Below, piece by piece: positions 1 to 64,000 of a DNA stretch of 64,000 bases (its first letter is position 1; the number at the start of each line of letters is the position of its first letter). Below the pieces are notes generated by a model that searched no databases, was not told where the DNA came from, and saw only the letters and a list, made by a program, of their open reading frames with translations. The stretch is from Isoetes taiwanensis (taxonomy: Eukaryota; Streptophyta; Lycopodiopsida; Isoetales; Isoetaceae): contig JAJEKV010000124.1 in NCBI GenBank assembly GCA_021234155.1, positions 1,054,001-1,118,000 on the forward strand. Reading direction: 5' to 3'. A program made the position numbers and the translations under genes.

Positions 1-1283
1 TTTCCGGCATAAAACAAAAAAAAAGTTGAAAAACCTAAGCCTTGGAAGCACTCACAACGTCCAAAATTTTCAAAGTAGTCTCTCGAAGTTTCTCCAGGCG
101 GTGTGCTAGCCAAGCCATTTTTTTTGCTTGGATTCCAATTATGGATCCGCCAAGTTTCTCAATTTGGTGGTTGATCATTCTTTTAATTTTTAACTCATAA
201 GTCCCACTAATTTCTATGCTTTTTTCTTGAAATGGCTAGGTTAGATTTGTTGCAAAAACAAGCTCAAACGCGTGCTTTATGTGTTGTACCCTTTTTTTAA
301 CTGGAATTTAGAGTGTTATATTGGACATGGTCTCTAAGTTTTGTGGACCTGTCAAATATTATTATGTGTCCGTGTATGAGATGGCAAAGTTTTATGCTTA
401 AATGAAATTGGACGACTTTGTCAAGGACGCCTTTGTTATTGAATCATCTTTGAATTTGAAGACACACTTAGTTGGGCTCGCTTCGAGGATTTGGCTTTGA
501 TATAGTGTGTGTCAAGAGGATCCGTAAGTTTCTTCTCCGTCAAAACCCAAATTTGTAAAAATGAAATATGGTTCTCATATTCTGACAAAGAAAAATCCAT
601 GTTCCTACCGAAATTAGGTAAGATGCGTTTGTTAACTATTCAGATTTTTCTATTTGGGTCTTGGCAATTTTTGGCCTGTGCCTTTATTCCTTGCCATATG
701 CATCAGTCGCTTGTGTTGCATGTAAAAGATGTAGGCTAATGTGAAAACTTTAGAAGGCGGGGTGACGATGTGGCACGCTGGAGAAAAGTCCGATGGATGC
801 TTTTTGTGGCTTTCTTTATAAGATAGTCGGTTTTAGAAGTGGATTTTGGAAGTGGATTTTGTCACTTTGTCTATGCGACTTTTTCTAGCTTTATATGTGT
901 GGCCGGATCCTGCCAATATCTTCTTTTATCTCATTGATAGGCTTGCAAAAGGCACATGTGATTTCTTTTGTTGGTAAGACCGCAATATGTCAATTTTTTT
1001 TCTCTCATAAGTGTACAATGTACAGAATAATTTGAGAATCTGGTGTCAATACTGTCAATAACTTCTTTGACCATGTGCTCCCTTGCTTCTTGGTAGTAAA
1101 AAGACCACAGCTCTTAACTTAGAATCTTATACAATCTCTCAGGAATATTGGGTAGTCTTAATAGAATGTTGGTAAATGTGGAAACCTTATAGAAATTTGG
1201 AAAATTTATACTTCTCAATGTATGTATATTCGACTTCGTACACTCACTCATAGTACAAAGACTTGTATATATACAACTATATA
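1..1283. other. Gene-free AT-rich stretch
   Basis: I see no supported gene here. The only long reading frame (509-739) has no recognisable domain, no codon bias and no splice context. The DNA is AT-rich intergenic plant sequence leading into the hairpin cluster at 1284. Confidence 0.6.
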
Positions 1284-1441
1284 ATCTCTACCAACTTTTG
1301 GTAGAGATTGATCTCGGCCGTCCATCTCTGAGATGGACGGTCCAAAAGGTGACACCTCGAACCACCCCAAGCAACCCCCTTTTGGTATAGAATGAGGTGT
1401 CGCCTTCTGGGCCGTCGAATGTGCGAGATCGACGGCCCAGA
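1284..1441. repeat. Cluster of fold-back hairpins, MITE-like
   Basis: Several inverted repeats lie head to tail. ATCTCTACCAA pairs with TTGGTAGAGAT across a 3-nt loop (1284-1308). GGCCGTCCATCTC pairs with GAGATGGACGG(T)CC (1316-1343). GGTGACACCTC (from 1349) pairs with GAGGTGTCGCC (about 1392-1402). GGGCCGTCGA pairs with TCGACGGCCC (about 1408-1437). Such nested fold-backs are typical of small non-autonomous plant transposons. I cannot define target-site duplications. Confidence 0.6.
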
Positions 1442-2650
1442 TGCAGGGACCTTTATTTGGGGCTTTTGATGTGGACCGTTAGATTTAGGGATTCAATCCT
1501 AGCCATTTGTATAAAAGGTGGTTTATTTAGGGAAGGTGCATATATTAATGTCAAGTAATAATGAGGTGCAAGGCATTTAGTGCCCTAGTCTAACTCTTGT
1601 TTGCAATTTACCTTAGCTAAAGTCGAACCCTAAGTAAACAGGTGGCACATTATATTTAATGTTGCATTTAATTTTGAAGTAATAGCCTTTTTTAATCCGA
1701 ACCCGCTTCGAAAAAAATCCATTTTCTTTCACCATTGCTTATGTCGCCGGTCGGGCAAAGTGGCGCGGGGCTCCTTCTGCGGTTCTGCGATAGCTTTTTC
1801 TGTATATAGTAATATGAAGGCACTCGGCGTCTTTGGCCAGATAACTCGATTTTGAGCTTCAATCATAGGCTAGATGAACCTTCTGATAATCCCTCATGCT
1901 ATTCTGGGCGGCTATTCTGGCTTTAATCGGAGTCGGAAAGCCTTTTTTGGCTTGCTCTTGCTGCGGACTCGGAGGATTGTCTGATCTGCTGGGCGATTTA
2001 GCAGTGCAATGTATCCATTGTCCATCAATTCCGACGGTCTTTATTGCCTTGTTGGTGCCACTGGCAACTCTTCTGTTCTGTCCCTGGCGCCCTCTTCAAT
2101 GCTGCACATTCTAACCTCTTCTTCTGCTTTCAATTCTCGGCAATGTATATATGGCTATGGCCTCTTTAGCCCTGCGAATCCACCAACCCCTGTCAACAAA
2201 AAGCTCCTTTCTTTTTACAGAGTCTGTGGGCATTTTTTTGGTTTAAGGTTCAGAGCTTCCGGAATTCATTTACATGGCACAGTTGAGCTGCTTTGTCGCC
2301 CCTTCCAATTTCAGCAAAACTCACGAATTTGAGTTGGGTCTAAAACGTCTGCTCCATTAAGCAGCCACTGTGCCCATTTGGGAGTACGTTACCCTTTCCG
2401 CAGTGGTTTTGACAGTGTTCTTTTACAGAATGTTTGATCTGCATTTTGTCGAAGATATTCTGAGCGGTATGAGAGGGGATACTGTGTATCTGGTTCATAG
2501 TCCTTTTTCGAAATTTGCAGCAGAACTTTTGGCCAAAAGTGAAGTCCTTAAACAACGTTATTGGCCGACTCCATCGGAAGGCCACCTGCATTTCAATATA
2601 GCTGGTGAATGCCTATTCTGCCTTGATTTAATAAAGAACACTTTCTCATT
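1442..2650. other. No supported gene
   Basis: Short reading frames at 1896-2332 and 2370-2650 show no recognised domain. An ATG-led stretch at 2696-2769 that ends in a GT donor could be a 5' exon of the ATIC fragment downstream, but its open frame does not join the next exon in phase, so I do not annotate it as coding. Confidence 0.45.
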
Positions 2651-2970
2651 TTCTTTCAGAGGAGCTGTTACGATATTTCTGCACCTGTTACCACCATGGC
2701 TTGTGCGGCACAATCTGGAGCCACTGTCGCTGCTGTGGCGGATGATTATTCAAAAGACCGGCTTAAGGGTGAGCCTCTGTATTATCCCATGTGATAATTC
2801 ATAAGCTTCAGAAGACCCATCAACATATGCTTTCAAACTAGAAGCTGGAATAATATAATGGCATTAGAAATTGTGAACTTAATGATTGGCATTGGTCAGG
2901 CAATGCGATCATTTGCTTAATATGCTTGATGGAGTGAGGGGTTGATTGTGCCTAATGAAGTTAGGCTCAG

Positions 2971-3396
2971 ATTCAATGCAAGCCTTGATTTCGGTGTCGA
3001 ATAAACAAGATTTGAGGATGTTAGCAAAAGGTCTCAGTGACCTGGGGTATGGAATATGCAATTTTTTTCCGAGACATTGGTATTAGAGGTTAACATCACT
3101 TATTTTTATAAACTTAAGGTATACTTTGGTCTCAACTGGTGGAACTGCCTTGGCTTTGGAGAAAGATGGTTTTGAAGTAACTAAGGTTGAAACATTAACA
3201 TCCTTTCCTGAAATGGTAATATCTCTCTTTGCTGATTAAAAGTAGTGATTCTCTATTATTACACTCTCTAATTCCACACATGGTAATCCAGCTTGATGGG
3301 CGCCTTAAGACACTTCATCCAGCAGTTCATGGAGGAATTTTGGCAAATAGAGACTTGGAATCCCATATGGAGGCTCTTAAAGTTCACGGGATAGAC
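2971..3396 (+). pseudogene. Truncated ATIC/PurH (IMP cyclohydrolase part)
   Basis: Three consecutive exons match the N-terminal IMP cyclohydrolase (MGS-like) domain of plant bifunctional AICAR transformylase/IMP cyclohydrolase, which performs the last two steps of IMP synthesis. Exon 2971-3046 encodes QALISVSNKQDL and then a run ending SDLG. Exon 3119-3215 encodes YTLVSTGGTALALEKDGF and continues to TSFPEM. Exon 3292-3396 encodes [20 protein letters not shown] and then [11 protein letters not shown]. The introns have AG acceptors and GT donors and the phases agree. The next expected block (VVVNLYPF and everything after it, including the whole transformylase domain) is absent and no good donor follows HGID. 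This is a 5' fragment of a spliced gene, not a retrocopy. Identity is confident. Loss of function is inferred from the missing 80 percent. Confidence 0.8.
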
Positions 3397-3539
3397 TGCA
3401 TTTTTGTTTCTGATACTTCTGTTGCATTTGTTCCAGGTCACGACTTCTTAACGTTTCCATTTGTTTCATTTTCTTGATAAGTCGACCTTTTATTTCTGTC
3501 GTTTGTTTGATCGGCATGGCCAGCTGTGTGTTTGATCGG

Positions 3540-3680
3540 TTGTTGATGGTTTTCTCCAGGGTTCATGGCTGAGCTTACCCATTTTGACCAGCCTGAGCTT
3601 ATTGTTGATGGCTGGCTATTTTCTGTTGATAAGTCTACAGACCTCAAGTGCAGAGGTCATGGTCGGCTTGGTGGTAATGT
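3540..3680 (+). other. Unassigned possible exon between ATIC and saposin pieces
   Basis: A plus-strand frame reads MAELTHFDQPELIVDGWL then DKSTDLKCRGHGRLGG and follows a plausible acceptor (ttctccag). I do not recognise it. It may belong to the saposin-like gene downstream or be chance. There is no independent support. Confidence 0.2.
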
Positions 3681-3999
3681 TATGTTTGAAAATCTATCAT
3701 TTCATCGCTGATCTTTTCTAATCTCTTTGCGGCAAGGCCAAAGATTCGAAATGATCCCAATGCTTAGCGCATGTATTTCACGTTTTCTTTGATGCAAATG
3801 TTGCATTTGCAGTTCAAGGAAAGGCTCTTTGATTTAGCTAGCTAGTAGTATTACTCTAACTCTTTGTCCGTTGTTGCATTACTCTTAATGCAGTGTCGTT
3901 CTTTACAGAGATCCAAAGCTGTGTCCGACCTTGATTTCAAAACGAGATCAGTCACCATCTAATAGGCGTTAATTGGTTGAAATGTTGATATATGCGCAG

Positions 4000-4371
4000 G
4001 GACTATAAAATACAATGATGAGGTTGCCCCTGTAGTTAAGGATCAGGGGTTTCTGTGCAGTGAATGCTTGGGGCTGTCAGAGCAAGCGGAGAAATTCTTG
4101 TCAGATCCAGATAACTTAGATGCTGCTAAGAAATTTGTCAAGACTTATGCGTGTGCTGCATTACCCCCATCTGATATTAAAGACAAGGTGCTTCTTATTT
4201 CTTACAATTTTTACGCCAGACTATTTGTATTAATACTTTTCTGGCTTATATTCTTCAGTGCATTGACATGATGAGTATGTGCCAACTATATTTGATGCTC
4301 TGCAAGAGCAGCTAACAGAAGACAAGTTGTGGATGCAAACAGGACTGTGCATTGCCTTCGATTTCTCCTAG
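4000..4371 (+). pseudogene. Saposin-B-like domain, frameshifted
   Basis: Two exons separated by a 71-nt GT..AG intron (4188-4258) spell a saposin-B fold. Exon 4000-4187 gives FLCSECLGLSEQAEKFL and then YACAALPPSDIKDK. Exon 4259-4371 gives CIDM, then EYVPTIFDALQEQL, WMQTGLC and a stop. The spacing CxxC ... C..LP ... C ... (C) ... GLC is the six-cysteine pattern of lysosomal/vacuolar sphingolipid activator proteins. Two lesions are visible. A single base is missing at about 4271, which throws the EYVP segment out of frame. The fifth cysteine position is tryptophan (TGG) before MQTGLC. The plant family has a secretory signal and usually two saposin units; neither the signal exon nor a second unit is found here. 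Likely a pseudogene fragment. Confidence 0.65.
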
Positions 4372-5033
4372 GTTTATTTTGGCCGAGTCTATATTTGGAT
4401 TGTGAGTTGAGGGAGAAATTGGCTGAAAGGTCCCATTTTCTTGGATATAACAACGGCAGCTAAAAAATGGTTCTACTGCCTTTGTATATGATGCCAATAT
4501 ATCAAAACTGTTGTGGTCCCTCTTTTTTATTTCCAAAGTTTAAGACGTTTGAGTTTGAGGAGCCTATACGAGGTCTTCTTGCTACCATAAGCTTTTTATT
4601 ATTAAATGAAATGACTCCCTCAGCCATTGCCTCGGAAATGACAAAGTTGAAGCCCTCCGTTGCAGTAGAGTTATACTGCCCTATTGAGGTTTCAACTACT
4701 TGAAACATTAGGCGGACATCACTTAAAAATGCGCCATAAGTTTTGAAAAGAGTAAATGGAAGAAACATATACAATGAAAGAGGATGTTCTAGCCTTTATG
4801 AAGCAGTCGTAATAGGATAAATCATAGAATTGAATTATACCATATTTTGCTAACAGGCCAAGAAGAGATACGTTTGAATGGAGCTCAACCAGATTAGATT
4901 TTTGAAGCCTTCTCCTCACAAGAGGGGCAACAATGCATGTGTGGGATCTTCTTCAGGCACATTGTGTGGTGCATTGTTATTCCTCTTCTGCAATCTTCGT
5001 TGGGTTCCTTTGAAAAAGGTAATTGTCATACAA

Positions 5034-5088
5034 TATTTGCTATTCATTGAGCAAATAAAGTATTTGCTATTCATTGAGCAAATAAACT
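5034..5088. repeat. Short tandem duplication
   Basis: Two adjacent copies of a ~28-bp unit containing TATTCATTGAGCAAATAAA lie in AT-rich DNA. No coding role is seen. Confidence 0.7.
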
Positions 5089-5522
5089 TTTTTCCTGACC
5101 CATATGTTGTTATAGGCAGCACAAAGGTTATTTCTGCTAGACTCTCACGAGCTGGCTCTCCACTTATCATTTTGGCAAATGGATATGCATTCTTTTCCAT
5201 ATTGGCATGAAATGCTGGCTTAGAGTAGCAGATGATGCCTTCCCAGCATCAAATTTCGTGAGTACATGGTCTGCACAATCATTTGCGGAGGGAGAAAAGC
5301 AGGGCCATTTGGTGAAAAGATTATCTATGGGGAAGGTGAGCAATTTTATCAATCTTTTTACATCATATATGGACAAACATGCAGTTCAGTTCATTGGGCC
5401 ACTTTCTTACAGAACTTTAACTGAAGGAAAAAATCAGACTCGTTCACACTTGGAATCTCAAATGGCATCTTCAATAGCCATTAATTCCCCCAAAGAGTAT
5501 CAGCATGTGCATTTTGATGTTT

Positions 5523-8220
5523 AGTTTCTTGCTTATCGTAAATCCTTAATCTGTTTGTGGATCCATGGTGATAAGCTCTATTGTAATTTGCATTTACTGT
5601 AGTTCAGGCATTTGCTTGCGTTTATATCACCAAGTAAGTGGGGCGTAAGCTAAGGTCCACCTTGTGATCATAAGCTTCATTGCTTGCACTAGGTTGCTCC
5701 TAGCCGCTTTTAGGGTGTCTGGCTAGCCTTGTGCATGCAAGATTCCCTTGACTACATCCGTGTTTTCACACTTGTTGGAATCGAGTATCTTTCCGTGATG
5801 TCAAACTTTGATTACGAGTTGGTTCAAAGATCCAAGTGTATACCGCCTATTGATGCTATTGTGGCTTTTAAACTCTTCTGCGATGATAATGCTTTACTGT
5901 GCTGCATGCTAAAAAATGGCTGGGATCTATCATGGCTAGATCGAAACCATGGCTGAACCCCAAATGATATTTGCTTGGGAGTGTAACAATGTGTTCTCCA
6001 AAGATTCTCAAACAAGTCTGCCTGCATGGGACACTGCCTGACAAGATTCTCGCACAAGTCTCAAGAACATGGGACACATGCGCCCACAAGGACTTCAGGT
6101 GACATAATTGTTGTTTTTTCTCCAAGAGGTGCAAAAGGAGTTTCAGGATCAATATTTTCCCCATACATTCTCACTACTTCTAAAGTGCAAGGGATGCATC
6201 TGGAGGTATGGCGTATCACCTTAGGTGTACTCAAGTGTAAATAATCTAGGTTGTGCAGGTCATGATCTTCCACACGCCATGCAAAGAAGCTGAAGAGCAT
6301 GCCAATGCATATCATGGGAGATGATATTCAAATGCCCTGGATGAAACCATCTTTACTGATCTCAAGGAAGTGATCTTTGTAAAATTGCATCTTGATGGGA
6401 AGCTCACTTGGAGGCACCCATGTCCTTGATATGTACGAGAACTTCAGACCATGTCGGATCAGCTGATTCATATCATTTTGAAGGCTCTTTTTAGCTCTAG
6501 ATTTTACCCAGTATTGGCTGCAGCCATGGGATATTGGAAAGGAGGCTTTCCCGAATGAAATCCCAAAGAGGCAGGCCACTGCACTGCCTTTGCACATCAA
6601 CACCCTTGGACTCCTTTTTCAGCCAAGCTTTTTTAAGCCTTGAGGCAATCCATGGAGGTCTCAGATCGACCCCGCCATGAGGACCCAAGCTGGTGTAATT
6701 TATGCAAAAATGATGCTAACTGGAATGCTACATCCAGTTGCATAGAAGTGGTTGAAAATCCTGCTAACATGATTGGCGTTGCTCATAATCATTCTGGACA
6801 GAGAATAGATTAACAATCTTGAGCCCATTTTTTAGCTGTCATGTCTATTCCTCCATATATAAAGCAGCTGGTCTAACTAAGAGACGGAATAAGTCTTGAG
6901 AGATGATGGAAAAGGTTGTTGAGAGTATATGCAAGATAAGTAAGATGTTTTTAGAGTGTCATAAAACGAATTACCTTGTTCTCTTTGGGACCCCATGGAG
7001 CGAAGAATAAATAGATGAGAAGAAATGGATGTGGCAGGGCAGAAGAGAACTGATGATCAAAAAGAGGATGAGAGAAAAAAAATGCATATGATAGTTTACA
7101 GTATTCTACGAGACAAGAGCAAGATATAATGAAAGAAAAGTTTAAAATGAGCATAATGGGGTTAGGCATTATAAATGATAAATATTGCCTCTGTTCAGAT
7201 ATGTAGAAACACATGGTTCTATGAACAATTAATTTATAATCTATTTTAAACGACAATATCATATGTATGCCAATGTGTAGAGTCCAATGCAGTCCTCCGC
7301 GTTATGTGCAATAACCAACTTAGATGATATTGCTATTATCAACCCGAACTTATTGCTATTATCAACTTGAACCAAGGCTTAGTCCATGCTTGAATGTCCT
7401 CCTAGGTTAGAAATTGTTCGATTTTGATCTTTTTTACTATAAGGCTCATGTAAACTTTTTCTTTATGTGTGCACTCACCGTCAAGGGTGTTCTATGTCTC
7501 AAGGCTAAGTCAATTAAAATTGACCGGCCGATTTTGATGGACTAACTATGATTTTGCTAGAATACTTTATCATTTGGCGACCCTACGAGTTCTTGCTTTT
7601 GTATTTGCACGACATTAACACACACATCTTCTATCTCACCGAATTCAATCGATCCATGTGACTCTGCCTTCAGGCATGTGAAGCTAGGCTTTATGCCTTT
7701 TGTGTTTTTGCAAAAGTTGAGGCCTGTTTAAATCGGGAGGCCAGACATGGCGGATATTTTATAGAAGCTTAGAATGGAAGGACTTGATGCCAGTTTGCTG
7801 AGTTGGCTCCAACCAGATAGACACACATTTACAGCCAGCATCGATTCCACGGTTTTTTACATTTGCTCTAATTGTTTTATGCTATGTGTTGATTTTTTTG
7901 CAAACTGAAGTTTCTTTGGATGTTTGTGGAGCATTGATCCTCATGCATTTGTTCCCTTTTCAAACTAAGGCCACTCTAATAAAGGACCAAGTACGACATG
8001 GTATCTCCAACAAATACAATAAGGAGACTTCCATTTTGAAATAGCAGGCTAAGATCCACAATTTTCTCACATTAAGTGTTTCCAAGGGGGCTAAATAGAG
8101 GACCCATTTTATTAGTTCGAATTTAAAGGATGGATAGTGTCTATTTCAGAATGATTACATAGGAGATTCTGTAACAGTTTGAATAGCTTGGTCGCGCGTT
8201 CCTTATCATGAACTAGTCAT
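5523..8220. other. No supported gene
   Basis: Several overlapping frames of 60-100 codons occur on both strands (for example 5868-6603 and 6951-7262), but none has a recognisable motif, splice context or consistent codon use. I see only AT-rich intergenic sequence. Confidence 0.55.
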
Positions 8221-8222
8221 AT

Positions 8223-8316
8223 GGCACATTCGACTTATGATGGATGCCTATATAGTCTTATAATTGGCTGGCACATTCGACTTATGATGGATGCCTATAT
8301 AGTCTTATAATTGGCT
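8223..8316. repeat. 47-bp perfect tandem duplication
   Basis: Two head-to-tail copies, period 47, each beginning GGCACATTCGACTTATGATG. The copies read identical, so the duplication is recent. A second, looser duplication (units containing AAAGCATATGTCCCCAAGG) follows at about 8384-8477. Confidence 0.85.
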
Positions 8317-8479
8317 ACTATCTGGAACTATTTGTTTAGAGGGGAAAACTTTTTACCTTTTTTCAATCCTTGGCCAGTCGGCTCATGAAAGCATATGTCC
8401 CCAAGGATATTCTTATTTTGCCATGAAAGCATATGTCACCAAGGCGTATGTCCCCAAGGATGTTCTTATTTTGCCATTG

Positions 8480-9515
<1,036 letters not shown>

Positions 9516-9589
9516 TTTAAGCGTTTCAGACGTCTGTAAAGGTTTCGCGAATTTTGAATTTCAAAAAATATATATATATTTTTTCACAG

Positions 9590-9770
9590 ACGCTTATTTC
9601 ACTTTATTCGCGTCGCGAAAAAACTTTCGCGTACGCGAATTAGAAGGTTTCGCGTACGCGAAAATCTTCCAACGCCGGAATTTTTTTTTGCCGTATTTTT
9701 TACGTTTTATACGGCAAATATGTGCCGTATCATACAATTCATACGTATTCCGTATAAAACGTACAGCGTA
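9590..9770. repeat. CG-rich palindromes in AT-rich flank
   Basis: The perfect palindrome TTCGCGTACGCGAA occurs at 9626-9639 and again inside TTTCGCGTACGCGAAA at 9648-9663, with a related GCGTCGCG just upstream. A second inverted motif on ATACGGCA/TGCCGTAT follows. This is sharply different in composition from its surroundings and could be the end of an unrecognised element. Confidence 0.6.
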
Positions 9771-9783
9771 TTGAACCTATCCC

Positions 9784-10955
9784 TGCTCCTAAACCTTTTC
9801 CGAAACCATGGGGATCCTTTGTGGCACTTGATTCGGTAGAAATTGCTCAATTTGGGCCTCAAATCACTCAACCGAGCTAGCTTTTGGGAAGAACAGCTTT
9901 TAAGCCAAGAAAACAGATCGAATCAGCACGTCCCCTCAGAGATAGACCTCTGTGATCTTGGCGCACTGTTATTATCTTGATCTGCTCTACTCAGATTTTG
10001 CTCTGTTCTGCTCGAAATTGAATGATATGTCCCGGTGTGACTTGTTCGACATTGAAGCACTTCAATTACAACTCGAATAATCCTTTCATTTAGCTTCATT
10101 GGTAGATCTGAGATTCTCTAAAGGCTCAGACAAACCTGGAAGTTGCCCTCAAGCACTATTATATCCTAAACTTTGGTAATGTCCTGATTGACACTATTAA
10201 ATTTTTGTGTTACATTTTTATATTATGATAATGCATAGTCTTTGCCTGGAAAATTATTGTCATCATTGCACATTCATCTTCCGTAATTACGCATTGTTCT
10301 TTTAAAGCTAAAACTAAAAAGCAAAGCCAAAAATATTTATTCCAAGTTATATTCTCTTTAGGTAGTTGCATTCCATCTTCATAAAAACATTAGAAACCTA
10401 TACATTCAAAGAAAACATATAAAAGAACTTTCCTTCCATGACTGTTACAGTGTTTATGCTTTTCTCGAGGCTTTAGCTACTTACAGAGAAAAAATAAAAC
10501 ATCTTTTGCTATTTAAACCCTATGCACGTGATCTAGGGGCTATTCAAGTCGCCGCCGCATCCCAATTCAAAATTCCTTATCAAGCTCCATCTGCAAAATT
10601 TGGCTCTCTGTTTTGGCACTGGCCAATTTTTTGACCCGACTTTGACCTAGATTTTCTCAGCCTTCCCCTATTCAAATCAAGTCAAATCTTCACCATCAGT
10701 TTCCTCTGCTAGTTGATCATCTATACCATCAATCACATCTCAAAAATCTCACAAGGTGTGTCTGCAAGACCAATTTTTGCTCTGACAGTTTTTTCAGTTT
10801 CAGGGACTCTAGTGATTTTGAAGAAACCATTGTTTCAAAATGACTTTTCTCGCTTCATATGTTGAGGATTGATCACCCTAAGTGATCTGGAGGTCCTAAC
10901 CAATTTGTTTGAGTTCCCTTGAGGTTAGACTAAAATTCCAGGTTTTAGGCTAACA
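9784..10955 (-). repeat. Left ~1.17 kb direct repeat, probable 3' LTR
   Basis: This block is repeated in the same orientation at 16094-17271 with modest divergence (small indels and scattered substitutions). Both copies end in GGCTAACA on the plus strand, so read on the minus strand they begin TGTTAGCC, with TG..CA-like termini. Immediately inside this copy, the minus strand reads GAAGAGGAGG, a polypurine tract next to an LTR start. That makes this the 3' LTR of a minus-strand retrotransposon. No convincing tRNA-complementary primer site or target duplication was found, so 'LTR' is a strong inference and not proof. Confidence 0.6.
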
Positions 10956-11426
10956 AACCTCCTCTTCAATCAAAGAAATGTTGAAACTTAAATTGGAAAC
11001 AGAAAACTCAGAAGACTGACCTGCTTTCCCCTTAAATTCAAGTTGAGGTGTTGATCTGCCTGAAGCTAGAGGTGTACTTTGGCATGAAGGAACTGTAGTT
11101 TTGATCCTTTTAACATCTTCTTTTTTAACATCAATGTCATCCCTTTTTCTCATGGACCAAACATTGACCTGTTTCTTGTAAGCATCCCAATGAACTGCAA
11201 ATGATAATGCTACTAGCTTCCTCAATTCATTATTCGGGACACCTCCATCTCCATACAAGAAATCGATCAAGTCGTCCAATTTCTGCTTCAAATGAGGGCG
11301 AACAAAGTAGATTTTGATTTTGCCTGAAACCATTGGCTCAGACCAAATACTGTTCCAGTCATCTGCAGTGACATTTTCCGCCAGCCATTTCAGCTTTTGC
11401 TGTGGGATGATTCCTTCACCAGCCAT
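10950..11426 (-). CDS. Unknown 158-aa ORF beside the polypurine tract
   Basis: The frame opens at an ATG at 11426 (MAGEGIIPQQKLKWLAENV) and runs without a break to a TAG lying just inside the neighbouring LTR. Its last codons (EEEVC) are encoded by the polypurine tract itself. The protein is hydrophilic, with a helical N-terminal half containing HLKQKLDDLIDFLYGDGG and a basic/Ser-Thr-rich tail. I do not recognise a family. Placement at the 3' end of a putative LTR element suggests an accessory or captured gene carried by it. An upstream in-frame ATG at 11459 would add 11 residues. Confidence 0.45.
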   Translation of the reverse strand: MAGEGIIPQQKLKWLAENVTADDWNSIWSEPMVSGKIKIYFVRPHLKQKLDDLIDFLYGDGGVPNNELRKLVALSFAVHWDAYKKQVNVWSMRKRDDIDVKKEDVKRIKTTVPSCQSTPLASGRSTPQLEFKGKAGQSSEFSVSNLSFNISLIEEEVC

Positions 11427-11719
11427 GAGAAAAGAAGATACTTTAAAAAAAAGCAGCAAGAAACAAAGAAGTCAGAGCAAGCGCCTTGAAGAGGATGCTT
11501 CAATTTGTAAAATGCAGGAATCGAAGTGCAATCGGGGAGCAAATTGGCCTGTACAATTCAATTAGTAATAATAGGCGCGAATAATTACACCTCTGACAAT
11601 CAAAATCATTGTTCGCCGAAAAGACGCGCGGAAATCGAAAAGGTGTGTCGGGCGCTGCTTAGCGTGCTTTCTCCGCTTCCGCTTTGTCGCGCTTTTTTGT
11701 ACCCCAATATCTAACTTAG

Positions 11720-12269
11720 ACCCAACAGCTCCTTGGATTGACTGTGGCACACCTATGTGTTCAATCCTTGCACTCAAACCTTTTCTGGGTACCATGTGAA
11801 AAGCCTTGGAGAAGTCGATAAAAGCTAGGTATAACGATTGCCTTGGCTCGCTTGCTTTTTCAAATGACACCCTGAGTGTTAGAGCATGATCTAGCGTGCT
11901 ATGTTGGCTTTTCAATCCTTCTTGATAGGCAGACCTCTTATGCTCTCTTTCACCCAATGATTAGGCTTCTATTCTAGCACTATACCAATCAATTTAGCAA
12001 AGATTGAACCAATCAATATGGTTCGATAATTGCGTACATCATCCTTAGCACCGACCAATGGAATGGACTCTATTTTCTCTCCAAGGTTCGGATAAACATT
12101 TGCCTAGAGCTGCGTCGAGCAGCCTGGTGAGAACCTCAAGTGTTTCCTTTCCACTCCATTTCACCAATTCTGCGTGCAATCCCTGTAAATCTGTTGCTTT
12201 TCCATTCTTCATTCTGTGCAATGCATCGGAAACATCTTCCATGGAGAACACATCCTCTAGCACTATCAT
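11720..12269 (-). pseudogene. LINE reverse transcriptase, truncated
   Basis: Minus-strand pieces match a non-LTR reverse transcriptase. 12269-12045 has VSDALHRMKNGKATDLQGLH (the finger region KMKNGKAPGPDG of LINEs) followed by a LL..AL..... PWRENR stretch. 11957-11720 has LYLAFIDFSKAFHMVPRKGL, the motif A block with its catalytic Asp. The frames are broken between the pieces. The downstream YADD active-site block is missing: the sequence loses homology near 11720. This is the 3'-truncated end of the LINE whose endonuclease and ORF1 lie at 12770-14259. Confidence 0.75.
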
Positions 12270-12769
12270 CTATGGCATCCCTTCTAAATTTTGCACATAG
12301 TATATTTCCTTCACAAATTCAAAAAGCTCATCCGCTCCTAAAATAGATACATTACCTTTTCTTAGAACGGTGTTCCAAAACATCTTTGGTACGTAATTTG
12401 CTGCACATTTCCAATTGCTTCTGCTTAATGTATTTCTTTTTCTTCTGTCTCAGGAACTTTTTGTACCAGTGAGGCTTGGTGATACACGTCTCTGGGAGTA
12501 GCGCCCTTGTTGTAGAGCAGTCAACATCCCACATCCACTTCTTGATCTCCTACTGTTTCTTGGCTTTGTGTAGCCAAAGATTTCGTCGGCCACATTGAGG
12601 ATGATCTGTGCAAATAGAGAGACATTACTCTCTAGTTTCATGGACCATTTAGTATCAACTATTTCTTGCTTCTAATGATTTGCAATATTGGTCTCTTTTG
12701 TGAAAATCCAACCTCAACTTTGGTTTAAAAACATTGATATTTTCTGGTGGTAAGAACAAGTATTCCATA

Positions 12770-13204
12770 CTACAACAGATTTGGGGTTTTATCCATGGCC
12801 TGAAAGAATGTTATGCAATTATTCTTCTGTGCCAATATATAACCCACGACGCTTGCTCCTGAATGTGTAATGCAAGTGTACCCATTCGAGTTTCGGAAGG
12901 CCTTTGCGCCATTCATAATTTTAAGATTGCAAATGGTGCAAAGCTCCAATAATTTGTGGCCTAAAGCATTCATTTCTTCATCAGCAGGATTTTGAGAATA
13001 AATCTCTTCATGGATTTCATCTAGAAGCAAATCTTGTAGATTTTCAAAACTAGCAACTTGCATGTTGCTAGTATGAGCATTGAGATCTCCTGTGATTATG
13101 ATTTCGCCAAGGTCTCTAATACCTATTATATCTGAGCATAAACTGTGAAACACATCATTGTGATCAATTTTTTTCTTTGTAAATCTTTGCATGGAGCAGT
13201 GCAA
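12770..13204 (-). pseudogene. LINE apurinic-type endonuclease domain
   Basis: 144-residue minus-strand frame with the EEP endonuclease signatures EIIITGDLNAHT (near residues 34-45), GHKLLELCTICNLKIMNG and YTCITHSGASVVGYIL. The usual final motif is S-x-V-D-Y; here the Asp is Gly (SVVGY), so a catalytic or metal-site residue is lost. It sits between ORF1 (upstream on the minus strand) and the RT pieces, in the normal LINE order. Confidence 0.75.
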
Positions 13205-13563
13205 AATAGAAAGTTGCTATAAATAGCAGTTTGCTTCCATTTAATATAAGCCATATATATTGCTTCATTTCATCTACTAAATGCATGGTAACATTTTTGC
13301 CAAATCAGTTTTTACACATGCAGCAAGGCCTCCATGACCCCTCCCAGCATCTTTGTTCTTGTGATTCTAGGCATTTCCTGCTAATGTGAACCCACACAAT
13401 TCGGGAAGTGAATTAGCTTGATGTTGCCATGTTTCCACAATCAAAATCAAGTCAGTTGTTTTCCAAGTCTCAATTGAAGCGTCAAAGCGAGCTTGGCATG
13501 CACCATGTACATTCCACACCAAGATCTTCAAGGCCCTGATTTCCTATGCTTTTTTTCGCTTTG

Positions 13564-14259
13564 TTATAATTGCTTTCCTCCCTGATCTAAGTATGCAATG
13601 AAGCCGAGGTCTCTTACCTCATTGACTTTTGCCCATTCCGTCCATCTAGCATCTAATTGGGCTGGAGTTAGATCATTATCCAACCAGAACCCTTTAATCC
13701 CTTTTAGAGCGATCCTGTTGTACAGCAACCTATCTTTGGCCTCGGCACTACGAAATTTCATAAGGATCGGCCTATTGTGTCCTGGCTTCCCCAAGCATCT
13801 ACCATTAATGAATTGCAGCTCAAACAAGTGCATTGTGTCCGTGAAAAATTGATCAAGCACCCCCTGTAAATTTTCAGTTTCAGAGATGCCTGTAATCTTC
13901 AGATTTCTTGTCCTGACCAATTTCTCCTACTTCTCTAAAGATACAATCGCCTGATGGATGAGCATCTGTGATTGTGTAGTTTCTGCTACTATGTTTGCAA
14001 TTTTCATATGCATCTCTTCCAGCTGTTGTTCAGAAGGTTTTTTGTATAGAAGATCATGGAGCTCTTGGTTCTGAGCATGTTTGAGGATCTCTGAATTTAA
14101 TTGTACTAAATTCTCTACTAGATGCTTGATAGTGCCTATGTCTCTTTGCATTTCTTTCATCGCTGCAAGAATAGAGGATGAATCCCCATCATATTCCACT
14201 TCCATTTCGGAAGGTTTCTTCTTTCTAGACATCTGGTCGGGGCTCTCCAATGGCACCAC
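13564..14259 (-). pseudogene. LINE ORF1 protein with one in-frame stop
   Basis: Two segments, 14259-13927 and 13920-13564, are in the same frame and separated by one TAG. The first is a coiled-coil-prone, Gln/Glu-rich segment (KEMQRDIGTIKHLVENLVQ). The second has an RRM-like nucleic-acid-binding block (LKITGISETENLQGVLDQFF) followed by NRPILMKFRSAEAKDRLL and LTPAQLDARWTEWAKV, as in L1-type ORF1 proteins, which chaperone the element RNA. The conserved coding on both sides of the stop indicates a recent nonsense mutation. Confidence 0.75.
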
Positions 14260-14299
14260 TGGCCAAGGGCCTCATGGCACTGACAAAAGCGCCTAAAAA

Positions 14300-16090
14300 A
14301 CCCAAGTATGTGAAAGCTACGAGAGCTATTTAGATGATGCTACCACATGATGCAAAAAATTAGTAGATTATAGCTTCTGCTACGTGCTTTTTAATTCACT
14401 ACTTTGCATTGAATGCTAATTTAGCCATTGGATTCATCTCATTTTTATTTTCACAGTAATATATTGATGCATCCAGGAAATCTGAACCACAATTGACCAC
14501 TAACAATAGACGAATAGAAAATCAATGTTGACAACAAAAATCTTACAAGTTCACATCAAAAAACTGATTAGCTTGACGTGTCAAAGTCATGCGAGGATTC
14601 AATTCAAATGTGAGAAAATCCAACAGAAAAATCCACAAAAAACTAGAATCCAATTTAAAGTAGGAGACATTTACAGTCCACTGTGTTGCCCATTTTTGGC
14701 AACATGGACCAGCATTGTGCTATAGAAGATCATGTGAGTATCCTACCTTGAAGTTTGGAAGACACTTGTCAGAGTTTGGAAGACAACATGGACTAGCATT
14801 TATGTATCAGAACTTTTGTTTCATTTATATTTCCTCTAAGGAAAAGTTCCAGGCTATTGTGATCCCATTAGAGTTTGGAAGACATTTGACCAAGATTGGA
14901 AGGCATTGGGGACCTCATTTTATAGCCTAGTCTTTTCCTTGAGGTAAAGCACCTTTCTAGTCACATTCCCATTTGTTTAACATTTTCCCTTTGATTTGAA
15001 GACCAGGCAAAGGCTATAGCAAGTTTATCAAGTAGTCACAAGGCATTTTACCAAAGTTCAACCTTATGAAGCTTACTTGAGTTACATTATTAGTTATGAA
15101 GCACCTTTCTAGTTACATTCTCATGTGAGTCAGACACATGAGAATACCATCTTGGAAGTGAAATTTGCTCTTATTCTAGCCTTGAAGTTTGGAAGACCCT
15201 TATAGAAGTTTGGAAGACCCTTAGGTTTTTGAGCAAACTTATTTTCACTATGAGGTATGATTTGAGCTTTAGAAACAATATGTGATAACATCAAGTGCTA
15301 CAGAGGTACCCATTTTTTCTCCATTCCATTCATCTTATATCCACCTTTTTATATCCCAAGAGCCTTCATAAAACCTTTCTTTCACCATTTTTTCCACCTT
15401 TGAGTCCTTTTCTCATCATTCCACTACCCATTTTTTATTGATCCTACCTTCATTTGAGAATTGCCCCCTAAAGATCTTGAAAATTGAAAAAGGCAAGAAA
15501 ACTCTATTTTCACCCTCATTTCATCTTCCTAAACCCTATTATAGCCTATTTGCACCTTTTCCCCTTTTTTTTCCATGATTTTTTCACCATCCCCAAGTTG
15601 CAGTATTCATTGACCATGGGTCAAAAGGGGCCAAAAATTGAAATGTTTCAGCTCGACCTAAAATTTCTCTAGATGGAAAGCTTGTCAAAAAAGAGCTAAT
15701 TTGGTTTTTTTAAATTTTGAAAAAACCCTTGTAAAGGCCTTCAAATTTGGATTCTTGGGATGCGTGCCATAAAAAATAAAAAACCTATTCTAGCCTATCT
15801 ACCCTATCTATTTCCACATCATCTCCACATTGTTTCCACATCAACCCCCCCATTCTCATTTCCATCTCATTTCCACATGGCAGCAGGGCGTGGGGGCCAC
15901 CTCTGCGTGGCACGCAAGGTTATTAGACACGCCAGTATTATTCCTTATATACAGAAGCTGCCAAAACCTTTTCGGCCTGTGGGATATATAACGGTTAAGA
16001 ATTTTTCGACGAACCCTAAAAAATAGGGGAAACTGCTAAATCCGGCCAATTCGTGCCTAAATCTGATTGAAGCCCGCCAAATTTCACCCG
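14300..16090. other. Interior of the putative LTR element, no gene seen
   Basis: No recognisable gag, protease, integrase or RNase H remains. A loosely repeated GTTTGGAAGAC motif occurs at about 14751, 14775, 14872, 15187 and 15207. Pyrimidine-rich stretches fill 15300-15880. The internal region either belonged to a non-autonomous element or has decayed. Confidence 0.45.
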
Positions 16091-16093
16091 AAA

Positions 16094-17271
16094 TTACCTC
16101 CTGAACCTTTTCCGAGACCTTGGGGATCCTCTGTGGCACTTGATCCGGGAAGAATTGCTCAAATTTGGCCTTAAATCACTCGGCCGAGCTAGTTTATGGA
16201 CAGAACAGTTCTTAAACCAGCAATGCAGATCAAATCGACGCGTCCCCTCAGAGATAGACCTCTGTGATCTTGGCGCATTGAATATTTTGTTATTATCTCG
16301 CTCTACTCTGCTCAGATTTTGCTCTGCTCTGCTCGAAATTGAAGATCTGACCTGGTGTGACCTGTTCGACATTGAGGCACTTCAACTGCAACTCAAATAA
16401 TCATTTCATTTTGCTTCATGGGTAGTTTTGAGGCTCTCTAGAGGTTCAGACAGCCCTGAAAATTGCTCTCAAGCACTATTATTTTTCAAACTTTGGTAAT
16501 ACCTTTTTGACACTATCAAATTTTCTGTATCACATTGCTATAATGCATAGTCTTTGCCTGGAAAATTATTGTCATCATTGTTCATTCATCTTTTGTAACT
16601 CTGCATTGTTTTTTTAAAGCTTAAAACTAAATACAAAGCCAAAAATATTTATTCCAAGTTATGTCCCCTTCAGGTAGTTGCATTTCATCTTTGTAAAGAT
16701 CTTAGAAGTCTATATATTCAGAGAAAACATATAAAAAGACTTTTTTTCATAACTGTTACAGAGTTTGTTTTTTTATATAGTTTTGGCTACTAAAACAAAA
16801 AAAGTAAATCATCCTTTGCTATTTAAACCTTATGCACATGGTCTAGAGGCTATTCTGAAGCTGCCTGCACAGATCCCAACCCAAAATTCCTTATCAAACT
16901 CCATCTGCAAATTTTGGCTCTCTGTTTTGGCACTGGCCAACTTTTTGACCTAACTTTGACCTCGATTTTCTTGACCTTCCTTTATTCAAATCAAGCCAAA
17001 TTTTCACCAAAAGTTTCCTCTGTTTGTTTCCATCTATACCATCAATCAGATCTCAAAAATCTCATAGGGTTTGTCTGCAAGGTCAGATTTTGCTCTGACA
17101 GTTTTTTCAGTTTCAGTGACTTCAGTGATTTTGAGAAAACCAGCACTTTAAAATCAATTTTTTTTTGTTTCATATGATAAGGATTGATCACCCTAAGTGA
17201 TCTGGAGGTTCTAACCACTTTGTTTGAGCTTCCTTTGAGGTTAGACTAAAGTTCCAGGTTTTAGGCTAACA
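16094..17271 (-). repeat. Right ~1.17 kb direct repeat, probable 5' LTR
   Basis: Partner of 9784-10955 in the same orientation. Shared landmarks are CCTTTTCCGA, GTCCCCTCAGAGATAGACCT, TCTGTTTTGGCACTGGCCAA, GATCACCCTAAGTGATCTGG and the terminal GGCTAACA. The minus strand would start here. The DNA just inside (left of 16094) does not offer a clear TGG-type primer site. Short minus and plus frames inside are LTR sequence, not genes. Confidence 0.6.
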
Positions 17272-17393
17272 CACTGCCCGGAGTAGACATGCCAAAGTCA
17301 AAGATCATTATTTTTCTTCATTGCAACAAATGTTAACTTCATGCCTACATACAATTTATAACTAAATATTACAGCAAATCCTTGACCATATCT

Positions 17394-18134
17394 TCAAGGA
17401 TCTGCATTTGGCTTGAGTTGTCCCTTTCCAATGGCACCACCTCTTACAACCAAGTGCTTCCTCCCTACAAAAATCATCTCTTCAATAGACACATTCTTTG
17501 TCTCAGCCAAGAGAAAGTAGATAGTATCATAGATGCTTGGAAGCTCTCGTAACAATATTGTCACCATTTCATCATCACCAATAGGCGAACCTGTGGCTGC
17601 TAGTTGCTGTTGCAAAGAATTGTATTCACTTACAAAAGTCACAACATTGCTACCTGTAAGTCGCAAATCCAAGAGCTTGTTGCGCAGGAACACCATAGTT
17701 GATTTGTGCTTGTCTCCATAGATGTCCTCCAAAAAATCCCAGATCTCCTTCGAAGTCTTGCAATCTAATACAATTGGGGCCAGATTATCACTGAGGCATT
17801 TTTGAAGTATAACTCTTGATCTTGCATCTCGAATCTCCCACTTAGTTGCTGTATCCGCATCAGCTGGCCTTACTTCACTGTCATCCACTATCTTTATCAA
17901 ATCTCTCTCCAGCAATAGAGATTTGACTCTTATCTTCCATATATAAAATCTATCCCCACTTTTCCACCGTAATTGGAGAAGCAATCTGATAGCTCGCAGC
18001 AGCCATGTTTCTTTCCTAAATAAAAAATTTACTGCTTGTAAATCTACCCATAATCCATTTCGTTTTCCTAAAGGATGCTTGCTTCTCAAGGAGAACACGA
18101 AAATCGCTGCTCCCACTGAATCCCTAAATTTCAA
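17394..18134 (-). pseudogene. Ty1/copia Gag (UBN2-type) fragment
   Basis: Continuous 246-codon minus-strand frame. The second half is the classical copia Gag block: VILQKCLSDNLAPIVLDCKT, KEIWDFLEDIYGDKHKS, FLRNKLLDLRLTGSNVVTFV, LQQQLAATGSPIGDDEMVT and LLRELPSIYD. These form the capsid that packages element RNA. The zinc knuckle, protease and polymerase are missing because the element is cut off at about 17390, close to the end of the right direct repeat. The frame begins just inside the primer-binding site, as expected. Confidence 0.85.
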
Positions 18135-18179
18135 AGTTTACTGCCAGGCCTTGGATCGCTGCCGAAAATAAGCCCGAAG

Positions 18180-18191
18180 CCTCTCATACCA
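18180..18191 (-). other. Copia primer-binding site
   Basis: On the minus strand TGGTATGAGAGG lies immediately after the LTR end CTAACA. It matches the plant copia initiator-Met tRNA site TGGTATCAGAGC except at two positions. Confidence 0.75.
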
Positions 18192-18415
18192 TGTTAGATT
18201 TGGGGAACACAGAAGAGGTAAGACAATAAGAATAGATTGGACTAATCTGGTGAGAATAGCCCTCACCGTAGCATTACAGATATATGCCTCCAAGAGGCGT
18301 AAACAGACACAGGCGCAACCCATAACCAAGAGTCACGATTGTGGCTCTTGGGCTGGATCAGTGAGGTGTGCATGCAATGCCACCTGGATATGCCACGTGG
18401 GCATATAATTTAACA
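18192..18415 (-). repeat. Copia 5' LTR, 224 bp
   Basis: Bounded by TGTTAG at the left and TTTAACA at the right on the plus strand, so the minus strand begins TGTTAAAT and ends CTAACA with TG..CA termini. It directly abuts the primer-binding site and Gag. The partner LTR is not in the window. Confidence 0.65.
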
Positions 18416-18419
18416 AGAT

Positions 18420-19640
18420 TTGCAGTTTACACCATGCAGAGCAAAGGGATCTAAGGTGCCATTTTTGGTACTAAAAAAGAAGCCACGACCGATCTTGCCT
18501 TGTTGCTCCGCTTGCAACAGGTGATATTCCAATGGCAGCAATTACGGCTATGGTCTGAGATCTTACATAGCTTTGCTCAAGGAACCGAGGGATGGCTTGC
18601 AGAGCAAGAAATTGTATAGAGACAGATATTGATTGCAGAGCAAGAAAAGGGGAACCACGTATCAGCTTCAGGACACTTCAAACAAAATTAATTGCAAACG
18701 AAATTGAAACTGCATTAGATATGAGTGGCAATGTAATATTATGAAAGTTTGAGATGGATGTAAGAAGCAATGTTGATCATGCATTCGATCACAGAAAAGA
18801 ATTGCATACTTTTTGCCTCCTCATTCCCTTTCCTGTCATACTTATTGACACGACTAAGTCCCTCATAGCATTCTCTCAAGGGTAAAAATATAGCGAGCAC
18901 AACAACATAAGCACCTTCCACCTCAGCCCCAAGTCTCCTCTACTCCTAGTTAGGCTATGATATGCACAAACCATATTATGGTGAGCGTAGTGGACTATAT
19001 AGTATGTCAAGTCATTAGATAGGGAGCATGTATATATCAAACAGTGACATGTTTAAACCACGAGTATATTCGTGACGTATCCGGGTCTTTGACATGTTAT
19101 AGCCACATCACAGAAACAAAGGGGAAAAAACACGCCGTTTTTGTGGACTTAGGGTGTATCCCCATCAGGCCAGCACTACCAATTTTGCGCAGCAATTTCA
19201 CGATCCCAGTTACCATTTTTTGAGGCCACCATTCCCATTGCACCTGTAATGACGAATGAAATCAAATCAGAAAGAAGACAAACAAAATCAGGAAGAGGAC
19301 AAAGGAAATCTTGCTACAGGACGAACCTAGTTTTGATTTAGGGTATTCAGAAGCTTTCGAATCCATCTGAATCAGAATTCCAGGCCGATGCCATATTAGC
19401 AAAATCCAACTCCAGTTGCAAAATGAGAATGCGAGAAATTGCAAGCTATCATAGTTATGGGCCCATTTTGGGAGTAATGGGGATTAGCGGGTTTTTTGGG
19501 ATTTAGTGCTGGCTTAAACATGCCCACATCATGGTTCGAAAATAGGGGAGTTCCTCCCCTAAAAATCCGCCCATTTGTGTTAAATTCCTGTCATGCTAAA
19601 AATTTTCCGGCAATTTTTCGGCATAATACACTAAAATAAA
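18420..19640. other. No supported gene
   Basis: Short minus-strand frames at 18739-18921 and 19262-19444 have no recognisable content. AT-rich flank between the copia remnant and the minisatellite. Confidence 0.5.
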
Positions 19641-19749
19641 AACATTTCTGCATAATACACTAACAAATACACTAATGTATATTTTTGGGTTGCCCATGGA
19701 TATGTGGTTGGTGTGGTTAGTGATTGCTTGTGGTGTGTGGTGCCTATTA

Positions 19750-20260
19750 ATGCTGTGATATATGATATGTGCTGCCTAGTGTGGTGAGGCACGTGGTGTA
19801 AAATAAATGTTGTAAATATATGCTTTGTGGTGCCTAGTGTGGTGAATAACATGGTGTAAAATACATGCTGTAATATATGCTATGTGGTGCCTAGTGTGGT
19901 GAAAAATATGGTGTAAAATAAATGCTCTAAATATACGCTTTGTGGTGCCTAGTGTGGTGAACAACATGGTGTAAAATAAATGCTGTAATATATGCTATGT
20001 GGTGCCTAGTGTGGTGAATAACATGGTGTAAAATAAATCTTTGTAGTATATTCTATGTGGTTGCCTAGTGTGGTGAAAAATATGGTGTAAAATAAATGAT
20101 GTAATATATGCTATGTGGTGCCTAGTGTGGTGAACAATATGGTGTCTGATAAATTATGTAATATATGCTTTGTGGTGCCTAGTGTGGTGAATAACGGTGT
20201 AAGATGAATGTCCGTAATATATGCTATGTGGTGCCTAGTGTGGTGGAAAATGTAGTGTGC
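19750..20260. repeat. Minisatellite of ~60 bp carrying GTGGTGAA
   Basis: About nine imperfect units, each with GTGGTGCCTAGTGTGGTGAA, then a GGTGTAAAATAAATG segment and an AATATATGCTATG spacer. Units recur near 19765, 19830, 19886, 19944, 20004, 20065, 20118, 20176 and 20234. The core GTGGTGAA occurs in the opposite orientation (TTCACCAC) on the far side of the transposase at 22380-22470, so I read the array as one subterminal end of that transposon. Minus-strand frames across the array are by-products of the repeat. Confidence 0.8.
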
Positions 20261-20399
20261 AATAAATATCTTGATCACCTTGTTATCTTCCTTGCGGTTG
20301 CAATTGTTCAGGAAATTCAAGGCGGAACATCCTAGTGTTATGATCAAACGAGGAGGATGTTTGAAAAGCTGAAACCATGGTTTATTGTAAAATTAAAGG

Positions 20400-22186
20400 A
20401 CTTCAATAGTTGCTCATCAGATATACCATGTTAGAATGCGGATGCTAATAGATGGCTTCAATAGTATGAGAACTAAGCACCCAAAAAGTCTGCAATGCAC
20501 TTGTCAACTTTGCTTGGTCGGACATATATGGTGAATGCGGTGCCCCCTCAATACAAAATAAGTAGCACAGGAAGTCTGTGGCAGGGAATTTTATGTGAGA
20601 AAACTACTAGCTTCCAACCTTACCATAAGAGGGAATTGCATTCTGGGTGAGTGTAAAGAGTGTGGGATTAAGAAGTTCCCTATCTGCCCACATGAACAAT
20701 CTAGTGATAGTGGCATGGTGAAGTGGGAATACCTAGACTATGAAAAAAATGTATTCAGAGATGGCAGCAAGAAGTCTAAGCTAGTTCACCAACACAATGA
20801 AACTGCAAGTCTTCCACTGGTGAACAAAATGTTGGAGAAGCTTCCAAAATTTCCTTTACACAACTTCAGATATAAGTGGCAGGCAGGCCAGTACAAAGAA
20901 CTCCTTGATAACTTGCCTGGAGATGCTTACCTATCCGTGGTTGACTTCAGAAGAGAATTATACTTTTAAGGAGCGAGAATGAAGTTCAGTCCATGCTTGT
21001 TGGGTCAACAACCGTGATAACTATATTTGTTTAAATAACCTATCGGGTTGATCCGAGAGCAGACACCACCATTGAGAAAGAAACACACTACTATGTGTCC
21101 TGATGATAGGGAACATGACACACTTTTGTTCAACATTGTTTTATGAAACATTTTGAGTACTTAAAGCGAAAGGCAATGTCCCCAAACAAAGACTATGTAT
21201 TTTCGGATGGTCTTTGCATCACAATTCAAAGCAACCGATCATTTTATTTTGTTGGAAGGTACGGTTGTGTGATACAGAGGTCAACATGATGTGGAACTTT
21301 TTGGATCAAACCATGGAAAAGGTGAACATGATGGGAAGGCAAAGCAGAATTGAAAAGATGGATACGAGGTCTGACTTTAAACATCCCGACATTAAACTAG
21401 ATAATGCCCATGATGTGGTGAAAATTGCAGAGAAACAATTTCAATGTGGTACATCCGAGTGGACTGAAAATGGAAGAAAAGTTCTGAGATACTTAAGGGA
21501 AATAAAACCCGAGGATATCAACAGAAAAAAAGGCTTGGGGTGCGAGACAATTCCGAAACCGAGGCAAATTCATTCATCCATGGATTCAAGACAGAAATCC
21601 AACACGACCTACATACCGAAAAGCTATCATGTTTTTGCAAAGAATTGTTTGGATGGAAAATGGGACATGTGTGAGAACAAATTGTATGTAGATGAATGGG
21701 ACCTTGTAGTCATTGAACCATCCTCCAATGTTCATGCGGATGTGGAAGAGACCCGCAAGTCTACCAGGCCACTATACTCAACCTTGGCAAATGTACTTGC
21801 AGAAGCACTTAGAGAAGGAGACAAATTTTGCGGTTCTTTGCACCTAAAGGGAACGAGGAGGATTACGTGTTTTGGATGTTGCTATGCACCAAGCCAAAAT
21901 TTGAAGTTGAAAATGACTTCAAGCGAGCGGAAACTTGTTTATGAGAGGTGAAACCGTTGTGGAGGGCATTTACTATAGAAAGAAGCCTCGGTCAAAGGTG
22001 ATGTATGAGTTGTTGACAAACGAGCCAAAGTCACTTGTATTCTCTACTCAAATTTGTGCTATTCGAGTTCCCATCAAGAAAGGTGCTCGAACTGTTTACA
22101 GGCTAGACCAGGCGGATGAGGAAAAGATTCTAGAAAACTTGCCCGAGGTCTTATCTGATGAAGATAGCATGTCTGATGAAGAATAG
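20400..22186 (+). pseudogene. DDE-type transposase, frameshifted
   Basis: Three plus-strand blocks form one decayed transposase. 20595-20969: a Cys pair block (GECKECGIKKFPICPHE), then KFPLHNFRYKWQAGQYKELL and the first acidic motif VVDF. About 21150-21260 in shifted frames: EYLKRKAMSPNKDYVFSDG, the second acidic motif, and SQFKATDHFILL. 21214-21951: a degenerate counterpart of the HGKGxxDG block near 21290-21340, then YHVFAKNCLDGKWDMCENKL with VDEW. 21935-22186 ends with an acidic tail (SDEDSMSDEE). The order VDF ... FSDGxxSQFK ... HGKG ... NCL.G...C.N matches a transposase family I know from invertebrate repeats, whose superfamily name I cannot assign. At least three frame changes make it non-functional. 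GTGGTGAA arrays on both sides are the likely binding sites. Confidence 0.6.
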
Positions 22187-22376
22187 CTGAACACATTCTT
22201 ACAGGTTAGGAAATGATTCAGAAATTTTGAATATGTTGTTGTGTCTTGCCTTGTTTGGGAATAATATAAGAAACTCAATTCCATGCTCAATTGTATTTTG
22301 ATGTCCCTTGTTTCAATGTAATATGTTTGCTTCTGATGTAATATGTAATTGTATTTTGATGTCCCTGATGTAACAT

Positions 22377-22470
22377 GCCCCAGGTTCACCACATGTTTCA
22401 CCACAGGTTTCACCACATGTGTTTCACCACATGTGGTGACACATGTGTTTCACTACATGTTTCACCACGT
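22377..22470. repeat. TTCACCAC array
   Basis: At least seven TTCACCAC-type units (with a central CACCACATGTGGTGACACATGTG palindrome, 22422 onward) lie 190 bp downstream of the transposase. They are inverted with respect to the left minisatellite. Consistent with a subterminal repeat end. Confidence 0.7.
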
Positions 22471-23009
22471 GTTTCACTTTCTGTCTCTTCTCCCGAGACA
22501 GATAGATCCTTCTGAACAGCTTTTCTACTAAAATGCTTTCCTTTTCCTTAAATTCTCTCGGTCCCATCAATTCCTCTCATCATCCTTTGGCTGACAGCCG
22601 TACTCGAAAATCATTATGGGATGGCAAAAATTAATGACCTCGGGCAACCCAAAAGGTTCGAGATGCCATTCTTCTTGCTCCCGACCGAGTTTACAGTTTA
22701 TTACAGCAGTTCGGGAGCGAGGCGTTTCTGATTCTGATTTCTGATTGGGTGGGAAGCGGTTCTGGTTCTGACTTACAGCCTACTTCAGCAGACATGGCCA
22801 ACTTCACCTCTTGGATGCTTGCAAAAACGATGGAGTGCTTGGGAATGGGACAATGTGACCAAAGAAGAAGAGCCCATAATACCTAGGCGCGTCTTTGTCC
22901 CGATTTTCAGCCATGCGAGAATGGATGGACATGCTCGAACAACGAAATTACTCTATTCACGGATGAGAATATGACCACGAAATGCTGAAAACTCTCACCA
23001 GAGGTTGAA

Positions 23010-23384
23010 TTGTACACCACACTTCCGGACCTCTCAACTTACTCGCCTCCCACTGAAATTTTTACACACCAGCATCTTTGGCCCACTCCTCATACTATTG
23101 ACCAGGATCTGCAAAGGTTGAGACCTTTTCTGCTTAATGGCTACCAAGCCTTTACGCTAGACAGGTTCCTCTTTTGTTATGATAGGTTGTTTACAGAGGA
23201 CCAATTCCTTCACTTCAGGGATATATACTATCATCACAAGGCCTTGCAGGATGGACATGGAGAAGCTGCTATTCTGTTTGGTAACACTCCACCATTATGG
23301 TTTTTTGCTTTCCCTCCAGAATGGGAGCAAATAGGCTGGGAAGTTGACCCGGTGGCCACTGATCCACAAGGCGCCCAAAACTAA
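23010..23384 (+). CDS. Unknown 124-aa ORF, interrupted by insertion
   Basis: The frame begins MYTTLPDLSTYSPPTEIFT and contains an aromatic-rich body (LDRFLFCYDRLF, FFAFPPEWEQIGWEV). Its composition looks like a real protein, but I do not know the family. It ends just inside the putative inserted element that starts at 23376. A continuation may lie beyond 28106, where an acidic frame (VIIEDDEEELDPDLFL) ends in a stop at 28180. It lies 0.8 kb downstream of the transposase and may be an accessory gene of the same element. Confidence 0.4.
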   Translation: MYTTLPDLSTYSPPTEIFTHQHLWPTPHTIDQDLQRLRPFLLNGYQAFTLDRFLFCYDRLFTEDQFLHFRDIYYHHKALQDGHGEAAILFGNTPPLWFFAFPPEWEQIGWEVDPVATDPQGAQN

Positions 23385-23799
23385 ACTACTATTATAAACC
23401 AGTGCCAGATCATCTAAAAACCATGCATGATTTTATTTGATAGAAGAAAACCGCATATGATAGTGGTTTTGATGAGATCGATAGTGGTTATCAATGGTGG
23501 TTTTACATGTATAGTGGTTTGTTAAAACTAGTAGTGGTTTATGAGATTGTTTCATGCATACTATACTGGCTCATTAAAACTAGTAGTGGTTGAGTAAGAC
23601 CACTCTATGACTTCAAAATGGTCTAAAAGCTAGTTTTATTATTCCCACTATTATCCAATGTACATTGAATCAAATTGAAAAGGTTTTATTGTCATTTTAA
23701 GCCTGAGGGTTCTATGACCATACATGCATGGTGTGAGCAAAGCTTTAAATATCAACAACAACAATTTTCTTTATAAGTTTTGGGATCTTTTCTTATTTT

Positions 23800-25430
23800 T
23801 TCAAGAATAAGAAACTGTCCTAGTGGAATACATCTTGGCATCCAGCAGTGGCAGAACCAACACTGTCCTGATGCCCAAAATAGGTGACAAGCGATGGCAC
23901 CGATATATTAATTCATTCAGATTACGAATGCCCCTAGGCATAAAACGAAAAATTCTATTCTATCATTACATGCTAACTTACCTTTCATTCTCTTTTAAGT
24001 TCAATCCAATTTTCTTCTCAAATTCCATTTCATTAAAAATTTGATTTAACCATTCTCATTATTATAAATCTATTATATGGAATCAACACATAATAGCTTT
24101 GAAGTGAGGATACTAAATGGTAGGTGAATGTACTAATATGCTTATCTTAAAAAAATGTGAATATTTCACACTAAATCATCAATAGGTGCATATATTGCAT
24201 GTAGCCTTCAAGTGTTTTCTCTGGGCTATTTCTGTAATATTTGCAAGTTTGAGGGGTATACGTGTGATTTGAATTTTCTGGCCGACCTTGCAGGTTTAAC
24301 GGAATATGTTGGGGTTGCCTTTGGCAAACTCAATGTTGTTTAGATTGAATTAGAGGGTACGCGGGGTGATGGTGTTGGATGGGCTATTCCACATATTTTG
24401 GCATATTCATGGAATACACCATTCGAGGGGTTAGGGTATTCTCTTAACAAGTAGGCACAATGTCATTCTCAAGCATATTTTATGGAATATACCATGGACT
24501 AAACAAGTAGCCTCTGAACAAGTCATCAAGGATTTTGATATTCTAGTATACTCCAATATTTTCTTGTATATCCACGAAATATACCAAAATATAAACCCAA
24601 TGACCTCTACGAAATTCGACATAATGGCCTTCCATGTCCAGCTAACTATAGAACAATAATGGTCAACCCGTTATTAGCATGTTGTTTCACATGGGTCTTT
24701 TGTCAGGACATTTATTGTTTGATCACATATTCGTGTAGGGTAATGGTTTAATTAGGCTTCAATCCCCCGTTGTTAATTTTACTTTACTTCCAATTATTCA
24801 TATATATGTATTTCGTTCCAGACATACTATTGTGAAGGAACCGCCCTCAGAACCATTGGTGACTCAAAATCATTTTCAATACATTCATATACGCCAGCTG
24901 TTCTAAGGAAGACGCCGTAATCGTTGAAATGGCTGGAGGTAACCAGATACGGCTTATATTTTCTCTAAAGAATTAGCCTTCTTTTTCTAATTCTGATTTT
25001 ACATGCTAGGCATCCCAAGATTGTTTCAAATTACAGGTTTTCGGCTTCAAAACAATTTGGCAAATGTCCCCTTTCAGCTTGCTGCATGCATGGCACGATT
25101 CCTCTGAAGTATCTTCTCACCACTCAGAGTTGCTGGAAACTCTTATCTTCTTTCTTTCTGATTATCCAAAAGTCGAGTTTGTACCTTTTTCCTATGATTT
25201 TGAAACTTGCAGTTTTGTTATTCGTCCAGTTTTCGGCAACTCTTCCTGAAGCGATGGCAAGAAGAATCATGGTTTGAATGCAAGTCGTCATTCTTTTCGC
25301 CAAATGCCGAAGATATCCAGTGATTTCTTTCCTTTCTATCTTCCTAAATGCTCTTTCCAGACTCGTTCTTCAATCTTCTCATTTGAAGAAGGCGTTTGTT
25401 TGTGTACCTGTGCCAATAGATATGCATTTA
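23800..25430. other. No supported gene (inside nested element)
   Basis: AT-rich sequence with short frames only. Nothing recognisable. Confidence 0.5.
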
Positions 25431-25435
25431 AACCT

Positions 25436-25620
25436 TGTTTTCTTCCTTTCGAAGCTTTTCTTTTCTTTCTTTCTTTCTGAAGCTTTTCTTTTCTTTTCTT
25501 TTCTTTTCTTTTCTTTTCGAAGCTTTTTTTAAGCTTTTCTTCTTTCGAAGCTTTTCTTTTCTGAAGCTGTCGAAGCCTTCGAAGATTTCTTTCCTTCTGA
25601 AGCATTCTTTTAGGGAATCT
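25436..25620. repeat. CT-rich low-complexity tract
   Basis: Runs of TTTCTTTTCTTTTC with recurring GAAGCTTTTCTTTTC units. It generates a Lys/Glu-rich frame on the minus strand and a Phe/Ser frame on the plus strand, both artefacts. Confidence 0.85.
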
Positions 25621-26799
25621 GTAGGTGCTCTGAAGCTTTTGTTTAAGAAATCTGTTGCTGGAGCTTTGGACCGGGGTTCAATTCCCTGGGCAGTAAATGA
25701 TCAATGCTCTGTAAAACTAAAACAAGAAAGCGGAATGCAAGTAAAACTTCAGAATACAGGTAAGAAACTTCAGAATACACAGGTAAACTTAGAATGCAAG
25801 CAAAGAGGTCATTCCGGGAATGAAAGCATGACACGTGGCGACAGCTCATTGGCGGATTAGGCAGAATGGACCCTAACAAAACTTTACGTTATAAGAATGG
25901 TAGTAGAGTGCACGGAGGCAAGGATGACTCCCTGGGAATGCGCAGTAAACTGCCATTCTTATATATGGGAGCCCTCTCGCATTGCGCCAAACACAGGCAT
26001 GTTTCGACTGTCAACAATTGGCCCTCTTATGCGTTTAAGAAAAATGAAAAAAATGTTTAAATAATAGATCATAACGTCAATGTTTGGGACCCTCCCCTAT
26101 TTCTTCGCTTCTTTTTCTCTAGTTTGGCGCTACTCCGGCCATGGCGATGGCACTTCTTTTTCGACTCTCTTTCTCTAGCGATGGCGCTTCTCCGACAATG
26201 GGCTTTTTTTGTCTATTACGATGGCGATGGCGCTTCATGTTTTCGGTGATGGCATGGCGCTTCTTCTTTGATAGGTTTTGTTGGATTTTTTGTTGCACTG
26301 AAGCTGCAAAGTTGCAGTTCTTAGGTTTGAATGAAGCTACGAGATGGAAGTTTTTTTCCTGGAATACTCTGAGACTTTCTGCAACCGAAGAATGGAGCCG
26401 GCTTTTGTTTGTGTTCATGGAGATTTCAACTATTTTCTATGTTTATTCTTGTTCTTCCGATTGTAAAGCTTTACTGTTCATTCTGATGGTTCTTTGTTTA
26501 ATTGTGTAGGTCCTAGCACAAAGGGCCCGTGATATTTGAGTTGGGAAAAAGTGATGGGCAGATTAACTTTTATTTTGTTCCAGTTGCGGAACTGAACAGA
26601 GCTCTTAAAAGTTTGATTCTTTAACCTGCAGATTTCAGTTTAGGATCTTTTACTTTTTATACCAAGCATTGCTTCCAAATCTTCTGCAGATGGAGTTCTT
26701 AAAATGGCTACTGCGACTGAGTTGCTTCAAATGATTAGCCTGCTTTATTAATAGCAGGCAACTGACCAGCCATATTCTCTTCTTTATTACTAGGAGGCA

Positions 26800-27060
26800 T
26801 TCAAGATATGCTGGTTTTCCTCAAACCAGTAGAGTCACTTTCACTTGCCTTGAGACTTCCATGACTTCCATAATCTGTAATTTTTATGAGGCTTGATTGT
26901 CCATGGCTGGCATTGCCCGTATTTGTTGGTTTTCCTCGAAGCAGTAGAGTCACTTGCCTTGAGATCTTCCATGACTTCCATAATCTGTAAGTATATTAAA
27001 TTAGAATTTTTATGAGGCTTGATTGTCCATGGCATTGCCCGTATTGGCAAGGGGTTCAAA
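26800..27060. repeat. Duplicated segment with tRNA-like B box
   Basis: A block containing CTTGAGA..TTCCATGACTTCCATAATCTG and then GAGGCTTGATTGTCCATGGC occurs twice (about 26840-26920 and 26950-27045). The second copy runs into GGGGTTCAAATCCCC, which resembles the RNA polymerase III B box of tRNA-derived SINEs. No A box or poly-A end was identified, so SINE identity is weak. Confidence 0.35.
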
Positions 27061-27534
27061 TCCCCACAGCACAGCTGGACGCAGAGGAAGACAAGAAAAT
27101 TCTGTGCAGTTATATCGATAATCAACAAAGTTATGAGAAAATAACAAACACTGGAATAACCAGTTGACAACGTTATTTACCTGCATAACGTTATTTACAC
27201 ATGACAATCATCAATAATGAACTTTACCTATCATTAATAATGAACGTTACAGACAATCATTAATAGTAAACGTCATTATACATGACAATCATTAATAGGG
27301 AATGTTACCTATTGCCTAACATTACATGCAAATACATAAATTATTTTAATTTGAGGCATTGTCACATGGAAAGAAAAGCACTAGTAATATGATGGAGAAA
27401 CTCATCATAATTTATGACTTGAAATGGCAATGGTTCCGATCTTAACTCGTTTTGTTCACTACAAACCAATGTCAATTAGACAAGAAACATTCAATACCTT
27501 ACTACAAAAACCATTAGTGATTAGTCCACGTTCG

Positions 27535-27865
27535 GCGATAAAAACTAAGGCACTTTATTGTAGGAATCAACGTTAGTTCATATGATATAAGGTAGATAAC
27601 TTCATTAGAAAACAACTTTAAGTCACACAAAAAACTAAAGTCAAAATTATTGGTGGTCTTGCGATAAAAACTAAGGCATTTTGATGTAGGAATCAGCCTT
27701 AGTTCATATGAAATAAGGTAGGTAACTTCGTTTAAAAACAATCTTAAGTTACACAAACAATTAAAGTTAAAATTATTAGTGGTTTATGGCCTCGTATGAA
27801 ATAAGGTTGGTAACTTCATTAGAAAACCACTTCAAGTTTTGTACAAACAATTAAAGTCAAAATCA
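27535..27865. repeat. 126-bp tandem repeat, about 2.5 copies
   Basis: Copies begin GCGATAAAAACTAAGGCA at 27535 and 27661, with a partial third from about 27790 (TATGAAATAAGGTTGGTAAC). They lie near the right end of the nested element and contain its AGTGGTT/AACCACT motif, so they are probably subterminal repeats. Confidence 0.75.
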
Positions 27866-28498
27866 CAGTACATACTTAAAAAATAGCAATAAAACACTAT
27901 TACAAACCGAACAAACAAACTATCATAAAGAACCATGGTGCTTAAATGTGATAACAAACTAGAATGATAAATCATACATAAGAACCACACCATGTAACTA
28001 TTAATGGTTATTCAACACATTAACCCACTTAGTAACATCTCTTTTTTATTGTGGTTTTATATAAAAACTGATGTGAAAAACTGATAGTGATTGTTTTTTG
28101 GGCGCCATGTGATCTGGTGATCATAGAAGATGACGAGGAGGAGCTGGACCCAGATCTCTTTTTGATAGACCCACAGGAATGAAAGCAAGTGTATATAAAA
28201 AGTTTTGTTTCTCATGTAATCTGAAATGTTTAATACAAATCCTCGCTTGTAATCTGAAATGTAACCTTATGTAATCATTTTATATGTTTAATATAAATCT
28301 TCACTCTTCAATCTTTACTGTTTAATTGACAGGGTGAAAGTGACACACAGAAAAATTACATTAAGGATGAACGGAATGGGACAGAGAAACACATGATGAA
28401 ACCCACCATTGAAAATCTGTCACATCAAATGCAAGGTCAATCATTCAAAAGCTGGCTGTGCAGGAAAGATTGGAGGAAAACTCTAAATCTAGTTTTGC

Positions 28499-29138
28499 AT
28501 GCGCATATTGGCTTATCCCGATCCAAATGGCGGCGTAAGAAAACGTAAGGAGAACACGGCACAAACAATTTCGCCACCAAATGCAAATGATCCGGTAGGA
28601 CCTATACTGGAGCAAATAAACCAGGAACAGAGGCAGATATTAGAGGAGCGGAGGACCCATGAATTCCGAGGTATTCTAGGCTTAAAACATAGGTTAATTC
28701 CCTCGATGGGCTTAAAGAATTAGAAGCCAAGGCGCGATAGGCGGTTGCCTTTCTTATTACTAATGATGTTGTTTACACGATGTACGATGGAGACTTAACA
28801 GAGCTGGTGCAAATGACGGTGGTTCTCGGGGTGGTGTATGATTCTCGAGGATGAGTTCTCAGCTCTCCATGAGGATATGTTCATCCAACTAAAGCAGAAA
28901 TGATCCATGCTTCAGCCATTAAAAAGTGCTCAACAAAGCCGATGCATGGAGACACAACAACCTGAGACAATACTTTATGAATCTGTATCATAAGTGGGAG
29001 CAGAAACGAGAAGCTCATGTTTTAGTGTTGCTGGATTACACCAACTATTCAGCAGAAACACTTGATGAAATCTTGAACATACTTGGAAGAAGAAGAGTTA
29101 CAGATCTCACAATGCAGGATCTGATTGAGGCCCAGTAA
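28499..29138 (+). pseudogene. Unassigned coding-like fragments
   Basis: 28499-28723 reads VRKRKENTAQTISP and later LEQINQEQRQILEERRTHEF. 28926-29138 reads KADAWRHNNLRQYFMNLYHK, followed by LVLLDYTNYSAETLDEILNI. Both have charged, helical, protein-like composition, but the frames between them are broken and I recognise no domain. They sit between the nested element and the TTCACCAC array at 29336, so they may be the tail of the interrupted accessory gene of the 20-29 kb transposon. Confidence 0.3.
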
Positions 29139-29335
29139 CTGTATGTCATCATTAACCTCTTCAAAACAGCTATTATTATATCTCTAATGCATTTTGATAA
29201 TACTAGAAGCTCAGGGTTATAGTTTTCCCTCATTTTTCTGCATACTTCATTTCATAAGAAGTATGAACTATTCTACCGGGTATGGTAGATTTCCATATGT
29301 ATTTTTCTCCCTTTGAAATATAAAAACAACGTTTG

Positions 29336-29402
29336 CATCACCACAGCTTCACCACAGTTTTCACCACATTTTTCACCACGGCTTTCACCACAGATTTCAC
29401 CA
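29336..29402. repeat. Second TTCACCAC array
   Basis: Six TTCACCAC units within 67 bp, the same motif and orientation as at 22377. Either the distal end of the 20-29 kb transposon or the edge of the next one. The minus-strand Gly/Cys/Glu frame over it is an artefact. Confidence 0.7.
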
Positions 29403-29542
29403 TAATCAGCCAGGGGCATTGACCATTTTTTGACCCGGTCAGAAAATGGAATGGCTCTCAGATTCCTGATAGTATCTTGACTGATTTTGGTGACAGCAAT
29501 ATATGGATCCCAAATTAGGTCCCTGAATTTATATGAGGCCAA

Positions 29543-30055
29543 AATTCATTAAGCTCTGCTTTGTGCAAAGATTCTTGCAAGGCCACTAACTTTTGCTTCA
29601 GGGAATTCTGTGTTTTTCTTTTCAGTTTCTTTTGAACTCTATTTCTTTTGAACCCGAGCCACCCATCTCATATTTTCCTATTTGCTGAGCTGGTTACCAT
29701 ATTTTGTTAGTGTGCAGATCATTAATGACAAAAAAGTTCAAATTTAATCGAATTCAAATTTAACCGAAAGAACAAAGGAAACTCGAGAACGCTTAAAGCA
29801 AAACAAGTTCTATTGCAAAACAAGGACTATTGCAAAACAAGTTCTCGTCATTAATGAAAAGCCTTTACAAAGAATAGTCTCAAGGACTATTGCCAAAAAA
29901 AAATTGAAACCGTGGATTACAATACAAATCTAAACTAATCAAAGTGGGGCCATCTTGAGCTCTATATGGAGGTCGCCCTCGCAGTATTACATCTTCATTT
30001 CGAGGAGTCGCCCTCCTCATCATAACCCCGCATGCACCCACTCGAAAGCAGCCGC
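29543..30055. other. No supported gene
   Basis: AT-rich spacer with short GCAAAACAAG repeats near 29800-29900. Nothing recognisable. Confidence 0.5.
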
Positions 30056-30061
30056 AACGGC

Positions 30062-30263
30062 TTAATAGCCTTGATGATCCATGATGAGCTTCTCCACCTC
30101 TGGTGGAGTGAACTTGGCCACCACTGTAACCGGGCGGCCTCCTCTGGTGGAGGAAGACACGGATCCTCCGCAGGAAGCCACGGATTCTGACCGTGCTGGC
30201 TGCGAAGGAGCAGGCACAATGGCCGGGATAGTGTTCCTGCGGAGTGTAGTCTTGAACTTGGCC
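30062..30263 (-). CDS. Small unknown protein, 67 aa
   Basis: Minus-strand frame from an ATG at 30263: MAKFKTTLRRNTIPAIVPAP, then a Ser/Gly-rich centre and a C-terminal FTPPEVEKLIMDHQGY. The region is GC-richer than its surroundings. A longer start at 30388 is less likely. The basic, Ser-rich character resembles the N-terminal exons of other minus-strand accessory genes here. It could be a first exon, as a donor may lie within it. Function unknown. Confidence 0.35.
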
Positions 30264-30589
30264 ATGGCGGAAGTGAAGGAGATGGACGGAATGGGGAAGG
30301 AGTGAAGGAGATGGCGGAATAGACGATGGGGACGGGTGAAGCTGCAGGGCAGAATTTTGGGAATAAAAGGGATGCAAATCGTAGGCATTCATACGATTTT
30401 GGGAATGAATGCCAAAAGGGACGTTTGCATGCATGCATGTGGCAATTGTGTAAAGGGTACTGTATAGATACTTTTATGAATATAAAGAAGTTTCTGTTTT
30501 GCATTCTCATTTTTTATGCTTCAGTTACAAAAATTTGTACTTGAATGTTGAATGAATTCCAAGGTATAACTGGATTAAACTGAATTAAA

Positions 30590-30960
30590 CTGAATTAAAC
30601 TTGCACAAGGCCTGTTAGACATATGGGTGAGATCAAAGAAAGGCACTAAGGCCAAATTGGTATCTGTTTTTAGAAACAGGCCTGTGGTAAAACAGAATTA
30701 GAAATTTACACAAGGCACAAATTTATACAAGACACAAAGCCATTACAAACTATTTTCTTGATGTGTACCAAATAGATGATTCACATTAATAGATCAAAAA
30801 GATGATTCACAATAATAGATCAAAAAGGCACTAAGGCCATCATACACTAAGGCCATTACAATCAAAAAAGGCACTAAGGCCATTACAATCAGAGGCACAA
30901 GGCCATTACATTCAAAGAGGCACTAAGGCCTGTTTCACTAGACCTGTTCAAAGAAAAAAA
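30590..30960. repeat. Short interspersed AGGCACTAAGGCCATTACA repeats
   Basis: At least five copies of (A)AGGCACTAAGGCC with ATTACAATC spacers, ending in an A-rich tract at 30952-30972. Confidence 0.7.
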
Positions 30961-31152
30961 AAAGAAAAAAAAAAGGTGGCACAGCCGGGACTTCAAGCTT
31001 CATCTGTAAGAAAAAGTGAAGAAAATTAGTTTAGAATACATAAAAGAAAACAAAAATTTAATGCATGCATGCTACTTACTCTGTAGAAAATTTTGGAGTT
31101 CCAAAAAAAATTCATGTTCTTCTTCGTCTTCTACCTCTTCTTCTTCTTCGGT

Positions 31153-31551
31153 CTAGTCTTCGCTCCATTCGTTATCAGAATCTTGGGAATCTTGGGGATC
31201 ATCAGAAGAAGCTTCATCAGAGGAATCGAAATTAGAGGAGGATTCCACCTCTTCTGAAAGCTCCGAAAGATCTTCAGAGCTTTCAAAAGAGGTGGAATAC
31301 GAATCAGAGCTCTCAGGCTCAGGGCTCTCGGGTAGTAGGGTCACAGGATCGGGCTCCTGCAAATGAAAAATTGGCCAAGATCCTATGCCATAACTGGCAA
31401 GGACCTCAGCCAAAGGGATTGATAGCAGTTTCCGGCGCTTATGAGGGCCAGGGGAGGTAGAGCGAGAGGGAGAGGCAGAGCTGGAGGGAGAGCGGCAGCG
31501 CTTCGACATTCTGTTGGAAGGAATTGGACGATGCTTCTCCTTCACGACCAT
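31153..31551 (-). CDS. Acidic Ser/Glu-tailed nuclear-type protein
   Basis: 132 codons. The likely start is either 31551 or the internal ATG at 31509 (MSKRCRSPSSSASPSRS). There is a basic, Arg/Ser-rich N-terminus with a nuclear-localisation-like HKRRK, a short ordered centre (IPLAEVLASYGIGSWPIFHL) and a long Ser/Glu/Asp tail ending DSDNEWSED. A TATA-like TTTATAGG lies just upstream on the minus strand. The plan (basic Arg/Lys start, acidic tail) is repeated at 53301-53674, where a similar TATA element precedes it. I infer a transposon-encoded accessory protein, perhaps chromatin- or activation-related. No family recognised. Confidence 0.5.
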   Translation of the reverse strand: MVVKEKHRPIPSNRMSKRCRSPSSSASPSRSTSPGPHKRRKLLSIPLAEVLASYGIGSWPIFHLQEPDPVTLLPESPEPESSDSYSTSFESSEDLSELSEEVESSSNFDSSDEASSDDPQDSQDSDNEWSED

Positions 31552-31845
31552 AGCCTATAAAGGCTGGCGTGAAATTAATTTCGTAGGCTACGATTTTAGG
31601 ATTTCGTACCATTAGTATCTTAATCGTAATGATTTAGTAGGATATACTAATAATAACCTCGAAATGACCATTATTTTATTTTCTAAAAAACATAAAAAAA
31701 AAAATATATATATATCTATCCTGAATTGGCCATTCATTTTTGGATACCAATCATATTATGTTGGCTTGGCACTTGTTTAGTAATTTTAGTTATAATTAGC
31801 TAGTGTAAATTGATTGTTGACTTCAATTGTTGACTTACGCTTCAC

Positions 31846-32440
31846 CAAACATGTTGGTTAATGAAAGTCAAACATGTAACAAAGGTCATGTAAAGGCTCA
31901 AGCATGCCAAGGTGGCTCAAATATGCCACCTAGGCTCCAACATACCAAGGTGGCTCAAATATGCCACCTAGGCTCCAACATGCCAAGGTGGCTCAAACAT
32001 GCCACGTAAACTCCAACATGCCAGCTATGATGCACCACATGATTCACCAAATGCACCACATGATTCACCACATGCACCATTTGCATCACCAAACATGTTG
32101 GTCAATGAAAGTCAAACATGTAACAAAGGTCATGTAAAGGCTCAAGCATGCCAAGGTGGCTCAAATATGCCACCTAGGCTCCAACATGCCAAGGTGGCTC
32201 AAACATGCCACGTAAGCTCCAACATGCCACCTATGATGCACCACATGATTCACCACATGATTCACCAAATGCACCACATGATTCACCACATGCACCATTA
32301 GCATCACCAAACATGTTGGTCAATGAAAGTCAAACATGTAACAAAGGTCATGTAAAGGCTCAAGCATGCCAAGGTGGCTCAAATATGCCACATGGTTCAC
32401 CACATGGTTCACCACATGATTCACCACATGCACCATTTGC
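31846..32440. repeat. ~220-245 bp tandem repeat with TTCACCACATG subunits
   Basis: Two and a half copies. Each begins ATGTTGGTCAATGAAAGTC, continues through GCATGCCAAGGTGGCTCAAA units and ends with a run of CACCACATGATTCACCA. Copies start near 31849, 32094 and 32313. The array lies 380 bp beyond the Ulp1 gene, so it is probably the 3' subterminal end of that transposon. Plus-strand His/Met-rich frames over it are not genes. Confidence 0.8.
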
Positions 32441-32822
32441 ATCACCACATCTATCACGACATGTATCACCACATTGTCATGAATCTTTGAATACATCAAT
32501 TTCTTTTGGAGATTTGAACTCCACCAGAGTGTTGTTCTGGTCAGCCAGAAAAGTCTATTGTATACAATAGTATACAACGATGTACATTAGAGTGTCAATG
32601 AAAGAATAGGTTACAAGAATAACCTCTTTGGTTACAATAATACAAACATGTGATTACAAGTAAGAATCTATTGATTTGTCAACCTCAGCTTCATTACTAG
32701 AGCAACTGTGCTTCACAACATCAATCATCATTCTGCGCGTGTCCAACAGCTCGCCACTAGAAATTGGTACACCCTGCAACAAACATATCAGGCCTCACAT
32801 TGGATGAGTAATACCTTCAAAT

Positions 32823-33317
32823 TTACGAACTCACCTTGCACTGGGATAGTATGTCCAAGTCTCGCATTACTGCAGCCACAACTTTCTTTACAAAGACACA
32901 TATAGCAGGACCACACGACCAGCAATCAGACTGAGTGGGGGAACTTGGAATTTTCTTGTGGCACAACTTTATGGTGCTTGGGAATTTTGTGTTTGCATCC
33001 TCAACAAAACTCATGACAGGCTCGGAGCCCTTGTACATTTCTAGGCTGTCAAAATGGTACACACCTGGCTGACATTTAACTGGCTGACCTCCAAGACCTA
33101 CAATGACATACACTGTCCAGTGCTGCTGATAACATGCTGGCAGAATGGTACATTCCGAAATTGCAAGTTGAGGGTTCAACAGTTTGTCCTTTGAAGCAAG
33201 CTCGTTCGACAGTAATGTGTAAATGAGCGGATCCATGAAATGGAACCTCTGTTCCATGTCATGCTTGATGCAGAATTGGTGCATACACCTGCCAAAGTCC
33301 AAGGTCTGGTAAAACAA
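32823..33317 (-). CDS. Ulp1/SENP-type C48 cysteine protease domain
   Basis: Minus-strand frame with the full catalytic layout of a SUMO-protease-like C48 peptidase. His is at residue 66 (QQHWTVYVI), Asp at residue 90 (YHFDSLEMYKG), Gln at residue 129 and Cys at residue 135 (TQSDCWSCGPAICVF). These proteases remove SUMO-like modifiers, and copies are commonly carried by large plant DNA transposons. The exon is preceded on the minus strand by an intron (about 33330-33370) and further pieces to 33520. It lies 370 bp downstream of the FCP1-like domain in the same direction, so the two may be parts of one multi-exon gene. The triad is intact in this exon. Confidence 0.75.
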   Translation of the reverse strand: MFYQTLDFGRCMHQFCIKHDMEQRFHFMDPLIYTLLSNELASKDKLLNPQLAISECTILPACYQQHWTVYVIVGLGGQPVKCQPGVYHFDSLEMYKGSEPVMSFVEDANTKFPSTIKLCHKKIPSSPTQSDCWSCGPAICVFVKKVVAAVMRDLDILSQCKVSS

Positions 33318-33682
33318 GATGATTTAAGAAACAACAGAAGACTTCAAATCTGAGTTGTTTATATTAAATTACTAACCTCATGAAGAAATGGACTATCCTG
33401 TCACTGAACCAATCCCTACTTTTCTCCAATATTCTGATTGCCTCTTGATCAAGCACAAGAGGCTCCTGTTGTCCTTTAAACACTTCAAGTGGCAAGTGTT
33501 CTGGTCGGATGTGCGCTCTTAACACTGCAGTCCTCGTGCTGGTGGTGTAAGTTTACATTCAGCAAATGGAAGATCATTGAAAACCTTGAGGAACATTGAA
33601 ATAGCCAAGAAATGAACAATTGAAGTAAAACTTAAGAGAGGTTACATCATATACACAATAATACTATTTCTAGGCTTTAGTT

Positions 33683-34324
33683 CTATGTTTTTTTCATCAT
33701 ATTAATACAAATTTGACTCTCAATGTCAAACATATTCAGCATTTTGTTGTTTTCGACATAACTTTGCACATTCCCTGCTTTCAGCAATCCCTGAAGCCAA
33801 ACCTTTAGATCATTCATGAGGAAATTGCCATCTACTCTGTCAGGGCTCCAGCTGTTTGGACAGATCATGGTGTTTGGCGCATTGAGGTACCCTTTGTATC
33901 TGCTGTCATCAATGAGAAGCACGTTCTCTTTTGTGAAACCTGGAAATTCGTCGTAGACCTTTTTCAGGTGCTTCAAAAAAATTGGCTTTTTACTGTTAAA
34001 TAAATTTGTGTTGGTACACTGATCCTGACTCCATATGAACTTGAATTTGTCCTTGTGTTTCATCAATGGTCCCTTAACTATGATTCTCAAGTTTTGAGCC
34101 TGCAGGCTGGACCAAAGTGCTATATGAAAATTCTGACTGCACCAATCTATGAACTCGGCCCAGCCTGGTCTAGTTACTAGCAACTTGGTTCTGTTAAGTG
34201 TGATCAACTTAACACCTTCTTCTTTGGCAGTGGGTAGTAACTCACTCTTGTCATAGCTTCTACCCAGAACTCCATTGTAGTAAAAAACAAGCAGGATTGG
34301 GCTTAACCTTGTAGTCTTCTGCAT
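33683..34324 (-). CDS. FCP1/NIF-like HAD domain, nucleophile lost
   Basis: 213-codon minus-strand frame matching plant FCP1-like (NLI-interacting-factor) HAD phosphatases. Motif I is LVFYYNGVLG (residues 12-21); the family has DLNG or DxDG, so the catalytic Asp is Tyr. There is TRPGWAEFIDW, motif II ALWSS (69-73), FIWSQDQCT, the Lys-containing KKPIFLKHLKKVY (112-124) and motif IV VLLIDDSRYK with both Asp residues (139-140). Members dephosphorylate phosphoserine in proteins such as the RNA polymerase II tail. With Tyr at the nucleophile this copy should be a pseudo-enzyme. A decayed relative with the Asp intact lies at 44887-45506. Confidence 0.75.
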   Translation of the reverse strand: MQKTTRLSPILLVFYYNGVLGRSYDKSELLPTAKEEGVKLITLNRTKLLVTRPGWAEFIDWCSQNFHIALWSSLQAQNLRIIVKGPLMKHKDKFKFIWSQDQCTNTNLFNSKKPIFLKHLKKVYDEFPGFTKENVLLIDDSRYKGYLNAPNTMICPNSWSPDRVDGNFLMNDLKVWLQGLLKAGNVQSYVENNKMLNMFDIESQICINMMKKT

Positions 34325-34545
34325 GGACAGAGTTCGTGCAGGGCTGGAAACTTCTGCTTCAACATTTCTTGGTGCAGGGCTGGAAACTTCTGCTTCAGCA
34401 TCTCTTCGTGCAGGGCTGGAAACTTCTGCTTCAGAATGTCTTGGAGGTGTCTTTTGCTTGGAATTCTGCTCTTTCTTTTTCTCTGAGACACTTCCAAATG
34501 CAAAAATTTAAATGATTCGGTAACTATATGGGTCAAATTAAAAGA
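34325..34545 (-). CDS. Exon with three 11-residue repeats upstream of HAD
   Basis: Minus-strand frame with three copies of LKQKFPALHEEM, encoded by three ~36-bp tandem repeats containing GCAGGGCTGGAAACTTCTGC on the plus strand. A basic RKRKSR precedes them. It feeds towards the HAD domain start at 34324 but in another frame, so an intron or frameshift intervenes. Likely a linker exon of the same transposon gene. Confidence 0.4.
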
Positions 34546-35050
34546 AGACAGGCACAAAAAGGTTGGAAGTTACCTTGTGACTTACATTCACCGAACGATT
34601 TGTTCAGATCATAACTTTGATCGTCTGGCGATTTGGCGATTGGTGTGGAGCATGACTTAATGCATCTGGCCGATCTGGCAGATTGTTGTCCAGTTTGGAG
34701 CACCCACGGAGCTTGACTTGATGCACCTACCGATTTGTTGACATCTACTGATTTGTCCGATTTCCTGTAACCTGATGCATCTTCCGATTTGCCCGAAGTT
34801 TCTATCTCGTGTCTAATGCTTTCGAAGGGGTGTGAGTGTCTTGTCCCCCTAGCTGACCACATTGTACCTCTATATCTACAAAGTAGGGATGAAGAAGTAA
34901 GCTACATATCCCAATTGCATCAAATAAGACTTGGTTACCTTTGAGGGTAGAAAATAATTCCCTTTTTGGTGTGCTATATGGACTCACAAAGTCATTGCCA
35001 CCAGTATGAACAGTTAGACCTGAATTAGTAAACGGCACCATGCTCTGCAA
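34533..35050 (-). CDS. Ser-rich linker exons of the HAD/Ulp1 gene
   Basis: Minus-strand frames 35050-34802 (MVPFTNSGLTVHTGGNDFVS..) and 34862-34533 (SDKSVDVNKSVGASSQAPW, later SYDLNKSFGECKSQG) have repeated DLNKS/DVNKS phrases, low complexity and plausible GT..AG boundaries between them. No domain recognised. Direction and spacing suggest they belong to the minus-strand gene that ends in HAD and Ulp1. Confidence 0.35.
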
Positions 35051-35149
35051 ACCTGGAATTGAATCACAATTAATTGTAACTATGCTTTGGTTTTTTTAAC
35101 TAAGCTCTAGGCTTTTTTACTCTCTTTACGATGTTCCTGTTTATATATA

Positions 35150-35510
35150 TCTAAAGTGCCCCCTAAAATGAGCGAGCGATCTCATCCCAGGGGGCACCTT
35201 AGATACAACAAACAGGACAAGCAAAAGAGACTAAGCCAGCCAGGATCTTGTTTTATGTCGGGCTTACTCCCTTTTCGAGTTTCCTGCTTGATGTATCTAA
35301 TTCGCCACCTGAGTGAGCGATGTCATCCTAGGGGGCAAATTAGATACATCAAACAGAAAACGAAGGAGACTAAGCCAGGCTTACTCCCTTTTCGAGTTTC
35401 CTGTTTGCTGATCTAATTCGCCACCTAAAATGAGTGAGCGACCTCATCCTAAGGGGCAAATTAGATACAGGGACAAACGAAAGAGACTAAGCCAGGGTGA
35501 AAGATTAGGA
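35150..35510. repeat. Three tandem ~140 bp repeats, each with a hairpin
   Basis: Each unit has an inverted repeat. The clearest is GTGCCCCCT ... ATGAG ... CTCAT ... AGGGGGCAC at 35156-35203, followed by AGATACAACAAACAGG and AGAGACTAAGCCAG. Later copies change GTGCCCC to TTCGCC with matching changes on the other arm. The copies begin near 35156, 35297 and 35411. They occupy a likely intron of the minus-strand gene. Confidence 0.75.
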
Positions 35511-35744
35511 AGTCCACTAATCCTAATTGGCATCTGTCCCTTACATCAGGCCCTTAGCATGTAAACTAAGCTACCTATAAGTGCTCACCTGTAAGTGCCT
35601 CAGTAGCTTGAAGTTCCTTTTGATCCTCCCTACTCACACCTAAGGCTTGTACCCATGCTGTAGAAAATTCATGACAGCAATTCTCAATGCAACAGTGATT
35701 ACAAATCCTGCAAAGTGAACGCAAATTTGTCAATGAGAATACAA

Positions 35745-36395
35745 TTATACTAAGCACTTCAGGAATTTTGTTATGAAGTACCTCAAGAGGCCGAAAGCGG
35801 ACATGGAAGATGGTATTGGTGACCGATTCAAAGAATCAAAGTTGGTAGTGGTTTCCCCATCCACCGGAGGATCTTGCCACGAGAATGGACAGCCACTACC
35901 ATAATCTTCAGCCTTATTAAGGTCCGGAAGTAGTGGATCCAAGACAAATAAAGGAAGACGGCCCTTGCAAGACGAAACCTCTCTAACCTTGGTTCCAAAG
36001 ACTTTCAATGCCGTTGTGTCTCGCTTTCCCCGGCCGACAGCCAGATTAAGCTCCTCGATTTTTGTCTGCTCAAGTTCTGGTAATAGTTCCTTCAGCTCAG
36101 CCTCTGTATCTTGGCATATAGCCCGAATACCGTCTGCACGACTTGGTTTATCCTTAATCATTCCTTCCCATTTTTTTAAATCTTTATTCATCTTCTGGCC
36201 CGGAACTCAAGTTCTTTGAACCTTCATTTGTAGCACCTGAAGGCTTTGATCACAAGTTTGCAACCTTGCCTTACACTGAATCACTTCTGATCTTGTAGAG
36301 TTGATCCCTTCTCCCAGTGTCCTGTTGAATTCAACTGGAAAGTAATCCAAGGTTAGTACCACATGACACAACAGGCACCACTTTACACACCACAA
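35745..36395 (-). pseudogene. Coiled-coil segment, frameshifted
   Basis: The minus strand carries two coiled-coil-like frames. 36320-36207 has STRSEVIQCKARLQTCDQSL and then QVLQMKVQ. 36191-35745 has MNKDLKKWEGMIKDK, EAELKELLPELEQTKIEELN, then a segment ending in SSMSAFGLLR at a donor-like site. The two halves would join as one helix if a single-base shift near 36195-36215 is allowed, so the gene is probably broken here. No enzymatic domain. Likely an oligomerisation part of the minus-strand transposon gene. Confidence 0.4.
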
Positions 36396-36990
36396 ACTCC
36401 ATCATGACAAACTTTGCACCACAAATGGCGTCATATTCACCACATGTGGTGTGGCATGTGGCACCAAACTGGTGCCACATGCCACACCACATATGGCACC
36501 ACAATGCACCCAAGGCACCACATATGGCAATCCATTACTTCGCACCACAAATGGCGTCAAAGACACCACATGTGGTGCAAAATGTGGATCCATAGTGGTG
36601 CCACATTAGACACCACATGTGGCACCACAATGCACAGAAGGCACCACATCCGGCAGGCATCCACCACCCCATATGTGGCAGATAGCATGGTGCAATATTT
36701 AGCGCAAAGCGCTTGGCACCACATATGGCGCATAATCCACCATTCACAAGTATCACCATATCTAACATCACATATGACACTAAGTATAGAAACATATGGA
36801 AGCCAATTCACTATTCAGATAAGGTACCACGTTTGGTACTATATGTGACACTACATATGCTACAAACTACATTATTAACATATAATTGGCACCATATGAC
36901 TGTCCTGTAACACATTTGGAGCTACATACTGTGAACTGAAATTATCCACCACAACTCGAAACTAGAAGCACAAATTTCCTACACATAACT
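36360..36990. repeat. CACCACATGTGGTG palindrome array
   Basis: Dense CACCACA-type units in both orientations over 600 bp, including the perfect palindrome CACCACATGTGGTG near 36438 and long inverted pairs such as GTGGCACCA/TGGTGCCAC near 36460-36480. The motif family matches the arrays at 22377 and 31846. Frames on both strands across it are artefacts. The array sits inside the minus-strand gene group, so it is intronic or marks the junction of two elements. Confidence 0.8.
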
Positions 36991-37084
36991 TACAACACAC
37001 CCAAATGAAGAAGTAAGTGGTGTACCTGATTGTTCAAGCTTGCTAGACCTTGCTGGAACATAACAGTTCCAATATTAAATTGCA

Positions 37085-37682
37085 TCATATGGTGGTTCCA
37101 GAAGAAGAGGGTTGAAAAGTACCTATTTTTTTAGTGATTTTCCCCGAGATTCTTCTTACAGCTTGAGGAGGCTTGAATTGTGGCCTAGTCATTTCAAGAG
37201 AGGAAGCATCATCTGTGGCATGTTGCTCTGCTTCCTCACTATTTGAAATGCTTGCATGCTTCCTCTTACGTTGGGACGGATAGGCTTGAATTTTTTCTCT
37301 TAAATGTTGCCGAAAACTCAACCGGGTTTATTTCTTTTCCTTTTGTGTGAAGGTAATACGCAACAGCCATAGTCTGTGAGGCCATGCCTCCCCAGGCACA
37401 CTTCCTGCCTGTGATTTTTTTGTAAAGGCACATATATTCATTATACATCTCCTTGCTCATATTCTTCAACCTGCATGATGAAACAAAATAATATTCTAAA
37501 CAACAGAGAATCATGGGCATCCCCGAATCTAGAATGCAACCCACCGTAAGTGGGATTTTCCTAATACTTTCGGTCCCCAAACGGACTTCGATTTCTTCTT
37601 GTGTGGCGTAATGCTTTTCTTGCCGTACATTTCCTTGTAGGTGTATCCCGTGGCATTCAAGTCCCAGATGATCGTCAGCCAT
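37085..37682 (-). CDS. Unknown N-terminal exons of a minus-strand gene
   Basis: An exon from ATG 37682 reads MADDHLGLECHGIHLQGNV, then TQEEIEVRLGTESIRKIPLT, up to a GT donor near 37544. A second exon after a CATGCAG acceptor (about 37470) reads KNMSKEMYNEYMCLYKKITG, then CAWGGMASQTMAVAYYLHTK, to about 37330. A third (37321-37085) has a basic stretch QRKRKHASISN. Splice sites and protein-like composition support a real gene, but I recognise no family. It is the likely 5' end of the gene group that continues to the HAD and Ulp1 exons. Confidence 0.45.
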
Positions 37683-37709
37683 TTAAGTGATCGATCTTCT
37701 TGCCGTAAA

Positions 37710-37834
37710 ATCAGAAATGGTCTTGCCGGGATTAAGGGAGCGTGATCAGAGTTTTTGAGGGAAAATGAAAATTCAGAATCAGAAATGGTCTTGCCGGATT
37801 AAGGGAGCGTGATCAGAGTTTTTGAGGGAAAATG
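37710..37834. repeat. 69-bp direct duplication upstream of 37682 start
   Basis: Two copies of a segment running from ATCAGAAATGGTCTTGCCGG to TTTTTGAGGGAAAATGA, period 69, just 5' of the minus-strand gene start. Possibly duplicated promoter DNA. Confidence 0.75.
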
Positions 37835-38340
37835 ATCGAGTACATTGCTGAATAAGCCTGAATAAGACTGAAAGGACAAAATTTTGAATAAGTAATCATG
37901 TGTATTTTTGAAAAAATAACTGCCTCTCCCACTACAAATTCGGTAGTTCCCACCACACTTAGCACCCAAAAATGTGGTGCTAAAATGCACGTTTTTGTTC
38001 CACTACAACATGCTTTCACCCATGCAGGCATGAATAAACTTATCTCTTATTAGGGCCTTGGGACTAGAACATGTATGCACTGAAGTTCTCCAGGCAATGC
38101 TTCCATGGGTAATTACAACAATTCGTTTAGAGGAAGAACAAACCACAAAAATGGGAACATGGCGCTAGGCTACACGCCATACTATGTTCCATAAATGGCT
38201 GAGTGCTTTGTGGAAAGATACACTAGCTGCATCAATTAATGATGTGGGGGTGAAATCTGAAGCCATGGCACTTGATTAAATTGTAACTTGAAATATTTCC
38301 AGAATATAATCTGTGCATAATTTAGTTCAACATTTCATGC

Positions 38341-39334
38341 AGGCGATGATGTTTTTTGCAAGCTGTGTGATTTGCTGCAAAAATGTCCAATGGATATTGA
38401 CAATCCTAGAGACTTTAATGTGGAAGAAAGATTAAATCTAGAAATGTCAAAGGCACATACTAGCACTTCAAATGAGGTGCTAGAATCTCTGATGCAGGAT
38501 GACATCACTACTAAGGTAATCATGCCTGACTTCAAAGTATTGAAGGCACTCCATTAACATGACGTCTTTTGTGTTTAATAGGATTATGCCCTTCGAAGAA
38601 GTCTACTATGAACCTTCATGTGTTTTGGATCAAGAGAAAGTGGTATTTATATCTTATTTGAGGGAATAGGCACTAAGAAACTAATCAGGGACTATGGAGA
38701 GGAACTTGAGCATGTCATTGCAAATAATGGTGGGTAGGGGGTTGATGGTAAGGGAGTGAATAAAGATGTTGTGTAATACAAAACCTATAGTAAAGCAACG
38801 AAAATCTGAGAGTCTTGTATGGAGGCTCATAACCATGATTCATACTGAATTGAGAAGCGTTGAACAAGATCAGAGGAACTCAGGTTCAAGGACAGATGAT
38901 GTAGCAGACGAAAGGTTGTTATTTCTTTTAGTGCATATATGTTATCCATTCGGTGAACTTCTAATAATGCATTTGTTTTGCATAACACGACTCTTCTTAT
39001 ATATGAATTTCTGACACTACTTTTCCGACTTGTGTTGTATCCAAGTTATTGCACGAATGCTTTGTTGTTATTTACCAAGGATAGGGAAACAATGAGGCTA
39101 ACGTTGAATGCGATTACGAAATTAATAAGCATGGGGCCCCATCTCCGGATGTCTAGGCAATGCGCCAGACAGCCGACAAATCTTACACCCACGTCCATTC
39201 CAAATAGTTCTCCAGCATGTTATGATTTTGTTGTATTCCATGTTTTGCTGAATAACTTGAACAGATGTTGGGAGGATGCTTTCAGGCCCATATATGACTG
39301 GCTGAATCATGCAGGACAAAAAGGAACATTGTAA
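38341..39334 (+). pseudogene. Unassigned spliced gene fragment
   Basis: Plus-strand frames look coding. After a CATGCAG acceptor, 38344-38515 reads DDVFCKLCDLLQKCPMDIDN and then a helical segment to QDDITTK. 38660-38760 reads GIGTKKLIRDYGEELEHVIA. 38790-38915 reads SESLVWRLITMIHTELRSVE. 39085-39334 reads ETMRLTLNAITKLISMGPHL and continues to a stop. Frames shift between the pieces and I recognise no domain. It could be the remains of a host gene or a transposon accessory gene. Confidence 0.3.
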
Positions 39335-39339
39335 ATTAC

Positions 39340-40224
39340 CCAAAAAGATTACAAAAAAGCAGGCTCATGGGCACCTACATTGCAGTTTGAAGCATTGTTA
39401 TAGGAAAACCCTCCAGCAACTACATGGCAAGCTTGGCAACCAAGATTTGCAACACCACAATTTTATTTCAAGAAAAACTTGTAAATAGTTCCTCCACATA
39501 ATAACCAACCCTAACAACACTGCTATTATAATTACTACCTAGCAACAATATGTTTTTACACTGAAACCCCAGAGTCCATGTCCAGATCCTAGTCCAAAAG
39601 AAGCTCAACATCTAAGGAGGAGTTAGTAATGCAAATGGCTACCATCACCTTTGCAAAACGTCAATGTCTTAAAATAGCAACTTGATTGATTGTAAAAACA
39701 TAACTTTTAAGTATAATTTAAGCCACTTCACCCTCCGGCCATGGAAGACAACCCTCTGCGCAACACCTTGTTTCGTGTAGTCTCAAATACCAAAGGGCAT
39801 TTTTATTGGTTAAAGACATTGCTATTTTTGAGCCCATTTTCGAGCCCTGGCCCACATCCGATATTTACAACGATGGATTAGATAGGGCCAAGGCATTTTG
39901 CATGCGCCGAGGCATTTAAAATAATTGAATTGAATGTTTTTTTACTGCCCGAGTTAAAGAGAGAATTTAGATTATCCATAAATTAAATGTGCAAAATAGG
40001 GAGATTTGAATTATCCATAATTAAATGTATATACAGTACAGAGTAAATGTTGCGCGTAAAAACGCATGGAATGGAAGTCGAGGAACGATTGTTTTGCTTC
40101 CTTGCCGATCGTGAATTAAAGCGTGGGTTCTCGTATTTTTGCAACTCTAGGAACAGGCTTTTGATTTAGAGCTGCATTGCAGTAGGGTTTATAAAATTTT
40201 GGCAAGGCTTTACAATTTTTACAA
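39340..40224. promoter_or_regulatory. Upstream region of the UBR7-like gene
   Basis: No gene is seen. The stretch immediately 5' of the UBR7 start is AT-rich with an unremarkable leader (ATG context acaaATGAG). No TATA box could be assigned with confidence. Confidence 0.4.
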
Positions 40225-41886
40225 ATGAGTGAATTAGCCTTTGACGAGGAGGAGGAGGAGGAGGAGTTGGTTACCATCGATGAATATTTTGATATGATAG
40301 ATGCAAAGGAACTGGTAGGATTGTCGATTTGAATTGTTTCTGGATTGTCAAATTAGGGTTCAAATTAGTTAAGTTTTGTTTGATTCTAGAAATAAGTACG
40401 AGCTTGTGCTTGGTGAAGATGTCAAATCAGGGTTCAAAATAGTTAAGTTTTGTTTGACTGTAGAATTACGAGCTTGTGCTTGGTGAAGATGGAGGACAAG
40501 TATGCACTTACAACAAAGGATACATGACTCGCCAAGCTGTGTTTTCCTGTCTCACATGCACTCCTCATGGCAAAGCTGGAGTATGTACAGCGTGTGCCTT
40601 AGATTGTCATGACGGGCATCAGGTATACATCCTACTCTAATCAGTTATGCTCTTCATGATCATTTAACTTAGTCTTTCTTAGTATTGCATATGAGCTGCC
40701 TTGAGTATGTTCTGAGGCCTTTTGTCCTGTCTTCAGGTGGTTGAGCTGTGGTTGAAACGAAAATTTAGATGTGATTGTGGGAATAGTAAATTTAATGGCG
40801 TGGAATGCAGACTTTACAAGAACAAGGATAGCGAGAATCATAGCAATGCTTACAACCAGAACTTCCTTGGAAAGTATTGCAGGTGCCATCATGAAGTGCC
40901 AGATCTTACAGAAATGCTACAATGTTGCATCTGTGAGGATTGGTTTCATGAGGGCCATTTGAGGCTCAGTTATCTAGAGGAGGTATGTAACTATCACGTC
41001 ATGTATGATATGCATTTGTATTTATCATACTTATGATTGTAGCCCGAAGATCATTTTCATCCCAAGGTGTGATTTGAGATATGTGAGCTATTTAATTTGA
41101 TTGCTGAATTTGTTTCAGCTCTTAGCAAGTTTTATTCTCATATCCAGGTACCAAGGGATAAGGATGGGGGCCTTGCATTCGATGAACTTATTTGTCCCAG
41201 ATGTGCAAACTCATGCACGTTCCTGTCCTGCTATCCTGAGATTCTTATCCAGCCACTTATCCTTAATATACACGAATCTGGATTGGTCAATGGAAGTTGT
41301 CAAAATGTAAAATTTACAGAGGAAAAATCACAAGAGACTTCAGCCTTGACTATTGAATCTGGAAAAGCTGTGAGTGTTCAAGATGCAACTTGCAAGCTGA
41401 AGAGTGGTATTAAGACTCTACCTTTAGTTGGGAAAAAGGGTATTTTTCTTGACAGGTTCTGGAGAAACAAGCTTTGTCAATGTCCTGATTGTCAAAAAAT
41501 GTATGAGTCTCGGAAGCTAACATTCTTACTGGATCCCGAGGACACTATTTACGAATATGAGAAAAAAGCAAAAGAGAGGCGGGCTGAGAAACTAAAACGC
41601 GCTGAGGAAGCAGAGGTAGCATTTTTTGAAAAACTAGGCCATATTGAGAAAATGGAGCTCCTATATGCGTATAATGACGTGAAAGAAAGCTTGAAAGCTT
41701 TCCTGGTGAGTACTTCAGATTAGGAAGGTTTATGCATCTTTTTTCTGATCTTGGTTTGTCTTTGATATATCCTACTTAAATATTTAACAGCACGGGTTTC
41801 AAGAATCTGGACGAGCATTAACTTGTGCAGATGTGCATGAATGTTTTGAGAAGCGTAAGAAGAAACGACAGAGAGCCTTCCAGTGA
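40225..41886 (+). CDS. UBR7: UBR7-type E3 ubiquitin ligase (UBR box + PHD), intact
   Basis: Five exons, all in phase 0: 40225-40314, 40464-40622, 40737-40982, 41148-41705 and 41791-41886 (stop TGA), giving 382 residues. All introns are GT..AG. There is an acidic N-terminus (DEEEEEEEELVTIDEY), then a UBR-box zinc fold (residues ~41-110: VCTYNKGYMTRQAVFSCLTC, CDCGNSKFNGVEC) that in this family recognises N-degrons. A PHD-type finger follows (~131-205: YCRCHHE, MLQCCICEDWFHEGHL, ICPRCANSC). The C-terminal half has FWRNKLCQCPDCQKMYESRK, DPEDTIYEYEKKAKERRAEK and a basic end (KRKKKRQRAFQ). This matches plant putative E3 ligase UBR7, which is usually about 450 aa; the middle linker is shorter here. 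It is the only clearly functional host gene in the window, and its introns are compact (85-165 nt). Confidence 0.92.
40347..40490 (+). repeat. 74-bp tandem duplication across UBR7 intron 1/exon 2
   Basis: Copy 1 is 40347-40420 and copy 2 is 40421-40490. The unit runs from GTCAAATTAGGGTTCAAA through the branch/acceptor region into the start of exon 2 (GAGCTTGTGCTTGGTGAAGA). Only copy 2 continues into the exon. Copy 1 therefore carries a duplicate acceptor and a truncated exon start, a potential decoy. Confidence 0.85.
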
Positions 41887-42352
41887 TTGTTAATTCAGAA
41901 TTTGGGAGAAATTCGATTCCATCCACATAAACTTTTAAACACGGAGAAGAATCACGGATGAAACACGGAGAAGAATCAAGCTATTTCAATTTTGACGCTT
42001 TCAATTTAGTTCCCTTGCTATCACTTTTGTAGAATGCTACAAACTAACTTGGTTGCCATATTCATGCCAAGTCTCGGAGTTAGCCCCTCGGTTCAAATTA
42101 ACCTCCAGAATCAAAAGGAATGAAAAATGAAGAAAACAAAAAATTATGTTAGATGAGCACCCTTGTAACATGTGTAGAGATTAGAAACTCTTTAGGGTGG
42201 GAATAGAAGCACTCCAAAATATGTTGTCGGAAAACACCACTACGATTGGCAATCTCGACAAGCCAATGTACATGGGCTTTTAAGTAGCATCAAATCCAGT
42301 CCATGCTGGCCCATGCTTTAAAATCTACAACGACACATCTTTTGGAAGAGGT

Positions 42353-42403
42353 AATTTTAAGGGACTGAAAATTTCGCCACGAAATTTTCAGTCCCTTAAA
42401 ATT
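42353..42403. repeat. Perfect 23-bp inverted repeat
   Basis: AATTTTAAGGGACTGAAAAT plus TTC pairs perfectly with its complement across a 5-nt loop (gccac). The CTTAAAATT and GACGAAATTT words recur at the far right edge of the window (63970-64000), so this may be one end or a relic of a MITE family. Confidence 0.85.
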
Positions 42404-43116
42404 CCTTGACGAAATTTTGATCAGCTTCAGATTTAGCCCGTTCGTGAGCAGATCTTCATATCTATAGCAGTTTCTAGCCTTTAATTTTGTTTCTTGAGTT
42501 TCATCACTGATTTTCCCTTTCGATTCAGGCCTTGTCTATGGAGCCAGATGCATAAAACAAGCCTGGCTATGGCCTCCGGTGTCTGCCTGTTCTTATGAAT
42601 GGTGGCTTGCCATGTGCTGGCCCTCCGGAAAAATAAACATAAAAGCATCGATTCGACCTTGTCCAACGGGTTCTGGCAGATGCAATTTTTAGGGCCTCTG
42701 GGAGGGAGGCATCAAAAAACCCCGACACTACATCGACAGAAATTTCATTGCTTAAAACCTCATGCAGTTAATCAAGGTGATCAAAATTTCGTCTATTAGA
42801 TTTGTGATGCAAGCCTTAAAATCTACAAATTGATGACCCATCTTTTGGCATAGCCTATTAGATTTGTGTGATTCTTCACATATGACAAATCAAATGCATG
42901 CAGAATCTAAGACTATAGATTTATGTGCTTCACATACGAAAAATTATAATACATGCAGAATCTAGGGGGAATTTTTTTTTTAGGTTTTTTGAAACATGTT
43001 TTTTGAGTTTTTATGGAATATTCTTAATATTTCAAGAATCGACAGGATACAATGTTTGCCTGCAAAAGGGACAGCACCTTGCACCGTAGACTTAAACAAC
43101 CTAATCATAAAACAAC

Positions 43117-43254
43117 GTTGGTATCTAGATAATAACAACATTTAATAATATAAACAAGAAGAATTGGAGAATTACACCTAGAGTTGTTGGTATCTAGATA
43201 ATAACAACATTTAATAATATAAACAAGAAGAATTGGAGAATTACACCTAGAAAG
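43117..43254. repeat. 69-bp perfect tandem duplication
   Basis: Two head-to-tail copies beginning GTTGGTATCTAGATAATAAC, period 69. The copies appear identical, so the event is recent. Confidence 0.9.
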
Positions 43255-43650
43255 TAGACAGATCGATTACAGTATTAGAAAATCCGAATAGCATAGTAAT
43301 TTATGTCACTGTAATAATTGCAGAGACTACACAGAGATATTTTATGTCAGATAATAATATTTTATGTCACTGTATAAATGACAGAGATATTTTATATTTT
43401 CAGATCAAGTATCTTCTTGTGCCTCGTCATCGATGTAAAGACATCATTTGCGTTTCTTTACTTTTTGCTCAATACTTGACATTGAGGACAACACTGTGGC
43501 ATGTTGTTTAGTTAGTTTTGGTTTAGATAGTTAATGTAAGCAAAAAATAGAAATATTAGCTCACTAACTAATCAGCTGGTTCTTCAATCACGATTGTGAT
43601 TATCTCATCCTCTTCCTTCAAATCCAGCTGCATAGAAGGAGCCCCTTCTG

Positions 43651-44553
43651 CTAATGGTTTTTTAATGTAGACATTCGAAGTGTTCTGACCACATCACAAA
43701 TATCAGCATCAAAATCCATTGCATAGCAATGCAGACCTCGGAGTGCGCAGACCTCAACCATAGACCCTGTACCTGTCAATAAATCCACGACATAATCACC
43801 ACAATCACATAGCAGTTGGAGTAAGAACTCGTTAAAGCGGGTGCTCTTCTTTAAATTATGCCGCAGTGAATGATGTTTTGTTGATCTCATTCTGTCACCT
43901 GGCCCTAAGTAATGCCTCAAAAGTTCACTGCTATAATCCAACTCATGTTGATTAAATACCTCCTTGGATTTAAATATCGGATTTGTGCCAGCTCTTTTGT
44001 AGAGAGATACTATCATCACATTTCTTGATAGAATACCGTATTTATCTTTATGAAAACTAAATGGTCTGTCCCCAATCAATTTGTATGATCTTCCTAGTTC
44101 AAGGTTCTTTTTTCTGGCTGCCTTTTGAAACTCAAAACTGCTAATGCACACTAACCATCCACTGTCATCCAAACAGAGTTCACCTAAACTGAAACATCCA
44201 TCTACTAGTTGTATGTCAAGTTTGTTCCAGTATGGTGTTTCGTTTGAGTCACTTCTTGTAGGCTCGTTTGTTGGCAGATCAACAAGAACCAAGTTAGCAC
44301 CCCAATCTCTGACTTTTCCATTCCTGTAGTACATGGATGATTTCTTGACTTCCTTTCCTAAATTTCTCAACGATGTGAACACTTCATGGCCGCCTAATGT
44401 TACAGCCCTAGAGACCACACATATATCTGCTTGGACAACTTGAAATTCAATATGGCATTCTTTTTGAACTTGTACAACATCAGACATATGCTTTCGTGGA
44501 GGTGTTTGATAATCGACAATAAGATCCTCTTCCTCATTTTCCTCATTAAACCA
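43651..44553 (-). CDS. Amino-methyltransferase-like (N6/N4 DNA MTase type)
   Basis: Open minus-strand frame to 44553 with an acidic lead-in (EENEEEDLIVDY). From the internal Met at 44487 it is 278 residues. VRDWGANLVLVDLPTNEP (residues 59-76) stands where amino-methyltransferases have the catalytic DPPY/NPPY motif. SLGELCLDDSGWLVCISS follows. Near the C-terminus, DYVVDLLTGTGSMVEVCALR then GLHCYAMDFDADICDVV (231-265) is the SAM-binding motif I with the acidic end of strand 2. Catalytic motif first and SAM motif last is the beta-type order of bacterial DNA adenine/N4-cytosine methylases. DLPT in place of DPPY casts doubt on activity. The frame is long and unbroken. A 5' exon is likely upstream. 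Unrelated SAM enzymes (such as RNA MTases) remain possible. Confidence 0.6.
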   Translation of the reverse strand, partial: WFNEENEEEDLIVDYQTPPRKHMSDVVQVQKECHIEFQVVQADICVVSRAVTLGGHEVFTSLRNLGKEVKKSSMYYRNGKVRDWGANLVLVDLPTNEPTRSDSNETPYWNKLDIQLVDGCFSLGELCLDDSGWLVCISSFEFQKAARKKNLELGRSYKLIGDRPFSFHKDKYGILSRNVMIVSLYKRAGTNPIFKSKEVFNQHELDYSSELLRHYLGPGDRMRSTKHHSLRHNLKKSTRFNEFLLQLLCDCGDYVVDLLTGTGSMVEVCALRGLHCYAMDFDADICDVVRTLRMSTLKNH

Positions 44554-44886
44554 TCATCCAATTAAATTGGGATTATGTCAACTCCAAAATCACGCCAACC
44601 TGCTATTGTCTTCTAGGGGGTTTTTGTTTTTTTTAATCTTTTTTTTTTGGACTTCAAAAATAACATAAGGTTGCGATTCACGTGTGACTTTTCATATGCG
44701 AATTGAAATATGCAGAAATGAAGAGCAAGTTGCTAACATAGATGAGACCAAAATTGCTTGCTCGATAGATGATAATATTAGGTTTGATAATAACAGATTG
44801 CATTATTTGCGAGGCAATTCCAGACTCGAAATTATCGATACATGGCACAAATATCATACAAAAATATCATATATTCCAATAAAACA

Positions 44887-45506
44887 TTAAGGGATCAATC
44901 CATGTTTTTCCACGTGTTTAACAAGGTGTGGTTCCATGTCAGCCGTTCTATCCAGTTCTGGGTACGAATCTAACACTTCACCCACCGTCATCCCCATAGC
45001 CAAATTATGCATAATAGACACAAACTTCACCGAAAAATCATCATGTCGAAAAGTTTTTGGATCGTAAGATGGTGGATTCGGGGGCCTATGTTTGATTGTA
45101 GAAGCATTTGAGAGCATCATCATCCACTATGATTATATCATCCTTATTCTCGATACCAAGTTCGGTCCATCATGTTACTCAAGTGTTTGATGAAGATAGG
45201 CTTGCCCGTTGGATCCTTGGGATTAGTGAACTTCACACATTTGTTCTCGTCCCAAAGGGTCAACCAATGTCTACGATTTCCCCGGTGCCTCCAAAGTATC
45301 CTTGATGTTCCTTAGTTCCATGGATGACCAAATACCAACTCGAAATAACCTGAATGCCTCGTCTAGCATCTCCTTCAAGTGCGGCCGCGGATAGATCCAC
45401 TTGGTGTTTGATTCTACTGGTGTCTGATGAAACTGTTCTCTAGCCACTTTATTTTTCGGAAAAGTCTTGCAAAGGACTCGCTTAGGTCGAACACCACAAC
45501 CTTCTT
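44887..45506 (-). pseudogene. Second FCP1/NIF-like HAD domain, decayed
   Basis: Across shifted minus-strand frames: KKVVVFDLS (motif I, Asp present, 45506 downward), VLCKTFPKNKVAREQF, WIYPRPHLKEMLDEAF then RLFRVGIWSS (motif II), LWDENKCVKFTNPKDPTGKP then IFIKHLSNM (Lys motif), DDIIIVDDDALKCF (motif IV) and a tail ending in HVEKHGLIP. It clearly belongs to the same family as the domain at 33683-34324. At least three frameshifts (after DLS, near 45290 and near 45130) disable it. It lies directly downstream of the ParB/methyltransferase gene on the same strand. Confidence 0.65.
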
Positions 45507-45905
45507 AGAAACGCAATGGAAGTTTGAAACATCAAACATGTATCCGGCAGACAAGATACGATAACACAAACAATACAAACGCCAGCCAAGCGTGATTTGA
45601 AATAGTCATAACCAAATCGCTTCGGCTGATTTAGTTTGACAACGAAAAATAATCAAAAGCACGCTTGGCGCGATTTAATTCAAAGGTAATACAAATTAAA
45701 TCACGCTGCGTGGCTTATTTCGTAAGGGCAAGGCCATACCTATCATCTTCGGTTTGTTGCCATCATCGGCGCCATTCTCCCCTTCGCCACCCTTAATCTT
45801 CGCTCTTCTTCCCCGACCGTTAGAATTGTTATTTTCTATTAGTTCCGGCCAAGGCCCTTCACAACCGACATTATTTTACTATTGATTTGGCAAACCTGTG
45901 AATCA

Positions 45906-46818
45906 CTAGAGCCGCCTTCGTTGCCTGGTTTCCCTGTCAATTAGTTCATTGTTAACCTGTGAATCTACTCTATTGTTGCTTGCATCACCCGCAATGTGGG
46001 CAAGGATATTCCCTAAGTTCGCCGCCATCACAGTACTTTGAGCAACCAGTTTAGCAGCTATTTGTTCATTATTGCTTTCCTTATCGTGCCGCAGATTACT
46101 AGTTCCCTCTCCAGAGCAACGTCCACTTTCGAATTGGACAAGTCTACTTAGACTTTTGATTGTCGATGATTTCAGGTTGCCATAAGGGCCTTTAGGAGAC
46201 TTGGCAAGCACATGCATGAGGAATGGTTCAAGAAAGTCTTTGGCCTGCTCATCACTCAAAAAGCAGTGACATCTTCTTGCACCCATAAGAGCCTCTCGGG
46301 CAATATAACCTCCAACATGAAGCTCCAAGCAGGTTGTATCAATTGGAGCAAATGCCTCAACGAGGTAAGCAGCCATAGACGGGGGAAATCCATTTTTATT
46401 TAAGGGGCTCTTCTCCTTAGTTTGTAGCTCGTACTTGATTTCCCCACTTAGGAGGGGGTCCCGATCCTCATCCTCTTCTCTGACTCATCCCCGTTTCGAC
46501 CGATCCCCGATCCGTATGAAAGAATATAGTTCTTAAGTCCGGATCATCTAGAAGAAAAACATTCCCATGCACCGCTATTGTCACCCTTGGCCTTAGCAAT
46601 ATCATATTCCTCGGCCCGGCAAAGATGGATATCATAATAAAGATCACATGTGCCATCTTCCGTTCTGTTCGCAGCTCATTATCCTTAACATCATATATTA
46701 GGCATCCCTCCCTAATAACTTTGAGGCACTCCAGATCATGAGCAGCAGATAGTGCATGCAGATGTGACTCACCTGAAGGACAAACGATGACAATAGTGAA
46801 GGACTTCTCGGTTGTCAA
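45906..46818 (-). pseudogene. Methyltransferase-like region following ParB domain
   Basis: 46818-46468 reads EKSFTIVIVCPSGESHLHAL and LKVIREGCLIYDVKDNELRT. In the shifted frame it continues DLYYDIHLCRAEEYDIAKAK where a catalytic DPPY-like loop would fall. 46376-45906 reads MAAYLVEAFAPIDTTCLELH then VGGYIAREALMGARRCHCFL and SDEQAKDFLEPFL, the pattern of a C-terminal SAM-binding motif I and strand 2. The tail (NNEQIAAKLVAQSTVMAANL) is helical. The same catalytic-then-SAM order as the 43651-44553 protein suggests a related but divergent methylase. Frameshifts near 46450 and 46640 indicate decay. The assignment rests on motif layout, so confidence is moderate. Confidence 0.45.
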
Positions 46819-47139
46819 TCCTATACACCGGTAAAGAAGCTACCGTAGTCCTTCGGTTCATGCCCATATCTCCTCTCCCACCCCGCCGTCCAACACAAAG
46901 AGTGATATATTTTTAAGGCCGGTTGAATCGGCAAGAGACCTTTGTACCCAATGGAGACTCAATCTTTGGATGGTGTCGTCTTCTCCAAAGAATCTTCTTC
47001 ACAAGGGCCACTTTTCTTCTCAACTCAGCCAAGACCTTAGGGGTAGAGTCTCCTTATGTTTTGTATTTTTAGCCTTCCAATTCTTTAGGAAGTCCTTTGA
47101 CCGTAATACAAACTTCTTGATGTCATCATTACTCGACCT

Positions 47140-47402
47140 TGTATTTGGGCAAAAGTATGTTTGGTGGGTATCAAAAGCATGCGTCCCCGACGCATCTTGG
47201 ACAAAGACTCATATAGCACCCCATATGGCAGCTTGTTTAGGGTGTTACCGGTACTAGCACATGGTAATTAGGTAATCAATAGAAATATGTAATTGACTCC
47301 AATGAATGACAAGTGGAATACTATGATAGAATAGTACATCCGTGGTGCTGATCTAAGTGTCTTGGGCTTTTTTTGATACCCACCAAAGATACTTTTGCCC
47401 AT
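47140..47402. repeat. 32-bp inverted repeat marking a local rearrangement
   Basis: GGGCAAAAGTATGTTTGGTG plus GGTATCAAAA (about 47147-47176) recurs inverted at about 47370-47401 with one mismatch. Coding-like minus-strand sequence lies on both sides in incompatible frames, so a piece of the gene was probably duplicated in inverse. Confidence 0.6.
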
Positions 47403-48157
47403 TTGTCCAAAGAATCCAATTTGAGATAATGCCACATCCCCCGATAGCCTTTGTAACTCAGCTCCTACAAACTTCTTCATTGTATCGCGTTACATCCTTT
47501 ACATGGTCTGCAAAGACTCAACGAAGGACATCCTATCCTTGGTGAAAGCACCCTTCTTGTATAAGACTTCCTTCTTTAAGCACCGGTCTAAAACCCAAAT
47601 GGTCTCAACACGCCTAGCCCCCGAAGTCTTTCTCATCTCTCGTCACATTCAAGTCAAAGATGCTTACATCAACAGGAGGCACCCTACCCATAGTATCCGG
47701 CAGCTTCCCTTGTGCATAAGCCGTCCCGCATTCATTCCACTTGAGCCATAATGCCTCCTTACAAAACACAATCTTATACGAAGTCATTTGGTCCCGACTG
47801 TTTGGATGAGCTTTCAGAAGGATCTGCAATGTCATCACCACCTTTTTTCTTTGATTTTCTTGCAGTCTTCTTCTTCTCCTGTATAATTGTCTGCGACAGA
47901 GTCCGCTCCAGCAGCTTGAATGCCTCAGACTTTGACCCGCCCTGTCTGGTGGGCAATGGGCAGCCATATTCCACCCATCGTTGATCGGGCGGCCCTGCAG
48001 CTTGCTCAACGTATGGACTGCAATAGTACGTACATTGAATCGATTATCATAGAATAGAAACACGCCGGGCGCGATTTGAATAGAATTGATGAAGAGAAAA
48101 ATCACGCCTGGCGTGAAATGAATAAAGTTACTAATGCAATTCCGCCAGCCGTGCAGG

Positions 48158-48313
48158 CTTTCAAATCAAACCAATTCACGCCAGGCGTGTTTTCAAATCA
48201 ATCGAATTCACGCCAGGCGTGTTTTCAAATCAATTGGTTGACTTGAAAACACGCCTGGCGTGAATTCGATTGATTTGAAAACACGCCTGGCGTGAATTGG
48301 TTTGATTTGAAAG
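48158..48313. repeat. Perfect 71-bp inverted repeat in a ParB-gene intron
   Basis: Arms 48158-48228 and 48243-48313 are exact reverse complements around a 14-nt loop. Each arm holds two CACGCCAGGCGTG palindromes, so the whole is a palindrome of palindromes. A further copy lies on each side (48105 and 48314). It could extrude as a cruciform or form a long RNA hairpin if transcribed. Confidence 0.95.
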
Positions 48314-49539
48314 CACGCCTGGCGTGAATACAATTTATGAAACCAGGTTGATTACCTTTTGTATAGAAATGTCTTCCCCATTTCATTCAAAGTTGCACTA
48401 ATCTCAGCCAAATCTGCAGGTGAAGTATTGGCATCCAAGATACGACACCTCCTATACGCATAGTGATTGTAGAACACTTTTTGGCCTGTTTGTTTGTTAC
48501 TTTTGATGATGGCCTTTTGTGCCTCAACGGAATGCTGCCCGCCGATGATGACATATTTAATATCATCACTTGATAATAGCTCCTCGGACGTTATTCACAC
48601 CTGCAGCTTGTTCGAGATCATATCCCAAGGTAGCACATCCACCGCATAGGCATTTGACCGGATTACTAATCATGCTCTGAACAATCTCCATGGCATGTGC
48701 TGGATCATATCTTCTGCTAACATAAATGGAGCTTGGTGAACGGATGAGGGACTTCACATGGATCGCAAAAGTTTCCTTAAGACCCAATGGATAATGGTCA
48801 GAGTATTTATTCAGCTTGTTCATGGCCTCTAGCTGCGCCACTCTGTCCTGTTCATTCTAAAAACAAAGCCTCCATGCCTTCGACAAACCGCAGTTGAACA
48901 TCCTTCCCTAGATCTAGGACCCTCTTAGAAGCTTTCAAGTCAGCTAATTCCCTAGCTTGTCGCAAATAGTGACTTGGTGTCGGTTTAGTGAACATGCCTC
49001 TACGCATTTTGTAACCCCTTGGCAAATAGATATTGGCGAATCGCTACATTGGTTGGCCAACCATACTTAAAATATGTCTCACCGCTCACATCTGTCTTCA
49101 TGAACGTATCCTTGTATGCGAGAGCTCTACACGCGAGTAAGTCCGAGTAGATCTTTCTTATGCTTCCTTGTAATCTCCAAGAGCAATTTGCGTTGGTGTC
49201 ATCCTCTTCCTCACAAGAGATTAGGATCCCTTGTTTGGCCATCTTGTCTGCTTCCTTTTTCCTCGAGAAGAGAGTTAAGTCGAGCTTGCCATTTGTCTTG
49301 GCAAGGTCAACGTACCACTCGGCACCCTCGTCCATTTCCTCTTCAGGGCAGGCAGGGTCAGTGGTTGCTATAAGAATCGGCCCTTCATCATCTAAGGTGA
49401 GATCATATGGTACTGCATCTGGGTCGTCTGCCCTTGCTTTCTTGGCAGGATTAGAACCCGAATTATTAGGGGTTTTCTTCCTCTTGAGCACTGCAAAAGA
49501 AGATGAGCACTTTTTAGAGTACTTTTCAGAACAAGAGAT

Positions 49540-49590
49540 CACGCTTGGCGTGCATTTAAACCTAAATTAGTACAAATCACGCTTGGCGTG
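49540..49590. repeat. Pair of CACGCTTGGCGTG near-palindromes
   Basis: Two identical 13-mers at 49540-49552 and 49578-49590 lie in intron 1 of the ParB gene, 38 bp apart. Same family as 48158 and 51589-51946. Confidence 0.85.
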
Positions 49591-50079
49591 TTGGTAGCTC
49601 CTATTATTGACCATGCTATGCGTGAATTTGAAACTAAATTATTTTGCATCCACATTTTAAGCTACATACCCTTCATGAATCCATATTTCACACTATTTAA
49701 CCTCATTGAACATTGCTATCTCCGACTATCTAACACCGCTATATTCTATATATAAAACAGAGCAAAATTATGTTCTACAGAACGGACAATCAGAGCATTA
49801 ACTGATGGTAATACTTAAAATTCATGCAAAGCATAATAACTCAAACTCATGCAAAGCATATTAACTGAAGGCAAGGAAATATCTCAAATTCATGCAAGCA
49901 TAATACTCTCCACACAGTGTGTATTCTGTGGCAAATTAAATACCTTGAATAGGGTTCTGTGTATTCTGTGTATTCTGATCAACGTCCTCTGAAACTTGAG
50001 AAGAGCCGGGTTTAGAGATTCCTCTTCCACCGCTTCCTCTTCCCCGTCCGCCTCGACCTCGATTCGCTTTAGAAGACAT

Positions 50080-50430
50080 CGCTGGAGTCGCCTAGTAACA
50101 GAGTCGGAAGGTCGCTTCGGATCTGGCCTTCGAGCTGCTTTCGAAGAAATAGCTTTTTCTACCTGTACGAGAAATAGAGAAATTTGAATTTCAAGAAAAC
50201 ACAAAATGCAGTTTCGAAATATTCTTGACACATACAAATAATAATGACGAAGACCCGTCCGCCGACTTCTTTCATTAAGTTTTTAAAAACCAATCTACCC
50301 AAAAAGTATCCCGCCAAATTTATCCCGCCTAAACGTAGTTAACCTAATCTTTCTTCTAATTCGAATTTTCCCCGACCGCCGAGTTTTCCATAGCGCCTTC
50401 AGCTTCTCAAATCAGCTTCAGAGACTCAAA
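50080..50430. promoter_or_regulatory. Divergent promoter region
   Basis: About 350 bp separate the minus-strand ParB-gene start (50079) from plus-strand coding-like sequence beginning near an ATG at 50444 (MATEFWYSSHS). The spacer has TATCCCGCC-type repeats but no clear TATA box. The arrangement suggests a shared bidirectional promoter. Confidence 0.35.
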
Positions 50431-50541
50431 TCAGCTTCTCAAGAATGGCTACAGAATTCTGGTACTCATCTCATTCCAATAGCTTGAACATTAATTTCCA
50501 ATAGTAGGTGTCTGAATAGCAATTTTCTGCGATTAATCGAA

Positions 50542-50776
50542 GATGAATGTTTCATGTTAACTACAAATCGAGAAAAGGAAAGTAGGATTATGCAAGATCG
50601 ACTCCATCGATCCGACCAGAACCGCCATGGAATTCGCGGGGATAAGTATGTCCGAGTTACAGTGATTAACTGCTGCGCTATGGATGAAGCTTTACCTCGC
50701 AGACACCCCGGTGGGGATACGGTTGGAGAAAGTGTTGGAACATTTGTTGCATGGCCAAGAAACCGCTTAAAAAAGG
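50542..50776 (+). CDS. Transposon-associated exon (GTFVAWP motif)
   Basis: Plus-strand exon reading MLTTNREKESRIMQDRLHRS, DKYVRVTVINCCAMDEALPR and then VGESVGTFVAWPRNRLKK up to a GTATGT donor. The phrase (V)G..(L/V)G(S/T)FVAWP followed by basic residues is typical of the domain found after the transposase in plant CACTA-like elements and Ulp1-bearing transposon proteins. Only this exon is recognisable. Continuation downstream is not evident. Its role in the element is unknown. Confidence 0.45.
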
Positions 50777-51249
50777 TATGTAACATGTATTACATTGTAG
50801 AAATATAGAAGTAGACAAAATTTGTTGTATTCATTGGAAAAAGATTACAATTGTATATAATCTGGATAAACTGGATAAACCAGACAAAATCCCAGACTAC
50901 TGTTTCAAGCCCGGTCTCTTTGTAGGCGGGCTATCGATATCTCCCATTTCCATTGCGGGGCATAGTGAATTCTTCCGTAAAACCCCAAAGAAAACACCGT
51001 GCTCTAGCTCCACCATCCCCGGCCGCTTTGCTCCACCTCCACCTCCACCTCCCCGCCCCCCGCCTCTGTTGAACCTCCAATGCATCGTATATAAGCGCTG
51101 CGGTAGTGGTTCCATTGGTTGAGCCATCTCCATTGCATCGTTATACCGCCTTGTGGTAGTGGTTCGTGTTGGGGCATCCGGGCATAGAGGCTAACCACTA
51201 AGAAACGCAGCCTCCTCATTTTGAATCTCGAAATGACGGATCACGAGAT

Positions 51250-51555
51250 TCACTCTCGATCAATGCATGTCTTGCATTCTCGGTGATTAGATAAGAGGGC
51301 CAGCCTCCTCAGGCGATTGGTAAGGGCCCCGCAGCCCGGATCTATCATTGCCCTGCGCTCTGCTGCCATCATCATTACTTGATCCAAGTACTCTAGGGGT
51401 TGCAAGACTGGTGCTCCAGCCGGATTGGTGCTCGGCTGCGGTTCAACCGGAGTGGAGATTGGAGCCGAAACTGGAGTTGGGCTGTGTGATTGCTGGCCCA
51501 AATGTAATTCCAATGCATCTTCGTCACCAATCGGGTGATTAATGTAACTTGGCAT
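51250..51555 (-). CDS. Unknown Pro-rich protein, 101 aa
   Basis: MPSYINHPIGDEDALELHLG, then a Pro/Thr-rich linker (TPVSAPISTPVEPQPST) and a helical end (MMMAAERRAMIDPGCGALTN). It lies between two clusters of CACGCC..GGCGTG palindromes on the same strand as the ParB gene. It may be a downstream exon of the gene whose promoter is at 52533. No family recognised. Confidence 0.35.
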   Translation of the reverse strand: MPSYINHPIGDEDALELHLGQQSHSPTPVSAPISTPVEPQPSTNPAGAPVLQPLEYLDQVMMMAAERRAMIDPGCGALTNRLRRLALLSNHRECKTCIDRE

Positions 51556-51588
51556 CTATCAATAGGAAGTGAGCGGAGTATCAGTATT

Positions 51589-51946
51589 CACGCCTGGCGT
51601 GTTATATTTATTTATTTATAAACTTAGAAACTAAGAGACACGCCCGGCGTGTTTAGCGTAAAAGTTGAAAGTAGGGATACAATTGTTTGCACGCTCAGCG
51701 TGTAAATTGCTATATAGGAAAAACTATACACGCTCGGCGTGCATTCAGCAGAGAGGGAGAAAAAAAAAACCTGTACAGATAGATAAGTAAATAGATAAAG
51801 GCCAGGCAAGCGTGTAAATAATTGCCTGGCCTTTATCTATTTACTTATCTATCTGTACAGTTTTTTTTTTCTCCCTCTCTGCTGAGTGCACGCCGAGCGT
51901 GTATTCATGTTGAAGGCTAAGGTTACCATAAAACACGCTTAGCGTG
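51589..51946. repeat. Six-copy CACGC(C/T)NGGCGTG palindrome cluster
   Basis: CACGCCTGGCGTG at 51589, CACGCCCGGCGTG at 51639, CACGCTCAGCGTG at 51690, CACGCTCGGCGTG at 51729, CACGCCGAGCGTG at 51889 and CACGCTTAGCGTG at 51934. Variation is mainly in the centre. The outer CACGC/GCGTG is invariant, as expected of protein-binding or methylation sites under constraint. Confidence 0.9.
51729..51901. repeat. ~80-bp inverted repeat
   Basis: Arms 51729-51809 and 51822-51901 are near-perfect complements, including CAGATAGATAAGTAAATAGA and a run of ten A/T, around a 12-nt centre. Each outer end is one of the palindromes above. Confidence 0.9.
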
Positions 51947-52279
51947 TTTCAAATATTATCTTTCAGATTTTTCTAATGCTTTCTACTACACTTATTCATA
52001 ATAGAAACTTGCATGCAATAGCATGATTAATTCAGGAAGAGAAACTCAAGAATTTACTCGAAACAAAAAGAAGCAGATGAAGTTTATAAAAAACTATTCT
52101 GGTTTTCATAAACATCATCTGCTTCCTCTGCCTCGAGCAAATGCAAAAGCTTGTCTTCTTGGATTAAACCTGCCATTGAGATGCAACTTAAAACTAAATG
52201 AAAACTAACCTTGAGTTCGAAATTTGGAAGGATTCAAGAACGGAGGACTATGCTTGTGGTTTTAATTCGGTGGCTTTTC

Positions 52280-52545
52280 GATTCGCACCTTAGTCCTCTG
52301 CTTTTTGGTTTTAATTCGAGTCTCGATTTCCTCCCTTTCTACGGATGCTTTCTGAGAACAAAAGGCGGAGTCTTTTAGTAAGTTAGGAATTGCCGAAACC
52401 AAACATCTAACATTGATGAATATAAATCTGCTCACCAAGATTTCGGACGGGCGGATCCAAACACAACAGAAGCGCAACCGGCAAATCGTATGAAGGAAGG
52501 AAGAAAATGTAGGAACTTTGAGAGCGTAAAATGGATTTATATAGG
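52280..52545 (-). promoter_or_regulatory. TATA promoter and first exons of a minus-strand gene
   Basis: The minus strand reads CCTATATAAATCC (52545-52533), a TATA box. Downstream are a short exon ending CCGAAATCTTG at a GTGAGC donor (about 52436) and, after TTGTTCTCAG, an exon encoding KASVEREEIETRIKTKKQRT. No ATG is seen in the first exon (ACG stands at a possible start). The promoter and its upstream AATTAGAAA..GCGTGAATAATT..AACACGCC..GCGC block match those at 53728-53790. Confidence 0.45.
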
Positions 52546-53300
52546 CACAATTAGAAAAAAAGTTAAGCGTGAATAATTGATTGCTTGAATTAACACGCCG
52601 GCGCGCACGGTCTTCCCGCCGAGACATGACATGTATATGGTATATATGAAGAATATTGCATTTCATGCAATAAATTCTCCATTTTTTTATTCCATTTATT
52701 GCATTCAAAAAATAGAATTTAGAAATTTTATATAGGCTAAATTAAAAATGATTTTAAAGGCAAAATTATGAAGGCTAAAAAATGACTTGTAAGGTTGGGG
52801 AATTGTTTTAGGGTCGATAGGAAAATTTCCTATGGTTCTTGTGATGAATCGAGATTTCTCATGTGGTTGATTTATAGTGTTCGAGACTTTGTTGAGACAA
52901 AATTTGCAGATACAAAATTTTAGAGATAACAACTTGGAGACAAAATAATTGGAGAAAAAAAGGTTGGATTTAATTCAAATAATTTTATGTACGTAAAAAC
53001 TGCTCAAGAACACTTTTTTGAAGAAAAATTTTATGACGAAAACTGTTTGATTTCATTCATAAGAGGAGAATGTACAGATGCCCGAAGGCTTTTCACAAAA
53101 TTACAGGAAAAAAATGCCCGGAGGCGTGTCCAAAGCTTCTGTAAGCAACCAAAAAAAAAAGGGGCCGCCCGGGATCTGCATCATTGATCTTCCACGTCTG
53201 CAACAAAGAAGGAAGAAAGGTGTTAGAAAAGAAAGAAAGGTGAAAAAAAAAAAAGGAGACATGCAAACCTGGCTCATCTCTCACCATTCTAAAAAACTGG

Positions 53301-53674
53301 TCAATTCTCGACCTTCCTCCTCATCCTCTTCCTCCCCTCCTCCTCCTCTTCCTCCTCCTCCTCTTGAGGAGATTTCATTCTCTCGTTTGAGGTCAAGCCA
53401 ACCACGGCGGCAGCGGTTTCATGCTCTTGGGAGGACATCTCCTCCTCTTCCTCCAACTCCTCCTCTTCCTCCTCTTCAGAATCAGAGGAATCAGAGGAGC
53501 TCAACTCCTCCTCTTCCATGTCAAAATCAGCATCATCCTCTGAATCGGAATCAGAGGAGAATTGGGCAAGAAAATCTATGAGGGGGGGAAGAGAGGGGGT
53601 TCTTCAACCCGACGTCTCTTTGACGAGACCTCGGGTTCTTCATGAAGTTCGAGCGCTGAGGCTGAACGCTTCAT
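53301..53674 (-). pseudogene. Acidic Ser/Glu-rich protein, one-base frameshift
   Basis: ATG at 53674 gives MKRSASALELHEEPEVSSKR and then RRR, a basic NLS-like start. After a seven-G run (53582-53588), where one base must be gained or lost, the frame continues LIDFLAQFSSDSDSEDDADF, then 53519-53301 MEEEELSSSDSSDSEEEEEE, a long acidic tract, and a basic RKRMRRK end. It has the same design as the protein at 31153-31551. The TATA box (53728-53737) lies about 55 bp upstream of the ATG. Role unknown. Confidence 0.5.
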
Positions 53675-53727
53675 GGCGGGCAGAAAAAAAAAAAATTGGG
53701 ACGTAATGGTCTTGAGGCGTGAACCGG

Positions 53728-53790
53728 ATTTATATAGGGTTAATTAGAAATTAGCGTGAATAATTTATTGCCTCAAATAACACGCCAGCG
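53728..53790 (-). promoter_or_regulatory. TATA box and conserved upstream block
   Basis: The minus strand reads CCCTATATAAATCC, followed upstream by AATTAGAAA, GCGTGAATAATT and AACACGCCAGCGC. The same series stands at 52533-52606. The CACGCC half-palindrome in both suggests that the palindrome family includes promoter operator sites. Confidence 0.6.
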
Positions 53791-54149
53791 CATTTGAAAT
53801 TCCACCACCTATATTATCTAGGGTATATTATTATGGATAATAAATTCTCACGTCTATTAGTTATATGTCTTTTTTCAGAATCATATATCCAAATTTTCGA
53901 TAATTAAAATTTGGATATATTTATATAAATGTCATTTCCTTGTTGTTGCCATGAAAATTCTTGTTTTAAATGATTTCGTTTACGCCCATTGTTATTATTA
54001 TATTAAACCTATTTCCAAGGAATTTCTTGCTTTTAAAAAAATTTGATTTACCTCTACATATTCCATAAATGTAATGTGCTTTTTTTTATCTTATGGTGTA
54101 ATAATTTTTTCTTACTCATTGACTAAAAAGGGTGCAATTTGCCTAGGTC

Positions 54150-57036
54150 AATGGTGCCTCTCCAACTCAAGATGGTGAAAAGAGCAATATCAATGAAAAA
54201 CCAACTCCTAACAAGAATGTTGAAGAAAAACAATTAGTCCTCTATAGTAGGGTGCAATGGAGGAACAAGAAGGTGAGAATCATGCACAAGTGCAACAAGG
54301 AAATAGTAGGCCAAGGAGTCATTGTGCTAGCGTGATCCCGGTCAAGTCAAGTAAATGATGAAAGGCTAGGGAAGACAATATTGGTATTGCAATTTCGATG
54401 TTGGAAGACAACTGGAAAGGTAAAGGTTTGGGTGACAAGGAATGTTTTGGTTGTGTCAAGCAATTGGAGGTTCCTTGCATCATGGCATGGCCTATAAGTA
54501 GTGTTCAATTTGTGGAGGATTATATTTTTCCAGAGCCTGAGGTTGTTGGGGATAATGATTGTCTTGATATTGATCCATTGGCAGTTGGAACTCTAAACCT
54601 AGGCAAAAGGGGAGAAGTATCGGTTGCCGACATTATCCTAGCAAAAGAGCCAAGTTGATTAGTGACACCAAACGTGAGACAATGGTGAAGGTTAGGGGCT
54701 CGATTGTTTGTTGGAGTGATTGTATGCAATTCTTCACAATAGAACAATTGGTGGAAGCAAGAGCCACTTTTCAAGAGTACACTGTTGATGAGAGGAGGAC
54801 CTACATGTACACAATCTTCGAGCATGCACTTCAAGATGAAAGAAACCCAAACAGAAAAAGATACCCTTTGCTAGGCAAATGGATATGTGCAAAAGCATGG
54901 CAGAGTATCCATGCAATTCCAACTTCTTCATGGCATAATTGGCAAAAAAAAAAGGCAGAGGGGAACAGGATTGCTTTACATGGAAATAATGGTTTGTTGA
55001 GACCAACAGCTAGGACCCTGGCTGCCAGGGAGATATTTGAAAAATATATTGATTTCAATGCAGAGTCTATGCCACACAAAAGCAGAAGGGATGAAAAGGG
55101 AAGAGCAGTTGTTGAGAAAAGGTTGCCATCACATTGTACTCAAAAGAGTATTTTGGAAGAAGTGAATTCCCTACTTCGAGAATTGGGAACTCTTCCAATA
55201 TCCCAACCTAGCTTTAGTAGGTTATGGAAGAAGCATTTCAATCATGTCACCATAGCAACAAACAACTTTGCAAAGTGCAATTTATGTGCTAAGTTGAAGG
55301 AGACTCTTGATAAGACTGTGCAACCTAGTCAAAGGGCTAGGATAAGGGGAGCATATGAAGGACCATATGACTGACCAACTATCATGTAGATCATGTTATT
55401 GGATGTGGAGGACTTTATCTGCATTGGAACCCAATAACTATTTATGTATTATACATGACAAGATGGACCAGCAAAAGACTTGTCTTCCACAATTCAAGTA
55501 CATACCAAAGTCATGTGGAAGATCATACCCTTTACGTATCTCAATGATCAGGGCATCTTGCATGGGCGTAATCAAACCTACTATGGCCATTTTAGTTTGG
55601 AGTTGTGGAGTGATGGTCCAGATTTTCATATTGGGAGTATCATGAGGTGTTTGAGAAACTATGAAAATGGATACAATGGTCACCTCCGTGACCTTCAGAC
55701 TAGCCGGCACTACATAGAGCATTGTTAGATGGAAACCCTAACAATATTGAAAAGTTCAGCAAGGCAAGGTTTAGGAAGCATGGGTCTAATGAACATGTTG
55801 GAGCTTCAACTTCACGTGCTAAACCTCAAGATCTACCCAAAAGGTTTCTCTTGCAACTTGATAATTGTGCTTGGCCAAAATAAGAACAGTGGATGTTTTC
55901 TTTCCTATCCTACTTAACAGTTGTGGGGATATTTGAAAGAGTTAATTTAGGGTTTCTTATGCCCTGCATACCCATGAGGATGTGGATGCATTATTTGGCA
56001 AATATAGTTGTATCTTTGAAGCAGCAAACAAGGACCAACTTTCCCTAGGCTAATGGAAATCTTGCATGAATGCACTACTCCAAACCCTATAGCTTCTCTC
56101 ATAGAAGAAGTGCCCGATTGGAAGAGCTTTGTGGATGGTTATACATTGGATCTTGAAGGTCATTCCAGGGCCCTGCAGTTCACTTTTGGGTGAGAGATGG
56201 GATTCCAATCTTCCAATGGAAGATGAGACCTTCGAGGATGAGTGGAGAGGAGGGGAGGACAATATGGGCGTGTAGAGATGAGAATGACAAGCCTATGATA
56301 CCTCTAGGTCAACCAAAAGCTTTAAAACCTACTGAAGAAGTGAAGCAATTGGGATTGACTAAGGAAGGAATCCAAGACTATATAAAGCATTGGCAAACCA
56401 ATCCAAATGACACCAACCGTGCCTTGGTGGCTTACTGGAAGAAGGTGATTAACCTGTTGGGGGAGATAGACACATCCTCAGATGAATTGAAAGAAGGGTG
56501 GTTGCCTAAGACTAGGTGGAAGACCTTAGCGGTGCTGAGGATTTTGATGACACTTGTAAGTAGCATTCGCGAAGCAATACGCCCTCCTCCTCCTTGACAA
56601 ACACTATGTTGGTCCTAAGAACAATAGGCCAAAGTTTCTAGGCATGGATGCTTATGAACCTTCCACTGACTTGGAATGCCACCAATTTGTGGTAGTAAAG
56701 CCATCAGATTTAGATACATATCTAGTGTGGTTGGGGTTCACTATCTCTGATATTTGCAAAGAAGAAGGTAATATTAACTTCAACCATGTGCGGGTGGAAT
56801 GGTGGTGTCCAATTGCATCAGTTGACCAACGTGTCGGGATAAAGAAAGGTACTTTCAGTTGTTGGACAAAGAGATGGAGGAGAAAAATCCAGTGATCCTG
56901 ATCTTTGGCTAGACTATGAAAGTGTTTTGTACTCATGGACTCCAAACACTATTCCAGCTAGAAATGCGAGAATTACAATACCTCAAGATGTCAGGAAGAA
57001 GGCTATGATATCATTGGGGGTGCTTGAAGAAAGTTG
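54150..57036 (+). pseudogene. Transposase with HTHEDVDA signature, frameshifted
   Basis: Plus-strand blocks in order are: 54398-54658 (Cys-containing N-terminus); 54655-55374 (GKWICAKAWQSIHAIPTSSW, HGNNGLLRPTARTLAAREIF, SFSRLWKKHFNHVTIATNNF, AKCNLCAKLKETL); 55355-55540 (DKMDQQKTCLPQFKYIPKSC, first acidic motif); 55540-55725 (GRNQTYYGHFSLELWSDGPD); about 55833-55900 (FLLQLDNCAWPK, second acidic motif); about 55960-56040 (ALHTHEDVDALFGKYSCIFE); then 56190-56597 and 56644-57036. This order matches a large transposase-like family of animals, algae and plants with an RNase-H-like core (the 'DUF7869'-type proteins, as I recall). At least five frame changes and a stop after WPK make it inactive. It converges on the ParB-like gene at 57130-59047. 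Confidence 0.65.
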
Positions 57037-57129
57037 AATAACTATGTAAATTTTTGTTATCACGTTTTTATGATATGGTGCTATATTGTGAAATATTGAC
57101 TATTTTGTAAATAACATGATATTACGTTT

Positions 57130-59047
57130 TCATAATTTTGAGGTGAAATGTGTGAATTTGAATATGCTACTAAAAACATGCAATATGAAATTTGTCCCAA
57201 AATTAAGACATAAACCCAATTTAATTGAATGATGGTTATTAGTTGCATCAGATACTTTTGGCTTGTCTTTCCTGCTTCTCTTTCTTTTGTCAACATCAAC
57301 TTTTTCCTCATTTGTATCCACCTTAATTTTCTGCCCTCCACGGATCCGATTGTAATCCGACTCTTCTTCTTCTGGATAAGACCCTAAAGGGAAATCAATC
57401 CACCAGGGAGAATTTTCTCTTTCCCATTTATGCATTCCACCTCCCCTGTCTAGATTACCTTTTGGACTATAAATACAGTCAACACCTGTGTGAGACACCC
57501 ATATCTGTATCTGTGGATGTATTGATTCCATGCACTTAATATGAACCAAATATTTGAAATACCTGTATGCAACTCGTATGGCTATCCTTTGAACTTCAAA
57601 AGCTTCAGAAACATTAATTGTAGATTGCATATGTCTCTCCCAATGCTTAAACATTTCAACTCGATTTCTAGCTTTGAATGTTCTGTACCAAGTCTCCACA
57701 TCACAGTCCCGGGGTATTAACAACTGCAAATTATGTTGTTCAATTGCTCCCTTCACCAAGTCACATGATCTGGTTAGTAAATGCCCTAGCCATGTTTCTT
57801 TCTTTACCCAAGAATTGAAGCTCTTGTCATTAGTTGGTATCTTCTGATAATTACCAAACTGAGATGTGCTAGTCATTGTCTTAATCCAATTATCTCTCAC
57901 ACTATTCTGCATCTTTGATCTGACCATAAACAAAAGCTTTTCCACTGTCACATTAACTCCTTTAGTTTCTAAATCCTTGGTTGTGACATGGCATAACCAA
58001 ACATTCCCAAGACTAGATTTCACAATGGCTAGATATTTTTGCATTTTAGTTGTCCACTTTCGCCTCACTTCCCTTTCAGCATTTGCCTTCAAGACATCAA
58101 CTTCTGAAATGTTTTCATGATTTGATTTTATGTAATCCTCAATGTCCTTAACCATTGAAGTCTGCATCAATGGATTCTTAGTAATTAGTTTATTGAATCT
58201 TAAACATCAAAAGAAATATAACAGCAGAAACAACATAAACTTACGTTATATAATATCTTTGCATAGGCCAATCTTGTAAGAGGATACCAAGGCTCGTTTG
58301 ACCCTATCATTTCCCTTGTCCTCTGTGCTTTTAACTCACTGGGAGAAAATTCCTTCATATACTTATCTAGTTTGGCAGTAGCAACTCTGTGCACAATCAT
58401 TAGTGTATCTTGTAGACTTGTACGAACAACACCAATCTCGTTCAGTCTACAACAAGCAATTTCTGGAAGTGAGTAAGAATGATTTGCATATAAGAATAGA
58501 AAAGCTAAAAAACTCACAAATATATTCATTGCAGCAACCAGTGTTGTCTCGTTCGGCTCGTCGATGTTTATAAAATCAGCACGAACACAAATATGTTTGG
58601 ACTTGACATGTTTGTATGTACTGTTGATTTCAGACATCCATGCCTCAGTTCGATGGTTGCCATCCCAGCAAAGAAACATTCTACCACGCAAATCTGACCA
58701 GTCCTTGTTATGTACCAATGACTCTTCAAATGCCTTATTCACTTCTTGCCAATACAGGTCCTAACCATCAATGTCCTCATCAGTCACTGGAATAACATCA
58801 CCTTTTGCTATAGCCATAGATAAAATGAAGTTCCCCTTGGATTTCACATAGCCATCCTGTCTGAAGGTATCTCTTAGTATTTGTGCTCTTGAACCCACTT
58901 TGCGGACCTCCTCATTTATCCTAATCCGACATAATGGAATCATGGGTGGTTGTGTATCCTTCTTTAATGCTAGTGCATTTAAGGTTTCTGAAATCACTTC
59001 CACAGTAAGCCTCCTACCAATGTTATCCTCAAGAATGAATCAATGCT
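57130..59047 (-). CDS. ParB-like protein with GNHR motif, one in-frame stop
   Basis: The minus-strand frame starts by 59047 (ILEDNIGRRLTVEVISETLN) and runs in one frame to about 58250 except for a TAG after DEDIDG (58761-58763). It contains MIPLCRIRINEEVRKVGSRA, QILRDTFRQDGYVKSKGNFI and FLCWDGNHRTEAWM (58673-58632). The last is the ParB/Srx-fold nucleotide-binding GNHR motif. VAAMNIF follows. After a GTAAGT donor (58242) and ATGCAG acceptor (about 58170), a 340-codon exon continues TSMVKDIEDYIKSNHENISE to an acidic/basic tail (KRKRSRKDKPK). In bacteria ParB-fold proteins bind DNA and hydrolyse CTP, and are often fused to methylases. Here the gene is tail-to-tail with a transposase. Only one stop in about 600 codons suggests recent loss or a sequencing error. 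Confidence 0.6.
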
Positions 59048-59230
59048 TATTCGCAGGTGCGAATACCCTTTTTCTGACAGAGCATCCAACGTGAAAAAGG
59101 GGATTCACAAGAGTGAATACCCCTGCCTCTTATTGCATTTTGCATGCGACCTTCGGCTAAATCCCGAGAGCGCCGCCCAAAATCCACATAAGCATGCCAT
59201 GCAAGCAGGGGGTATTCACATGTGTGAACA
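59048..59230. repeat. Three TATTCACA..TGTGAATA palindromes
   Basis: TATTCGCAGGTGCGAATA at 59048-59065, GATTCACAAGAGTGAATA at about 59102-59119 and TATTCACATGTGTGAACA at 59213-59230. They lie just outside the ParB-like gene start and probably mark the subterminal end of its transposon. No counterpart was found left of 54150. Confidence 0.75.
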
Positions 59231-59249
59231 CTCTAGTACCATGTAGACT

Positions 59250-62200
59250 GGTCAGGGATATTCATACATCAAGACAAGGCTTGGTCACGAGCCGTCGTTT
59301 TCGAAGGCCAATATAAGCATTGTATTTTGTACATCAGGCGCAAAAGACTAGGTTAAATTTTATTCTCTAGATACTAAGTGTAAAGATTTAACTTTGGAAA
59401 TGAAAATTTTGCTGGGGGCCAAAGATATAAGAGCTGATTCCCATTTTGTTTATTGTTTCATCAAATGCCTTGCAAACCATGTGTAGCCATTTTATCTTCC
59501 AATATGAGGCCATTGTCTTGTATTAGAAATTTAATCTCTTAAAAATATGGACAAAGCCTCAATTTTGCAAACTCTCTCTGCCTCAGTTCAAACGCCATAC
59601 TTCCTCTCATAAAGTACACTTTGATGTTTTCAAAGGTAGCAATTTACCCTATTGGGCTTGCACTTCCCTCTATGAATTTCATAGACATGGTGATATCTAA
59701 CTGATTTAGAATGCCATTTAATCATGATTGCTACCAAAATGAATGTAGATGTGATGCTTCCTGAACCTACATGATGCTCCCATCCTATAAATAGGGGAAA
59801 TTCCATTTTCCAATGACACCATCACTAGAGGTGCTATTGGCCCATTCCTCCTCTGCGATATTCTATACTATAAAAGCGTATATACATGTTAGCACCTAGC
59901 AACAATACATATAAATAATATGCCAGCATGAAGGGTGGCCCATCCGACAACACTATAAACATCATCATAAACATATGTAATGCATTAGGAATAAGAATTC
60001 TTACCCAGGGCTCAGACTCAAAGGGGTTGACTGATGGTCAAGGCCTTCAGATAACAATGATAGAACATTGGCTAGAGTAGTCCACTCCATCCACCCCTCC
60101 TGTGCACACTTTGCAAATAGGCTTGCATCTCCCCAATTTAATGAGGCAGGAATGGGACAAGTCCCTTCTCATAGTATAATTGTTGTGTGGATAGCTAGAG
60201 GATTATTGGGGCACACGTCCACACCTAACTTAAACCTCCCAAATCCATAGGCTAGGATGACATCCCAACCTATTGAGTCAAGATGACATTTGCGACCCAG
60301 GGGGGTGTCAGACCCATACCTGGCCCACATAGGGTGACCAACTATAAGTCTAGCATACTATAGGAGCCCCAGTGGCCACAGTTAGCAGAGCCTTGTATCC
60401 CTTTTCTGGTGTTCAATCACAACGTAACATCTACAACCATGTGGGTTCTATGCACATGCCACATTTATTGGGATTGGAATTCTAGCTAAAATCATCCATA
60501 CATCTACTACCTTCTGAGTCTCTATCCCCCTTCATCAAAGTAACATAAAGTCCATCTCCATAGCATAACTGGAGAATCAAATACTACACTCTAACATCCA
60601 TCTAATCATACAAGGGTCGCTTCCTCAATCAATGAACTTAATCTACTATCTGTTTCTTGACTAGAACGGTTCTTTCTGGCCATCTCCACCTTTCTAGACT
60701 GTTGGAACTGCTCCTTAGAATTAGGTTCTACCCTAGTTTCGAACCAGGGTTTAGAAATAACAGAATTGGGTGGGCTAGATATGGGCAATTTCAACTTAGT
60801 CAACTGATTGGTGCTACACGGCATCTAGGTTCCCCTTTTAAGAATAATTGACGAACATAGTAATGTTTGCTAATGTGCCTAAGGTTGGTGCAATGTACCC
60901 CATTATATCCTCTCTATAGCATATATTGCATTGAGACATCCATGGTATGTTGATGTACTCATGACTTAGCGTGTATTATATGTTATTTGTATCTATACAA
61001 GGTGTATAATGGACGGGAACGTCATAATAGGGAAAGCAACAAACGTTTGGTGGTGCGTAACTCTACCAAAAGAAATGAAAGGAAACCATCAAACCTTCAA
61101 GGAATTCCAGAGTCTTTAATGTTCTAAATGATAATAACTGAAAGAATACCCATTGCCAGTGTGCAAAGTACGTAGAAACACTACATCTGATATTCATTTA
61201 AATGGATGGCCTAAAATCTCTAGTCACCTTTGATAGAACTATTATACTCAGTTTAATGAATAGGTAAGACAAGCCTGTCTTTGGATTTTCGAAAAGGCAG
61301 TATAAGGAAAGCTTCTTCGGCTAATTTTACACAACAAAAAGAAAAGCAACATATGCAAGTACTCATCTTCAAAAGGAGACAACAGTAAATGTGGCATTCT
61401 CGTAAAAATTTGCTTTGTTAGCTTCACGTTCTTCGACATTGTATTTCCCAAGTTGGGACAAAGAGTTTTCTCTTGTTCTGACAAGTAATGTTTTTTTTTT
61501 TGATGCAATGATAAGATCCTAATATGTATTCCTATGCATGAGCACTTTAGAACTTAATGGAAAGGGGAATGAGTTCAATGTTCCATCCTTCTCAGACTAA
61601 CCTCTAGATAGGAACTGCCATAAAAGGAATTTCTTAAGCAAACAAGCATCCAATAATGTAAAAGTTAGTTAGTTACTAGTTTTAACATCATACCATATTG
61701 GTAGTTAGTTACTAGTTTTAACATCATACCATATTGGCAGCATCTATCTCACATACACTTTTTTTAATCACTCCTTTGATATGGACGAATTTTAGCTTAT
61801 CAGACCCAATCGAGAAAGCTCATTCAAAAACCCTCATAAGAAAAATAAGAACCATATATAAAAACAATATCGTGTGGCTGAGATATGATGCTCCAAGTTT
61901 CGGCCAACAAAACTACAGAGAAATTGCTCCTTCTGCCCCCTTTCAAAATCCTTACAGAATGATAGGACAATTAAGGGATTGACCAAAATTGATGTTGATA
62001 CTAGTATGGCTTATGTCTAGGCTAGTTTTGGTTGGATTTTTTTAGACATTTCATTTCATTGGTTATACTAGTGAAACGTTTGTCTTTGGATCAGTCTTCT
62101 AACTTGACAGAAAATAAATAGCAGTAGTCTCTCCTACACATGTCCAGAAAAAGTTTGGTACAAATCTATGATCATGGTGTTAGGGCACTTGAAAAGGGTT

Positions 62201-62440
62201 GATGACTTACAATCAAAAGGTCATTAGTTCAAAATCCAAAGCCTTATTGTGGTGGCTACAATGCATATATATCTTAGAAGACTAGATAGCCTGCGGAGAA
62301 CCATCATGCAAGATCACTCTGAGCAACAAATTGCTTCATAACCCTTCATAATTGCTACTTTTAAAGTCCAGAACTAGCAGTAGTGGGACCAGAAGAAGCA
62401 GACCAGGAATGTGATCCAAATTGAAAACTGGAGGAGGAAC
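59250..62440. other. No supported gene
   Basis: Short frames at 60606-60851 and 61248-61508 lack recognisable content. The only structured sequence is the duplication at 61666. Confidence 0.5.
61666..61737. repeat. 36-bp tandem duplication
   Basis: Two copies of a unit containing TAGTTAGTTACTAGTTTTAA and CATACCATATTGG, period 36. Confidence 0.85.
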
Positions 62441-62629
62441 AAGACTAGGTCTAGAAACTTAAGTATGTGAACGAAACAGGTGCCAACTCAGGATGAAGAC
62501 AAAGAACTTGATCAGGAGCATGATCAAAACAGGAAGGAGCATCAAGACATAAAGGCATACTGGGGGTGGAATCAGAGCTTAAGCTTGAATCCAAAACTGA
62601 GCAAACAGTGAAGGACGAGGTCTCTGCAA

Positions 62630-62705
62630 CACCAGAAGGCCAAGAACTAGAACAAGAACTGGAACTGGAACTGGAACTAGACATGGAACTGGAACTGGCA
62701 TATCC
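62630..62705. repeat. GGAACT microsatellite
   Basis: Imperfect (GGAACT)n. On the minus strand it encodes a Ser-rich frame (62726-62451), which I take to be an artefact of the repeat. Confidence 0.75.
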
Positions 62706-62979
62706 TTGATGTTGTTGTATATTCACGCAATTTACTCCTACATGTAATATAAATAAGGAAAAAAAGGAAATGTTTTTCAGAAGCTAACTAGTGAGAATCA
62801 CAATGGAAAGGTATTACTAAGATATCCTGAGATAAGGTTTGGCTACAACTTCGTTATGCTTGAAAGAATGCAAAAATTCAGATGGCCACAGAAGGCCCTG
62901 TCCATTTGTGGTGATTACCAAAGCTTCAAATTTGTGAGTGCTCAGACAGATATATGTTCTTACAATATTGTTACGGATG

Positions 62980-63430
62980 TTTTGGAAACAGGTGGAACAC
63001 CTTTTGAAAGTTGTTGAGCCAATTGTTAAGACTTGTTGCTAGGAAAGTGTATGGGGTATGATTAGGATGGCAGAGCATATTGACAAGATAAAAAATGATG
63101 ATATGAAATTCAAAAGAATCAAATTGCACACAAAGGCAGAACAAATATCATTTCTGCCTTTAATTACTAGACTTTATATTAGGTCCACTGGAGTCTCAAG
63201 AAACCGATAGAGATGTGGAGTGCGATTCGAACATGGTTTTTGAGAAAATGATATCTACATATGAAAAGAGAAGAACGATTAGGGAATAATTGTATCACCT
63301 TCGCAATAAGAGGGGTTGGTTTGGTACACATGATTCACAAGTTGATAGGTATCTTATAGGCTCTGCAATTTTATGGGAGGATTATGGTCCGTCATAATAT
63401 GCTCGAAAAACCCCTAATAGTTGCATGCTC
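62980..63430 (+). pseudogene. Possible hAT transposase C-terminal scrap
   Basis: Broken plus-strand frames read VVEPIVKT, MAEHIDKIKNDDMKFKRIK and SAILWEDYGPS followed by a TPNSCMLMF-like stretch. These faintly recall the hAT 'vepIvkvLR..D' and 'WW..YG..P.lq..Ai' region. There are several stops. Weak identification. Confidence 0.25.
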
Positions 63431-63848
63431 ATGTTTCTACACTGCAGGTAAGGATGTCTTAGAGGCAATCTAATAAATACTTGAAAAGTTAGGGATCTAC
63501 TCACCGTGCATCCCGCAATCCATTTCTTTACATTAATGAAATGGGCACAGGCACACCTCTATGGAAACACGCTCCACAGTATTGGAGCTTAGTCGCGCAA
63601 TGAAGGCACAAAAATGCGAGATGGATGTGCGGATTAAAAGCAATGCTCCGATAAAATGTCTCATCTCCCCTTGAGGCTTTGCTATGCCTTCTGGCAAAGT
63701 TAAAGACATAAATAATATTTGTCGTTTCCATTCCCTTGCACCCAGGATGAGTCTTGCCTACGGCACATGTAGAGATGAGTTTTACCTACATGGCAGAGTT
63801 ACCTTGCATTGCACCCATTACATTGCAACGATGAGTTTTGGAAGGAGT

Positions 63849-63969
63849 AATTTCAATCACCTTGAAATTTTCTGTGGAAATTTTCAGCTGATCTAGCGGG
63901 CCACGAGCGGCGGAGCCACCGCTAGGTCTGCTGAAAATTTCCACAAGAAATTTCATGGTGATTGAAATT
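63849..63969. repeat. ~121-bp fold-back element
   Basis: The left arm AATTTCAATCACCTTGAAAT continues through TGTGGAAATTTTCAGC to AGCGG. The right arm mirrors it: CCGCT, GCTGAAAATTTCCACA, then TTTCATGGTGATTGAAATT. Mismatches are few, and a short GC-rich loop separates the arms. A MITE-like palindromic element. The following CGACGAAATTTGTACTACC resembles the flank of the hairpin at 42353. Confidence 0.8.
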
Positions 63970-64000
63970 CTCCGACGAAATTTGTACTACCTTAAAATTT

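Follow-up and report, generated by a model that had tools for sequence, protein, structure and literature searches.

The main text of one study reports transposons of brown, green and red algae that carry ParB-MTase accessory genes (PMC12477816). That text describes Sola1-1_Ec32 of Ectocarpus as a giant DNA transposon of 21.5 kb with a ParB-like part and an N4/N6-MTase in one protein, and its authors suggest that proteins of this type bind to the transposon encoding them and modify it (PMC12477816). The pairing is thus not unheard of, and the statement of an earlier sequence-only reading of the locus described here, that it is not standard in plant genes or the usual plant transposon superfamilies, was incomplete in view of the algal genes in that main text (PMC12477816). 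For land plants, a search of the open-licence literature, with subscription papers outside its scope, returned no report of ParB-methylase transposon genes.

Results

The window analysed here is a 64,000-nt stretch of Isoetes taiwanensis DNA (GCA_021234155.1, contig JAJEKV010000124.1, positions 1,054,001-1,118,000 of the forward strand); L-numbered loci (L164, L193, L199 and so on) are copies from the same genome. The window contains a cut-and-paste DNA transposon, element A, that carries a transposase-like gene and, on the opposite strand, an accessory gene. Element A is inserted within a second, MULE-like element C, whose gene it splits into two parts:

42957-44548, minus strand: element C part 2, an N6/N4-type methylase domain (43654-44548) and the 3' end
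44549-57237, strand not assigned: element A, a complete TIR transposon of 12,689 bp
44887-45505, minus strand: accessory gene, exon 4 region, a NIF-like (FCP/SCP) HAD domain followed by a DUF433-like tail
45906-48017, minus strand: accessory gene, exon 3 region, the middle part and a degenerate methylase-like domain
48356-49490, minus strand: accessory gene, exon 2, an NLS-like stretch, the N-terminal region and the ParB/DndB-like domain (about 48356-48740)
49944-50079, minus strand: accessory gene, exon 1, the RGG-rich N-terminus with its ATG at 50079 and an in-phase donor
51250-51555, minus strand: small ORF
54577-56895, plus strand: transposase-like gene in three pieces (54577-55374, 56160-56597 and 56563-56895)
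57238-59008, minus strand: element C part 1, the ParB2 exon (58203-58760) and the middle part

In the window copy, the TIR AACCATCATYCAATTAAATTGGGWTTATGTC is present at both ends of element A, with the target duplication ATTA at 44545-44548 and 57238-57241. The matches to window positions 57238 and 44548 adjoin in L199 and L200, which gives an empty site for the insertion. The 3' end (..GATGATGGTT) is the same or nearly so in a further 11 fetched copies, 8 of them close and 3 diverged; in 8 of the 11, similarity to the window ends at 44549, and in the remaining 3 it ends no more than 16 bases from that position. Transposons of the Sola superfamily make a 4-bp target duplication, and the window copy combines a duplication of this length with TIRs. 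TIR ends, target duplication and an empty site in two paralogues bear out the proposal of a plant mobile gene. We labelled the gene at 54577-56895 transposase-like from its position only, as its pieces have no meaningful Pfam match. Its first piece lies 2.3-11.5 kb upstream, on the opposite strand, at 22 of 150 typed ParB places (window included), against an expectation of 0.3. In 7 of 18 copies, protein matching places pieces of the small ORF upstream of the ParB-like gene, in fetched stretches that start near there.

The accessory gene lies on the minus strand, with its parts in the order RGG/NLS, ParB-like, MTase-like and NIF-phosphatase-like. Its two GT-AG introns (49943-49491 and 48355-48018, minus strand) keep the phase, and the NLS-like stretch is LKRKKTPNNSGSNPAKKARA. 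The sequence-only reading had correctly recognised the RGG/NLS N-terminus, the minus-strand layout with introns and the ParB-like and methylase-like parts in one gene; its description was incomplete, as the gene additionally carries the NIF-like HAD domain. The window copy is cut by frameshifts and stops, several of the frameshifts lying in the exon 3 region together with a probable small insertion at about 47146-47401. This region is one open frame in L193 (677 aa) and L195 (714 aa), and exon 2 is open in many other copies. On the same exon path we found 151 own-genome matches, many of them open; the first 12 of the 151 are 83-89% identical, and 10 of these 12 are stop-free. The proposed search for intact paralogues thus yielded many open copies with the same part order. 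The order ParB-like, middle, methylase-like, NIF-like is constant in the 18 copies that we fetched, as far as each extends. Of these, 14 form a close subfamily and 4 a diverged one, with the same part order at just 50-54% identity in the ParB-like part. For the ParB exon, dN/dS is 0.05-0.13 in all six diverged-subfamily pairs; constraint is weak among close copies (median 0.52 over 66 pairs, range 0.12-2.78). These ParB comparisons used 16 of 17 domains (L192 excluded); three C_MT pairs with L199 were dropped as out of frame, and pairs with saturated dS yield no ratio.

To characterize the ParB-like stretch, we used 17 mutually related domains from copies other than the window's. PF14072 (DndB) matches 13 of the 17 (E ≤ 10, best 4.5e-4) and phrog_1033, a "ParB-like partition protein", matches 11 (E ≤ 10, best 0.0039), the PF14072 score, where displayed, being 12 bits against a curated cut-off of 29.1. 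DUF6742 matches 12 of the 17 (best 0.0037). The PF02195 match that had been proposed is absent from the Pfam matches of these domains, NCBIfam and PDB sequences returned nothing relevant for them, and phage ParB profiles miss the domain. In HHalign, which does not discriminate here, 10 of 60 column shuffles did as well as the domain's alignment for each of two profiles, and the pairwise score against ParB2 of element C is at shuffle level. A PF14072 search of the genome gave no match at E ≤ 0.001, and no helix-turn-helix family matches the ParB-like or the methylase-like part. The Box II arginine is replaced by serine (QHS) in 16 of the 17 domains and by phenylalanine (QHF) in one, a change that may have abolished the known nucleotide chemistry. 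Of the ParB claim made from the window, the quoted words are present and a superfamily match stands at modest strength on the 17 other-copy domains; the window copy alone has no ParB support in Pfam, PHROGs, NCBIfam, PDB or the phage profiles with shuffles, and the arginine is gone. Judged by these profile matches, ParB homology has modest support.

The stretch CLELHVGGYIAREAL, earlier read as a "SAM motif", is conserved and sits at the place expected for motif X-I of a beta-class methylase in profile alignments, but its letters are not FxGxG. Pfam found no methylase family in nine methylase-like regions from other copies, and both a PF01555 match and the DPPY/FxGxG motifs are absent from element A. 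For the methylase-like part, 3 of 60 column shuffles did as well as the alignment to one profile and 15 of 60 as well as that to another, and the pairwise score against a methylase is at shuffle level. The claimed SAM-motif layout is not confirmed, and the stretch is not a methylase motif. Open copies have LDSRG at motif IV and ELHVGGY or near at motif I, and catalysis has probably been lost. We rejected an active methylase within 45906-50079, where active-enzyme motifs are missing and no methylase family matches. The NIF-like part of element A matches PF03031 above the cut-off. Read through, the window copy gives E 2.4e-9 for PF03031 and 0.0014 for DUF433, and the open copy in L197 gives 1.9e-16 for PF03031. 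In L195 and L197 the catalytic stretch (DxDGT type) reads DLNGVL, with the first Asp kept and the second altered; it is broken in the window copy.

A recognisable methylase does occur at this locus, in element C. We rejected the methylase ORF 43654-44553 as part of the element A gene on two grounds: it is absent from the downstream stretch of all 18 fetched ParB copies, which extends to 7 kb at most and is shorter in L190 and L192, and in two of two copies of its own the 8 kb upstream contain no element A ParB-like gene. The ORF is instead the second half of element C. PF01555 matches above its curated cut-off (26.7 bits) in the distant copies L203, L202 and L201 (33.1, 29.8 and 27.2 bits) and below it in the window copy (E 0.002) and the close copies L199 (E 0.008) and L166 (E 0.0012). 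Motif I is D/ELFAGxGS in diverged copies. The catalytic motif [DNS]PP[YFW] is absent, with DLPTN in the window copy and 9 of 10 other copies and ELPTN in L164. Exact-word scans of viral and bacterial collections, which reach only close relatives, found no close relative of the ORF. ParB2 carries WDGNHRTEAW as its Box II in the window copy and WDGNHRT[ED]AW, arginine retained, in all three copies compared. Four phage profiles were compared with 300 shuffles each: for the best profile, 7, 1 and 10 shuffles attained the ParB2 scores of the three members, and for the others 6 to 237 did so; ParB2 has no Pfam match in L199 and none among PDB sequences. MULEs have a 9-bp target duplication, a long TIR and a SWIM-type transposase. 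In L199 and L200, duplications of 9-10 bp accompany element C, which has an imperfect TIR and, by eye, a CxC..CxH ORF. The suggestion that a transposon lineage has adopted a ParB-methylase module holds for this genome, with the recognisable methylase lying in element C, outside the interval first described.

The short dyad CACGC-N3-GCGTG occurs 14 times in element A and nowhere else in the window:

48061-48326: intron 2 array of six dyads and one near-match, partly in an inverted repeat with 86-nt arms
49540-49590: two dyads in intron 1
51589-51946: six dyads upstream of the ParB-like gene, two of them in an inverted repeat with 45-nt arms

There are 149 dyads in the 18 fetched copies, none in about 48.6 kb of matched exon and none past each copy's last match. 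The 14 close copies hold 122 CACGC-N3-GCGTG sites (none in matched exon), at least one of them at the intron 1 place in 13 copies, and the four diverged copies hold 26 CGCGC-N3-GCGCG and no CACGC-N3-GCGTG. The dyads thus co-diverge with the ParB-like gene between subfamilies, the outer base pair being A..T in the 122 sites and G..C in the 26. Considering spacers of 0-8, the spacer is exactly 3 in 122 of 125 close-subfamily arm pairs and in 26 of 26 diverged ones. Half-changed sites are present in the close set (19 G..T and 12 A..C). Counted with both strands folded together, positions -4 to -2 of the flanks are rich in A, reaching 1.1 bits for close-subfamily sites and 2.0 bits for diverged ones, so the flanks may belong to a longer symmetric site. 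Many dyads lie in 32-bp tandem units and long inverted repeats; isolated dyads with otherwise dissimilar flanks also occur. In the fetched copies, which lack the 5' half, most dyads fall within ParB-like gene introns rather than at the 3' end of the element. Near-matches in the window copy extend to 53.8 kb, toward the transposase-like gene, and no dyad was seen in its transposase-like part (54-57.2 kb).

Discussion

On balance, our judgement tips slightly towards an accessory protein that recognises its own element through the dyads, with a probably non-catalytic methylase-like part and a NIF-like part acting there. In this model, a nuclear ParB/DndB-like, methylase-like and NIF-like protein would recognise its own element, its ParB-like part binding, as a symmetric dimer or a clamp, to dyads within the introns and 5' region of the gene that encodes it. 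Targets would be subfamily-specific, CACGC-N3-GCGTG in one and CGCGC-N3-GCGCG in the other; a change in both arms at once is the trace expected from a symmetric binder. Binding would mark element copies, at which the NIF-like part may then act on RNA polymerase II or chromatin, and the element would stay expressed or paired for transposition. With catalysis probably lost, the methylase-like part may serve as a binding or dimer module. We infer dyad binding, the dyads' partner and every functional step from the ends, the empty site, the fixed order, the open frames, the low dN/dS of diverged pairs, the dyad pattern and the domain evidence. Counted against self-recognition are the modest ParB match, the replaced Box II arginine, the DUF6742 matches, the lack of a helix-turn-helix match and the weak constraint among close copies, as well as slippage-prone dyad arrays and half-changed sites; the binder could be the transposase, the 51250-51555 protein or no protein.

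The dyads might instead be sites of the transposase or of a small helper protein, like CACTA subterminal repeats, with another task for the ParB-like gene. The transposase-like gene lies in the same element, dyads are also found upstream of the ParB-like gene and near-matches run toward the transposase-like gene; the concentration in ParB-like gene introns and the dyad-free transposase-like part of the window copy make us regard this as rather doubtful. A reading as intron minisatellites or RNA hairpins (a splicing aid or small RNA), maintained through slippage and gene conversion with no protein site, would suit the 32-bp tandem units, the long inverted repeats and the partly common flanks. 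Isolated sites with unlike flanks, a spacer fixed at 3 and arms altered together speak against it, and we consider it unlikely.

It is likewise improbable that the ParB-like resemblance is short-motif convergence in an unrelated plant transposon protein. The matchless window copy, the shuffle-level score to ParB2 and the blindness of phage ParB profiles fit convergence; two libraries name ParB-superfamily families once other copies are used, and ParB2, encoded ahead of a methylase, carries a similar Box II word with the arginine in place. That the methylase-like part of element A is an active DNA methylase marking the element seems very improbable. It aligns co-linearly to phage ParB-methylases with motifs X and I in register, the motif X-I piece of the window copy gets 2.1 bits with a phage methylase profile, a score that 2 of 1000 shuffles attain, and dN/dS is 0.25-0.37 in four diverged-copy pairs. 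These points are set against the motif IV and motif I letters, the lack of a family match, the column shuffles that equal the alignments and a second profile that gave no score for the read-through region. More broadly, and short of calling it probable, we tentatively propose that self-recognition by the accessory protein is a parS-like system of plant DNA transposons, with intronic dyads co-evolving per subfamily and each marking its own copies only, and that two unlike transposons (4-bp-TSD and MULE-like) of one lycophyte genome each carry a ParB-methylase-type module.

CACTA subterminal repeats are bound by TNPA. Like them, the element A dyads are short, element-specific and thought to bind an element protein; unlike them, they lie mostly in accessory-gene introns and have dyad form with a fixed spacer. 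DndB/DGQHR (PF14072) is the best Pfam family for the ParB-like part, and the two share DGQH in Box II, although element A has serine for the arginine and its one displayed score is below the curated cut-off (12 vs 29.1 bits). As in the phage and bacterial ParB-N6_N4 methylase fusions described in the text of PMC12704722, a ParB-superfamily part lies upstream of a beta-class methylase part; here the setting is eukaryotic, with introns and TIR transposons, and in element A neither the Box II arginine nor the methylase motifs are present. Should its DLPTN site prove active, element C would be a candidate land-plant source of N4-cytosine or N6-adenine methylation. Our data extend ParB-methylase transposon genes, reported from algae, to what looks like a vascular plant, where two element types share one genome. 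Like Sola1-1_Ec32 as described in the main text of PMC12477816, element A is a giant DNA transposon that combines ParB-like and MTase(-like) parts in one protein and has its accessory gene on the strand opposite the transposase(-like) gene. In contrast to that Ectocarpus element, it resides in a land plant, measures 12.7 rather than 21.5 kb, has a degenerate MTase-like part followed by a NIF-like domain, and bears co-diverging intronic dyads, the string "palindrom" being absent from that main text (PMC12477816). A dyad altered symmetrically as the protein diverges offers a concrete candidate target, of a kind not noticed in the main text of the algal report, and makes its guess of self-transposon recognition testable by a binding assay (PMC12477816).

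Limits of element A

Window alignments to 11 other copies of element A, the terminal-inverted-repeat DNA transposon that holds the ParB-like gene (8 of the 14 copies of the close subfamily and 3 of the 4 of the diverged one), end at a common boundary, which is 44549 in eight copies and at most 16 bases from it in L181, L186 and L190; in the remaining 7 copies the alignment falls short of this point or the stretch is truncated. The end common to the 11 copies is identical or nearly so (..CCCAATTTAATTGRATGATGGTT), and its inverse is found at 57237. Since, in addition, the counterparts of 57238 and 44548 adjoin in L199 and L200, with 4 bases in common, and ATTA flanks the element on both sides in the window, we place element A at 44549-57237. 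The mobile gene proposed by the sequence-only reading thus lies inside a transposon with inverse ends and an empty arrangement elsewhere in the genome.

The right half of element A carries a plus-strand gene that matches no Pfam family and is therefore called transposase-like by position. Among the matches listed, which sample larger families, a first transposase-like piece occurs 2.3-11.5 kb upstream on the opposite strand at no fewer than 22 of 150 ParB places (window included), and one more pair within 12 kb has the piece downstream; 0.3 pairs are expected by chance.

Structure and copies of the ParB-like gene

Frameshifts and stops break the window copy of the gene, whose upstream part is as follows.

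50079-49944, minus strand: exon 1 (RGG), phase kept at the junction
Between 50079-49944 and 49490-48356, minus strand: intron 1, phase kept
49490-48356, minus strand: exon 2, phase kept at the junctions
48355-48018, minus strand: intron 2, phase kept; further exons lie downstream

A read-through of the window's ParB-like stretch was compared with the same genome (1,658,258,908 bases, 1,110 contigs). At least 151 matches were found; 150 were scored, from 4,263 first-look candidates, and the top one is 89% identical and open where the window copy is broken. We selected 18 copies of 10 kb each for their spread and long open frames. Up to each copy's limit they retain one arrangement (N-terminal region, ParB-like, middle, methylase-like pieces, NIF-like), and so do the four among them with just 50-54% identity in the ParB-like part. 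NIF matches are absent from L184, L187, L188 and L192, and methylase-like pieces also from L184; in L196 and L198 the last methylase-like piece alone was detected. L192 holds two element A copies, tandem or nested, the first shortened and the other ended by the stretch limit. Because of this order, and because the middle and methylase-like parts share a single frame in L193 (677 aa) and L195 (714 aa), the N-terminal, ParB-like, middle and methylase-like parts belong to one gene, as had been claimed for the ParB-like and methylase-like parts. The NIF-like exon probably belongs to it too, judged by order and spacing rather than by transcript.

For the ParB-like exon, the 6 diverged-subfamily pairs give dN/dS values of 0.05-0.13 and 66 close pairs a median of 0.52 (range 0.12-2.78), a contrast that fits drifting young copies and a protein retained in older lineages. 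Values for the methylase-like part are 0.31 (L197-L195), 0.25-0.37 (L193 against three copies) and 0.51-1.01 among three close copies; those for the NIF-like part are 0.26-0.56 (four pairs).

Domains of the element A protein

We scanned 17 ParB-like domains against profiles, counting matches at E <= 10. PF14072 (DndB) matched 13 (best E 4.5e-4; 0.11 in the single member displayed), PF20527 (DUF6742) 12 (best E 0.0037), phrog_1033 ('ParB-like partition protein') 11 (best E 0.0039) and PF20188 (DUF6551) one (E 0.13); NCBIfam and PDB sequences gave nothing relevant. The proposed ParB-like stretch is thus upheld in part, with real but modest support for membership of the ParB superfamily. PMC12704722 treats DndB-like proteins and DUF6551 fusions that have the ParB-CTPase fold, and reports loss of nucleotide binding when the Box II arginine is changed; element A has serine at this place in 16 of 17 domains.

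The catalytic-loop and SAM-motif layout once read in the downstream region was not confirmed: LDSRG stands at the DPPY position, ELHVGGY or a near variant at the FxGxG position, and Pfam finds no methylase in any of nine methylase-like regions. A methylase profile alignment is co-linear, yet 3 of 60 column shuffles matched it (15 of 60 for a second profile). The protein ends in a NIF-like part (PF03031, E 1.9e-16 in L197), where DLNGVL replaces the usual DxDGT in L195 and L197. The tail of this exon (44890-45080) matches DUF433 (E 0.0014), a possible small DNA-binding tail. Within the methylase-like exon region, 47146-47401 is bounded by two short inverted copies of one sequence (31 nt, 97%); alignments to most other copies break there and L185 holds the stretch elsewhere, so it is probably a small nested insertion.

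Intron dyads differ between subfamilies

All 14 CACGC-N3-GCGTG dyads of the window lie within element A (28 matches on two strands with up to 2 mismatches, 0.23 expected). The 14 close copies hold 122 of these plus one CGCGC form; the 4 diverged copies lack the first form and hold 26 CGCGC-N3-GCGCG, counts that are partly non-independent through 32-bp units and long inverted repeats in the intron arrays and through shared ancestry. The first form had been defined from the window sequence by the time the copies were retrieved; since the second was found by inspecting diverged introns, the finding is the contrast between subfamilies rather than either count. The 18 copies comprise about 48.6 kb of matched exon, which contains none of the 149 dyads, and 73.8 kb of other sequence, with exon limits taken from tblastn, so that short coding stretches may be scored non-coding; none lies past the last match of any copy (in L192 nothing lies beyond).

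Among arm pairs with spacers of 0-8, the spacer is 3 in 122 of 125 (close) and 26 of 26 (diverged). Both sets also have A-rich flanks at -4 to -2, which are stronger in the diverged one. Half-changed dyads number 19 G..T and 12 A..C in the close set and one G..T in the diverged. Non-coding element A also holds long near-perfect inverted repeats at 48148-48323 (86-nt arms) and 51726-51904 (45-nt arms), which could form transcript hairpins.

A ParB2-methylase gene in element C

Element A interrupts the coding sequence of another gene, that of the MULE-like element C (ParB2, 58203-58760; methylase, 43654-44548). The uninterrupted arrangement is seen in L199, where a ParB2 exon precedes a 777-aa frame including the methylase; its target duplication of 9 to 10 bp, together with a SWIM-like ORF recognized by eye, suggests a MULE. 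Three diverged copies exceed the curated PF01555 cut-off of 26.7 bits (L201, 27.2; L202, 29.8; L203, 33.1), and both diverged copies followed have an upstream ParB2 with WDGNHRT[ED]AW (L205 for L201, L204 for L203). At 59 of 113 typed methylase places, a ParB2 place precedes the methylase on its strand by no more than 6 kb, in most cases by about 2 kb, and no other arrangement of the two occurs within 6 kb among these places (0.12 expected). ParB2 matches nothing in Pfam or PDB and its profile support is weak; the putative name rests on Box II and position next to the methylase. The methylase is predicted to be N6_N4-type, with an activity that is putative given its motif IV, DLPTN (ELPTN in one copy). 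The window's real ParB-methylase gene is this predicted gene of element C. The 3' part of element C contains a perfect 69-bp tandem duplication (43117-43251).

Other mobile DNA in the window

A third repeat-rich mobile region (19000-38000) is characterized by a short motif not shared with the others, CACCAC/GTGGTG. It clusters near 19-23, 29-33 and 36-38 kb, and isolated occurrences are found elsewhere. Its NIF-like gene (33686-34507; PF03031, E 2e-11) is homologous to the NIF part of element A (score 149, shuffle maximum 66), and a Ulp1-like ORF seen by eye at 32826-33323 has no Pfam match. At 9558-18137, two similar LTR-like stretches (about 9.6-10.9 and 16.1-17.2 kb) accompany a copia gag ORF (17397-18137; PF14223, E 8.4e-22), which fits plant DNA.

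Proposed mechanism and comparison with known systems

The element A protein may be nuclear and RNA- or chromatin-associated (RGG, NLS), and its ParB/DndB-like part would find symmetric sites across the element's own introns, a recognition that would mark element copies. The strongest hint of such self-recognition, in which binding protein and purpose are putative, is that both dyad arms differ symmetrically from one subfamily to the other. ParB acts from parS, and TNPA from subterminal repeats; the proposed marking may be likened to both.

PMC12477816 describes ParB-MTase accessory proteins of transposons in Ectocarpus and mentions reports of them in green and red algae. Within the literature searched, and as far as its listings show, the vascular plant host, the two element types in one genome, the loss of methylase motifs with NIF-like fusion, and the co-diverging dyads are new.
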